Of a stretch of 64,000 nt of DNA, positions 1-64,000 are shown piece by piece (positions within the stretch are counted from its first letter, which is position 1; the number at the start of each line of letters is the position of its first letter). The position numbers were made by a program, and so were the translations under genes. The notes beneath the pieces were generated by a model, which had not been told where the DNA came from, made no database searches, and saw nothing but the letters and a program-made list of their open reading frames with translations. Source of the DNA: Morinoia aosen (lineage: Eukaryota; Arthropoda; Malacostraca; Amphipoda; Talitridae); contig CM059579.1 of the NCBI GenBank assembly GCA_030386875.1, positions 20,060,484-20,124,483 on the forward strand, read 5' to 3'.

Positions 1-188
1 TCTCAGCATCGTTTTTTTCGGATTCGTATTTTTTTAGATTAGAACAAGAATTCGCCATTTGAAACAGATCGTATCGGGCAGGCTGAAAGCTTGCGAGATT
101 TAAATTTTTCCCTGTATTAATGCCAAAATCAGAGAAGTGTTTACGACGTACATCTCCACTAAATGCTGTATTTTGCCCTGTACAGTAA

Positions 189-605
189 CAGTACGCCCCT
201 GCTGTTCGCGGGGATTACGTACCTTCCCCTCGCGCGAATCCTGGAAATCCGCGAATTGTTAATACAGTTTTGGCTTAGATCGAACGCCTATTTATGATAC
301 TTTTTGCGCTAAAATATGCTTTCCATACACATTTTACAAACAGTCTCACTCATTAATACAGTAATTTAATGTAGTTATGTAATATGTAGCAATACCAAAT
401 TAAAAACAGTAATAACGCGGTACAATATATACATAGTAATGATACGTTAATAAATTTTGTATTTTATTGTAAGCGTTTTTCTGCTAAAAAAAAATAGCCA
501 GAGAAATGCACAAAATTGCCAGAATTATGAAAATAACTGAAAGAGCAAAATCCGCGAGTATGCGAGGCCGCAAACAGAGATCTGCGAATGGGTGAGGGCA
601 TACAG
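189..605. mobile_element. Possible pogo/Tigger-like MITE (non-autonomous)
   Basis: Both ends carry CpG-rich imperfect inverted repeats. The left begins CAGTACGCCCCT followed by TTCGCGGGG. The right, read on the other strand, begins CTGTATGCCCTC followed by ATTCGCAG. The interior is AT-rich with no coding potential. The CCGCGAAT/TTCGCGGGG style of the ends resembles pogo/Tigger MITEs. The repeats are imperfect and the TA target site is ambiguous, so the class is tentative. Confidence 0.45.
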
Positions 606-1035
606 GAAGCAAACCGTACGCGGTAACCTCCTATTGAAAAGAATACGCAAACAAGGCTGTCAGAGTTTCATACATTCATATATTAGAAACATAACCATAT
701 TATTTGAATGAGTTATGGAACATTAGTTGGGAGATAACTTGCTTCGGGATATTCAAATTATACCGTCAATTTGCGTGGCACGAGTACACTGTTTTTATCT
801 AACACAATCGAGTCGTGTACATCGGCTTTAAAAAACTCATCCAAAGCTGGCATCGTTTAATGATTATAAAAATTACACAAGGTAATACGGATATTTCTCA
901 AACAAAAATACACCCCGCTGCTGAGAGTGACTTCCTTTATGCTGTTGGAGCTCCTCTTACCTCATAAGAAACGGGAGGCTATTTTACGCCCACACTTCGC
1001 GATGGATGACCATTGTAGGATCCCGCTTATTAATT
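606..1035. other. Non-coding stretch, nothing recognised
   Basis: AT-rich sequence between the MITE and the minisatellite. I see no coding region, RNA gene or inverted repeat here. Confidence 0.6.
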
Positions 1036-1880
1036 GTTATGCAGCTCCTGGATCCCGCTTGTGATGCAACTCCTGGATCCCGCATGTGATGCAACTCCTG
1101 GATTAAGCATGTGATGCAACTCCTGCATCCCGCTTGTGATACAACTCCTGCATCCCGCTTGTGATGCAACTCCTGGATCCCGCTTGTGATGCAACTCCTG
1201 CATCTCGCTTGTGATGCAACTCCTGCATCCTGCTTGTGATGCAACTCCTGCATCCCGCTTGTGATGCAACTCCTGCATCCCGCTTGTGATGCAACTCCTG
1301 CATCCCGCTTGTGATGCAACTCCTGCATCCTGCTTGTGATGCAATTCCTGCATCCCGCTTGTGATGCAACTCCTGCATCTCGCTTGTGATGCAACTCCTG
1401 CATCCCGCTTGTGATGCAACTCCTGCATCCTGCTTGTGATGCAACTCCTGCATCCCGCTTGTGATGCAACTCCTGCATCCCGCTTGTGATGTAACTCCTG
1501 GATCCCGCATGTGATGCAACTCCTGGATCAAGCATGTGATGCAACTCCTGCATCCCGCTTGTGATGCAACTCCTGCATCCCGCTTGTGATGCAACTCTTG
1601 CATCCCGCTTGTGATGCAACTCCTGGATCCCGCATGTGATGCAACTCCTGCATCCCGCTTGTGATGCAACTCCTGCATCTCGCTTGTGATGCAACTCCTG
1701 CATCCCGCTTGTGATGCAACTCCTGCATCCCGCTTGTGATGCAACTCCTGCATCCCGCTTGTAATGCAACTCCTGCATCCCGCATGTGATGCAACTCCTG
1801 GATCAAGCATGTGATGCAACTCCTGCATCCCGCTTGTGATACAACTCCTGGATTTCACTTCATCCAACTCCTGGTTCCCG
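1036..1880. repeat. 25-bp minisatellite, about 33 copies
   Basis: Tandem array of a 25-bp unit containing GCAACTCCTGCATCCCGCTT followed by GTGAT. Common variants are GGATCCCGC and GGATCAAGC in place of GCATCCCGC. The unit length is not a multiple of 3 and the unit has no stop on the minus strand. The array is therefore open in all three minus frames as overlapping 25-residue repeats (MQELHHKRDAGVASQAGCRS and so on). Those frames are a property of the repeat, not evidence of a gene. Units decay at both edges. Confidence 0.95.
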
Positions 1881-2095
1881 ATCCAACTACCTACCAGATA
1901 ATCTCGATTTCAACACTCCAGTAGACGATCCCGATTCAACGCTCCACTAAAAAATCAATCCGGATGCAACAACACTCTACCAGATAATGAATCCCGGTCC
2001 AACACTCCAGTAAATGATCCCAATTCAAGACTCCAACAGATAATCAATCCCGGTTCAACACTCCAGTAGATTATCCCGATCGGACAACCCGTGAA
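1881..2095. repeat. Degenerate tandem repeat next to the 25-bp array
   Basis: A second, more diverged repeat follows the 25-bp array. Segments like TTCAACACTCCAGTAGA, then GATCCCGATTCAA, recur roughly every 30-60 bp. It shares the CCCG and CAACTCC themes with the neighbouring array and may be an older derivative of it. Confidence 0.6.
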
Positions 2096-3429
2096 TTATT
2101 CGGCTACGCTGGCCGGCCGCCGCCTCGCTCCCTCACTGCCTTCCCTCGCCCGTGAGGACAGCAGCTCAGCGGTATCATATCCATTAGCAGGCAGACAAAT
2201 ACACATGGGACCTTTCAATAATGTGCCTGCAGCAGGGCAATTAATTATTTAATTTAATAATTAATTACTAAGTTAATATGACCGGGAATTGCATCCCAAT
2301 ATCGTAGTCATTACTGATGTAACACAGGAAGTCCCATCAGAGGAACACACACGCAATAAATAAAGGCACTGTCATCGCGCGATCTCATCAGAGAACATTT
2401 AACTGCAGTCTAAAGAGAGTATCCTTGCATGACGTGTTGCAGTTATGTCCATCAAAATAATCCCCTAACTTAACTAACTAAAGATGACTTGCTCATATCA
2501 GTTACTCACCTCAGTGCTTCTACAGTTTCAATCCTTGGTCTGTTCTCGCTACATTATTGTTCATGACGTAACGAAGATACTCTTGATTCCAAACAGAATT
2601 CAATGTAGATTTACGGCTCTCCGACGCGGAGCACTCGCTTTATAACCCACATCGACTGCTGCTCCCAACACACTGTCTTGGATCGTCGCCTTTCCCGCGT
2701 AGTTGCCGTTCGATTTTTAGGATCGAACACCTCAGGAAGCATTTCGAGAACGTCCGTAGTCGCTCAACATGCGAGAAAGGACAAAGAAAATAATTTTTCT
2801 GACCAGGATATGTCAACTCAACCATTACCTACATTTTTTACTTCTATATACGTATAATTAGGTTACGGCATGTGCTCGCAATCCGTTGCATTTACCAATA
2901 TAACAGTTCCCATTTCTCCCAAAGCAGATGCTGAAGCATTGTTTATATTTCTAATTGAATTTTCATGAAACATGATTTAAGATATTTGTAACTAAAGTGG
3001 ACGTGTATCCTTAAGATTTCTAAAAACTCATTTTATCTCCATGCGCATATTTAATTAACGGAAAAACTAAATTTGAGAAATAAGTTGGAGAATTTTGGTA
3101 TCATAAAGTAAAAATAGCTACATTAAACAATGAATAATGAAAATTTTAACCTTAAACAATTTTTTCATGACTTAATTAGAATAAATTTGTTAAGTTTATC
3201 ACCAAATGTTAAGGTTTTCTATAAAAAATATCCTTAAATTTCTGGGGAAACACTTTTAAAGTATTTCATAATCATGATTTTGCCAAGAATTGAAATTCAT
3301 AACGTTTTAAATGCTTTTGAACTATTCATGACTTCGAAGAAAATATCAAATAAAATGAAGAGTACAAAAGTAACTTTTTTTTGTATTCTATCAGCATTTG
3401 GTAATTTAGTTTCCAAGTTTTAACATTCG
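2096..3429. other. Intergenic, nothing recognised
   Basis: It starts with a short GC-rich patch (about 2100-2180) containing GGCCGGCCGCCGCCTCGC, then becomes AT-rich. No open frame here resembles a known protein. The GC patch could be a decayed repeat or a regulatory sequence of a neighbouring gene, but nothing decides this. Confidence 0.5.
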
Positions 3430-4500
3430 GTATACCGTTCATACCTATGTTAAGTCTTTTACTCGTCCTGTCCAAAATAATAGAGAAAGTAATTACAAAT
3501 CAACAGTCATCTCACTTGGAGGAATCAAATTTACTTCATCGAAATCAATTTACCTATAGGAAGAACACTTACATGAAAGAGGCTTTTCTTAATGTGAATG
3601 GAAAAATATAGAGTGGAATCGATCAAAAGAATGTAACACTTGCTGCTACTCGATCTATTCAAAACGTTCGATGGCGTTGGATATAAGTGAATTTACAAAA
3701 ATTATTGAAATTAGATGTAATACACAATGGTTTGAAAGCTACCTATCTTATTGATCACAGTGCAGTCCGCTTAAATAGCAAACTGTCATCATTCATTCAA
3801 CTCAATTTCGGTGACCCTAAAGGATCAATCCTTGGTTCGTTATTGTACTCTATTTTCATTAAATATTTCTCTCCAATACCTTCTAACACACGAAACTCCA
3901 TGTTTGCATATGATGTTCGAATTGCAATGACAAGTTCTGTGGCGGAATTACCGCAGAAACCCTATTGAGCAACCTGAAGTCATGGGATGACCAAGACGGA
4001 CTCAAACTGAATGTGGAAACAACATAATGCATTATTTTCGGATGCAAGGATGAAATTAAAAAATTCTTAATCTGACTCTCACTGTAGGGAATGATGAAAT
4101 TGAGCTACAAGAAAAGTTAAAATATGGGCATTTAGTCCGATAAAGATATGTCCTTCAAATCTCATGATGAGAAAACTTGTCACAAAATTTACGGAACTTT
4201 GATGTTTTCATCGTATAAGAAGTATGCTCAACGAAAAATCTACATTATTAGGCATTCAATCTTTAGTGTTATCGTGTATTGACTATTGCAGCCAAGTTGG
4301 TGGCGATAAACCTCAATATCTTCGAAGAGAGTTACAAAAATGTATGAATTTGGCGGCCAAGGTGATACGCAAAGGCGAACTTAAAGAGTCATCACGCCAC
4401 TCCTCTCCTAAATAAACTCTGCTGGACTCATATTCAAGAATGATTTCTCACTCGGAAAGCCCAATACGAATTTTATTCTTTATATCACCCTCAGAGCAAC
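3430..4500 (+). pseudogene. Decayed non-LTR retrotransposon reverse transcriptase
   Basis: Stretches in shifting frames resemble the RT of LINE elements in the correct order. First comes LVLSKIIEKVITNQ with LEESNLLHRNQF (compare the usual LSKILEK ... LEENNLL ... QSGFR). Next is GDPKGSILGSLLYSIF (the GVPQGSILGPLLF motif), then MFAYDVRIAM at the FADD catalytic site with the first Asp replaced by Tyr. Last is IQSLVLSCIDYCSQV with LQKCMNLAAKVI, typical of the thumb/connection region. Several stops and frameshifts separate these blocks, so it cannot encode an enzyme. It lies directly upstream of the BEL 5' LTR; BEL may have inserted at its edge. The clade (Jockey, CR1 or L2-like) is not determined. 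Confidence 0.8.
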
Positions 4501-4568
4501 GCTGGTATTGTGCAATTCCACCCCCTACTGTAATAGACCAGAAGCCGAATTGTAGAAATAACATCTTG

Positions 4569-5774
4569 TGTTAGGAAAATCCTCAACCGTAGGTGAATTA
4601 GGAAGCTAATGTCATCTAAATTCAATAGGAACAATCACTGGCATTTGGCTTCACCTTCATTTCATTGCCCTGGCTTGCATTAAAAGTTTATGAAGCTTCT
4701 TCCAGCCTTCTTCACATCAGACCACAAATGAGAAGCGGAAATGGGTAACGCTGCGAACTCGAACGAGGTCGCTCTCCAGACTCGAGCGCGGAGAGACAGG
4801 GCTCGTTACTGGCTCTAAATGTCTACGCTTCGACGCAACCGCGTAAACTGGCTGCTTATAGCCGACTTCTACGAGACACCCGCATCTCGTCATGAGGGAC
4901 TAAGCCCTCCCGAGCCTCCTCCTCCCGGGGATCCACCGATCTGCAGCACTACGACGGCCGCCGTCGGCAGCCAGGACCGGCTTCACCACTAAAGCAGTAA
5001 GTCAGAGGTGTTTGGAATGAAGTCGTGCTGAATGCCAGTGATTGCTTAAGGTAGCCTGTGGTCATTGCAACACGGCCTGTAATCTAAAAGGGAAGACGGC
5101 AGCTTACGATAATTTTTTGAATCTATTATTTTTCGTAATTCATCAAACATTTAATCTCTGTAATTGATAGACCCTTAAATATCTGTAATTGATAGACCCT
5201 TAAATATCTGTAAGTGATAGACCCTTTGATATCTGTAAGTGATAGACCCTTTGATATCTGTAAGTGATAGACCCTTTAATATCTGTAAGTGATAGACCCT
5301 TTAATATCTGTAAGTGATAGACCCTTAAATCTCTGTAATTGATACTCTTAAATCTCGGTAAGCGATAGACCATTAAATTTCTTCCAATTGATCAAATCTT
5401 CCGTTGCTTAGTTATTTACTACTCGCCACGGAAGTGGTATACTTCAATGAGACCTTCATTCACATTCCTTGATTTTGGCCTCTAATTAATAACTAACTAT
5501 TCTTTCACAGCTGTTTTCCCTTAACGAAAAAGACGGGAAGCTCGAGGACGGCACGACTCTCGGACCCCAGTGGATCCGCAGTCCGTCTTTCGAGCGCGGA
5601 CAGACGGCCTTGTCATCTGTCCCGCTACCACCAGTTCGGACCTACAGTCTTTGAATAACTTTTGTTGGTGCTTATGGTCATTAAGATTGCATTTGGTGCA
5701 AATGCAACCAACCTTACTTTGTTTCATTCCGAGCCCGTTTATTTCTAGGTAATTCCTGGAAAGATTTTTCGTTA
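4569..5774 (+). repeat. BEL 5' LTR
   Basis: Direct copy of the sequence at 15544-17522 (minus the LINE inserted there). It begins TGTTAGGAAAATCC. The 3' border is set by the primer binding site at 5775, leaving an LTR end ...TTTTCGTTA instead of the usual CA. It is about 1.2 kb and contains a 25-bp tandem repeat near 5150-5365. The open frames of 60 and 87 residues near its right end recur identically in the other LTR and are not genes. Confidence 0.93.
5153..5365 (+). repeat. 25-bp tandem repeat inside the 5' LTR, about 8 units
   Basis: Units read ATCTGTAAGTGATAGACCCT plus five bases (T/A-rich). About eight units are present here, against about four in the 3' LTR (16131-16250). The edges are variant units with CTCTGTAATTGATA. 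Confidence 0.92.
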
Positions 5775-5790
5775 TGGCGACCATGACAGG
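5775..5790 (+). other. Primer binding site, tRNA-Arg type
   Basis: TGGCGACCATGACAGG directly follows the 5' LTR. It is complementary, with one mismatch (A for G at the ninth base), to the 3' end of insect tRNA-Arg of the type ending ...CCTGTCACGGTCG plus CCA, as I remember that tRNA. The ATG at 5774-5776 overlaps this site and is unlikely to be the real gag start. Confidence 0.75.
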
Positions 5791-5956
5791 ACGTTGTGTT
5801 GCTAGCTGGCTGACGGTGTGGTGGAGTGCTGTTGGAGTAGGTTGGTGCCTCGGGTGGGGGGCTCTTTCTTGTATTCTTTCCTTGGTGTCTATAAATTTTC
5901 GGCTGTGTAGCCTATGCTTGCCTATTTCTACTGCGTGCTTGACTTCTAATTTGATA

Positions 5957-8900
5957 ATGCCTGAGACCGATTTTCCCCTAAAGCAGCGAGGTTACCTGCG
6001 CGCTCGGGCCAGCAAACTACACGACAAAGTTCAACGTAATATATCCACTTTGACCAATGCAGAAAAATTGTCTAGCCTTGCTAACTTGGAGAGTTTGCGC
6101 CTTGAGCTGAAAACTCTCGACTCTTCGATTAGTGCAGCCCTGTGGGCAAAAACCTCTGATGAATCTGCACTGAATACAGAGTGGGATGCTGCGGATGTGT
6201 ATCAACAAAAAATCATTGACAGCATCACTCTACTAAAAAGTAATTCTCCGGTGGAGACAGTTTCTGCAGAGGGTAGCACGGTTGTTGTACCAACTTCGCG
6301 TCTTAACAAATTGAAATTGCCAGAAATTCCCCTGCCAATTTTCGGGAATGAGAAAGGGGAAACTTTGATAAATTTTTTAGAGAACTTTGAGAACATAGTT
6401 ACAAAGTATGACCTATCTGACTATGAAAAGTTCATGTACCTGAAACGACAATTGACCGGAGAACCCCTTACACTAATCAATTCTCTTGCAGGTGCTAAGC
6501 AATCTTACGATGGTGCTAAATCTCTACTGAGGGAGGCGTTCGCGGACACTATTGCCGAAGAATTCAATGCCATAAAGCGTTTGTCTCAACTAAATCTCTT
6601 TCCAGGTGGCGACCCGTATGAATTTGTAAGTGAAATGAGGCTTGTTCAGGAACTCTTCAGCTCACAAGGCATAGACACAGATACTGTCCTCCAATATTTC
6701 ATTTGGAACGGGATGACCCCTGACTTGCAAAATCAGATGGTTAATATCTGTAACTCTAACAAGCCGAGCTTAAAAGAGATGAACGACAATATATTTAAAG
6801 CCTTGGATCGTTGCAAAGAAATTCGTACCAAATGCCAGTCGCACAACTTGCATGGTCAGAAAATTTCACCTAATTCTTCAATGCAAAATTTTGCTGTTAA
6901 CGTAAACCCCGGATCTGCGAGCATTAGTCCTAACTCCAAATATCGGTACTGTAGCCTCTGTACTGACAGAGATGGCGCGCGGGACTCGTCCCATGTCACC
7001 AAAGATTGCGAGGTTTTCAAAACCGCCAGATCAAAAATCGATCGATTAAAGGCTCTAGGAGCGTGTACTCGTTGTGGTTTTGCCAACCACGTCACCTCAG
7101 CATGTTCTTTTAAATTTGGTCGTAACTGCTTCTTCTGTCACAAAGATCACATGAGCTTTCTTTGTCCCAGTAAGGGTGATGAACGGGGTGCCGCTCAGAG
7201 TAGGAAGGATAAAATAAAACCAAAGAACGATGCTAAAGTCAATTCGGGTGTAGTTTGGATGAGAGCCGCACTGCAGGTAAATGTGGGAGGAGAAGCTATC
7301 TTGCCTACTTTTGCTTGTAAAATCGGTAACTGCACGTTGCGCGCCATGAAAGATTCAGGCTGCCAGCCTCATTTTATCGTAAAGAGTTTGGCACATAAAT
7401 TGAAATTGCCGGTGGTGTGTGATGATTACTTGGTGACTGTCAACGGCTTTAACGAATCAAAAAATTACTCGACTAAAGTGGTAAAAGTACCACTTGAAGT
7501 TGGAGGTTGCCTCCACGAAATAAAAGCAATTTGCGTGCCTAACATTAAAACTTCCATCGAGCTCCCTGGGTTAACGAGGGCCGCTGCGGAAATATCACGT
7601 AAAGGTTACAAACTTGCTGATCCTAATCTATTAATCACTGATGAAATTTCTCAGATTGAACTGATCCTTGGCATGAATGATCCTGACGTACTGCTGGAGA
7701 ATCAGGTTCAGTTCGGGTCTCCTATACCGTCGGTAATGTCTAGAACGCATGCAGGAATTCTTTTGTGCGGCAGCCTGACGAGACTTGTTACTAATATCCC
7801 TGAATTGCCCGACCAAAATTTTCAGGTAACAGGTCATGACGAGTGTGCCGGTATGGCTTCGCTACAAAAACCAAAAATTGAAGTAGGGGACGAATGTCAC
7901 CCGAATGTAAAAAGTGCAGACCACGAAGTGCTAGAGTCGCACATAGTTGTGCTGGGCGAGGACGACGATGTGGACGATACCCTGCGGCGTGCCACCGAAG
8001 AGATGCTCGAGGCCCAATGTCAGCTCTCGTTGGGCTACGACACGGAACCGTATGAGGAAAACACCGTGGAAATTAACGACAAAGTTGTAAATTTCGTGTT
8101 AGACAACACGCGCCGTCAGGACGATGGGAGGCTAATCATGCCCCTCACCTGGAAGGGAGATGTTGCACATTTTTTGGATAAGAACTTCCACCTAGCGGAA
8201 AAAATCCTGACTAGCCAGCAACAGAAATCTCCAGAGAAGCTGCACATGATCGACGACAGCATAAGAGAGTGGGAGGAAGAAGGTATCATAGAAAAAATTG
8301 AAGACCTTTCATCTTTTCTCGAAGAACACCCCTCCCACAGCTTTCTGGCGCACATGGCAGTTTTCCGCGAGGAGCAGGAGACGACAAAATGCCGCGTTGT
8401 GTTTTTATCAAACCTGTGTGAAAGAAAACACGGAGCAGCGAGCCTGAGTCACAATCAAGTTATCCATCCAGGGCCGAACCTTAATCAAAAAATTACCAGC
8501 GCCTTGACTCACTCGAGGTTTGGAGAAAAATTGTTAATCTTCGACCTGAAAAAAGCTTTTCTTCAAATAGCGCTAAATGAAGAAGACTCGAACCGGCTAC
8601 TATTTCTCTGGTTTAAGGATGTGAAAAAAGGGAATTACTCCCTTGTGGCTTATCGCAATCTTCGCCTCAGCTTTGGAATCAGGTGCAGCCCTACTATCCT
8701 AATGCTTGCTATGTATAAGATCCTTTGCCTAGACGTGCAGGGAGACTCAGAGGAGCTGGTGCAAATAAAACGTCGGCTGTATGCACTTCTTTATATGGAC
8801 AATGGGGCCTTTTCGGGAACCTGTGAAGAAGTGTCACGAGCATACAATCTACTTGAAAGCATCTTCTCTCCCTACCGTTTTGAGGTACAAAAGATGGCGA

Positions 8901-9983
8901 CAAACGATGAACCTCTACAAACGGCGATAGACGAAGCAACCTCTTCGCGTACGACGAGAACTGTAAAGCTGATGGGACTGGAGTAGGACCGTCTCGACGA
9001 CGGGATCGCGGCGAGAAAAATTTCGCTAGACGGATCCGCAAACACGAAGCGACGAATACTTCAAACCATAGCCAGTCAGTTCGACCCCTTCAATTTTTCT
9101 GGGCCTTGTCTTAACAGAGCCAGGTTGTTCCTCCATTCGTTGCAGAGCAACAAAGAGACGACGTGGGATGAAGTGTTAAACCCCCAGGCGATGAGGCAGT
9201 GGAAGAACATCGTACGGCAAGCCAACAAAACTCCACGGATATCGGTAAGTAGATTCGTAGGAGATCGGGACGAGCCATACGAATTGATTGCTTTTACAGA
9301 TGCGAGCAAAACTATTTATGCGTCTGTTGTGTACCTTAAAAATTCCGTGACTAAGAAGGTTCATTTCCTTGCTGCAAAAAATAGATTAGTGAATACTCAA
9401 CTGCAGACCAAAACGATTATTACTCTCGAACTGCAAGCCATCACGTTAGGAGTAGAGATGTTGTGCGATCTTAGCGATGAACTGTCGGGGACAAAGTGCC
9501 CCTGTCCTATTAGGATCATTAAGAGGCAGTTATTCACGGATAGCACCATCTCATTACATTGGCTCAATTCGCAGACGCAAACTTTAAACAAAATGCAAAA
9601 ACTGTCTGTCTTTGTTCTAAACCGACTGAATTACATACAACGAATGTGCAGTAGCAATGCCATTACCTTTGATTTTGTCCCTACTAATCAAAATCCAGCA
9701 GATTGCCTCTCGCGCTGTTTCAGCTTTAACCAGCTGAAAAAGAGCTGTTACTTGAGCGGACCTAAGTTTCTTACAGAAGAAGCGGTGGCTCCGACAGGCA
9801 CCGTGTCAGTGACGGTGCCGAGTCCGTTCGTAAGTCCAAAACAATCGTGTACTGGTTTGCACGCTTCAATGCAGCCAGAGCCTCCCCACATCATTGACGT
9901 GGAGAAATTCGGCAATCTAAAGAAGCTGCTTAATGTGCATTGCCAGGTGTTAGTGTTCATAAATAAATTGAAACAACGCTTAA
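5957..9983 (+). pseudogene. BEL gag-pol: gag, protease, RT, RNase H (interrupted)
   Basis: Polyprotein of a BEL/Pao element that makes particle protein, processes it and copies the RNA. The frame is open from 5774, but that region overlaps the primer binding site, so I prefer the ATG at 5957 (MPETDFPLKQRG). In order, numbering from 5774: a DUF1759-like gag (residues about 175-320, with NFLENFENIV and EKFMYLKRQL); CysHis fingers at about 393-465 (CTRCGFANHVTSAC, CFFCHKDHMSFLC); a DUF1758-type aspartic protease with DSG near 525; RT with FDLKKAF near 922 and YMDN near 1007; after the stop, RNase H with FTDAS, TLELQA and FTDSTISLHWL, then NPADCLSR. TAG at 8984-8986 interrupts the frame inside pol, and the same frame continues after it. 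The frame then runs into the piggyBac-like insertion after TTAA at 9980-9983. Confidence 0.93.
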
Positions 9984-10665
9984 CCCGCGCACGGTCGCGC
10001 ATCCCTCAGAAAAGTAGTCAATTTACCCGCGTTACTCTGCTGTTCCCTGTTCACTTACCGTAATAGGCAGAGATGTAAAAATATGAAGTAATGAGTAAAA
10101 AATGTTGCTTTACACTTTGATGTTGTCAGATTTTTGATAACTTGAACCGTTTCTTTGTAATATGGAGTCAAACTCCGTAGATTTTTGCACAACATTGCTT
10201 CAAAGAGATCAATGGCCATTTTTGTGTTTTGGGAACAATGTAATGTTTTTCACTGCTATTTTATGCAGAAAATCCTTCCAAACCTGCTGATGTTTTTATT
10301 TTTCCTCTACAACAATTAGAAAAAAAGTTATGACCATTTATGTCTACTAGGTGTTATCCATTCTTCGTTTTAGTTCCTACATAAATGCATGTTTGCATGT
10401 CTGGTTATATTACTGTAAGTATAGTGTTTCGAAACTTGTAATTTTCACACAATATGAATAAAATACTGCTCTACACGCTACTGACTTCAGATTTGTCTTA
10501 TTTGCCATTTTTACGAAATAAGGCGAAATAAGGCCCTGAGTAGTTTCGCTGGTAACTGAGGCTGCCACTGACTGTTCGCACGCACACCCTCTCACGGTCG
10601 CCTCATTTACCACACTGACTGTGCTTACCCCTCCCAACCAGGGCTTCCACGAATGCGAAAGTTCC

Positions 10666-10720
10666 TACCCTAAAACTTTGTTCAAGATTACCCTAAAAAT
10701 CCATAAATTACCCTAAAATA
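10666..10720. repeat. hAT left subterminal TACCCTAAAA repeats
   Basis: Three copies of TACCCTAAAA at 10666, about 10690 and about 10710, all on the + strand. The same motif recurs at the right end (13320-13450). Clustered short motifs near hAT ends are known transposase-binding sites in this superfamily; that role here is inferred. Confidence 0.7.
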
Positions 10721-11924
10721 TCAAACTAGCCATTGCTGGTATTACATGAAAATATTCCGTGTTTATATGTATAGAAATGACACAACATCAGGGTCATGAG
10801 GAGATAAGAAAATGAAATTCTCAGACTTTACGGAGTCATGTGTGTCACGATACGTGCATCATTTTACATTGCTTTCACTATAGTTTATCTTTTTTGTATG
10901 GTATATATTGGTTACCCAGTGTCAGGATACCAGGTTCTTTAGTAAGTGGGGATCAAGGTAAAATAAACAAAAGACTTCAATTATATAATTAATATGAAAG
11001 AAATGATTAACTGACGACAATTATATATTAATTAGTAAATAAATAGTACCTAGTCGTATGAACAGGAAGAATTTTAGAATAAAAAAAACAAGTTGATAGG
11101 ATATTACTGGGATTTCAAGGTTAACGTTTGCTTTAGATTCCAAGCCAAAAGTAAAAGTGACTGTGTGGTACTAGGCAGGCCAGACCTAATAATCCAACTG
11201 ACTGGTACAGCAGACAATACACAACTGTATTAAGTTTCACCCCGCTCAAAGGAAACTACAATTTAAGGATAAACGGGTCGCACCGCTATGTGATTCACAG
11301 GCGTCCTAGAGAAATTTCCCTGACAACCAGTTACAAGCTCTGTTCGATGAGCGTAAAGTACGAGGCCAGGCGATCTACTCCTGACTAGCAGAGAGAAGCA
11401 AAGGCATAGTACGAGGAAATGAACGACAAAGTAATACTCGAAACATTTATGGAACACAACTCAAACACAGGTTCACAATTTTTTGCGCAGAAAATTAGAG
11501 GAACTTAGATGTGATATACGCTCAGACACACCCTAATTCTCGGCGCAATTGCAAAGAATGTAATGCACTTTATGAAGAATTATAACTTTCTCAAAATTTT
11601 CGCAATCGGTATACTCAATTGGTTCGAATTTAATTGCGTATAGTGATAATTTACGCTGAGTAAAGCAAAGCAGATGTTGCTCAAGGTTCAAAGTTAGCCC
11701 CATTGAATTTCAAATAAGAGTCTCGTTACAATGAAGAATCTCGGCCCATGGCCTTATTATTTTTCGACAGAAGCCTGCATGTCAAAAAAGCCAAAAGCCT
11801 ACAGTCGAATACTTGTAGCTCCTCCAAGAATCGGAGTCCAACGTTAATAAGCCCTAGTGCCTAGAATAATGGAAGACGAACCTCGATTTCTATCTCACAA
11901 GCTTTTTTATTCACTCCCAATATG

Positions 11925-12480
11925 TGTTTTTACACCAAACCAACATTTCTTCCATGAAGTCAAAAATTCATTTTTTAAACAAAGAAGCCAAAGAATGTTT
12001 GGATCCCATCATAGCGTTAGTCGTGTCTGAAAAGAACCCTACAATGTCGCTCACTTTAATATTTTTATCACTGAAATCTTTTTTATGTGTAGTAAACAAT
12101 CCATTGGCTGTGCTATCCTCTTTTTCAACAAGATCAACAGAGGAGCTCTTAATTGCACTCTCACTCCATTATTGGACGATGAATCCGAGCTGTTTAGCTT
12201 TACTGCGATCAGTTGTTTCATCAATTATTACAGAATACAAGCTTCATTAAGTACAACGACAAGATCACTTATAGTAGATATTTGCCCAATCATTGCCTAA
12301 TAATGTTTAAAGCTCTTTGTTTCCCTAAGCTTTACTTTCTTTAAGAAACATTTGTTTCAGTAGTTACGAAATAGGCAAATCATTCTCGGAAATATTTGCA
12401 CGTATCGGCAATTCAATTGTTGTACCTGACTTGTCAATTGGATCGTGTGATAATGAACAGAATTATAGATTGTGTTTTCC
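11925..12480 (-). pseudogene. hAT transposase remnant
   Basis: Read on the minus strand, 12231 down to 11972 gives VIIDETTDRSKAKQLGFIV, a stop, then VDLVEKEDSTANGLF and VSDIVGFFSDTTNAMMGS with KHSLASLF. These match the catalytic core of hAT transposases: the FS(L/V)IIDE(S/T)TD block with the first acidic residue, and the II(G)F(A/C)SD...N(A/V)M(M/F)G block with the second. Upstream (12480-12300) a weaker ENDLPIS...LLKQMF segment fits the region that usually precedes it. Stops and frameshifts occur throughout, and the C-terminal dimerisation region is not visible. It cannot make an active enzyme. Confidence 0.85.
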
Positions 12481-13319
12481 TTCTCTGCACTGAGAGATTT
12501 TTATGGCGTTGAGTGTTAGCATGAAGAATAATCTCAGATTGACCAAACGTAATGATAGTTGAGCATATTACAATATTCCATATCCTTAGTTGAGGTATAA
12601 GAGTGAAACCTTTCTAACTAGCCTCGAAACAGTTGTTCGCTTCTCTATCCTTCCTTCCTTTTTCGTAAAAAGGGTTAACAGACGATAAAATTTGGCTCTC
12701 CTTCATGGGTGGTGTAGCAGCTTCATCATACACAGAATCCATTTAATAGTAGCAATTCTACTGAGACGCTAGTAACCAAGTATTTTGTCACGATGCAATA
12801 CTGCACGTGAGAGCACCTGACAATATTTTCACTCGACTGAAACAAAACTACCAGCCCTAGGCTCTGGCAGTGTCATTCTTTACATGTTATAGAGCTGTTC
12901 AATTCCAATAAATGACGATGACCAATTTATAGGTGTCAATCTCGATAAAAATTTACGAGTTAGTTATGTAAGGCTAGAAATTATAAAATTCTAAACAATA
13001 TATCAATTTTCATATCACTTTAGTTATTGTCATTACTTTCAATTACCCAAGGTATTATTTATGCAGCAAATCTGGCCACATTATACTGAAGAGAGATCTG
13101 AGTTCTGAGATATATGCATTGATATGCACAGCAATTTGCGCCTTACCGTAGTGTGCAATAAAGACTAAATTAATACCGAGTTCAGGCAAGTTTGTTCCAA
13201 ATATGACTCTTATTGAACATTTTCACAAATGTTTCGGTAGCGTACTTCCGGAATGTACCTTACACAAGGTATATTGTAGTACTTGAGAGTACACTTGATA
13301 TTGGTGATGAAAACAGGCA

Positions 13320-13450
13320 ATTACCCTACAATTTTGCTTCGCTACCCCGACAGAAGTCGAATTACCCTAAAAATCATGGAATTTTGCTTTACCCTAAACT
13401 CTACCCTAGACCATATCTGATTACCCTAAAATAGGGTATTTTACCCTAAA
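13320..13450. repeat. hAT right subterminal TTACCCTAAA repeats
   Basis: About six copies of TTACCCTAAA or close variants between 13322 and 13450, again on the + strand, the same orientation as the left-end copies. The last copies flank a small AATAGGGTATTTTACCCT palindrome directly inside the right end. Confidence 0.7.
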
Positions 13451-13639
13451 GTGGAAGCACTGCTCCCAACTTCCAAGTGGTTGGAGCTCTGCCTTAACCC
13501 TCACAATGTGGGGGTTTCTGGCTCCAGCTGTGTAGCACTCGCTGAGACGATCATTTTGGTGTATAACAACTTGGGGTTTTGCCTTACGTCTGGCAACCAG
13601 TGAGCCTGGTAAATGAGGTGACCAGTTACAGTGCGCGGG

Positions 13640-15253
13640 TTAAAAACAAAGGCTCCGCACAAGTTCGAGCATCTCGCTATCATTGACGATTACGAGTCTA
13701 TTCGCGTAAAATCGTGGAGAGATCTCGTCCTGAGAGATCATGCTGCATTCTACCCAGACCTAAGAAATTTTTTCTGTTGCGACAATCCTGCCTTGAAAGA
13801 TATACCCCCGTTGGTTTCCAAAATCAATGTTTTCAGAGATCCACGCGATGGCGTATTGAAAGTCAAAAGCAAATTCGGTAGGTGGAGTAACGACAAAAGT
13901 TACAATTTTCCCATCCTGCTCTCGCCTAAAAGCAAGTTAGTCGAGCTTGTAATTAGAGATGCTCATAGTTCTCTCGCCCACGGAGGATGTTACGCTGTTT
14001 TAGCGAGTTTGCGAAAGCAGTTTTTTGTGCCTTGTTTTTTCTCGGCTGTGAAGGCGGTTCTGAAAAAATGTATCGTCTGCCGACGTTTCAATAAGCGAAC
14101 GGTTAAGCTAAACCAAAGCTCTTACCGTAGTTTCAGAACCGATCCTCCTACCGAGCCCTTTAAGTATCTGTTCCTCGACTATTTAGGTCCAATGTTTGTT
14201 AAAAAGCAAACTGAAAAATGTAAAACCTGGCTTCTGTGTTTGACCTGCTGCTGGAGCAGAGCTGTTAATTTAATTTTGGTTCCAGATTTAACAGTCAAAA
14301 GCTTTTTGCGAGCCTTACAAATTCATGTTTTCCAACACGGCTTACCGAGTCGCATATTTTCTGATTTGGGTTCGCAAATTACGGCTGGAGCCGATATCGT
14401 AAAGAATTTCTTGTGTAATGTTGAGGCGCAGTCGTATTTCTCTGATCATGGGATGCAGGCGACTAGTTTTCAACAGTATTTCAAGGGAAATAGCTCACTC
14501 GGTTCTCTCGTGGAAGTCTGTGTTAAATTCACAAAGAGGATAATCTACGGTGCCATTCGCAATAATGTCCTTGACTATCATGACTTCGAACTGCTTATTG
14601 CGCAGACTATTAACCTGTTGAATAAGAGGCCTCTTGCCTTTCAGGAAGCATTGCGTGATGAACAATCTACGTGCGTGCCTCTAACTCTAACCCCAGAAAT
14701 TCTCTGCCATGGACGGGAGTTAGTTACGTACAACTTGATCCCGGCACTGCAACCGGACCCGGATCGGGATGAAGAATGGACAGCGTCTGTAGGTTCCAAA
14801 TCTTCTCTCAGAGAGCAGTTCACGAAACTGCGTAGAGTGCGGGAGAATTTAACCCGAACGTATAATGAAGAGTTCCGACAAACTCTTGTAAATCAAGCGG
14901 TCAACGCAAAGGAGAGGTACAAGCCGGTGAAGCATGACCGTCTTGAAGTGAACGATCTGGTTTTGCTTAAAGATCCCATGCTGAAAGCAAACCATTACCC
15001 AATGGCCATCGTAAAAGAGGTGCATAAGAATGACCAAGGGGAAGTCACGGGAGTCATCGTGATGAAAGGTAATACAAGAGAGCGAGTGAAAAGACACGTA
15101 TGCTCGGTAATCCCCCTCATGCGTCCTCAGCAGGTTAACGGCGACCGCGACGCCCAGCTCCCTTCACCAGAGCAGCGCCCGATCCAGGGGAACCGACCGA
15201 CAAGAGCAGCGGCTACGAAGGGTAGTCAGAAAACGAAAATTTTATTTCAATAG
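13640..15253 (+). pseudogene. BEL integrase part of pol (separated by the insertion)
   Basis: Continuation of BEL pol after the piggyBac-like insertion, in the same reading frame as the upstream part. It inserts the cDNA into the genome. The zinc-binding HHCC region is visible as RDAHSSLAHGG followed by VLKKCIVCRRF. The catalytic triad residues are present as FLDYLGPM, IFSDLGSQ and LVEVCVKFTKR, and INLLNKRPLAFQEAL is typical of BEL integrases. A C-terminal domain with VNDLVLLKDP and YPMAIVKEV follows, ending at the TAG at 15251-15253. This part has no stop or frameshift of its own. An apparent start at 13631 (GTG) lies in the piggyBac end and is not real. Confidence 0.93.
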
Positions 15254-15543
15254 AAATTTAATTTTCAAACTATTGTACAGTGTAAATGCGTTACCTTTTT
15301 TGAATTCTTGATGTTCTAATTTTTTTGCATGTTTTTCGCGGCATACCGAAGGCAAATTGACGTCTCGGTTCTCTTTCTTCTGTCGCGTTGATAATTTGTA
15401 GTACTTAAGTATCTAAGCATTTAAGTGTTGAAGTTTTCGAATTTCTGATTCACCATGCATTTGACTTTTTCTTGGTGCTAAGTAAAAGGAATAAAATTCG
15501 GGTTTCAAATGACGTATGAAACTCCGAATTGGCCCGTTGGCAG
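15254..15543 (+). other. BEL untranslated region before the 3' LTR
   Basis: About 290 bp between the integrase stop and the 3' LTR. The AGTAAAAGGAATAAAA stretch near 15480 is the only purine-rich tract, and it is about 50 bp away from the LTR. The bases directly before the LTR (CCCGTTGGCAG) are not purine-rich. Confidence 0.7.
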
Positions 15544-16130
15544 TGTTAGGAAAATCCTCAACCGTAGGTGAATTAGGAAGCTAATGTCATCTAAATTCAA
15601 TAGGAACAATCACTGGCATTTGGCTTCACCTTCATTTCATTGCCCTGGCTTGCATTAAAAGTTTATGAAGCTTCTTCCAGCCTTCTTCACATCAGACCAC
15701 AAATGAGAAGCTGAAATGGGTAACGCTGCGAACTCGAACGAGGTCGCTCTCCAGACTCGAGCGCGGAGAGACAGGGCTCGTTACTGGCTCTAAATGTCTA
15801 CGCTTCGACGCAACCGCGTAAACTGGCTGCTTATAGCCGACTTCTACGAGACACCCGCATCTCGTCATGAGGGACTAAGCCCTCCCGAGCCTCCTCCTCC
15901 CGGGGATCCACCGATCTGCAGCACTACGACGGCCGCCGTCGGCAGCCAGGACCGGCTTCACCACTAAAGCAGTAAGTCAGAGGTGTTTGGAATGAAGTCG
16001 TGCTGAATGCCAGTGATTGCTTAAAGGTAGCCTGTGGTCATTGCAACACGGCCTGTAATCTAAAAGGGAAGACGGCAGCTTACGAAAATTTTTTGAATCT
16101 ATTATTTTTCGTAATTCATCAAACATTTAA

Positions 16131-16250
16131 TCTCTGTAATTGATAGACCCTTAAATATCTGTAAGTGATAGACCCTTTAATATCTGTAAGTGATAGACCC
16201 TTAAATCTCTGTAATTGATACTCTTAAATCTCGGTAAGCGATAGACCATT
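16131..16250 (+). repeat. 25-bp tandem repeat inside the 3' LTR, about 4 units
   Basis: Same ATCTGTAAGTGATAGACCCT-type units as in the 5' LTR, but about four fewer. The first and last variant units are retained, so internal units were gained or lost. Confidence 0.92.
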
Positions 16251-16364
16251 AAATTTCTTCCAATTGATCAAATCTTCCGTTGCTTAGTTATTTACTACTC
16301 GCCACGGAAGTGGTATACTTCAATGAGACCTTCATTCACATTCCTTGATTTTGGCCTCTAATTA

Positions 16365-17232
16365 CTTGAACTTGAACTTGAAATTGAGGGCCGACAGCGT
16401 CGGGGCCTTTGTAACGGCCTACAATTCCCTCCACAGTTATCACACAAAGAGTTCAGCGTCTGGTCCCAGACTTGTCCACTAAACTACTCAGGATCTACCA
16501 ATCCTTGTCACAAGCTGCCATTGGATGGCGTCACTGGGATAGCCAGTGTGTCAAAACACCATCCCCAGGCATATTGGGTCATTACAGCCCATTCTACCAG
16601 ACTGGCTCATTCCAGTCACTGTCTCTTACTCCAGGCACGCACAAGAAACACTTTCATAGCCTCAGTGATACTCGCATTACACTCCTGATCCAATCCAGCA
16701 AGACAGCTCATACCGCAATCATCTTCAGCACATCTGGCATTCCACTCATTCTCTCCATACTGCTCAGACACCACATTCATAAAACTCTCTCTCTCTTGCT
16801 CATACTTACTACATTCCAGCACAAAATGCTCAATTGTTTCCTCTACTCCACTATTACACTGCTGACATAATCTGTTATTATTCTCATTCCATCTCCATGT
16901 ACGTCTGTTCACACTCAATGACTTACATCTCACAGCAAACAAGAGTTGACTTCCAAAACTACCATCATAGAACAGCTCAAACTTAGGTGCTTTCTTTTTC
17001 ATATACCAGTTAAGTGTAGGCTTCCGCATCATGCTAAGCTTCCACTTATTCAATCCATACTCTTTTGTTTGTCTCTCAATCTCTTTCTTCCACCTCTTGC
17101 AGTCCCACTCAGGCCCTACACCTCCTACATTTATTAAACTCCAGTCATCCACAGGTCTCCCAATTCTAACATGAATAATCTTTTGCATACTATGCATACG
17201 ATTAATATACGATTAATAACTAACTGCATACG
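16365..17232 (-). mobile_element. 5'-truncated non-LTR retrotransposon (LINE) in the 3' LTR
   Basis: The insertion breaks the 3' LTR where the 5' LTR reads CTCTAATTAATAAC. ATTA is present on both sides (16361-16364 and 17233-17236) as a short target duplication. In element orientation (minus) it ends in a short tandem tail of TTCAAG units, as in LINE clades that end in microsatellites rather than poly(A). Only the C-terminal end of the polymerase is present, so it is heavily 5' truncated. At the 5' junction (17190-17232), GCATACGATTAAT-type segments and copies of the target ATTAATAACTAACT are repeated, which looks like filler DNA. Confidence 0.85.
16616..17197 (-). pseudogene. LINE polymerase C-terminal fragment
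   Basis: An open frame of about 193 codons on the minus strand without an N-terminal RT. It contains LCQQCNSGVEETIEHFVLEC, the CxxC...ExxxHFxxxC pattern found after the RT domain in many LINE ORF2 proteins, preceded by LLFAVRCKSLSVNRRTWRW. The start codon has no meaning because the element is 5' truncated. The frame is intact to its stop, in line with recent insertion into the young LTR. Confidence 0.8.
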
Positions 17233-17523
17233 ATTAATAACTAACTATTCTTTCACAGCTGTTTTCCCTTAACGAAAAAGACGGGAAGCTCGAGGACGGC
17301 ACGACTCTCGGACCCCAGTGGATCCGCAGTCCGTCTTTCGAGCGCGGACAGACGGCCTTGTCATCTGTCCCGCTACCACCAGTTCGGACCTACAGTCTTT
17401 GAATAACTTTTGTTGGTGCTTATGGTCATTAAGATTGCATTTGGTGCAAATGCAACCAACCTTACTTTGTTTCATTCCGAGCCCGTTTATTTCTAGGTAA
17501 TTCCTGGAAAGATTTTTCGTTGT

Positions 17524-17758
17524 GGCTTCATGCACGAAGGAAATGGATTCGTGTTACGCATCAAGGTAATTTAGAAATGGAATTGCGAAGAATTTCGATC
17601 AGAACACCAAAACGAATCATCTGAATAACGGCAATTTAAGATGGGCCTAAACTCTGAAGGGTAGTTGTGAAGCCAATTAACATCATAGCAAGACAGGAAT
17701 TTATGCACACGTTTCGTCGGGACACAAGTTCCACTGCGTGGTGTTAAAAAGTCTTATC
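17524..17758 (+). repeat. Left terminal inverted repeat (235 bp)
   Basis: Inverted copy of 19934-20168. It starts GGCTTCATGCACGAAGG and ends AAAAAGTCTTATC at its inner border. Confidence 0.92.
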
Positions 17759-17871
17759 ACTGGCATTCAGCACGACTTCATTCCAAACACCTCTGACTTA
17801 CTGCTTTAGTGGTGAAGCCGGTCCTGGCTGCCGACGGCGGCCGTCGTAGTGCTGCAGATCGGTGGATCCCC
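17756..17871 (-). repeat. Inverted fragment of the BEL LTR
   Basis: This roughly 115-bp stretch is the reverse complement of LTR positions 4936 to about 5045 and appears identical by eye. It lies exactly at the inner edge of the left inverted repeat; the ATC of the repeat end is shared with the LTR sequence. It is inverted relative to the adjacent BEL element. Confidence 0.92.
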
Positions 17872-18162
17872 GTTCATCTGACATTGAGCAGAAAGCTCTG
17901 TCAATATCAGGCTCCTTACTGTGGAACAAACTTCCGTAGAGTATCAAAATCTCTCAGACAATGAAGGAATTTAAGATCAAAATAACGAGTCATTTTGAGT
18001 CTCTGCAATAATTATATGCTACAGTACATACTGAAAGTAGTTACGAATTTCTTTTGTTTATCATCCTACATTTCAATACGTGTTACTACATTACACTAGA
18101 TACATTGTTGAAGTGTGCGTAAGTGAAGTGATAGCTTGTATGCGTGTATTTACGTGCATGTT

Positions 18163-18193
<31 letters not shown>

Positions 18194-18254
18194 GCACAGC
18201 AGTTACAGCAAAACTGCTAATCTACCGCCTTGCATTATTATTATAAATACAGTT
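17872..18254. other. Interior of the long-TIR element, left part
   Basis: AT-rich and non-coding. A (TA)n run lies at about 18166-18190. No resemblance to a transposase in any frame. Confidence 0.6.
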
Positions 18255-19160
18255 TTTGTTTTAGCATATATATATGAATAACATCATAAATTTGTTGAGC
18301 GAATTGAAGCTTGTTCTTTGAAGTAGTTAACTTAGTTCTAATTTGTGATGTTTCGCACAAAAAAATGTTTGTTGAATTTCTGCCTTTTCAGTCTTCTAGT
18401 TCTGAACTGATTAAAAATTGTCTGTAAACACTTTCAACAGCATTCCCTGATGTCACAGCGTACGTGAAGATTCAATAGCGTTTCCCCCTTCTCAGTTCAT
18501 CTTTATATTTCTTTTATCACATTTACCAATAAACATTTTTAAACTTAAACTAACTTCCTACGAGATACATTTGTGTTTCCTTTCAGTCTTTTGTACAATC
18601 AATTGACGACCTTTATATCAAAACATTTTAAGCACCAATGTAATTTGGTCTTATGTATTAACTTGATAAGATATTTATATTATTTTACAATATCATTTTT
18701 AGCTTTATGTTATCCTTATATAAAGGTCCTTAGTTGACAAACATATATGGGTGCCACGACAGCCCATGTCAATGCCTGTACAAAGACGGAGAGAAAAGAT
18801 AAAATCTATCCCATTGTAAGCTGTTTTAATTTAAATAATGTTAATTTACGAATTTAATTTAAGAAATATAAAAATGAGGCCCTGTGGGGTGAAAACGCTA
18901 TTGACAGTCTCCACGTACATGGACATATTACCTTTGACTTTCGTGACATCAGGGAATACTATTGAAAACGTTTGTAGGTAATTTATTTCAGAACTAACTG
19001 GTCGAACCGACAGAAATTAAAAAATACCGCTAATATATAACAAAAATAATATATAACATATATAACTTAATTAACTGCCTCAAAGAACATGCCTTAAGTT
19101 GTACAACAAATTTATGATACTTTTCATTAAAATACTTGGCATTAATATAAGGAAATGATG
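18255..19160. repeat. Inner imperfect inverted repeat
   Basis: The arms at about 18265-18510 and 18880-19140 are inverted, diverged copies. Matching blocks include ATCATAAATTTGTTG with GTTCTTTGA, TAGTTCTGAA, and ATTCCCTGATGTCAC with CAATAGCGTTT. The left arm has a small deletion relative to the right. No coding potential. It could be an older foldback element nested in the long-TIR element. Confidence 0.75.
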
Positions 19161-19203
19161 CGTTAGGTAACGTGAGAAATTGACAGATAATAAAAACACA
19201 GTA

Positions 19204-19296
19204 TTTCCTACGCTAATTATACTGGCATAAAAAATTCACCTACGATTTCCTACGAGATTTCCTACGCTAATTATACTGTCATAACAAATTCACCGC
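19204..19296 (+). repeat. Short direct repeat TCCTACGCTAATTATACTG
   Basis: TCCTACGCTAATTATACTG, then CATAA and AAATTCACC, occurs twice with about 60 bp between starts. Part of the interior of the long-TIR element. Confidence 0.8.
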
Positions 19297-19933
19297 AGTC
19301 AGAAACCTGAAAAGAATCGTCGTACAACGCTGATCAGTTCATTTACAACATACTTAGAGCTATATATGAGATCAACTACCTGAATAATGCTGTCATAACA
19401 TACTCACGAGAGTAAGTTACGACAAATTGCCACACAAGGCTAACGTGAACATTACAAAGCGTGTGACCTCAGGCTCATACGACTGAATACATGTTATAGG
19501 CTCATTAATTTCCACTATCGAAAGACGGGAAAGCAACATTGATGTTTGATTTAGATAACCTCGAGTGATTCTGATCAGTGCATTGACAGTCCCAGCCGGT
19601 CGGTAACTCAACCATGCATGATTTTCAACGTGTCCGGGAAGACATACTGGTTTGATCACTTTTCAGACGTGACTACTCTCAACTATTAGGAGCCTCTGTG
19701 ATCCAACTACGTGGATAAATCACGTGCCAGAATAAGTCTTGCTCTGCCACCTTTCCATATACCCCAAACCTCACCTCCCACTTACGGGAGACCTCGTACG
19801 TAACATGTAAGAGATTTTAAGCGTTCTCAAGAGTTATTAATTAATCATTATCGTCAGTCGTCCGCGTCTGATGAGCTTTATTTGAGGTTACACTTGACAT
19901 AATTAGCTTGTTATGTCAAGCTAATATGGCTTG

Positions 19934-20168
19934 GATAAGACTTTTTAACACCACACAGTGGAACTTGTGTCCCGACGAAACGTGTGCATAAATTCCTGTC
20001 TTGCTATGATGTTAATTGGCTTCACAACTACCCTTCAGAGTTTAGGCCCATCTTAAATTGCCGTTATTTAGATGATTCGTTTTGGTGTTCTGATTGAAAT
20101 TCTTCGCAATTCCATTTCTAAATTACCTTGATGCGCAACACGAATCCATTTCCTTCGTGCATGAAGCC
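19934..20168 (-). repeat. Right terminal inverted repeat (235 bp)
   Basis: Inverted copy of 17524-17758. Just inside it, near 19898-19922, two overlapping palindromes occur (CTTGACATAA with TTATGTCAAG, and ATTAGCTTG with CAAGCTAAT). Confidence 0.92.
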
Positions 20169-20909
20169 CAGAAATTTTTTTTGCCATTTTCAGATAATAA
20201 TGTCACAAAGCATGTAATTTTTCTCGATTGATCTACAAAGAAAACCTAAATTTACTGGTTTCGCACTCAAATTTAAAAGTGCAGTCTGATTAGCGAAAAA
20301 AATGGTTTGGTTAACTCTTTATTATTCAGAGCACACAAAATTTGTCTGAAAGTCTGAAAGTATTATAATTAACATAAGAAAGCCTACTGTCCATAGTCGG
20401 GATATGTCGATGTCTTTAATTATTTCACGTTAGGTTTCTGGTATTGCTATCGTGTGCAATCTGTTCATTCCAGTTAAAATTTTACGCACATTTTTGTCAT
20501 ATCGCACACACCCTCTTCACATTCTCAACTGGTAGCAGTTTTAGTTTTGTTGTTGCTACTTTTTACTTACTGTTATACTTTGATTCTATCGAATTTCATT
20601 TCACGCTCACCTGTCTATTTAATGAGCAATAAATACTTTCACAGTTTCCATTGACGATGAGTAATGTATTGCTCGAAAGAGCTTGAGAAAAAGTTTTGAA
20701 CAAAATTTCCAAGCTTGCGCGTTTTTTCCTGATTTGATTTCATGGTCTTTAATTGGATAGAAGATGAACAGGGTAACAAGGTATACCTCTCATCAACTTA
20801 CAACTTGAATTTTATCGAGAATTACAGCATCAAATTGCGTGAAGCCACAGACAAAATAAGGACGCATGACTTAAATATAGATATTGATCTATTTTCTAGA
20901 TATTTAATT
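20169..20909. other. Intergenic, nothing recognised
   Basis: AT-rich sequence between the long-TIR element and the Tc1-like remnant. No left terminal repeat matching the remnant's right end was found here. Confidence 0.5.
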
Positions 20910-21208
20910 TATCATGAATATCCAAACAGCAAAGAAGCGAAGAGTTTTCGATTTACTTCGTGCAAGTGCGGCCCGGAGACCATCCATATAGGGCGGTTGG
21001 TGTCTCATGGCGGCCGGTTAACGGAGTCGAGAAGGTATTAGAAATGGACGACTGTCCCCAAAGAAAACCTGGTAGTCGGGACAGTTAAAAAACAGATAAA
21101 TTGTTTCGTTAGGACTTTGGTCGTAAAGATTTCGAAAGATCCCGCAACATCAATACGGAAGACTGCTGCAAAGCTAGAAGTGGATCCTTACACTATTAGA
21201 ACGCCATA

Positions 21209-21956
21209 CGAGGCCTGTCTAAAAAGTATCCGACCTTTGGCCAGAAAAAATATTTCGAATACCTGTCGGAGTTAGGACCCTAATCCCCTTCAAAGTATGC
21301 CCCTTGTGCTTGCACACACTTAGCCCACCGATCCTTCCACTGCTGGAGACACCTCTGGTAGTTTTTTTTTAGAATGGTGTTCAGCTCCATCGTCGCATTG
21401 CCTGTTTGACTCCTTCGATGCTGACTGTTTTCTTTGATGTCCGTGGAATTGTGCATCACGAATACGCACCGGAAGGACAAACAGTGACAAAGGAGTACTA
21501 TCAGGATGTTCTCCGGCGACTTCGTGATGCAGTTCGGCGCAAAAGACCAGACATGTGGACTGCGAACAACTGGCACTTGCATCACGACAACGCGCCCGCA
21601 CATTCATCCCATTTGATCCGCAATTTCTTGGCCAAACATGGAATTACGACCGTTCGCCAACCTCCCTACTCTCCAGACCTGGCTCCTTGCGACTTCTGGT
21701 TGTTTCCAAAATTGAAGACACCACTGAAAGGATCCCGTTTTGAGAGTAGAGAAGAGATAATGCGGAACGCGACGACAGAGCTGAACACCATTCCAAAAGA
21801 AGACTTCCAGAGGTGTTTCCGGCAGTGGAAGGATCGGTGGGCTAAGTGTGTGGAAGCACAAGGAGCCTACTTTGAAGGGGATTAGGGTCCCAACCCCGTC
21901 AGGTTGTTGAAGTATTTTTTCTGGCCAAAGGTCGGATACTTTTTCGACAGGCCTCG
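21209..21956 (+). mobile_element. mariner with its 3' end duplicated in inverted orientation
   Basis: TA flanks both ends (21207-21208, 21957-21958). The ends read CGAGGCCTGTCTAAAAAGTA and the inverse of TACTTTTTCGACAGGCCTCG. The left about 194 bp (21209-21402) is an inverted copy of the right about 195 bp (21762-21956), including the last part of the transposase coding region. The 5' half of the normal mariner is missing. The result is a 748-bp element with arms far longer than usual mariner TIRs. TA duplication shows it inserted as a unit, into the Tc1-like transposase. Confidence 0.88.
21406..21885 (+). pseudogene. mariner transposase, C-terminal half
   Basis: Open frame for about the last 155 residues of a mariner transposase. 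SMLTVFFDVRGIVHHEYAPE is the usual middle region. HHDNAPAHSSHL has the second catalytic Asp, and YSPDLAPCDFWLFPKLK has the third, 34 residues apart between them (the D34D spacing of mariner). The helix-turn-helix domains and the first catalytic Asp are absent, replaced by the inverted 3' sequence. It ends at the TAG at 21883-21885. It cannot be an active enzyme but the retained part is open. Confidence 0.92.
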
Positions 21957-22795
21957 TACGTCAGGACTTGACCTTCGTTCTTACTCAAGGACAACAAGGT
22001 CCCCTTCATAACGAAGAGTGTGTATGAAATCCAGAGGGCTTAAGCAACGTGAGAAAATCCTGAAATAATTTAAGACTCAAAGAGCATTTGTGAAGGTTGG
22101 CTCAGAGAAGGAAATCTACACAGCGAATGCCGTACAAAATCGCTGCAATGACCGTTTCATGCTTCCATCGTCTGCTGATATAAAAATCCCTTATTGGACT
22201 GAACATCCAGCTCAGGTTCACCCTTTTATTTCCAACGGCAAAAAGATGGTCTCGTATTTTATCAAAGTCTGAGAAAAATTTTTTAATGACGTGTGGTACA
22301 AGAGCCTGAGGTGTAAAGTCTTGTGAGAGCTGGAGAAAGAATATTCCAAAGGAGTTACATATGAACCAGAGATGGTGCACCCAGTCAGCCACGCAGCTAC
22401 AGTATGTAGGAAACACAGCAATACTTCAGAGCTCATTCCGCGGATTTTTGGGCATCCGAATTATGACTTTCGTCAAACACGGACATGAACTCACTCGGTT
22501 GCGCCCTTTGAGGTAAATTAGAGCAGGTAACCACTAGGACCTCAGAGTTCCCTGACATTGAGTCTCTCAAAGCTGTACTTTAAGAAGAATTGATAAATAT
22601 GTCAGATTCCTTAACAATCACAAGGTGTGTAGCTTTCAGACGTCGTGTGGATACAGTTTACATTGAACAAATGTTATTTGTCTCATGTTTTGTAAGTTTC
22701 ATGGTCTCATTCCAATTGTGTTGGGCTTATGTAAGCTAAACCAGCGAGTTTCTCAAAATGAATTTTTTAGCTTAGTTCGATCGCTCCCCACCCTG

Positions 22796-23181
22796 TATGT
22801 TAAAAGTACATCATCATTGAATTGTAGGCTCAAATAATAAAATTCCTATACGTTCACAATTCGTCTGAGATCAGCATTGTTTCGTACGAGCATCAGGGAC
22901 AATCACTGCAGTATGACAATCAAGACACAGTATGCTTATTCATCTGTTGGCAAGCATTCGAAAAATGGTAATTTTTTAGACAGAAAGAGCTTTAATTCAT
23001 GCATGAAATCTGTTTTTGCGCAAACAGTATAAATTATAGTTCTTTTCTAGTCCAAATGATTGTCTTCTATTTTCATGTTAGATTAACACCAGAATAAATT
23101 TCATCCAATGTAAAAAAAAGCAGAATACGAAATTTGTTTCATTATGTACAGTTCAAGCACGCTCTCTGACAAACCAAGTGA
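22796..23181. other. Intergenic, nothing recognised
   Basis: AT-rich stretch between the Tc1-like remnant and the first copy of the 330-bp duplication. No coding region seen. Confidence 0.5.
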
Positions 23182-23513
23182 GTGCTTACCTTATCTACAT
23201 ATATATAAAAATTTTTGGTATTTTGAGCATAGAAATTATATCAACTATTAAAATTTTGTTGGATTTGGTACATAATTAGTCATACAAAGATATTGTTGAT
23301 GCAGATCTATACTTTTCAGGGTAGGCACTGCCTACCTTGCCTACTCAAAGGGCACGTGTTGCAATATACAGTGTGTCCAAAAAAAAAAAGATACCTAATT
23401 TTCAAGGGCTGTAATTCAGAAACTTTGGTATCATTGATACGGCTTCAACTCGTAAGTGTAGCTCTCCACTACGCGCTACCGACGAACTCAAGTAAAGAAT
23501 TGAAAATGAGGCC
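23182..23513 (+). repeat. 330-bp direct duplication, copy 1
   Basis: About 96-97% identical by eye to 25208-25536. It begins GTGCTTACCTTATCTACATA and ends AATTGAAAATGAGGCC. It contains, from about 23369, CAGTGTGTCC and TTTTCAAGGGCTG, the left terminal repeat of the Tc1-like remnant that is more complete in copy 2. After GAGGCC the copies diverge. Confidence 0.93.
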
Positions 23514-23605
23514 TAATAAGTCGAAGTCGTCAGAGTCGCATGTTTTAGGTGGAGTCGGAGTCGTTCAATCGGATGTGGTGGAGTCGAGGTTGGAGTGAAT
23601 ATTTT
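23514..23605 (+). repeat. GGAGTCG-type repeat
   Basis: A short run of GTCGGAGTCG, GGTGGAGTC and similar words directly after copy 1. The same motif forms the 36-bp array at 26290-26545. Confidence 0.75.
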
Positions 23606-25207
23606 TTTGTACCTTCGACTCTAATTTTTGCTAAAATTTACTGCTAACTCTTTAAAATGAGGAGTAAAAAAAACAGAGCAAAAATACTTGACTAAAAAGC
23701 TATAAAATATGCAATAGTTTTGTTGATTATTTTATACAAAGTACGAAACAGCGGGTCCATATCTATTACCTAATATTGTCATTGAGTCATTTGGGTTCGT
23801 ATTCATTTATATGATACATATACAAGAATGAAATATAATTTTCATACAGGATTGAAAATGCATATTTTACAATTTAAAAAATCAGGAATTATTCGATAAA
23901 AGCAACGCAGAAGCATTGTTTTTATTTTCGTGCCATTATTTTCCTTTCACTAAAAATTTAGCAAGTAGAAACTAGTAAGAAATGCTATGCGTTGCGAGTT
24001 ACATACTCGCAGGGCAGCTCAGCTGATGCAATACATTGTACTCACATACAGAGAGGCAACTCTGGTTAATGTGCCTATACTCTATATTAGTGGTTCTCTA
24101 CACGATCTTTTCTAGTCTAGGTTATGGAATGATGTATTGATTGATAATGACTGGTCTGTGCTGAAACTTAGTTATATTGTGATCATAGAGAGTTCTAGTC
24201 TTAAGGTTATTTTATGATATATTGAAAATGACTAGTCTTTGCCAACAACCTAAAGCTGTGTTCTGATACCTGAAGACTTCTGGTCTTCAGGTTATGTTAT
24301 CACTATTGATAATGGAAATTTAATTAGCTTATTCTAAGGTAATAACTGGAATATTAGTTGATTTTTTCAGCAACACGTAGTACTTATGTACTTCATATTG
24401 ACCTCTTTGTTTTATTTCTTCCTAGCTTTTCGGTTAAGTTAACATGTATTTGTAATGGAAATTCCTGTGCATTTATAACGTTATACGTTGAATGTTCTCT
24501 AATTTCTGCAAGGTTATATTGTCTTTCACTATATCTTCATCATGTTTTATTTTTATCTTCTGATCACTCCTCATTTTTTAAGTAGGCATACGTTTGTGTG
24601 GAAATTTTTTTTAATTATGTTTTTATAAGTTTAAAAACTGAAATAGCATTTGCTTTTCGGCATTATGTAATTAATTATACTTTATAAGGAGTTTGGAAAA
24701 CGTTTTAAGATAATCATAATCGATATTGGGACATTTGAAAAAAATCAAACATAATGCAAACGAACTGCAGTGAAAATTATTACACAATACTAGAAAAAAC
24801 CTCACTTACCTACACACTTGTTGCAACTGAGAGCAATGCACTGCCTCAGCTGCAATAGTTGTTGTATTTTATGCAATAGTCCAAATGTATTACTTAAACG
24901 TTCCAAATTGCCCCAAAAATACGAAAAAAATAGAAAAGGGACATTTTTTCAAATTAAAAAGTATCAAATACATAGCAAAAGGTTAGAAAAGAATGCAAAA
25001 TGGTACCATATTGCATACAAAGATGCTAAAAGGGACTTTTATTCGCATACAAAACGAACCAGAAACGTTAGGCCCGTTGAAATGAAAGCAGAACGACTTT
25101 TGCCTATTATAGCTGTAATGTTACATGGTGTTGAACAACGATGTGGTAGCTGTACTGCATTGTTACTCTCGTAGTGTAGATACAGAGAATGAAAGGTAAT
25201 GCAAATC
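23606..25207. other. Spacer between the duplicated copies
   Basis: AT-rich. From about 24110 to 24320 a degenerate tandem repeat is visible (CTAGTCT...GGTTAT...TTGATAATGACTGGTCT, period near 90 bp). An open frame at 24818-25174 has no recognisable similarity, no good start codon and a composition like random AT-rich DNA. Confidence 0.55.
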
Positions 25208-25536
25208 GTGCTTACCTTATCTACATATATATAAAATTTTTTGGTATTTTGAGCATAGAAATTATATCAACTATTAAAATTTTGTTGGATTTGGTACATA
25301 ATTAGTCATACAAAGATATTGTTGATGCAGATCAATACTTTTCAGGGTGGGCACTGCCTACCTTGCCCACTCAGAGGGCACGTGTTGCAATATACAGTGT
25401 GTCCAAAAAAAATATACCTAATTTTCAAGGGCTGTAATTCAGAAACTTTGGTATCATTGATACGGCTTCAACTCGTAAGTGTAGCTCTCCACTACGCTCT
25501 ACCGACGAACTCAAGTAAAGAATTGAAAATGAGGCC
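25208..25536 (+). repeat. 330-bp direct duplication, copy 2
   Basis: Second copy of 23182-23513. Differences are mainly single substitutions and the length of the A-run after GTGTGTCC. Confidence 0.93.
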
Positions 25537-25952
25537 AATTTGCTGCTGGAGATTATGCTCTCGTTAGACGAGTGATGGCACAGTGAATGCAACTGTGTAT
25601 TGAGAAAAACGGAGGACACACCGAAGGAAACGAACAATAGGAGGAATATTTCGATTTTATTTTATTTTATTGGCGTTTTCCATTTAATAAACGATTGAAA
25701 GTTATAAAAAAAATGGTTTTAGTATCATAAAATTCGAAGTTTAACAAAAATGTGCAAACAGGTTTTCAGTATTGGTCACTTAAAATACTGTTTAAAAAAC
25801 GGTTGGATCAATTCGTCTGAAATTTTGTACAGAAATGAAACAAATGTTAAGAAACAAATAGGTCTTTCTAATTTTTTGTAAGTTTTATAGTTTCTGAAAT
25901 ACAGCCAGCCCTTGAAAATTGGGCATCGTTTTTTTGGGAAACCTGGACTATG
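25395..25952 (+). mobile_element. Internally deleted Tc1-like transposon remnant
   Basis: The left end CAGTGTGTCC...AATTTTCAAGGGCTG and the right end CAGCCCTTGAAAATTGGGC...CCTGGACTA are imperfect inverted repeats of about 55 bp, inside TA. Between them only the last codons of a transposase are suggested: RRVMAQ, stop, then MQLCIEKNGGHTEG near 25566-25625, similar to the C-terminal ...RRL..CI..NGGHFEH of Tc1-like transposases. Confidence 0.65.
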
Positions 25953-26289
25953 TATGTATATATATATACGTGATGCTAGCTGGGCACACAAAAAATTTGA
26001 ACGCAAAATAATCAATTTGAAAAGAAAAACAAGAAAAAGTAAATTGTCGGATATTAAGAAACATACATTAAAAATTTTAACAAAAAATATCTGTATATAA
26101 AAATTACAAGATTTTTTAATAAAGGAGCTACTTTTTAATCACCCAATATATATGATCTGGATTTTTAACATTTTGTTATCAATTTAAATGCTATTGGTAA
26201 ATGAAGAATTTAAAAACATATTTATAGGTTGCAGCACCTGAAACCATTATGAAATAAAATTTTCATCTTAAAATTGTGAACAAGTGAAA
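25953..26289. other. AT-rich spacer
   Basis: No coding or repeat structure recognised between the Tc1-like remnant and the 36-bp array. Confidence 0.5.
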
Positions 26290-26545
26290 TCGGAGATGGA
26301 GTCGCAAAATTCTTAAAAGATCGAGTCGGAATCGGAGTCGCAAATTTCAGTAAAGGTGGAGTCGGAATCGGAGTCGCAATTTTCAGTAAAGGTGGAGTCG
26401 AAATCGGAGTCGCAAATTTCAGTAAAGGTGGAGTCGCAATCGGAGTCGCAAATTTCAGTAAAGGTGGAGTCGGAATCGGAGTCGCAAATTTCAGTAAAGG
26501 TGGAGTCGGAATCAGAGTCGCAAATTTATTCCTCCGACTCCTCAA
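26290..26545 (+). repeat. 36-bp minisatellite, about 6-7 copies
   Basis: Unit of 36 bp containing AGTAAAGGTGGAGTCGGAAT followed by CGGAGTCGCAAATTTC. Because 36 is a multiple of 3 the array is open as a 12-residue repeat (SVKVESESESQI) on + and as TPPLLKFATPIP on the other strand. I regard both frames as repeat artefacts. Confidence 0.93.
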
Positions 26546-29500
26546 CCCAGGTCCAAATATGCAAGCAAGCAACAAATCTCGTGCTATTCATGAGGGAGAT
26601 TTCTTGGTTTATTACGTCACAAAAGTGTTAAAAAATATCATTGACGTCGTAGTTTTTTAAAATGAAAAGAAACTCAAACACATACTCACACCTCAATGGC
26701 ATAGCTCAAGAAAGCTGTCGACATAAAAGCTAACATCAGTGCTGTTTGTTGCAATCTTGAATTTTGAATTCAGATTGTAAATTTAATTCTCTTAGCAGTG
26801 TGGCACAATATTTATGGTTTAAATTGCTGCATGAAGCCACATGTCTCACATATCAAGTTCTCAATAAAGAAACCCGAATACAAAGGCCACGCTCGAATTA
26901 AACTTACGCAATACAAGTCTTGCTGCGCACTCCAGAAACTCGTCTCCTAAAGAACGAACTTCAGGAGCAAGAACTTAAACCAAAGGTGACGTCGGCATGA
27001 CTTCATGTCTAGATTGCCCCGCTCGCTCATAACACCACCGCGCACGTCGCATGTGCCCGTATCTGCTCTTTTGTTTATTGCGTTATTGGACGCATGAGCA
27101 AAACTTTGGGGCAGCAATGCTAAAATGTAAACATTCTAGTTTATTTAAAGGCAAGATGGTTTGTGGTGGAGTTCTGCTTAACACGTTTCCTGCAAAGAGA
27201 CCCACCGATGGTCACCGAGGGGATTTTCATGATGCTGCTGATCGACCTGCAAGTCATTAACTCAATTTTTATAAATACTTCTAGCTACGAGACTTAGAAT
27301 GCTTTTAAATACTCGAGTTTACTGAGGTTTGCTGGTCCAAAGCTCTGTTAGTCTCACCAGACTTGGGTTAAGACCTGGAAAAATTAAATGATGGGGGTAC
27401 TCATTCAAAGACACAACTCAAATTGTCTTCAAAGGTATGACAGGCTGACAAAGATGGTTGGCTTCTTTGAATCGAATAATGATATCTATACGAAATAAAA
27501 CTATACGGGATATACCGCACAAGTCAACCCTGGGCTTTAGAAATAAACGGTAGCGAACTAAACATTGCCTACTCGTACATCACAATTTTGCTGGTTGAAG
27601 TAAATCAACGGACTCTCAGTGATCACATACATACGTGCTTTAAGCAGGAATCGCTAGACGAACTGGAAAGTTAGTAACATGTCTAGTTGACAAAGAAACA
27701 TGTAGACGTAAGAGCACTTCCTGTTATCGCCCGACAAGAAAACGTACTGCAGCCGTGCAATGTTATCTTGACCATCAGATCTGACAAGTTCAGTAGAAAG
27801 GTTACGATACAAGTTCGTACACCCGACATTCCATGCAATTACACGCCATATATGAATTGCAATCACAGCAACTACAGACTACACGTATTTTCACTTAAGC
27901 ACCTGCTTGCCTTACGTCGGTGTAACGTGGACGATTTCGATCTCGCTCGACGTAGGTCACTGTGAAATTAAGTCCCAGCCGTATAAGTTACTGCATGCTC
28001 TGAACTCTGTGTAACGCATCACCCTGGTTAAACTGCAGCGAAACGTAAAGGGCGATGACGTTCATCATTAGTGAAGCTAAACATGTTCCCGCGAAGCAAA
28101 ATGTTCTAGACTTGATCAGTTGACCTGAGAGTCACGACTACATACTTCAGGACTTGTTTTTAAAAAGCGCTTAGGCAAGAAATTTGAAACACTCCTCATG
28201 TACGTATCTCTGTTTTTGCGTAGTATATTTTTTGTAAATACCCGATTGAGCATCTTTAACACCGTCAGGAAAAATTGCAAGAAAATATAACTTGCACGAA
28301 GGTCTAGAATATTAAAACAGTGACAAACTTTTGAGTTTCCAGGAAACGTAGTTTTTGAGTTTGTTTTTTCAGCGAGCCGCTGTATTATTTTCCGCGGCCT
28401 TCAGAAAATTGCTAAAGCTCGTCAAAGAACCGGCCAATACTGCAGTAATTGGAGCTCTTTGATGCGCGAGTAACAATAAATTTTGGTTCCGTTTGCACGG
28501 AGCGGTCCGCCAGTTGCAGCAATCCCGTCCACTTTTGATGCATGGAATCTTTTGCTATCAGCCCCTAATATTCCAGGCGATCTGAATTCGCCTGGCATCG
28601 CAAATTTGACCGAGGAAATTCTGTAAAATTTGTTACATCGTTGCATGATCTGCAATGCTCTCGAGCCGGTGGTAGGGCAGGGAGCGCCGATGGTAATGTT
28701 CATCAACATCTCAACATATGGGGAACTTAAGCAGCAAAATATTCTTTCTTGAGCTTGAACAGGAGTAAGATTATCAAATTTATTATCCAGGAAAACCATC
28801 ACTTGCTTCTGAGATAAAAATATAAAACTAATATTCTTAAAACCAGTCAACTTTATATTTGTTGAGGATTTATTAAAAAAATCAAACTTTCTCTTTGCCT
28901 AGAGTCTGAAGTCTACAGGAGTAAAGCAAAACTTTCTGTGATGCTCAAACAGACCATTTCAAAACGGGTGTGAGCGAACTGACATGTTATTTCACCTCAG
29001 AATCTTGAACAGAATGTTTAATAAAATTAACATAAAAATTAATGAATATCCACTGTTGTGGACACACGTTTTAACATATTTGTGAGCAATGTATTTGAAA
29101 GAGAATATTTTCGTTAACTCACATGCATATTTCACATTCCCGAAACCAGATGAAGGATTGTTATTTCGATACATGAATGAAACGAGTTCATCAAAACCCC
29201 TATTTTTAGCCACGTTGTTAATAATTTACGACGTTCTTTTGTTCGAACGATCCTTGACCTGGGGTGAAAGTCCATTCAACGTATTCCATAACGTCATTCT
29301 AGAATTATTTTGTAATTCAGGTGAACACAAAAAATTCAAACATACCTAGATAGTATGTTCCCTAGGTGGGTGTGTTTTTTGTTTTTAAATTTTTTTTTGA
29401 TAAATGAAAAAAACCTCGGCAATTCCAAATGAATAACTGTTTACTGCTACGGTGTTCGTGTTGAATTATCGAATGAAGTAAAACTCTTAATAGAAAACAT

Positions 29501-29933
29501 TACATTCAGAAATATTGGTGATCCCATGGAATGAAGTCTTAGTAAACTAACTACTAATATAAAAAACGAAATCCCGCCAAAATTTCTTGTGTAAAGATTA
29601 AATTCCACGAAATTATAGATGTACGGCAATGAATCATAATGAAATTATCAAGTCCCACAAAACTGCTGCTTTAAAGAATTATATTCTTTGAAGTTGTTGA
29701 TAGACTGCATTCAATGCCGTTAAATTATCATTAAAATGAGATAAACTCCTAGCAGCTATGTGTGCAAAATTTAAACGATTCAAAGAGATTGATGCTGAAG
29801 ACTTAAGGTATGGAACTCAAAATAAAAATGATCGAATCTTAGTCGTTCATAGAGGAACTCTTCATTCAGTGAAGCTACAATTGCTTACTCCATTTTTTTT
29901 AAATTAACTGTCCAGCACGGCCAGTGAAAGACG
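26546..29933. other. Intergenic, no gene recognised
   Basis: 3.4 kb of mostly AT-rich sequence with a few less AT-rich patches (about 26980-27260 and 28440-28700). A 142-codon open frame lies on the minus strand at 28422-28850. It has no recognisable motif, signal peptide or membrane segment, and no neighbouring exon-like sequence. I cannot support a gene. Confidence 0.5.
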
Positions 29934-30143
29934 ACTTAATTTTATAATTTCACCCCTCCAATTATTCGTTTAAATTTGATATTGCGTCAAATAGCCTTAC
30001 CATAACTTAATTTTATAATTTCACCCCCCAATTATTCGTTTAAATTTGATATTGCGTCAAATAGCCTTACCACAACTTAATTTTATAATTTTACCCCTCC
30101 AATTATTCGTTTAAATTTTATATTGCTTCAAATAGCCTTACCA
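29934..30143 (+). repeat. 71-bp tandem repeat, 3 copies
   Basis: Three near-identical units of about 71 bp beginning ACTTAATTTTATAATTTCAC and ending GCGTCAAATAGCCTTACCA. The third copy is the most diverged. Confidence 0.93.
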
Positions 30144-30475
30144 CCTGCTGATCTTCCCCGATAACTTTGTTCAGTTTAAAAATTTGGAATTTCCTTCAAT
30201 TCAAATGTTCCCAGATTCGAATAAACTCGCTGTGAGTCCTGCATCCAGGATACAAGAAGAACATGCATGTAGTGAACTGATTTAGCGCTCTGCAGTAATT
30301 TCATTCTCTGGGTATAATTTTGTTTTAAAGAACTTCTAATTATAGGATGCCTGGCAGGAGAATTTCTACGACTGTAAACATCATGTCGAAGAATGTAGCC
30401 AAGATACCTATTATTTCCCTACGTCTATTACTGATAGGTAAAAAATACAATAAATAAAAGCTTTCAAACAATATA

Positions 30476-32107
30476 AAGGGTGCCCGTAAAAAATGTTTCA
30501 AATGATTGTCAGGGTCTTATCGATATCCCCATGTGCGTTGAATCTGCACTTATTAATTCTTTGTTCATTGCATCGATAAATCAGAATCATCGACGCTCTA
30601 GTAGAACTTCAAAACGACACACGAATGTCACACGCAAAGCAATTTAATGAATTTATTAACGAAATTCAAAAGAAAAACATTATTGATTAATCATTGAAAT
30701 TTACATACAGGGTTCACATCTAAATATTAGGTCAGCTAAGAGATAGAAACAAAGTTTATCCTCAACCACGAAGAAACAAATTTACTGCAAATTCCGTCCC
30801 CAGCCGAAAATTGAAGGCACAATACAGTCCACTGGGGGACCGACCGAAGTGGGACCAAGTGGAACTGAGCAGCGACCAGGTGCTAGCTGCAGAACAGACT
30901 CCTCCAGGTGTCGACAGCAGAGCTGCCTGCGAAGAACTCTAAAAAGCTACTGAGAAAAACCAAACAGTTGTAATAAAAAATTTGAAAACGAAGAAAATGC
31001 TAATAAAATTAGTTATTTTACCGAAAAGAAAACAAAACATCGAAAACATTTCGGAGACCAGCTCCGTTATGACTAGGTGGTATATTACAATCTTCACAAA
31101 ACTGAATAGTGCTCTGATAAGGGGCAATAGTGCGCTTGTAACTGGTAACTGTGGTCTGGTAACTGGTAACAGTGCTCTGGTAACTGGTAACAGTGCTCTG
31201 GTAATTGGTAACAGTGTTCTGGTAATTGGTAACAGTGCTCTGGTAACTGGTAACAGTGCTATGGTAACTGGTAACAGTGCTCTGGTAACTGGTAACAGTG
31301 CTATGGTAACTGGTAACAGTGCTCTGGTAACTGGTAACAGTGCTATGGTAACTGGTAACAGTGCTCTGGTAACTGGAAACAGTGCTCTGGTAATTGGTAA
31401 CAGTGATCTGGTAATTGGTAACAGTGCTCTGGTAACTGGTAACAGTGCTCTGGTAATTGGTAACAGTGCTCTGGTAATTGGTAACAGTGCTCTGGTAACT
31501 GGTAACAGTGCTATGGTAACTGGTAACAGTGCTCTGGTAACTGGTAACAGTGCTATGGTAACTGGTAACAGTGCTCTGGTAACTGGTAACAGTGCTATGG
31601 TAACTGGTAACAGTGCTCTGGTAACTGGAAACAGTGCTCTGGTAATTGGTAACAGTGATCTGGTAATTGGTAACAGTGCTCTGGTAACTGGTAACAGTGC
31701 TCTGGTAATTGGTAATAGTGCTCTGGTAATTGGTCACAGTGCTCTGGTAACTGGTAACAGTGCACTGGTAACGTCTACATGATAGTTACCTGGGTCAGTT
31801 ACCACCAGCGTAAGAATGACGAGAACCGAGCCAGACACCAGCAAGTTACATGGCAGGGCGGGCTTGAATTAGAATTCTTTGTAGTTCCTGAAATACGAAC
31901 CGGCGTTCTACTATTTACGGAAAACCTCGCGCTGATCTAAAATTTTTATAATATTACGCATGCTACCATACAACAGTTCAATTCCGAATTATTTTTTCTT
32001 GATTATTTTCTTTATATCCCTTCAAAAAGCAGCTTAATAAATATAACAGAATGACATCGTATCATGGATACCAAAAATCATTGGTTACATTTTTCGCGGG
32101 CACCCTG
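30476..32107. mobile_element. TIR element carrying a 21-bp minisatellite
   Basis: The left end AAGGGTGCCCGTAAAAAATG and right end (inverse) CAGGGTGCCCGCGAAAAATG are inverted repeats that continue imperfectly for about 30 bp (both reach AATGATT). TA lies on both sides (30474-30475, 32108-32109), fitting the Tc1/mariner superfamily. The 1.6-kb interior has no transposase and its middle is filled by the 21-bp array. It is non-autonomous, like other MITE-type elements known to carry internal tandem arrays. Confidence 0.78.
31105..31776 (+). repeat. 21-bp minisatellite, 32 units, with a 252-bp higher-order repeat
   Basis: Units of 21 bp built on GGTAACTGGTAACAGTGCTC. The array is in register with codons and reads as 32 copies of NSALVTG with variants NSAMVTG, NSALVIG and NSDLVIG. 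The variant order of units 7-18 (31231-31482) is repeated in units 19-30 (31483-31734), including a silent GGTAACTGGAAAC variant. A 12-unit, 252-bp block has thus been duplicated. Both strands are open for over 230 codons, as expected from a stop-free 21-bp unit. No start context or domain suggests a protein. Confidence 0.95.
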
Positions 32108-33499
32108 TAAACACGGCTACTATTTTATTGCACTCGCGCATCCGTGCCGTCAAAATTGTCGGCACAAAGCGCGCACTTTAAAGGTATAGTTTTAATTATT
32201 GTCCCATGTGAGGAAATATCAGCCTAATTTGTTATTTAAATGCGACTCCTGAAATTTAATGCGATTATTTAGCGCAGTAATGGGCGAGTTGTCTCGAAAC
32301 GAATGTTCACTAGAGCACGCAAATCTTCGCTTATTGTTCTGATTCATTCTAACATCTTATACTGTACTCTTAAGCTGTACTCGTGCGAAGGCTATAAAAC
32401 AAGGATAAAAGTAAATTTTTCTTTGATGCAAAGCTATTGAATCGTGCGTCCGTCCGAGGTTAACCTTATGCTTTAAACTGAGTGCACTCGAGTAGAGTTG
32501 AAAATATACGTATGCAACTATACATATTTATATTTTCAACTCAACTCGAGTAGAGTAGAGCGGCGTTCGATACGATGAGGTTCGATGTATAAATCTTTCA
32601 CTGTTTCGTAATTATTTGTATGTCAGATCAACTGTCCTAGAATACCCGTGCATATGGTTTCAAAGACGTTGAAGCGTGTGTCTGTGCTACGGACCTAATC
32701 TTGAAATATTTTCAAAGTGAGACAGGGACAAACAGAAAGACGAACAGGCTCACATCCTATTACAGTAAACATCAATAATAAAATTACTAGATAACAAGTC
32801 CAGTTAAAAATGATAGGCTTAGAAAATATACGATACAGCACCTAAATCAATTAATTATGTTGGTATCAAACCCCGATCAATTCTTTATTCTTCAACAACG
32901 AAAAGTGTGCTATGAGCGTATCTTTGACTCAGGCATCATAGCCTTTTGCATTTTCCCTACATTTTTTGTTTATTTAAGCACAGCAGACAATTATTTATAT
33001 TTTAATACCAGCCACAATTTAAGCATTATATTTATTTTAGTAACGTAGTGAAACCCGTATCAAAGTTCATCAAGTATTTCATACTACGCGAGCTCTAAGT
33101 TCTCAATGACTTCAGACAGAAACGAAATTTGAATTTATTTTAATTTAAATATATTTACAGGGGTGTTCTTCAAAAACGAATTTAACTTTTAAATCCTTGA
33201 GATTTGCCTAATTAGTAAACTATTTTAATTCATTTTTTAGTTTGATGCAGGAATTTGCTTTCAGTTTTATACTGAACGAGATTATGGATAGTCCATTTAG
33301 GTTGGCTCCTGCAATATAGAATGTAAGGAAAGGTGTCAATTCTTTTTTTCCTAACGAATGCTTCTAACGAATTAATCACTATTAGTTTACTTCATGTGAG
33401 AAAAATATTTTTTTTTGCATTTATTTAGCCCGTACCAGAAATACAATCACTGGAATATCGTAAAAATTTAATTTCAAGCGCATTTACTCATCCGAATAT
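32108..33499. other. Intergenic, contains one hairpin
   Basis: AT-rich sequence without recognised genes. The only structure seen is the inverted repeat at 32486-32552. Confidence 0.5.
32486..32552. other. Inverted repeat, hairpin-forming
   Basis: The arm ACTCGAGTAGAGTTGAAAAT plus ATA pairs with TATATTTTCAACTCAACTCGAG, about 22 bp with one or two mismatches, around a loop of about 20 nt. The size would suit a small hairpin RNA, but nothing shows transcription. Confidence 0.7.
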
Positions 33500-33539
33500 G
33501 ACTAACAAAGGAGCAGCGAGTAATTATCGGCAATTATCA

Positions 33540-34510
33540 CACGGACTGAAGAAGAAAAAGAGAAGCCTTCCCTGATGGAACGTCCCTTTCAAAGAACATT
33601 GTTTATGACACAGTGTGCAAATTTAATCAAGTGGGTACAGTATGTATGTATCTAAACAAAGCAATAGCGGCATATTAACAATGATCTGAGCTGAAGGTAA
33701 CATTTCTCGTGTCGGATGACTAATTGAGGAAAACCCACCACACGCAGTGCCACAAAAGTTCTTCACGTTCATCAAATTTTAATTTTCCCTCTTTTTTTAG
33801 AAGGAACTACATTTCTATCCTTATAAAAGTGTATAAGCGTTTAGAGCAAGATCTCCTGAGACGCAGGGTATTTTGTTAATGGTTTTTCAACCGTCAAACT
33901 AAATTTCTCGGATGTTTATATAGTTGTAGGAGGCGCAGCAGCTGTTCAAATTATGGAAAAATAAACAAAATACTGGGCACTATTTCCCAAAGCACTATAG
34001 TCTTGAAAATACTGCTGTTGATTTTTCATTAACCGAGAGATGATATCCAAAGTGTTATGGGACAAATATTCTGGGAAAATACTCTAAAACTGGAGAAAAT
34101 TGCTTTTAAAAGCTGAATGAAACTGTAAATTTAGAACTCTAAATAACCTTCGGCAATCAGTTTAGCGACGTTTTTTTATGGATGCAAGATGGAGCACTCT
34201 GTCATTAGAGTGCTATTGTAAAAATTATTTGCAAACCGTCTGTGCACAGAGAATAATTGCAATAGGAAACGAGCGAGAATGGGCCGCAAGATCACCGGAC
34301 CTGACACTCTGTGACATTTTTACGGGGTCCTTTAGAATCAAAGGCCTACACATCACCACTGAAAAATATAGAGCTAAAAACATCCGTATTACAACTGATG
34401 TGAACGCGTTAATTACCAACCACCCACGGATGCTATGGAGAGGGATGAAGAATATGAGAGACACGCGTCTCACACGACTCGGTATGGACGGTCGTCAGAT
34501 CAATTAGTAT
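33540..34510 (+). pseudogene. Tc1/mariner-superfamily transposase remnant
   Basis: The clear part is 34230-34510: QRIIAIGNEREWAARSPDLT, then LCDIFTGSFRIKGLHI, then NHPRMLWRGMKNM and MDGRQIN before a stop. This matches the C-terminal part of a Tc1/mariner-type transposase (REWPARSPDLTP.DFFLWGY.K..VY ... MLRR....M..R...C...NG.QFEH), including the SPDL...D catalytic neighbourhood. A weak N-terminal piece, NIVYDTVCKFNQVGTV (about 33600-33650), may be the helix-turn-helix region. The middle is deleted or unrecognisable. No ends were identified. Confidence 0.7.
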
Positions 34511-37500
34511 CTCGTCTTCCATTCTTTTTTTGTTGACAAACGATACATTTTTTGCAAATTCAATGTTATGTGCTCCCCTTACGGGGTCTATATAGGTCAT
34601 ATTTCTGCACAGCACTAAGAAAATAAATGGGTTTAGTTAACTGAAGCACATTCATTTTGTAAAAAGTAATTTGACACCTTTCCTTACATTTCGATCTGTA
34701 GGTGTATGTGCCGTCCGCTTTTGTTCCTTTTTTTTCGTAATATGTACCGGCGAACTTGACTTCAGTTGGACTCAGCGCCTGGCTAAGTTCATTCTGTTTC
34801 CGGACGGTGTGGAGATTGGTTAAATATTCTACCATGCTCTGCATATTGAAACCTTCTTCGTTCCATCCAATTTATATTTGGATTTGTTTTCGCTTTGTAA
34901 TTTAATATCTGTTCATTTTTTGTTTCAGCTCTTTATATTATACAAACTATTCGAAACCGTTTATAAAATAAAGTGAAAACGAAAACGCGTGTCGAATAAA
35001 TGACAAAATTCCTATTCATAATTGCTACGGCAATTATAGTAGGAATATCAACAGTCTCCTTCTGTTTGTTGCCGAAACCAAATTTCCGAAGCAAACTAAA
35101 ATGAGAAAATTGAAATAGGTGCATACGTAAGCAAATAAAATGCTTCTAAAATAGTAGGTCTGTTTTTATTGGAACGTCCAATATAACTTAACTGTAATGT
35201 TTGCTCTACAAGTGTTTCATGTGGTTGCAAACACATCTTCGGATGTAGAAGCGACATTTTATCTAAAGAAATAAAATAATCTCAATGAAGATGAAAAGCT
35301 CAACGGTTTTGAACCGACTTTCGAACAAGAGATGGAGCTGTATTGAGAGAATCAGAACTCACAATATTCATGTGAGTAGCGTCCTCGTTTGCCCAATTGA
35401 AAAGGCTGAATGGTTTTTGAACACCTATGAATTTGGCACACTGAATATTCGACCGAATTTTGCAATTTATTTCCTTTCCTGCACTGCATTGAGCATCTCA
35501 GTGTCTCTCTGGTGACCGTGGGAGGAGGTAGACGCTCGCTCTCCCGTGCGCTGAGAGTAACTGAAATGTGCAACTCAACATCCGTAGACTTCCAAGTCAT
35601 ATTTCATCTGATTTTTTAAACGGATTTACTCCTGCACATGCACAGTTTTTAGTGCGCGGGGGACCCAATTTACAAGAAATTTCGAGGCGCACTTACGCTT
35701 TTAGTTTGAATTTCTATAAATTGCAATCGCCCGCGATGGTTTCTCTCAAAAAATTAGTATCGAAAATACATTTCCCGACCCGTTGCAGCATCAAAGAAAC
35801 AGGCCGTGGTCATTTGGTGTAATTGGTATAGCTTTGAAGGCATTGTTTCTCGGGCCTTAGACTGAGTTTGTCGTGAAACGAATACGTACAGAGTAAATGA
35901 ATACATGCAGAATAAATGCATGTATTGATGCATTTATTCTACAAATGCATGTATTCATGCACTTTCTATTAAATGTGAGGTCGTATTTTACATTTATTCC
36001 TAGAACGAACTCCAAATATTAGGTGATGGAGGTCTTGTCCCCGTGACCTCGGCTGGGTGTATGTTTGATTTTAATTCTTTTATTTTAATTTCAATTCTCT
36101 GTGTCGCTTGTGGAGTGCTGTCTTGTTGGAAGTTGCTGTAAAATTAAGCGAAGATTGGTAAGACTAAAATGAGCCATCGTTGGAGAACATAGTTTTGATT
36201 TTCCTTGGAAAGACAAACTGGTTAGTATTTGTTTTTCATCATCATTTGCTTGGTGCGTACCAAAATTATTGATGCTGGTAGTTGAACTTCATATTTTCGC
36301 TAAAGAATTCCCCCCAAACCCATTAATCTTTATGAATTACTCGAGCATGATAATATAAGTGAAAATGAAAGACTTCGTGCATATTAGAAAATAAAGCAGT
36401 TTTTCGTAACGATGCGTGAAGCTTCACGATGAATTGCAAAAACTTCACAATAAAATTATACGCAAATTTTAAAAGCAGAACTTTCTTTCGATCAAACATG
36501 GGAGCCTGGATAAACTGGGACTATACAATTGTAATCGTATTCTTGATCGAAAATTATGCCAAATCAATCCAAAGTGGAAAATAAATTCGATCTCTCAATT
36601 TTAAACAAGATAAATTTTCAATTATTTTAAATGTTTAGGCGCGTAATGATTATCTCCCGATTATTGCACCCCTCTGAGGTGCTCAATTAATGCATTATTT
36701 TGTTATTCTATTGTTGTCTACGTTTGTCACATGTCCCTCTTGGCTGTTTTTCTAAACAACATTCAATCTACAAGGAGTTTTCGGTTATTTTTATTATTGT
36801 AGACATTTGAAGCAATGTACGAGAAATGTTAATCTCTCCATCTTTATGCTGGACCAGCCCTGAAGCAACTGAAGTGCAGAATAAAGGATATGTTCGCTCT
36901 CTAGACTTTTGAAGGGCGACGGATTGCTTCTCTCTTAGTTGCATCAAGTCTTTTAAAATGAAAGCCTGAATTTAGGTGACGTTGATGTTGGGGCTGGTGT
37001 TCCTAAAAGTAGTTGGTGTTCCTCACAGATATGTTATTTTATTTCTGTATGTTAAATACCTGTAGCTGACAGTAACAGATTATTCTGATTTCTTGAATCA
37101 GAGACGCAGCATCTAAAGAAAACCTGCTCGAAGATGTTCGGTATAATACTGCAACCCTAACGACCATTTCGTGTGTTGTCAGATACGAGAATAAATATCT
37201 TAATCATCTAGGTACATTGGCAAGTCTGTAAAATCATTTAGTGTAAATATGTTTCAAAAAAGAGAGCGAGAAATAACTTGATTGGAAATGCATTTACTTC
37301 TGGCTGTAAGGGAATAATTTTACTGCCGCCGAGGTGAACGAGTAAGAGCGGATTGACGAATGGGTGTCACTTAACTAATTAAAAAATTTCTTAGAAATTA
37401 TACTGCATATAACTCATTTATTTATTAAACCTAAAGTTATAACATATCGTTACTTATTCTTCCGTAAGACTGATTTCACGAGCAGTAAATTTTGAACGCC

Positions 37501-37899
37501 ACTAAACGGGAGAGCAAAGTAAAAAACCGGTTGGAGTTTTTATTTTCAGCTTACAGAAATCCCAACCGCTCAAACTACAAAAGTCAGCAAGAAAAACCAA
37601 TCTTTTTGTATAAAATTCTAAACTGATCATTTGCTTTCCTGGGGGCACAGCCCTTCACAGTCTGCCGCTCCTCCAATCGTACATCCGAGTAGTTATTTTT
37701 TTATCAAAATCCTTACTTTGTTATTTGCAATTTCATTACGTCTGTAATTTGTATTCTAGCCGATGTCCTTGAGTCTATCGATCCTTTCATTCAGCGTACT
37801 TGCCAGAGCCTGATTTTCTACAATTTTATTTTTTCCGGAAAAGAGGGGGATTTAAATCAGTCATCATTTACGACCCGTTAATCTGAGATGAATGTATTC
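34511..37899. other. Intergenic, no gene recognised
   Basis: 3.4 kb of AT-rich sequence upstream of the beat-like first exon. The palindrome at 35898-35957 is the only clear structure. Distal regulatory elements of the downstream gene could be here but nothing identifies them. Confidence 0.5.
35898..35957. other. Long imperfect palindrome
   Basis: TGAATACATGC pairs with GCATGTATTCA, and AGAATAAATGCAT pairs with ATGCATTTATTCT, around a 6-nt loop (GTATTG), with a 6-nt bulge (ACAAAT) on the right arm. It can form a cruciform or RNA hairpin. Confidence 0.85.
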
Positions 37900-38180
37900 G
37901 TAGCCTCGAGTCTTCGTCTTTTTCGCTGTGAGAGAGCGGAGCTCACACGGATTTCCACTCTTCTATGGAACTTCTAAAAATTACGAGTTTGAATTATACG
38001 AGTCCACGTGGACTCTAATCCTCGATTTCTGAGAAGAAACTGATTTCTGCAACACGTGAGGCGGGGCTGCAGCGCTGCGACGGCTGTGGTTTGCCCGCTG
38101 TTGCCTGCGTGGGAAGTACGCGACTCGGGCAGGTTCATTAAGAAGAAGATCAGAAGCCTGTCATTACACCAACTCGGAAC

Positions 38181-38247
38181 ATGCGGGACGGGGAACTGGA
38201 GATTCCGTTCGTCTCGCTCGGAGTTATGCTCACCGCGTTGTTCCCAG
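38181..38247 (+). CDS. beat: beat-family gene, exon 1 (start of signal peptide)
   Basis: Proposed first coding exon of the beat-like gene completed downstream. ATG at 38181 is the first ATG after an in-frame TAA at 38139-38141. It encodes 22 codons (MRDGELEIPFVSLGVMLTAL, then FP) plus one base, ending at the donor CCCAG|GTAATA. The next recognised exon (52779) starts with two bases of a codon, so the phases fit. The join turns two half-hydrophobic pieces into one signal peptide core (VSLGVMLTALFP running into ALITVFVSG). The surroundings (38050-38250) are GC- and CpG-rich, unlike the flanks, and look like a 5' UTR. No transcript evidence is available, and the intron would be about 14.5 kb. 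Another unseen first exon remains possible. Confidence 0.6.
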
Positions 38248-38482
38248 GTAATAAGGGTATATGTGTATTTTTAACCGCAATTTCAGCACGGTGAGAGACT
38301 ATGGGTGGTCTGTTGAAGTTTTGTTAACGCTTGAGCTATTTTACAGGGCGTGAAAAAATGTGCATGTCTTCGGAGAAAAAATCAGGTGAATAAATATAAA
38401 ATTTGCTACTTCGTATCAAAGACAGGAAAAATAACGCTGTGAACTTCGCTCCACTGGATGAAAATACATTTACGCCTGGTAA

Positions 38483-38521
38483 CCGCCCTGTTGTGCCGCC
38501 CTGTTGTGCCGCCCTGTTGTG
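38483..38521 (+). repeat. 13-bp tandem repeat, 3 copies
   Basis: CCGCCCTGTTGTG three times in a row, perfect. Confidence 0.95.
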
Positions 38522-40539
38522 ATCTGGCACAGCTGAGGCGACTGCCCTCAAGACGCGCACTGGCGTGTGGGGCAGTGCCTCTGCCCCTCACTCTGTCCTG
38601 ATGACCAGCTTAATAGAACAATAAATTATAATTATATTATAGCAATAAAGTTTTCGATATCTAAAATTGATCTCACCAGTTCTATTAATAAGTCCGTCAG
38701 CTATGACCAATTTTTGCAAGTATATCTATTTTGGCCTACTCTAATTTTTGCAGTACCCTATCCTAACAACTAGATTCATAGAGCAATACATTTTCACCAG
38801 CTGTAACTGATCTCACCAGTTCTATTAATAATAAGTCTATCAGCAGTGACTAATCTTTCCAGATTTAGTTATTTTTAGCAACTCTAATATTTTACCAGTT
38901 ATAACTAATGTACCCAAGTGTAAGTAATTAGATCACCTTTTGTAGTATTATTATATTTTTTAGGAGCGTTGTCTAGTGCATGAATAGGCAGAGGAATCAT
39001 GTTGAGAAAGAAACCAAAATTTCATATGATGTGTGCGCCACATGTTCGAAATATTGTTGTAGTTGGAGATCTTAAAGCCCAGAATTGATGAATTGAGAGT
39101 CTCTACTAGCCATGGTCCTTACTGTAGTGACCTTAAAGTTTGAGACTACGAGTGTATGATTTCTAAATTGATGTAAGCTTTAACCGTAATGGTTTAAAAT
39201 TTTTCAATCTGCAGTAGGAATCTGAGACAATGAAGTATTAATTTATTGCGTTTGGATCCTAAGTTTATCGAGTGCATTCTGAAAACAGTTGTTTGAGCGG
39301 CATGGTTGCGTATTATCAATCTAGAGGTTACGAACCTCAAACCTTAAAGTTCAGACAGTTATTTCTGTTATTTTGCACATAAAGTTGTGATTATAAAGGC
39401 ACCTTGCACTTTGTGCTCTTATCTATCTGATATTTACATTCACCAATATATTTTCACGTTAATTTTATAACAAAGAGCTTATTTTAACGAGGGTTCACAT
39501 CTGACATTTCCTGTCATTAAACGCGTGTCCACATATTTGACTCCTGTTAACGTTGAATGCAACTTCAAATTAGCTTTGTCTTTACAAGTCATACTTCAAA
39601 TTTACCCTGAGTAAAATTTCACTCGGGTTCATATTCAAGGCTGCGCCGCGCGCTGGTCGTGTGGGACTGCGAAGCTGTAGCTTGCCTTCCAATTTTGAAC
39701 AACAATGAAGTGTGTGCAACTAAATTTTCTTACTGCGTGGCAATTCAGAACGTGAACTCCATCGCTTCCTCCGGAATTCTCAGCCCTGCTCCGTTTCAGT
39801 AATAAAGGAAGCAGAGCTGGAATCTGCTCCAGAAAATCATGGCACAGAGTTGAGTGCACATGCTCGCCCGTAGGATTAAAAGCTCGAAGGTTCCATTAAT
39901 TTGTTCCGTGAAGATTGAAGATGCATATTCCCAAGGGTGAAGGATCCCTTAGTTTTCTGAAGAAATGCTGGAGGCATTAGGAATGAATTATAGGCAAAGC
40001 TAAATGGCATATTCACTAAAATGATAAAAAAATGAGTTTGCGTACGCTTCGCTAAGGTTTTGAGCGCCGAAAATTATAGAATTTTGCGTTTTGCGCCACT
40101 TGCATGCTGAGTAAATCGCTAACGATCGGCAATATATTCAAAATTATAAGGACCAAAGCAAAGAGACCGGGGCCTTGATTACTTCACAACAAATCGATCT
40201 TTTCACACGCACGCAACAAAACCGAAATTACCCGCCGGTGCGAAGGCAGAAGGAGCCGTCATTACGTCTGATCACTCATCGTGCGGACCGAGCGGACTTC
40301 TTTTGTTGTGAGATGTTTGCGCAAACTCGGTCTCTCCTTCGGAATGAGTCCTTTTAATTTTCGCAGCCATCAGGTCTCTTTCTGCAGCCCAACGCTCGGG
40401 AGCCGCTCCATTGTGACCTAAGAATGCCCGGCCCGGCGATGCTATCGCACGAAGTACGGCAAAATTAAATACTGACCCAATGGGCATTCACGCAGCAAAC
40501 AGAGCTAAATATGCTCCAGTGGTGCTCTGGGCGCGCTGC

Positions 40540-41330
40540 TGCATCTTCTTAACGAGTTCTCAACTGAGTTCTGGCAGTCTGCACTGCTTCTGAACTGAGC
40601 TCCAGTAAACTTTCTAGGTTCCAAACTCAGCTCCAGTAATCTTTACAGCTTTTGAACTGAGCTTCAGTAATTTTCACAGCGCTTTAACTAAGCTCGAGTA
40701 ATCTTTATAGCTTCTAAACCAATCTCCAGTAATTTTCACAGGTCTTTAACTTAGCTCCAGAAATCTTTACAGCTTCTAAGCTAAGCTCCAGTAATTTTCA
40801 CAGCTCTTTAACTAAGCTCCAGTAATCTTTTCAGCTCCTGAACTAAGCTCCAGTAATTTTGACAGCTCTTTAACCAATCTCCAGTAATCTTTACAGCTCC
40901 TGAACTAAGCTCCAGTAATTTTTACAGCTCTTTAACTAAGCTCCAGTAATCTTTACAGCTCCTTAACTAAGCTCCAGTAATTTTCACAGCTCTTTAACTA
41001 AGCTCCAGTAATCTTTACAGCTTCTAAACTAAGCTCCAGTAATTTTCACAGCTCTTTAACTAAGCTCCAGTAATCTTTACAGCTCCTGAACTGAGCTTCA
41101 GTAATCTTCACAGTTACTAAACTAAGCACCAGTAATCAGTATGGCTTCTAAGCTGAGCTCCAGCAATCTTTACAGCTAAACTAATCCTAAACTAATATTC
41201 CTAAACTAAACTCCAGTAATCTTTTTAGCTTTTGAACTAAGTTTTAGTTATTTATGCTGCTCCTGAACTGAGCACCAGTAATCTCTACAGATACTGAACT
41301 GAGCTCCAAAATATTTTCAGCTCTTGCAGA
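40540..41330 (+). repeat. About 31-bp minisatellite with alternating units
   Basis: Units contain AACTAAGCTCCAGTAAT followed by CTTTACAGCTTCT or TTTCACAGCTCTTT. In the core (40660-41080) the two types alternate, so the effective repeat is a dimer of about 62 bp. The edges are degenerate and the right edge fades out towards 41530. Confidence 0.92.
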
Positions 41331-43302
41331 GTTTCAATAATATGCACAACGTTTGGATCTAGACTCAAAAAATCAGGCAGCTCTGCAAGTTAAATCTGGC
41401 AATCCTCGCCAGTCCTACCAGAATTTAACAATCAACATCTGCTCTTGAACTAAGATCCGAACCTTTCTTCAGATCCTGACCAGAGAGCCAGGTTCTGAAC
41501 TGCGTTCGAGCAATTTTCACAAGTACAAAATTTGAGTGAACTCGTAAATGTTCCCATGAATATTTAGTTATTAAAGACTTTGAGAATAAAATATTCCAAA
41601 GCTATTTTTAGGTATAATTTTTCTCAGTAATCGCTGAAAAATTAGTCGTATAACATGGTCTCAAAAATAACCATATGGATTGTAATACATCATTGGCAGC
41701 AAGATATCGTAAAATGAGCATCACGCTTCCGAGTACACTTCGCAAGTTTTGAAAATTTTCATTTACTTGCTGGAAACGCTCGAATTTTCTAAAACTTTTT
41801 ACACGTGACCCCAATAACGTCGACCTATCTAGCGGAGTGCGTGTAGTATGTGAAGGCGCCGAAGATTATAATCTTGCAAACTGCGCAGTCTTACAAACAG
41901 AAGGCGGGCGGCAGAGTCGTGGCTCGGAAGCCTGTGACCCGATTAGGCTGAAAATTGTGGCGAAGTTTTTAAGTTAGAGCTGCTCAACACCTCCGCGACC
42001 CTCACAAGGAACAAGGCTGTGCTCCTCGCATTGTTTCGGTTCGTTAAAAGACTCGCAGAAATGCAACGTCAGCTTCCTCAGTAGATTTGAGTGCGTTGTA
42101 CCATGGATACGCCCGCGTAAGGTGTGAATAATGACAAAATTTATACCAGTTCTCGTGGTGTCACTCGTAGCTACGATACCACCAGATTTCACGCAGCGTT
42201 TCATAAAACTTGCGAAGCCATACCGGATAAAACTTAGCCAATATTGTTCAATTCTGATGATGGGGTGGGGAAAACCTAAAGTATCGTCCTTGGAGTCATT
42301 CCGTCACTTCTTGAGTTATTATTTTTGTTTTGTTTTGCGCGAAGAATTTGACGATTCACATGAGAATTGACCAACTTTTTTCCATACAGTTGCTGCACGG
42401 CGAAGGTGAGAGGGAAAAGAATTTGGTGTTTTTGCCATGTTGGACTCGAGTTTGCTGGCAAAATTTCATGGGTTTGTTGAACTGCTTTTCATGAATTTAT
42501 ATTTTCGAGTTAAATCGATATTGGCTGATTAACTATCACGGTTCATTTTACTGATATACAAAAACTTCCATTTTGCTGCATAGATTTCAAGAAAAGGACG
42601 TAGTATAGCTCAGACTAGGTGATGATGATAAATGACATAGCCGAGAATAAGAATTAAAAAACCGTAGGCCAACCGAAACACAATTAGTGTTTCATGCGGA
42701 AAATCTGCCCATCGTTCTATGGTTGTTATTGTTCAATGAGCTTGGGCTTTCCAAGTACATGCTATCAACAAGGACTAATTATTTTTTCTTAAGTTATTTT
42801 AAATTCTCGGTGGCAATTTCTAAAGGAATGACAACATCGATCCTTGATACCCAGATTCCTGAACCCAATTCCTAAGTTTACAACCGCAAAAACACATCAA
42901 ACAAAAACAATGAAAACTCCAACGAAAGTGTTTTTGCCACAATACCTACACCGAATGCAATTTTTACATTTTTAACGAACGGTTTATCTAATTGCCCACC
43001 ATGAGTGAGAGTAGTTTACCCGTGAATGGAAAAGGGAAGAAAAGCAGAACTTGAGGACAACAGGGAGACATGAGCGTCCGAAGCCCCCATTAGAATTTTT
43101 GTAATCAAGCCCAGGCGTGAACGCCTGCTTCCCTCGGGCCGTTATAGAACTGAGGGCTGCGAGGACGCACTGCATTGGTATACTTACGGGATGAAATTTT
43201 GTCCCCGGGGTCGAAAACTTCCTAGATTGCTCTGTTTCCTCCAGATGCATGGAGTTACCCTTCAGTCACAGTTGTTCTCATGTGATACGCTTGCAGAAAT
43301 AT

Positions 43303-43473
43303 GCTGGATTCGTTCTTTTTGTTTAAAAGTTCAGTTGAGACATCTATTGCATGTACGATGCTGGATTTGTTCTTTTTGTTTAAAGGTTCAGTTGAGACAA
43401 CTATTGCATGTACGATGCTGGATTTGTTCTTTTTGTTCTAAAGGTTCAGTTAAGATAGCTATTGCATGCATGG
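43303..43473 (+). repeat. 57-bp tandem repeat, 3 copies
   Basis: Three units beginning GCTGGATTTGTTCTTTTTGT and ending TATTGCATGTACGAT. The third unit carries more substitutions. Confidence 0.93.
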
Positions 43474-46400
43474 TATTTTTTTGGAACTCGTCACATGTGT
43501 AATTCATCTCATGCTATCAACAGAGCCCTAGATGTCCCAAATTGTTGTTCTTGCCTTCTGTAAAATATCCTTCCATGGTTTTATACTCGTGTTCACTTTC
43601 TCACTGTTATTCTTACACTGTTTTTGGAATTAATTAAGCATACCTCCAAAATATGTTTTCTTCAAGTAAGAATATCTAAAAAATAGCTATATTGACAACT
43701 TTTTTCTCCTCTAATACTTGAAAACGACTTGATGTTCGTGAACAGAAAGCTTGGCGGGGAGAATGAGTGAACTAAATGTGCGTTTCAAACTTTTACCGAT
43801 ATAATTTGTAATTTTTCCTTCGAGGATAATGATGAAGCTTGTTTAAGCAAAATTTGCACAAAACTTTGGTTTTCAACTCTTTACTGCAGTGATACATACT
43901 TTATCTAATCCTTCGTGTCACAAAACATGTGACGAGTCGATGCAATCATGCGTTCAGACCTCGATAGTTTTTGGTCGTCCAGCGTCTTGCTTTTGGAACG
44001 TCCTCTCACATACCTTCGGTAAGCATAGAATGTGCCCTAGGCTTACTTCAGTTAGGTTTGTTCACTGGGACAGGCATCCCAGCGGTGTACTGTTAGGTTA
44101 CCTCAGCTATAGAGAGGCCTTCGGGGCTGCTATCTTTCGTGCCCACTCTGCTTTTTCAGAGCTCATATCTTTTGCGCTGTTTTTTCTTTGAATTTTTCTC
44201 ATTCTTTCTTAACTTGCTGTTTCCATGCGCAAAGCAACTTGTGCATAGATCCACCGCGTCTAAAGTCTGTACTAAATGGTCCCTTCTTTTCTCTCTATTG
44301 AAATCGTATATCTAGTGGCTAGAAATTCATAAAGTAATTAATATTAAAATCGACCCTCCAGGTGGACACAGCTATTGTATCTATAGGAATTAATGCTCAA
44401 AGGGAAAGATGTGAGGGCCGGAGCTGAAGATTAACTAGGCCTTCCTTATGTTGGAAAAGTGCAGTATTCTTGTTTCGTTATGGACCATTTTTGTTCAGCT
44501 CACTGCAGTGTATTTTTCAATGCTCATTACTTTCTTCTTAAATGTTTATTTTGTTTCATTAACTTGTTTCACTATTGTTGTTTTATGCGCTCGCTGTGAG
44601 GGCACATATATAGTGAAAAGATTCCCTGTCTCCTTTATTCCGTTTTAAATGGTGGATCTCTTCTTGGGAACACCTTTATTAAAGTTAGGGAGCTTTGAAG
44701 TAACTTGAAATCTTATATAATTTATAATTTTAAAAATCTTTGCAGACTCAAAATTGAGCGGCATATTCTGTGAATGAGACCAGATGCTTGCTGATCAAAT
44801 GCGAGAAGTGACTCGCCCTCGCATATTTTTCATTATTTAAGTCTTAGGGACACCCTGGTACGGATTATTCACAAGTATTCATTACTGTTATTCCCTAATT
44901 CTCTTCTAACAGTAGAACAATACCATTAGAGGCCCCTACCATTCAATCATCAATATAAGTATGAAAGTTACTTTATGAGCCCCGTTTCCCATTGATTTTT
45001 TCTCTACAGGACTTCACACATTTATTTCCTTCATTTGTCAAAGAACTTCAACTTATTCTTTCAACTCTCTGAACACTTTCATTGTCGTTCACTTTCATTT
45101 ACTTCTTCCAAAACGTGTCATTCTAATCTAACTTCTCTCACGCTTCACATTTCATACATTCGTACTACCAATCTTCGCAGACTGTAACCATACAGAGGAT
45201 GAGAATAAAACAATTTATGCTAACTACAGAGAAAGCTTTTAAATTCGATTTGAAAGCTGATCATCGTTCACTACGGCATACTATTCACATGCTTAGAATT
45301 GTTAAACTTTACAGTTTGCTCTGCTTCCTAAAGGATTCAGTAAAATTAGTTGATCAATATACGTATTCACCCATGCAAGTATAAATGTGCTTCGGACAAT
45401 GTCAAACCATGTACCAAACAAGATGAATCCCCACTTATGAATGAAGGATAAAGGAAGTGTCTTGAAGGCGTGAAAACGTAGTGTAAAACTAGTAATATGT
45501 TCGCAGTAAGAAAAGATACTGCAGACGACCAATTATCTATTTGCTAAGTTGTAATTTGATTGTAAAGCACCGTGAAGTATCCCGTGCTCCAGTGCGCATC
45601 ACCCATAGACTTCATAGCCGCTGACGATGCGGCCTAGATTTACCACCGAGACCAGCCTTATTCTTTCTCATTTTTCGACAACAAAATTAGATTATCTCGA
45701 GCAAAGCAGAATTTTCGAAGGGAACGCCCTGCCCTCCTAGTCACTCCTGAGGAAATGAAGCTCCTGCTCCCAGCCAGGCTTCGTTGGGCCGAGCCCAAGA
45801 ATCTCATAAGAAGGCATTCGGAAAAAGAAGAGGACGTAAAAACTCTGTAGCCTTCGCTTCATAAATGAGCTGCCTTTCAAATAATATTCTCGAACTCGAG
45901 CAAGGAAAATTTAGCGGAGTTTGAAAAACTTCAGTTCGAAAACTGACAAGAGATTGAGAGCACGCAATGCGAGTGGGAAATATGAGTGACCAAACTGTGT
46001 GAATTTAAACCTAGCCCTGATACATGCTCATGAGGAAGTGAAGGGGTGGGTGAAGAATGGCTGCTGTTTGGCGATAATAGCATACTAGCCATATATATGT
46101 TACCGTTGTTCGTGTGCGTTTGCAATCTGGTTACCATTTTTTTCTAAATTTTCAAGTTTCTTAGTACACATAAGTACAAACGAGAGCAAATTTTTTTGAC
46201 TGCATAGTGGCGAGCAATGAAATGCTGATTTGGTGCAAAGCATGAAAAAAGGAGTGCGTAAATATTTCCATAAACTTGATACGAAGCCAAACTAAGACCG
46301 TCTCCGAGAAAACTACAACTCGCGACCAGACGCTAGAAAACAAAGACTAAAAAAAGCGATATTCGATTGCGACGAAAAACAGCGTATCGATTGCCGCAGG

Positions 46401-48561
46401 TCCCGAGAGAATTCAAAAAACGAGCGGAGTTTTTGTTGCTGGCAAATGCTGCAGCACAGGAAGGATGAACTCCAGAGGAGAAAAATTGAGCGGCGTCAGG
46501 GAGAAGCGTAATATGAATGTTCAGACAAGAACATACTGTTCTTTGTAAAAGCAGAAATCTGTCTTGGTTGAAGATACGACAGAATTATTGAGGTGTAATC
46601 AGTGATAGCTTACAAAATGTTTGAATTTGCCATGAAATAAATAATGTCGAATGTATCTGAACAAGTCAGTGGTTTGCTTGAATCACAACCTTATGAGAAA
46701 CTAAAAACGAAGAAAATTCTAATGAAACGCATCACTTTTAATCAAAATACATTTTTATGTCTAATTCTATCATCAATTCAATTGATGATCATTACGTCAA
46801 TGAAGTAAAAGATTACACCACAGTGAATAACAGACATTAAACGATGTCAAAAAGAAGAGAAACAAAAATATGTCAAAAAAATAGAATCGAGCTGGCACTA
46901 AACAGATCGTTATCTATTGACTACTCGCGAGAGATATGAGCTGATCGTATTGTTCACATTAGGTTTTCGCTTCAAAATGTTAACGACTTTAAAGTAAAAT
47001 TCTGAGATCATAGTTTTCTAAAGTTTCAGAATCGGTAGCAGATATGAGAACATTGCATTTTACAGCACGATTACGCAGTGCAGAATAAAATAGGTGAGCT
47101 AGTTGAGTCCCAGTACGAAAGCTTCTACTCCGACGCTCTGTCACTCTGATATAAAAATTTCGTGACGTGTAGCGTACGACGAAGTGCACTGCGCACAACT
47201 GTGAGGGTAAACGAGAGAGGCTCGCATCTCGTACGGGAGGCAAATCTTTGTACAGGAAATAGGAGGCAAGCTAAAAACTATTAACAGGAGTGTCACGTAG
47301 CAGAAAGTTACGAAAATATTTTGTACACATTAACTTTTTTTTGGGTGACAACTTCTCGGACGGCGCTCCAAAATACCGAGAAAAACTGGTATAAATGGTC
47401 TTCATTATTTTTGACAATAGCCTCCAACACGTATAGCTTCGAAAAAAATTGTTCAATCCAAGAATAAATGATGCCCAACGGAATCCCACCAGTTATAAAA
47501 TATGCGCGTAAAAATTCAAATTTGCAATGAACATTTTTGAGAGTGGAACATACTATGTAACCCCTGATGATCAGAGTTTGAATGAAATTTATTACAAAAC
47601 TTTTTGAATAAAAATTAAAGGAACCGAATCTTTTCAAAAATGTTCCCTGTGAATTTGAATTTTGAGAAGAGAATATTTTACTCATCACATACACCGACTT
47701 CGACTGGTTTCAGACTCCTCAAATACTTTAAAATAATGCAAAGCTTTCGTGCACACTAATAATACAGGAAAATTCTGACCGTACTACGGTGAAATAACTA
47801 CAATGGTTCTCTAAGGTACAGCCACAGCAGCACAACTTCAGCCACAGGTATAAAGGCTTTACAAATGTTCACTACCAGCTAAAATATGCGGTCAAACGAA
47901 AGCCAAATTCATTTGATAACATTTCCCGAAGCAAGCGGACTTTTTCCTTGGGCTTGTAGGAAGATAAATCTTTTCTAGAATGGGAAGGAAATTCCGCCGT
48001 TAATTTATAGAAGCCTCCACAAATCCTGCACGATAATCGCAGCGGCCACTGAAATTTATTGCAGTCATGGAATTGAAAGTTGAAGAGGATTAGTACGGTG
48101 AATAAGTGTAGGTGAAGGTAATTGCTATCAAAGCTGTTGTTATAAGTGTTGTCTCCAGATACTGTTATGAAAATACTTATTGCATCTAAATGCAAAAAAT
48201 TTCTATGCTATTGTAATGAAAAAAATTTTTCCTCTGTAAAAGTAAAAAAGTTCTATGTTTTATCATAATTTCGACAGGTAAGGCTGTTCAATCAGCAAAA
48301 GCACGCATGATGTTACTTTTTTAGATACCGGAAGTTTTTTATCTGATGTATCATTATCGACTCGGTTGAAATTTTCTATTCGTACTCGAAAAGAGTGTAA
48401 AAATATAACATATTCAATGCACACATAAATGCGCTCATCACTCAAGCCTGCAGAATCATGCCAAGTGGGCGCTCGGGTGCTGGAGGCAGTCTTGATCACA
48501 GCAGGGCCTTGTGGTGATTTCTCGAGTTCCGCTCAGCCACTTTTGCACCTGTTCTTATTCG

Positions 48562-51403
48562 AACCATAGCGATGCAGTGGAACCATAGCGATAACAGGGC
48601 TCTACCATAGCGATGCAGTGGGACCACAGCGATAACAGGGCTCTACCTTAGCGATGCTGTGGGACCATAGCGATAACAGGGCTCTACCATAGCGATGCAG
48701 TGGGACCATAGCGATAACAGGGCTCTACCATAGCGATGCAGTGGGACCATAGCGATCACAGGGCTCTACCATAGCGATGCTGTGGGACCATAGCGATAAC
48801 AGGGCTCTACCATAGCGATGCAGTGGGACCATAGCGATAACAGGGCTCTACCATAGCGATGCAGTGGGACCACAGCGATAACAGGGCTCTACCTTAGCGA
48901 TGCAGTGGGACCATAGCGATAACAGGGCTCTACCTTAGCGATGCAGTGGGACCATAGCAGTAACAGGGCTCTACCATAGCGATGCAGTGGGACCATAGCG
49001 ATAATAGGGCTCTACCATAGCGATGCAGTGGAACCATAGCAGTAACAGGGCTCTACCTTAGCGATGCAGTGGGACCATAGCAGTAACAGGGCTCTACCAT
49101 AGCGATGCAGTGGGACCATAGCGATAACAGGGCTCTACCATAGCGATGCAGTGGGACCATAGCGATAACAGGGCTCTACCATAGCGATGCAGTGGGACCA
49201 TAGCGATAATAGGGCTCTACCATAGCGATGCAGTGGGACCACAGCGATAACAGGGCTCTACCTTAGCGATGCAGTGGGACCATAGCAGTAACAGGGCTCT
49301 ACCTTAGCGATGCAGTGGGACCATAGCGATAATAGGGCTCTACCATAGCGATGCAGTGGGACCATAGCGATAACAGGGCTCTACCTTAGCGATGCAGTGG
49401 GACCATAGCAGTAACAGGGCTCTACCATAGCGATGCAGTGGGACCATAGCGGTAACAGGGCTCTACCATAGCGATGCAGTGGAACCACAGCGATAACAGG
49501 GCTCTACCATAGCGATGCAGTGGAACCATAGCGATAACAGGGCTCTACCATAGCGATGCAGTGGGACCACAGCGATAACAGGGCTCTACCTTAGCGATGC
49601 AGTGGGACCATAGCAGTAACAGGGCTCTACCATAGCGATGCAGTGGGACCATAGCGATAACAGGGCTCTACCATAGCGATGCAGTGGGACCATAGCAGTA
49701 ACAGGGCTCTACCTTAGCGATGCAGTGGGACCATAGCGATAATAGGGCTCTACCATAGCGATGCAGTGGGACCATAGCAGTAACAGGGCTCTACCATAGC
49801 GATGCAGTGGGACCATAGCGATAATAGGGCTCTACCATAGCGATGCAGTGGGACCATAGCAGTAACAGGGCTCTACCATAGCGATGCAGTGGGACCATAG
49901 CGATAATAGGGCTCTACCATAGCGATGCAGTGGGACCATAGCGATAACAGGGCTCTACCATAGCGATGCAGTGGGACCATAGCAGTAACAGGGCTCTACC
50001 ATAGCGATGCAGTGGGACCATAGCGATAATAGGGCTCTACCATAGCGATGCAGTGGGACCATAGCAGTAACAGGGCTCTACCTTAGCGATGCAGTGGGAC
50101 CACAGCGATAACAGGGCTCTACCATAGCGATGCAGTGGGACCACAGCGATAACAGGGCTCTACCATAGCGATGCAGTGGGACCATAGCGATAACAGGGCT
50201 CTACCTTAGCGATGCAGTGGGACCATAGCAGTAACAGGGCTCTACCTTAGCGATGCAGTGAGACCATAGCGATAATAGGGCTCTACCATAGCGATGCAGT
50301 GGGACCATAGCGATAACAGGGCTCTACCTTAGCGATGCAGTGGGACCATAGCAGTAACAGGGCTCTACCTTAGCGATGCAGTGGGACCATAGCGATAATA
50401 GGGCTCTACCATAGCGATGCAGTGGGACCATAGCGATAACAGGGCTCTACCATAGCGATGCAGTGGGACCATAGCGATAATAGGGCTCTACCATAGCGAT
50501 GCAGTGGGACCATAGCGATAACAGGGCTCTACCTTAGCGATGCAGTGGGACCATAGCAGTAACAGGGCTCTACCTTAGCGATGCAGTGGGACCATAGCGA
50601 TAATAGGGCTCTACCATAGCGATGCAGTGGGACCATAGCGATAACAGGGCTCTACCTTAGCGATGCAGTGGGACCATAGCAGTAACAGGGCTCTACCATA
50701 GCGATGCAGTGGGACCATAGCGATAATAGGGCTCTACCATAGCGATGCAGTGGGACCATAGCGATAATAGGGCTCTACCATAGCGATGCAGTGGGACCAT
50801 AGCGATAATAGGGCTCTACCATAGCGATGCAGTGGGACCATAGCGATAATAGGGCTCTACCATAGCGATGCAGTCGGACCATAGCGATAACAGGGCTCTA
50901 CCATAGCGATGCAGTGGGACCATAGCGATAATAGGGCTCTACCATAGCGATGCAGTGGGACCATAGCGATAACAGGGCTCTACCATAGCGATGCAGTGGG
51001 ACCATAGCGATAACAGGGCTCTACCATAGCGATGCAGTGGGACCATAGCGATAATAGGGCTCTACCATAGCGATGCAGTGGGACCATAGCGATAATAGGG
51101 CTCTACCATAGCGATGCAGTGGGACCATAGCGATAATAGGGCTCTACCATAGCGATGCAGTGGGACCATAGCGATAACAGGGCTCTACCATAGCGATGCA
51201 GTGGGACCATAGCGATAATAGGGCTCTACCATAGCGATGCAGTGGGACCATAGCGATAACAGGGCTCTACCATAGCGATGCAGTGGGACCATAGCGATAA
51301 CAGGGCTCTACCATAGCGATGCAGTGGGACCATAGCGATAACAGGGCTCTACCATAGCGATGCAGTGGGACCATAGCGATAACAGGGCTCTACCATAGCG
51401 ATG
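48562..51403 (+). repeat. 41-bp minisatellite, about 69 copies (2.8 kb)
   Basis: Unit of 41 bp: GGGCTCTACCATAGCGATGC then AGTGGGACCATAGCGATAAC plus A. ACCATAGCGAT occurs twice per unit, about 20-21 bp apart, so the unit may have grown from a shorter dimer. Variants are CTTAGCGATG, CACAGCGATAAC, CATAGCAGTAACA and GCGATAATA. The CTTAGC and GCAGTAAC variants occur only up to about 50.7 kb; the right part holds only the ATAACA/ATAATA types, so the array is not homogeneous. It lies inside the proposed intron 1 of the beat-like gene. Confidence 0.97.
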
Positions 51404-52629
51404 TAGCCCTGCTTGGGAGCTTCATTTTAAGTTTGCGATGGGTTTCTGGACCTGAAACCTGGACATCGAATGAAGCCAGCGTCGTTCTTGATTATACGTA
51501 AAGGGAAGTGTTGTGCCTTAGGCAATCTTAGCTGAAGTCAAAGAAGTTCGAATGGTACGTTTTCTTCTAATCTAAAAGTTAGAAATTTAGCTCAGCGTTC
51601 AAGCGAAAAAGGTCGGTACTGTATGTAGGTATGAAAAATGTTTAAATTTAATTTCGTAGATCTGTTTACTTACTTCCAGATGATATATCAGTTTATTTTT
51701 TATTTTGACGTCAGAAAATGTTACGCATATTCCATTAGAGTCAAAACACTATGTATACTGATTATTTTTGAGTAGCTTTATTGACGTTGGGTTTGAAATA
51801 TAAACGACTGTTCTGCAAATCACGAACAGTTTCTGTTTTGTATTGGCCATATTCATAATGGATGATATTTTAGATTTGATGTCTTAATTTTCAGTATAAT
51901 TTACAAGAACATAGCCAAAGTATTCATACGATGATTTGACCCTAGAAGACAAACTCTGGTAGGTTTGAGATTTTGACCTAATTTGGTAATTTAAATCATG
52001 ATTTTTAACATGTTTCGAAATTTTTCAGATCATCTGTGCAATACTGTGTCATTGTTTCAGTAATTTTGTGTGAGGAGAAATGAGAGTTTAAGAGAAACTT
52101 TTTTTAGAAAAGTTTTCTCTTTGTAATTGCTTTGTAACTATGTTTTTTCTTTGTATTTTAAGATTAGGATAATATTTACCTTGGGTCTGCGATAATGTCA
52201 CATCGGGAATGTGGTTCGTGTTCTAGCGATAAACATTTAAAATCGAGATAGCACTACGTGGAATTGAAGAAAAATGACTTATTTTCAAACGTTTTATTGA
52301 AAGGGAATTTGTTTGAACTAACTAAATATCAATATTGATCGCAGTACTTACGAGTTCAAGGACTTCATTGTATTGAGCATTTGAAGTTACAAAAAATTAA
52401 AAATATTGACTCATCACAAACTATTCACCAAATACTAAAGCATCTTAATTAAGTACAGGTAAGGTGAGTACTGACGAAACCTTTTCAGCACTTCATCCAG
52501 ACATTTTACGAAGTTTCGCTTTTTATGTTTACGCACTGTTCATCATTTGCAATACCCAGCTTAAAGAGGATACAAATCCAAATAATTTTAGCATCTAAGG
52601 TGTTTTGGCGATTTGCGTTTGCAAACATT

Positions 52630-52766
52630 GAGAATATCAGGTCTCAGCATTTGTGTATTCAAGAATGTGTGCATTGAGAATATCAATTGTTACTGCATTT
52701 GAGCATTCAAGAATGTGTGCATTGAAAATATCATTTGCTATTGCATTAGAGGATTCACGAATGTGC
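52630..52766 (+). repeat. About 50-bp tandem repeat ending at a splice acceptor
   Basis: Three diverged units of the type GAGAATATCA...GCATTTGAGCATTCAAGAAT plus GTGTGCATT. The last unit ends 6-12 bp before the polypyrimidine tract of beat exon 2. Confidence 0.85.
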
Positions 52767-52778
52767 CTTTTCTTTCAG

Positions 52779-53014
52779 CCCTGATTACCGTGTTCGTCTC
52801 AGGCACAGCGCAGGGGCTGCGTCTGGACACAGTCCGTGTGCCGTACCACCAAGTGTCGGGGGTACGCGTGCGCCTCGAGTGCCCCTTCGTACTGGAGGGC
52901 GAGCAGCTGTACTCCGTCAAGTGGTACCGGGGCGCGCACGAGTTCTTCCGCTACGTCCCCGCTGGTACTCCCTCGCGGATGCAGAATTTCGATCTCCCGG
53001 GAGTTAAAGTCGAC
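52779..53014 (+). CDS. beat: beat-family gene, exon 2 (signal peptide end, first half of Ig domain 1)
   Basis: Acceptor CCTTTTCTTTCAG|CC, donor GTCGAC|GTGAGT; 236 nt, entering in phase 1 and leaving in phase 0. It encodes the end of a signal peptide (LITVFVSGTAQG) and then the strongly beat-like start of the first Ig domain: LRLDTVRVPYHQVSGVRVRL, EC, EGEQLYSVKWYRGAHEFFRY, VPAG, FDLPGVKVD. Beat proteins are secreted or membrane-attached Ig proteins that bind Sidestep receptors and control motor axon adhesion and targeting. The LYSVKWY(K/R)...EF(F/Y)RY block is a family signature. Cys57 and Trp71 (joined numbering) are the canonical Ig residues. Which beat paralogue it is cannot be decided from memory. 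Confidence 0.93.
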
Positions 53015-53569
53015 GTGAGTAAACGAAATTTGTGAGTTACTCAACAAAAACACTATAATTACATCTTGCTATCTTGTTATGCTGTAAACCTTAACTTTCT
53101 CTCAAGGAACTAACTAATTCGAAATACAACGTTAACTTCATATGTCTGCTGGCACCAATAACAACCTAAATTGAAATATAATCTCTCTAGCACTTAACTT
53201 ATTCAATATATAACGTTAACTTCAAATGTCTGCTAGTATTGTACCAATTACAGCGATTGTACCAATAACAATAGAGAATAAAAAATTGAATTTCTCACTC
53301 ACTGAAACATGCTCGAGTGGCTGATGCTGCTGAGCTTACAGCCTGGAAGGCGCTGCAAGCACGAGTGTTGAATTGAACATTGTGTATGCAACTGCCTTTC
53401 CTACAGATAATTTCATGACTATAAATGTAACTAATGTACGTCTGTGTTGGAGTTGCCTCATCTACAGCCTTGAGCAAAATTGTAGAGAAGGTGATGAAGA
53501 TACGCAAATTTGATTAAAGAAAATAACTATATTACTTGAACAGCAGGAAGAATGTTGGTCAAGTACATT

Positions 53570-54470
53570 TACTCAATATTTAAAGTTGTGCGTAGGCTTT
53601 AGCTTGATATACAGCTTTTGTACGATTGGGCATGCAGGAGACTAACATGACACAAGCCGTTGGCCCGATTTTCAGGCATATTTCTTGAAGTTTGAGCTCT
53701 GATTTCAGTTTTGAGGTACATTTGGGCATCCATACTTTTTGCTAGGCTTGATCATGTATATTTAATGGACTTAATCTACGGACTGAGGATGTCACTCCAT
53801 TAAGCTCAATTATTTTTAATCAAACCAGGGCTCCTGCATTCCAGATGTGCGACAAAGAACATTATCTTTCAACTCGTGTGCTATTTATAGAGATTTTCTT
53901 CAATGGAAGTTGGTAAACCTGTAATTATAAGATCGAGTAACTTCTTGATTTGACTTCTCCCTCTCAATTACGTATCATTTCTGTCCTTGAAGACGACAAT
54001 CAGACCAAACCATTACAGTGAGTCTTCCATACTTTTCAGTCGGGGCCAATACGTACAAAATTAATAGCTTCCTAATTAAAAATTTTTTAATATAAAAAAC
54101 CTCTTATGTACAAAAAAATATGAAGAAAGCAAAAATTTTCAATGATACTGTTCAGTGTAGGAGAAAAACGTTTCAAAGTTAAATCAAACGTTTCAAACGA
54201 AATTAAATCAATTTATGATCTGTTCATCCACCATAGCTTGAAGATGAACTTACTTCATAGCTGATTGCATCAGACCAGACAACTTCGGCCACACCTCCAT
54301 TCATGATCGGCTCTCTGATATTCATCTATTTTTGCAGACAACAAGTTGCTTCTCTCGATGTGCCTCCGGCTATGGCTCTTTTTAGCCTTACACCATTTAA
54401 GAGTTCCATCCACCAACCTTCTCACTTTTCTAGTCGATTTTACTTTGGCCAAACTTTTAAAAATCGTAGG
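53570..54470 (-). pseudogene. Decayed Tc1-like transposase inside intron 2
   Basis: Read on the minus strand from about 54450: KVRRLVDGTLKWCKAKKSHS (region before the first catalytic residue, where VVWSDAIS near 54265 would correspond to the usual VLWSDES). Then TVMVWSDCRLQGQK near 54015 (usual SVMVWG), EPWFD/QEPWF and finally CMPNRTKAVYQAKAYAQL near 53580-53640, like the C-terminal SMPRR..AVI.AKG of Tc1 proteins. The order is right, but there are many stops and frameshifts. It was probably an insertion into the intron; the ends were not identified. Confidence 0.6.
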
Positions 54471-54980
54471 AGGGATGCAGTGCTACTTTTTCTATCAAAT
54501 GGACGAATAAAAAAATTCAGTTTCCGATTATCATTTTGCACATCCTACAAAACATAAGTGTAGTTGGCCCTCTTTTCGCTCTGCATTAAGTCGTGCTTCA
54601 TATTCGAATATTTAAATAAGAAAATATTGAATTTATGTATTTTCTATCCATATTAGTGGTTTTTATCAGTTTTATCACTGGAGCGCGTCCATGGGTTACG
54701 TGAAGGAAAGGCTTCTTCACTCCAGATCTTTACAACACTAGGTCGTCAAAAATCATTATTGGGTCAAGTTTAACACTTCTTTTGAAAACAGCTTGAAAGT
54801 TGAAACTGAACACTTTCACTGAATTCTGCCTGGGCTACAGCCTCGGTCTTCCAAGCGCTGTATCGCAGGTATTGTGACTGTAACCCTTCTTAGTTACGCA
54901 AATATTAGTACGCAATAAATAATCCCAAGAAGTATATTTAGGACTTTACATAGCTTTAAAAATCACTTATGTATTTTTCT

Positions 54981-55005
54981 ATCATTCATTCATTCATTCG
55001 TTCAT
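54981..55005 (+). repeat. Short (CATT)n microsatellite
   Basis: ATCATTCATTCATTCATT followed by CGTTCAT. Confidence 0.9.
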
Positions 55006-55559
55006 ATTACCACAAAAGTTCGAATGGGAATTAAAATGAGCTACTCTACTACTTCTATTAGATTACTTTAAAGCCGGCGTCATATAACGTCCAGTAGTGT
55101 GACGTCATAGCCAAGTCTAGGAAAAGGCCTAGAGATACCTATAGGAGGCATTGGTGATACTCTCTTTGGCAAACTATCTTCCTCTGAGGTTGTGTAACTT
55201 GTCGGCTTGGACCACCAGGATTTTTGAAGGAGTTGGTTTCATGATACCTTATCACAATTGCGTTTCAGGAATGTTTTTCTTCACGGAAATTTTCAACAGT
55301 TAAACAAAGTCAATTGATTACCATATGCATTGATAGCGATACTTATTGGTAGCAAAATCAAAAAGAGAGCTTTAATGAAAAGGAATGATTTTATTAATCT
55401 TCTAAATAACAGAAACAAATGTAGAAAAATATTGGTATCCAGTCATAACGTAGAGGCAAAGGGCAATAGAATTGTAAAATGCTTGGGGTGATGATTTCGG
55501 CGTATTTGAGCAGTGTTCTCCAAGAACTTTAGACTTCATCACACCTGCCCCATCATTTT

Positions 55560-55850
55560 GACCATAGCTGAATGTACATGTTGATGCTTGGCATGTACGA
55601 TGATGACGGGCATATACGATGATGGTGGATATGTACTGTGCGATGATTGTGGATATGTACGATGATGGTGGATATGTACGATGATGGTGAACGTGTGTGA
55701 TGATGGTAGACTAGCACCATGATGGCGGACGTGTCCGATGATGATGATGATGGACTCGTAGGATGATGATGGTGGACATGTACGATGATGGTAGACTTGC
55801 ACTATGATGTCGGACGTGTCCGTTGATGATGGTGGCCACACACGAAGATG
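55560..55850 (+). repeat. Diverged GTACGATGATGGTGGA minisatellite
   Basis: Irregular 18-25 bp units such as ATGTACGATGATGGTGGATA and GTGTCCGATGATGATGATGG. It grades into the CCACACAC array on its right and is probably an older part of the same repeat. Confidence 0.88.
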
Positions 55851-56320
55851 ATGATGGTGGCCACACACGATGATGATGATGGTGGCCACACACGATGATG
55901 ATGATGGTGGCTACACACGATAATGATGATGGTGGCCACACACGATGATGATGGTGGCTACACACGATGATGATGGTGGCCACACACGATGATGATGATG
56001 GTGGCCACACACGATGATGATGATGATGATGGCCACACACGATGATGATGGTGGCCACACACGATGATGATGGTGGCCACACACGATGATGATGGTGGCT
56101 ACACACGATGATGATGGTGGCTACACACGATAATGATGATGGTGGCCACACACGATGATGATGGTGGCTACACACGATGATGATGGTGGCCACACACGAT
56201 GATGATGATGGTGGCCACACACGATGATGATGATGATGATGGCCACACACGATGATGATGGTGGCCACACACGATGATGATGGTGGCCACACACGATGAT
56301 GGTGGCCACACACGATGATG
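55851..56320 (+). repeat. GATGATGGTGGCCACACAC minisatellite up to the exon 3 acceptor
   Basis: Units of 19-25 bp made of CACACGATGATGATGGTGGC with a variable number of GAT triplets. Blocks starting GCTACACACGATAATGATG near 55911 and 56099 repeat the same order of variants, so a segment of about 188 bp is duplicated. The minus-strand frames with many His residues are repeat artefacts. The array ends 15 bp before exon 3. Confidence 0.95.
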
Positions 56321-56335
56321 CCGGTGCCCACACAG

Positions 56336-56471
56336 ACGACGGCGAGCGACGCGCGCAGCGTAGAGCTGCTGCCCGTCACGCTGCAGTCGTCAGGCACGTA
56401 CAAGTGCGAGGTGTCCGCTGACGTGCCTTCCTTCTTCACCATCTCCCAGGCCGCCAACATGCTCGTAGTCG
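56336..56471 (+). CDS. beat: beat-family gene, exon 3 (second half of Ig domain 1)
   Basis: Acceptor GGTGCCCACACAG|AC, donor GTAGTCG|GTGAGA; 136 nt, entering in phase 0 and leaving in phase 1, compatible with exons 2 and 4. It encodes TTASDARSVELLPVTLQSSG, then TYKCEVSADVPSF and MLVV. The LQSSG.YKCEVS...PSF pattern is the second half of the beat Ig1 domain; Cys125 pairs with Cys57 of exon 2. The acceptor lacks a normal polypyrimidine tract because minisatellite units run to 15 bp upstream of it. Confidence 0.92.
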
Positions 56472-57554
56472 GTGAGACTTGTGTGCACTTCAGGGAATGC
56501 AACCACATTTCACTGCGTTTCCGCGGTTGTTACGGTTGTTTTAGTTAGGTTGTAAGTAGCAGAATAGGGAACTCGACTTTACTGCTCGAATACGTTTTTA
56601 TCCTTCCTGAGAAATATGAAGATACAATTGCACGATAACATTTCACTTCATATTATAGCAGTGACTTTTTTAAAAAAGTCACCAAACAGATGAAAAACCA
56701 TTCATTGATATCGGTAGGTGGGGAAGCAATTTACCTTTTGGAACATGTATGGCCCAATACGCTGAGAATGTGTTAATGCAGGCCCTGTTTTGTTCTGTGC
56801 GTTTGAAGTATACTCACAGATTTTTGTATCTTAAATTAATGTGTAATTTCAATTCTTCTATTATTTTAATGATTATTAGTTAATGAACTGCGCAGTTTGT
56901 ATTTTAGCTAGGATTGCAAATGAGCTCAGACGACAAACATCTGCAAACATCTACAGACGACTAGAAAATGTGTACAAATTTTTGAAAACAAAGCGTCAAA
57001 TTCTCTACATGCGTGTAAAAGCCTCAGACACAATGATGCCTTCAACGTGTTCCTGGCGAAGAGACTCACGGATGATCGCAAATTCAATTTTATATTTTCG
57101 TGATCAGGAGCAAATTAAGACACGTTCTAATTTAACACGTTAAACGCCATGGATTAAACTAAAGTTCAATATTCAACTCTATAATTTAGAGTCAATTGTA
57201 GTAAGGATTTTTGAAAATAACAAACATTAACTACATCGTGCCTTTATTTGGCCTTGAACAAGTATTTTTGAAAATTGGGTTTGTGACTACTCGTCGGTCA
57301 GTAGCATTATGAAAATTCCATCCGTTACCACCGTTGGCTCACATGGTGGTTAAAGAGACGTTCCGATTCAGATACGTTCCAAGTTCAGTGATGAAGTTAA
57401 ACATAGTCTGGGCTGGGTGTAGAACCTTAGTGTAATCTATCACGGCTAAACAAGCGGAAACTCAATTGTGCCTGCGGTTTTACAAAACCGTCGTAACTTT
57501 ACTCTATGACGTTGAGTTCCCTGATGTTCACTTTGTTTCTCACCCAATTTACAG
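56472..57554 (+). other. Intron 3 of the beat-like gene
   Basis: 1.1 kb, AT-rich, with one copy of a dispersed repeat at 57133-57344. No coding region recognised. It ends with a good acceptor (TTTGTTTCTCACCCAATTTACAG region). Confidence 0.88.
57133..57344 (+). repeat. Dispersed repeat, copy 1
   Basis: About 210 bp, roughly 70-75% similar by eye to 61798-62009. Shared words: AACACGTT, GTTCAATATTCAA, ACAAACATTAACT, TTTGTGACTACT, GTCAGTAGCAT and GGCTCACAT. No coding potential; probably an old transposon fragment. Confidence 0.75.
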
Positions 57555-57688
57555 AACCGCCAGCAAAGGCACCGGAAATTGCAGGTCTCAGAGACCACTA
57601 CAGCAAGGGGGAGTTTGTGAACGCGACCTGCATCTCCTACAGGTCTCGACCTACAGCGTCTCTGACCTGGTACATCAATAATAAACAG
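57555..57688 (+). CDS. beat: beat-family gene, exon 4 (first half of Ig domain 2)
   Basis: Acceptor CACCCAATTTACAG|AA, donor AAACAG|GTCAGT; 134 nt, entering in phase 1 and leaving in phase 0. It encodes EPPAKAPEIAGLRDHYSKGE, then FVNATCISYRSRPTASLTWY and INNKQ. In beat proteins the second Ig domain starts with P..(G/A)P.I.G....Y..G..V...C.S..S.P.A.L.WYIN, as here; Cys172 and Trp185 are the canonical residues, and NAT is a glycosylation sequon. With exon 1 the joined coding sequence is 191 codons. The rest of domain 2 and the C-terminus are not found in this window. Confidence 0.93.
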
Positions 57689-60600
57689 GTCAGTAACGAC
57701 CAGTAACCGACCAGTAACCAGTAGTACCCGTTTTTTGGACTCAAAAAAATAATTTAATCAGCCTACATACAACCCATGTTATATCTTGAGTTCATGTCCA
57801 AGGCGTCTAAGGGTATCAAATTCAAAAGAACGTAATCTTGCCTCCGCTAAGATTGCGCCTACCAAAACCTTCGGTCGTCCCAGCCTTAGCAGATTCATCG
57901 GCAAAAATCTAAATCTAAACTGATCTCCATTTTTTTCTGCAAAAATTTTCGAATAACTAAACAATGGCACGCGAAAAAGTCCAGCAAACGTAAATCAACA
58001 GTGATGCCAATCTTTAACACGGTATCAGTTATTTCATATACATTCAAACACATCAGTAATCTTGAATCCATACTGATCTCATGTGCAGTTCCCCCGCATT
58101 CCTGCGAATAAGGTCGCAGGGGTTACACTTAAGATGCAATATCCTAAGTTGGTACACGGTGCACTATCGTGAACCAATACGTGCAGGACAATCGTTTACT
58201 CCCCATATCGTACTAGAGTTTGATATTAAACAATTTGATTCGTTGTAGCTGCATAGCCGACAGTGTACGTTCTTCTAAGTTGACGAGGTTACTGTGTACT
58301 TTGCTTTTATAGTAGCAATCCTTAACTTTTGTCATTATCAAATGGAATATGATTGGCATTTGAAAACACTGCAGAGTTGCCAGGTGTTAAGTGGTCAAAT
58401 CCTCGTGCTTGATATTTCATAATAAAATTTGAACCTCTTGACCCGAAAAAACAGTACATATACTGTGATCAAGTCGACTCAGTAGACCTTACGCTGTCAA
58501 CTGTAACGCTACAACGACGTAAATGATGTTCGCCCAGAATGACTTTTTTGACATTGTGGACAAAAATCGATACCTCAGTAAATAGTAGGTAATTAATAAA
58601 AAAACTTTAAGCCAGTTCGGACTCTGAATTTCTTACCAGATAATATAATTAGAATCTGGAATAAGCTACAGAAAAATGTTGTAGCTTCTGCCACCGTGGA
58701 TACATTGTGAAATCGTCTTGACCTTCACTGGCTTGGGAATCTCCCAGTATTTTGAAGTGCTAGTGTTGATGGAAATTCTACAGTGATTTGAAGAAAAATG
58801 TTTTGATTGTTGGAAATCGGCTGTGAAATTACTATTTTTCGAAAAACTCTGTCAAATCATAGAACCACACTTCTGTGAAACTGTCACATTTTAAGATATT
58901 GGGTCAAACCGACCATACTGGTGCTTGCGGGTGAAAATTGAAGACTGTGAATGCGTTACTCAGATGCCTGTGTGTGACTGCTGCCTGACAGCACTGGACT
59001 TGGTAAGCAACTCGAGAAGGACTCACTCAACTCGTTTGTGTTGTCACGTTCTATTCTAGATGGTTAGAATATCAGATCTTCGGCACTTATTTCTTTTTTT
59101 TAAATTGCAATAGTTCGATTATGGTTGTCCCGAAACCGAAGCTCAGCTTTAAACTTGTGGAATGACAGTTTTCCGAATAGATATTTTCACTTCAGAGTTG
59201 GCTGCCCTAAATAGCTGACGACTGCGGTGCGAAAAACTAGTCTTGTTCCTGGTGTCCAACATGGCAACACATGAGATGTAAAACAGCTCCTTCCAAGCAG
59301 TATTTTAATATGATTGAACCGATACCACAGCCGTCCCAGTAGACGTTAGCATTAAATTCCTAACGCTGATGATACCCAACACCACGATGTTCAAACGTCC
59401 TTTGACTACCGATGCTGATATTTCAACTTTTATTTGGATGCACCTTTGCCATAGATTATTATGTTACGGAAGGGGGTGGTTATCGATGTGTTGCAGTGCT
59501 TATGTTAACTTACGCGGCTTTTTGTGCAGAGTAAGATGGTTCATTTTCTTTGTTGTTTATAGTACTTTAAAGTGAAATTCCCTCCAAAGCATCCACTTAA
59601 TGCTTTTGTAGAGATTTCAACCATAAAATAATCTCAGTTCACGTGTTCGCAACGCAACACAACCTGCAAAACTGAAACGAGTCTCTCGTGCCATAAATCA
59701 AGACAGGCTGCAATTGTTTGGGTCACTACAGCGGAAGATATCCATAAATGTGAAGTGATCTTCTTACCATTTGATAAAAAATTACTGCAAATATGATAAT
59801 AAACATTGTACCCTTATGAAATAGCCCAAAGTTTGTTTGCTTGCTTGTCCGTCCTTACTCTCACCTAGACCTTGTATATTTGGTGCCTGAACGCTACATC
59901 ATAACAGCTACTGTAACTCCTGTTGGTTTGCATTGTAATTTCTTCATGTTGATCGATATTCATTATATTGTTATCTTAACTCAAAACTAGAGCAATAAAA
60001 AAAAGAATGATGAATATTTGAATCTTTCATCTAAAAACATTTTCCTCGAAGCAATTTGAACTTGAAAATATGCCATCAGTTTTGACGGCGGGTAAAAGAA
60101 GTATTAGTAGAAAATAAGGGTACACTGGCTGAAGCAGTATTAGTAGATAATAGTACTGCACAGGCTGAAGTAGTATGAGTAGGAAATAAGGATTTCAGCA
60201 CCTAGTGTAGTTGACGTAAATGGTTGACGGCCATATTCCGCAGCTGAATATAGAGGCGGATTGCCGGGGCCCCTCGAAGATTAAGTCGCAGCGCACACTG
60301 CAGACCAAGGCTTTGATGCAAGGGTGTCGCGAAAGCAAATGCAATTTCTGTTGAATTCAACGAGACGGAGTTTCAATTGCGAGGCATGACGACGGGCGCA
60401 CAGAAATAACAGCTGTGCGTTGTGCTCTGCACAATTTTGATCTCATTTCTCACGTCTGTGATGGGGAAAGTGGAAGTGTGTGAGCTTTCTTGGCTCGTTT
60501 CAATGCAAAATTTCCATCCATCACTTCTTCCATGATGCCAAATCATTGAAACCTGTGAGCAATGCCCACATCTTAAAGTGAGGTGAAATATGCGAGAGTG

Positions 60601-61797
60601 GCTATGGTCACAGCGAGACCCTACATTGCGGAAATGCGCTCTAAACGCGATCTGGACAGCACCATCACGCCGTGAATTGATGAATTTATCCAGGACTCTT
60701 ACATGACATTTTTTGTAAACCAAAGCCGACGCGATACACAAAAGTTTAATTAGTATCTAACCTTTTTCTCTATATTCCACTATGAAGGCTGAAATTTTAC
60801 ATCGACATCAACACTGAAACTAGAGAACGGAAAATTTTAGATATCTTTGAGATCTCCCTGTAGTTTTTCTTTCTACTTTTTACTTTTATCATTGTTTCCA
60901 ACACCGTAATGAATTTCGTGTCATTTTTTGAGCACCAAATAAAAAGTGCACAAAATTATAATGGTTAGAACCGTGAAACCCGCATTAACGCTATTCAAAG
61001 GATGAAACAAGTCTCTACGCGTATATTAGAATTTAAAGCATAAATAATTCTACGCTTGATCAATTTTCCACAATAGAGATGTGTAATTAAATAAAAAGCT
61101 CAACATCGGCAAGAAATACTCGGACAATTGAATGAAATAATCGCTATCCTTATCGCGAGACTTGCACTTCTACGAGACAAATTTAGGGACTTTACATCGG
61201 GATGCTTTGCAGCGTCGCCTGTCTACCGCAGATCGAGATTTTTTTCAGAGCTTAATTTTTTTCAGCCATTAGCGACGTGATTCTAGATTGCTTCAAACGA
61301 CCCTGGCTGAGATCGACGAAGGCCAATGTTCCTGGAGATTGTTTATTTTGAACAAACAACTTACAGTATGTGTGAAGTAGGGAAATATCACGGATTGGGC
61401 GATGTGAAACGTTCATGCGTAAATAAATAGAGCAACGCAACAAACATGGAATATTCCAAGGCCTGCTTCATGGCCTCTCCGCACACTCACGCAGGTTTCG
61501 CTAACACCGTTCAGACAATTTCTTTTCGAATTGGCGAGTTCCCCCGAGAATCGCGGCGGACAACGAAGCGCTTCCTTTCGCTACAGCGTTTGGGCAGCGC
61601 ATAACTCTGATCTCTAAGCAACGCGTCGTGTTGACGCCGTCTATTTTACTGGAGATACCTTCTGTATGTCTTGAAGAGAGACTTCCTGAACAACGTCTAT
61701 GTCTGAAAGTAAATGCTTTTTTCAATGAAATTGAGTTTTAAGTCCTCGATTTCACATTCAGGGTTGTACAGCATAGGTATGAGAAAGACAGTTTAAC

Positions 61798-62009
61798 TAA
61801 CACGTTGACTGCCTTGAGTTAAACTAATGTTCAATATTCAAATCAAATTAAAATTCAACGGCAGAGAGAGAAATCTTGACAATAGCAAACATTAACTGGA
61901 TCCTGCTTTCATTTAACCTTGATTAAGCATATATGATAATCTATTTTGTGACTACTGGTACGTCAGTAGCATCATGACAATTCCCTCCGCGCACACCGGC
62001 AGCTCACAT
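61798..62009 (+). repeat. Dispersed repeat, copy 2
   Basis: Diverged copy of 57133-57344 in the same orientation, about 4.7 kb further on. It starts AACACGTTGACTGCC and ends near GGCAGCTCACATTT. Confidence 0.75.
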
Positions 62010-63484
62010 TTCGACCAACGAATTCAGCTTCAGTTTAAGTTTGAACTTCGAACTTATAAATCCGACGCGTCACAGTCAAAGCTGAACGCACTGGGAGGAT
62101 ATTTGATCTAGGGTTTCGGTAAAAATCACAACATCATCGGAATAATTATATTTTTTCAAGCTATCTTCTTATAGCTAAACAGGACAATGCACACGCAGTG
62201 CATATCAGAGCCTTAAAATAATTATTACCTCTACTCAGACTTTAATTCGAATGCGTGAATTCGAGCTCTAAGTCTGAAATTTTTTCTCTTGCTATCAAAA
62301 CTCCCGACATGGGAAAACTTTGAAGACGCCAACTCAGCGGGGCTCAGGGGACGGGTGTGAGTGTGGACCAACCACGCAACTTGCAGGAGTAAACTCGCCG
62401 AATTTTTCTCTTTGGAAGCGGTTTTCGGCGGGGAGCATTTTGTATTCTTCGCGGAGAGGAGCGCTGTAAAATCGGCAGGAAGCAGCAGTTGCCTCCTGGA
62501 CATCGTGTTGTGAGCAATCAATGATGTCCGAGGCTGCAATATTTCGCGCGGAGCAAATCCGCAGATAGCAGGTACACGCTTTCTATAGATTTATTTATCA
62601 AAACACCGTGGCTTACGTTTCGAGTTTATCGACCGTAAAATTTGAGCATTGTCTCTTTTTTTCGATCAGCAATCTAAGGTCCATCGTATTTTATTCATAA
62701 ATGAATTCAAATCTTCCTGTACTAAAAAAAATCCTTTCGTGGAACGATTTTACTTTTTCTACATTTGTTTTAAATTTGCACATTATATATAATTTTTTGC
62801 CGTTTATTTATTTCCTAACTTATAAAGTATCAAGTCTGTTCGGTCCAAGTAAAATGATACCATTATAAAAAGAGTAAATGGGAGCATATAATGTACGTTG
62901 CATTGTTCAATAATTTCAATAAATGAGATAGTGGAATCATTGTAGAAAATTAACTTACATACAAGGGTTTCAGCCCACATTATTAGAGTCATTAAAATCT
63001 GTCGTACTCTTCTTATTCAATATAATAGAGAAAGTTGTATCTAACTGAAAGTAAATATACATCTAACAAGCGCTCCAATAAGCCTCTTGTTCATGCCTTT
63101 CAGAATTTCCATTACTTAGAAAATCACTCGGCTTAGACTTGGATTTCTAACGAGCAGTCTGTAGCGTATCCATTTTCTGTAAATTCTTTGTATTTACACA
63201 AGAAACTAGATCGACTTTTGTGCTGCACGCGGCCTCGAAGTCCAGTTTTGGGATCTTGGAGGCTGCCGACGGCACCATTTGTCTGGAGCGCCTCGCTCGT
63301 GCATTATTCAAAGCCTTCTATTGCGCTGGGAAATCTGCTTCTCCTAAACTCACGTCAAGCGCCGCTCCCTTTAACAAATACCTTCGAGCGGTCACCACTT
63401 AAGGGACAGATTGCGACAAATTGTTGCTTCGTCTTGATTACCCACAGGCCATGCAGTGCAGCGGCTTAGGCATCCTGTGTGTTG

Positions 63485-63650
63485 CAGATGTTGCTTTACA
63501 GCGTAACACAACGCGCTCTTCGACTGCTCTACAAAATTTGGCGCTGCGGGTCTTGCTTTACAGGGTTACGAAAAGCGCTGTTTCATTGCTCTACAAAATT
63601 TAGTGCTGTGGATGTTGCTTTACAGAGTTACACAACGTGTTGTTTGAGCT
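63485..63650 (+). repeat. About 62-bp tandem repeat, 2.5 copies
   Basis: Units contain GTTGCTTTACAG(A/C/G)GT and GCTCTACAAAATTT(G/A)G. A further diverged GCTGTATAAAATTTAG follows near 63695. Confidence 0.88.
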
Positions 63651-64000
63651 TTTATTGAAGTGGAATTTGTGGATACTCCATGCTGCCTGACTGCTGTATA
63701 AAATTTAGTTTTGGTATGTTTATATACTTCATCACGATAAATATATTCTACTGGCTATGAAATGATTGCCTGCTTGGAGAGCTGGAAATGATTATATCAG
63801 ATTTTATTTTTACTTTGTTTGAAAAAAATGTTTGTTCATTCTGACTTTAAGAGATTCATAACTTCTTAGAAAATAATAAAGAATATTCTGTTATGAATGC
63901 CATGAAATAATACAAAATCCTATCGAAGCAATGAACTAAAATAAACCTTGTGCATTTGTAAATAATTCGGATTAATTGATCTAGTCTCTATTTTCAAGTG

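Follow-up and report, generated by a model that had tools for sequence, protein, structure and literature searches.

LTR retrotransposons of the BEL/Pao group are expected to leave a target duplication of 4-6 bp at their insertion site, and the two LTRs of one copy are made from a single template. Consequently, when just one of the two LTRs is interrupted, the interrupting element arrived after the copy itself, whereas an insert in the internal region may predate that copy. Large animal genomes commonly contain nested elements. Short duplications have also been described at repaired chromosome breaks. Pace et al. (2009; PMC2671141) report 824 closely linked duplications in the human genome, at most 619 bp long, and class duplications with a close donor as products of break repair; the 39 proximal breakpoints inspected there show microhomology, filler, deletions and, in some cases, a target duplication of 4-21 nt. 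Templated inverted duplications, mostly of about 5-34 bp, are reported at breaks in yeast (PMC11724301), and tandem elements are mentioned as forming in yeast independently of integrase (PMC11899658).

The window analysed here is a stretch of 64,000 nucleotides on contig CM059579.1 of the amphipod Morinoia aosen, and all positions refer to it. It holds a genuine nest of mobile elements, in which a BEL-type LTR element (4569 to ~17521, plus strand) contains a piggyBac-like element that itself contains a hAT-like element. This order had been proposed in a sequence-only reading of the same DNA, and it is borne out by the target duplications of the inner elements and by BEL/Pao domains on either side of the insert. 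Nesting of this type is ordinary, and the right junction of BEL is mildly unusual. We favour, with a probability of about 0.6, an ordinary nest with an abnormally sealed outer border: a recent BEL insertion would have been completed at its right end by template-switch repair, the composite now lying in pol would have been moved in trans, and a LINE-like fragment would have been inserted later.

The outer element starts with a 5' LTR (4569-5774, plus strand) that reads TGTTAGG...CGTTA and is directly followed by TGGCGACCATGACAGG, which we take to resemble a tRNA-Arg primer binding site; no tRNA was found in the window by ARAGORN. Its pol frame was searched against Pfam as three separate pieces, all on the plus strand. 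The gag/protease/reverse transcriptase frame, open from stop to stop at 5753-8983, matched Asp_protease_2 (E 2.6e-7), RVT_1 just below the cut-off (E 1.7e-6, 28.4 bits for a cut-off of 29.6) and DUF1759, also below the cut-off. Beyond an in-frame TAG stop (8984-8986), the continued frame (8987-9979) matched Peptidase_A17, the Pao retrotransposon peptidase (E 2.6e-30). The integrase part (13644-15253) follows the inner insert in the same frame number, with Integrase_H2C2 (E 1.6e-10) and DUF5641 (E 6.5e-5) detected on 13646-15250. The domain order is that of BEL/Pao elements. The element is thus assigned to BEL/Pao by its LTR pair, which begins with TG, and by pol domains of which four are above the cut-off and RVT_1 just below it. 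This copy differs from typical members by the lack of an abutting target duplication, by the in-frame stop, by a 3.66-kb insert in pol and an 868-bp insert in the 3' LTR, and by a YMDN at 8792-8803 (plus strand), where we presume that the YxDD motif of the reverse transcriptase should stand. Given the TAG and the YMDN, the copy is probably unable to make a normal polymerase today. Outside the insert, a single in-frame stop was counted in pol. A search of Rfam over 4000-21500 returned nothing at the gathering score, and none of the six pattern matches of a BEL integrase piece (protein query) in IMG/VR was confirmed.

The pol frame is broken at 9980 and resumes at 13644; its frame number is unchanged because the insert plus one TTAA amounts to 3660 nt. 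The insert (9984-13639) is bounded by the TTAA copies that the sequence-only reading had announced, located by sequence scan at 9980-9983 and 13640-13643. The left border reads TTAA-CCCGCGCAC (9980-9992) and the right border GTGCGCGGG-TTAA (13631-13643), and these TTAA duplications with CCC/GGG terminal inverted repeats are those by which piggyBac elements are recognized. At a cut of 11 of 12 terminal-repeat matches, this pair was the only one in the window and the configuration appeared in 0/200 resampled sequences; at a looser cut of 9 of 12, it was present in 8/50 resamples. Without the hAT-like element and both copies of its duplication CTCCCAAC, the piggyBac-like part measures 816 nt, divided into a left part (9984-10630) and a right part (13471-13639). 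It resembles non-autonomous piggyBac elements by its TTAA flanks, its CCC...GGG ends and an internal inverted repeat (26 bp, 85%), with arms at 10596-10621 and 13598-13623. It differs from them in the placing of these arms, one of which begins 612 nt in from the left end, with the other ending just 16 nt short of the right end. Among the frames that overlap the piggyBac-like parts alone, the longest has 84 aa. Since no transposase was found by Pfam in six frames of this part, which gave one TilS_C match below the cut-off, we call the element piggyBac-like and consider it non-autonomous. An exact 24-nt pattern of its end had no match in IMG/VR.

Inside this element lies the hAT-like element (10639-13462, minus strand), 2824 bp long, whose termini CAGGGCTTCCAC...GTGGAAGCACTG form an 11-of-12 terminal repeat. 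The exact 8-bp duplication claimed around it was confirmed as CTCCCAAC at 10631-10638 and 13463-13470. We scanned for exact 8-bp duplications that enclose 0.5-5 kb, with terminal repeats matching at 10 or more of 12 positions; first-order Markov resamples served as controls. The window yielded this pair alone, and the 50 resamples yielded no pair. An 8-bp duplication and CAG...CTG terminal inverted repeats are the marks of hAT elements, which this element also resembles by its length of 2.8 kb and by a repeated subterminal motif. Indeed, all seven copies of TACCCTAAA in the window fall within the first 80 or last 100 nt of the element, on one strand. It differs from hAT elements in that a transposase is seen here by eye alone, without support from Pfam or the PDB: a degraded hAT transposase may lie on the minus strand near 11968-12250. 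Neither eight minus-strand pieces nor a 517-aa part of one frame matched any transposase in Pfam, where DUF5118 appeared below the cut-off (E 0.012 and 0.2). A PDB sequence search with a 110-aa hAT piece found no match to a solved structure, and 18 pattern matches of a hAT piece (protein query) in IMG/VR yielded no confirmed one. Both inner borders are shown by the sequence itself.

The earlier statement that neither inner element has a working transposase agrees with our frame counts. The hAT-like element contains 53-69 stops per frame on the minus strand and 51-60 on the plus strand, its longest stop-to-stop frame being 126 aa, and the piggyBac-like parts reach the 84 aa given above. Because neither element has a usable transposase, both were probably moved in trans, and the suggestion of the sequence-only reading to that effect is a fair one. 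The composite would have entered this BEL copy directly, which is the simpler course. It could instead have been present in the parental BEL copy and been carried here in BEL RNA, and would then be older than the insertion; we regard this as improbable. The composite does sit in the internal part of BEL, which goes through an RNA stage, and the window offers nothing that dates it after BEL. Its hAT-like frames are also far more decayed, with 51-69 stops each, than the BEL pol outside the insert with its one stop, but this decay may predate the movement of the hAT-like element. For carriage, moreover, the BEL RNA would have had to exceed its normal length by 3.66 kb and to rely on helper proteins acting in trans.

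The relative ages were approached through the LTRs. The 3' LTR was delineated by alignment as two parts, 15544-16364 and 17233-17521 (plus strand). Outside a 25-bp tandem array, in which the 3' LTR lacks 100 nt relative to the 5' LTR, the LTRs differ by 2 substitutions over 972 aligned nt and by one 1-nt indel; an additional A/G difference stands at the final LTR base if the LTR ends at 5774. The previous estimate of about three differences in 1.1 kb was right in its count, although the length compared is 0.97 kb. Judged from this identity, the BEL insertion is recent, as had been proposed. The argument that everything inside a young BEL must be younger fails as it was stated, since internal inserts could travel in BEL RNA. 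The age of the LTRs dates inserts that lie within one LTR, and not internal ones. A further array of the window, a 25-bp minisatellite of about 33 copies at 1034-1850, has a consensus unit that differs from that of the LTR array.

Describing the locus as a three-level nest was correct for the three levels and incomplete, as the 3' LTR is also split by an 868-bp insert (16365-17232, minus strand). This insert is absent from the 5' LTR and, on the principle given above, is younger than the BEL copy; according to the LTR alignment it is the sole insert dated after BEL. It looks like a truncated LINE in minus orientation, with a (TTCAAG)n tail, a 4-bp duplication, ATTA, and a 198-aa frame that matched zf-RVT below the cut-off (E 0.0039); in a second Pfam search the zf-RVT match of the insert was again below it (E 0.0016). 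The 5' junction of the insert is unusual: target sequence is repeated there in a 21-bp tandem (17207-17246). Two pattern matches of a LINE piece (protein query) were obtained in IMG/VR, neither of them confirmed.

The claim that all borders are exact fails for BEL itself. At the four possible right ends that we tested, the LTRs are not directly flanked by a target duplication of 4-6 bp. This is a feature of the insertion event, and the element is still classed as BEL-type. To the right of the 3' LTR, alignment reveals two inverted patches, contiguous with a 3-nt overlap and with sharp ends. Patch 1 (17524-17758, minus strand) is a 235-bp inverted copy of a presumed donor 2.2 kb downstream (19934-20168, plus strand), from which it differs at 4 positions in 235, two of them at CpG when inspected by eye. 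Patch 2 (17756-17872, minus strand) is a 117-bp inverted copy of the LTR segment 4926-5042, also present at 15901-16017, with 0 differences in 117. The 5-mer CATCT is found on both outer sides, at 4562-4566, 2 nt before the 5' LTR, and at 17875-17879, 2 nt past patch 2, and it is possibly a target duplication around BEL plus patch. A 5-mer shared within such offsets occurred with a frequency of 0.010 in 200,000 random site pairs. The right end could also be read as LTR followed by TGGC, with which the primer binding site begins, as in tandem or unprocessed cDNA, four nucleotides being too few to decide.

The flanks were compared with the surroundings of the donor. Past the donor, no homology was detected on the inner side, where 17873-18500 gave an alignment score of 19 (100 shuffles: median 21, best 30), nor on the outer side, where the left flank scored 21 (shuffles: median 21, best 27). 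We do not prefer a reading of 17524-20168 as a single element with long terminal inverted repeats that was hit by BEL, as there is no homology beyond the 235-bp arm; it is further disfavoured in that both arm ends adjoin BEL-derived sequence. By eye, one old LINE seems to contribute both the left flank, up to 4568, and the DNA from 17873 onward, the two pieces being oriented alike. The piece on the right carries ALSISGSLLWNKLP, presumably a LINE C-terminal pattern, and Pfam returned nothing in the left flank.

In the reading that we favour, the BEL-type element would have inserted and its left end would have joined the target. Host break repair would then have joined the right end while switching templates between the LTR and nearby DNA, copying 117 bp of LTR and 235 bp from 2.2 kb downstream, both in reverse, and leaving CATCT on the outer sides of BEL plus patch. 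A non-coding piggyBac-like element holding the degraded hAT-like element lies in pol, both having probably moved in trans, and the LINE-like fragment entered the 3' LTR afterwards. We infer the repair step at the right end and its timing. Repair at insertion is favoured because no duplication abuts the LTRs while CATCT encloses BEL plus patch, with about 1% expectation by chance. On the other side of the balance, protein matches give weak support, with no transposase or solved-structure match for the hAT-like element, zf-RVT below the cut-off and nothing from Pfam in the flank read as an old LINE. CATCT is set apart by 2 nt at either end, and divergence is higher in patch 1 than between the LTRs (4/235 vs 2/972, Fisher p 0.015; vs 3/972, p 0.030), so that patch 1 may predate BEL or have been copied with errors, which speaks against a single event. 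More specifically, and only tentatively, the right border may be the fossil of a one-ended integration, in which integrase joined the left LTR end, repair of the right gap failed, and the end was sealed by template-switching repair that drew on the LTR of the element and on DNA close by, with the 5-bp stagger (CATCT) preserved beyond the patch.

The same patch anatomy would result from a later break alone: a normal BEL insertion with a full duplication could have been broken just right of the 3' LTR and repaired with the two inverted patches, the right duplication being erased. The timing is loose enough to accommodate this, patch 1 being more diverged than the LTRs and patch 2 identical to them. 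However, CATCT then becomes a chance match (~1%), the break must fall no more than a base or two from the LTR edge, and a patch younger than BEL should not exceed the divergence of the LTRs unless it was copied with errors. We consider this course of events unlikely. The mosaic might in part be an assembly artefact, produced by collapsing or joining repeat copies at the LTRs: the odd junction involves repeated sequence and is seen here in assembled sequence. Yet the inner duplications are perfect, the patches end sharply and overlap by 3 nt, and four differences are private to patch 1, which makes an artefact very improbable.

The repair-mediated duplications of PMC2671141 resemble this junction by a short patch from less than 5 kb away, a short overlap at the joint and a possible small target duplication. 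They were described in vertebrates, and the present junction differs in lying at the end of an LTR element and in having a second patch, derived from the LTR of that element. It would be a further case of an LTR element whose insertion was completed by template-switch repair; at such junctions, it seems advisable to look for target duplications beyond the patch.

Other repeats lie further along the window. A mariner-like transposase remnant was detected at 21376-21882 (Transposase_1, E 4.4e-12; DDE_3, E 6.9e-11). Two direct repeats of about 336 bp, 96.7% identical and about 2.0 kb apart (23182-23517 and 25208-25539), may mark a small LTR element or have arisen by duplication. At 30946-31779, a 21-bp minisatellite is open in frame over 278 aa and matches the beta-roll family LbR_Ice_bind in Pfam (E 5.3e-22); we rejected it as a gene, the match being probably an artefact of a repeat read in frame. 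A satellite-like array of about 69 copies of a 41-bp unit occupies 48563-51403.
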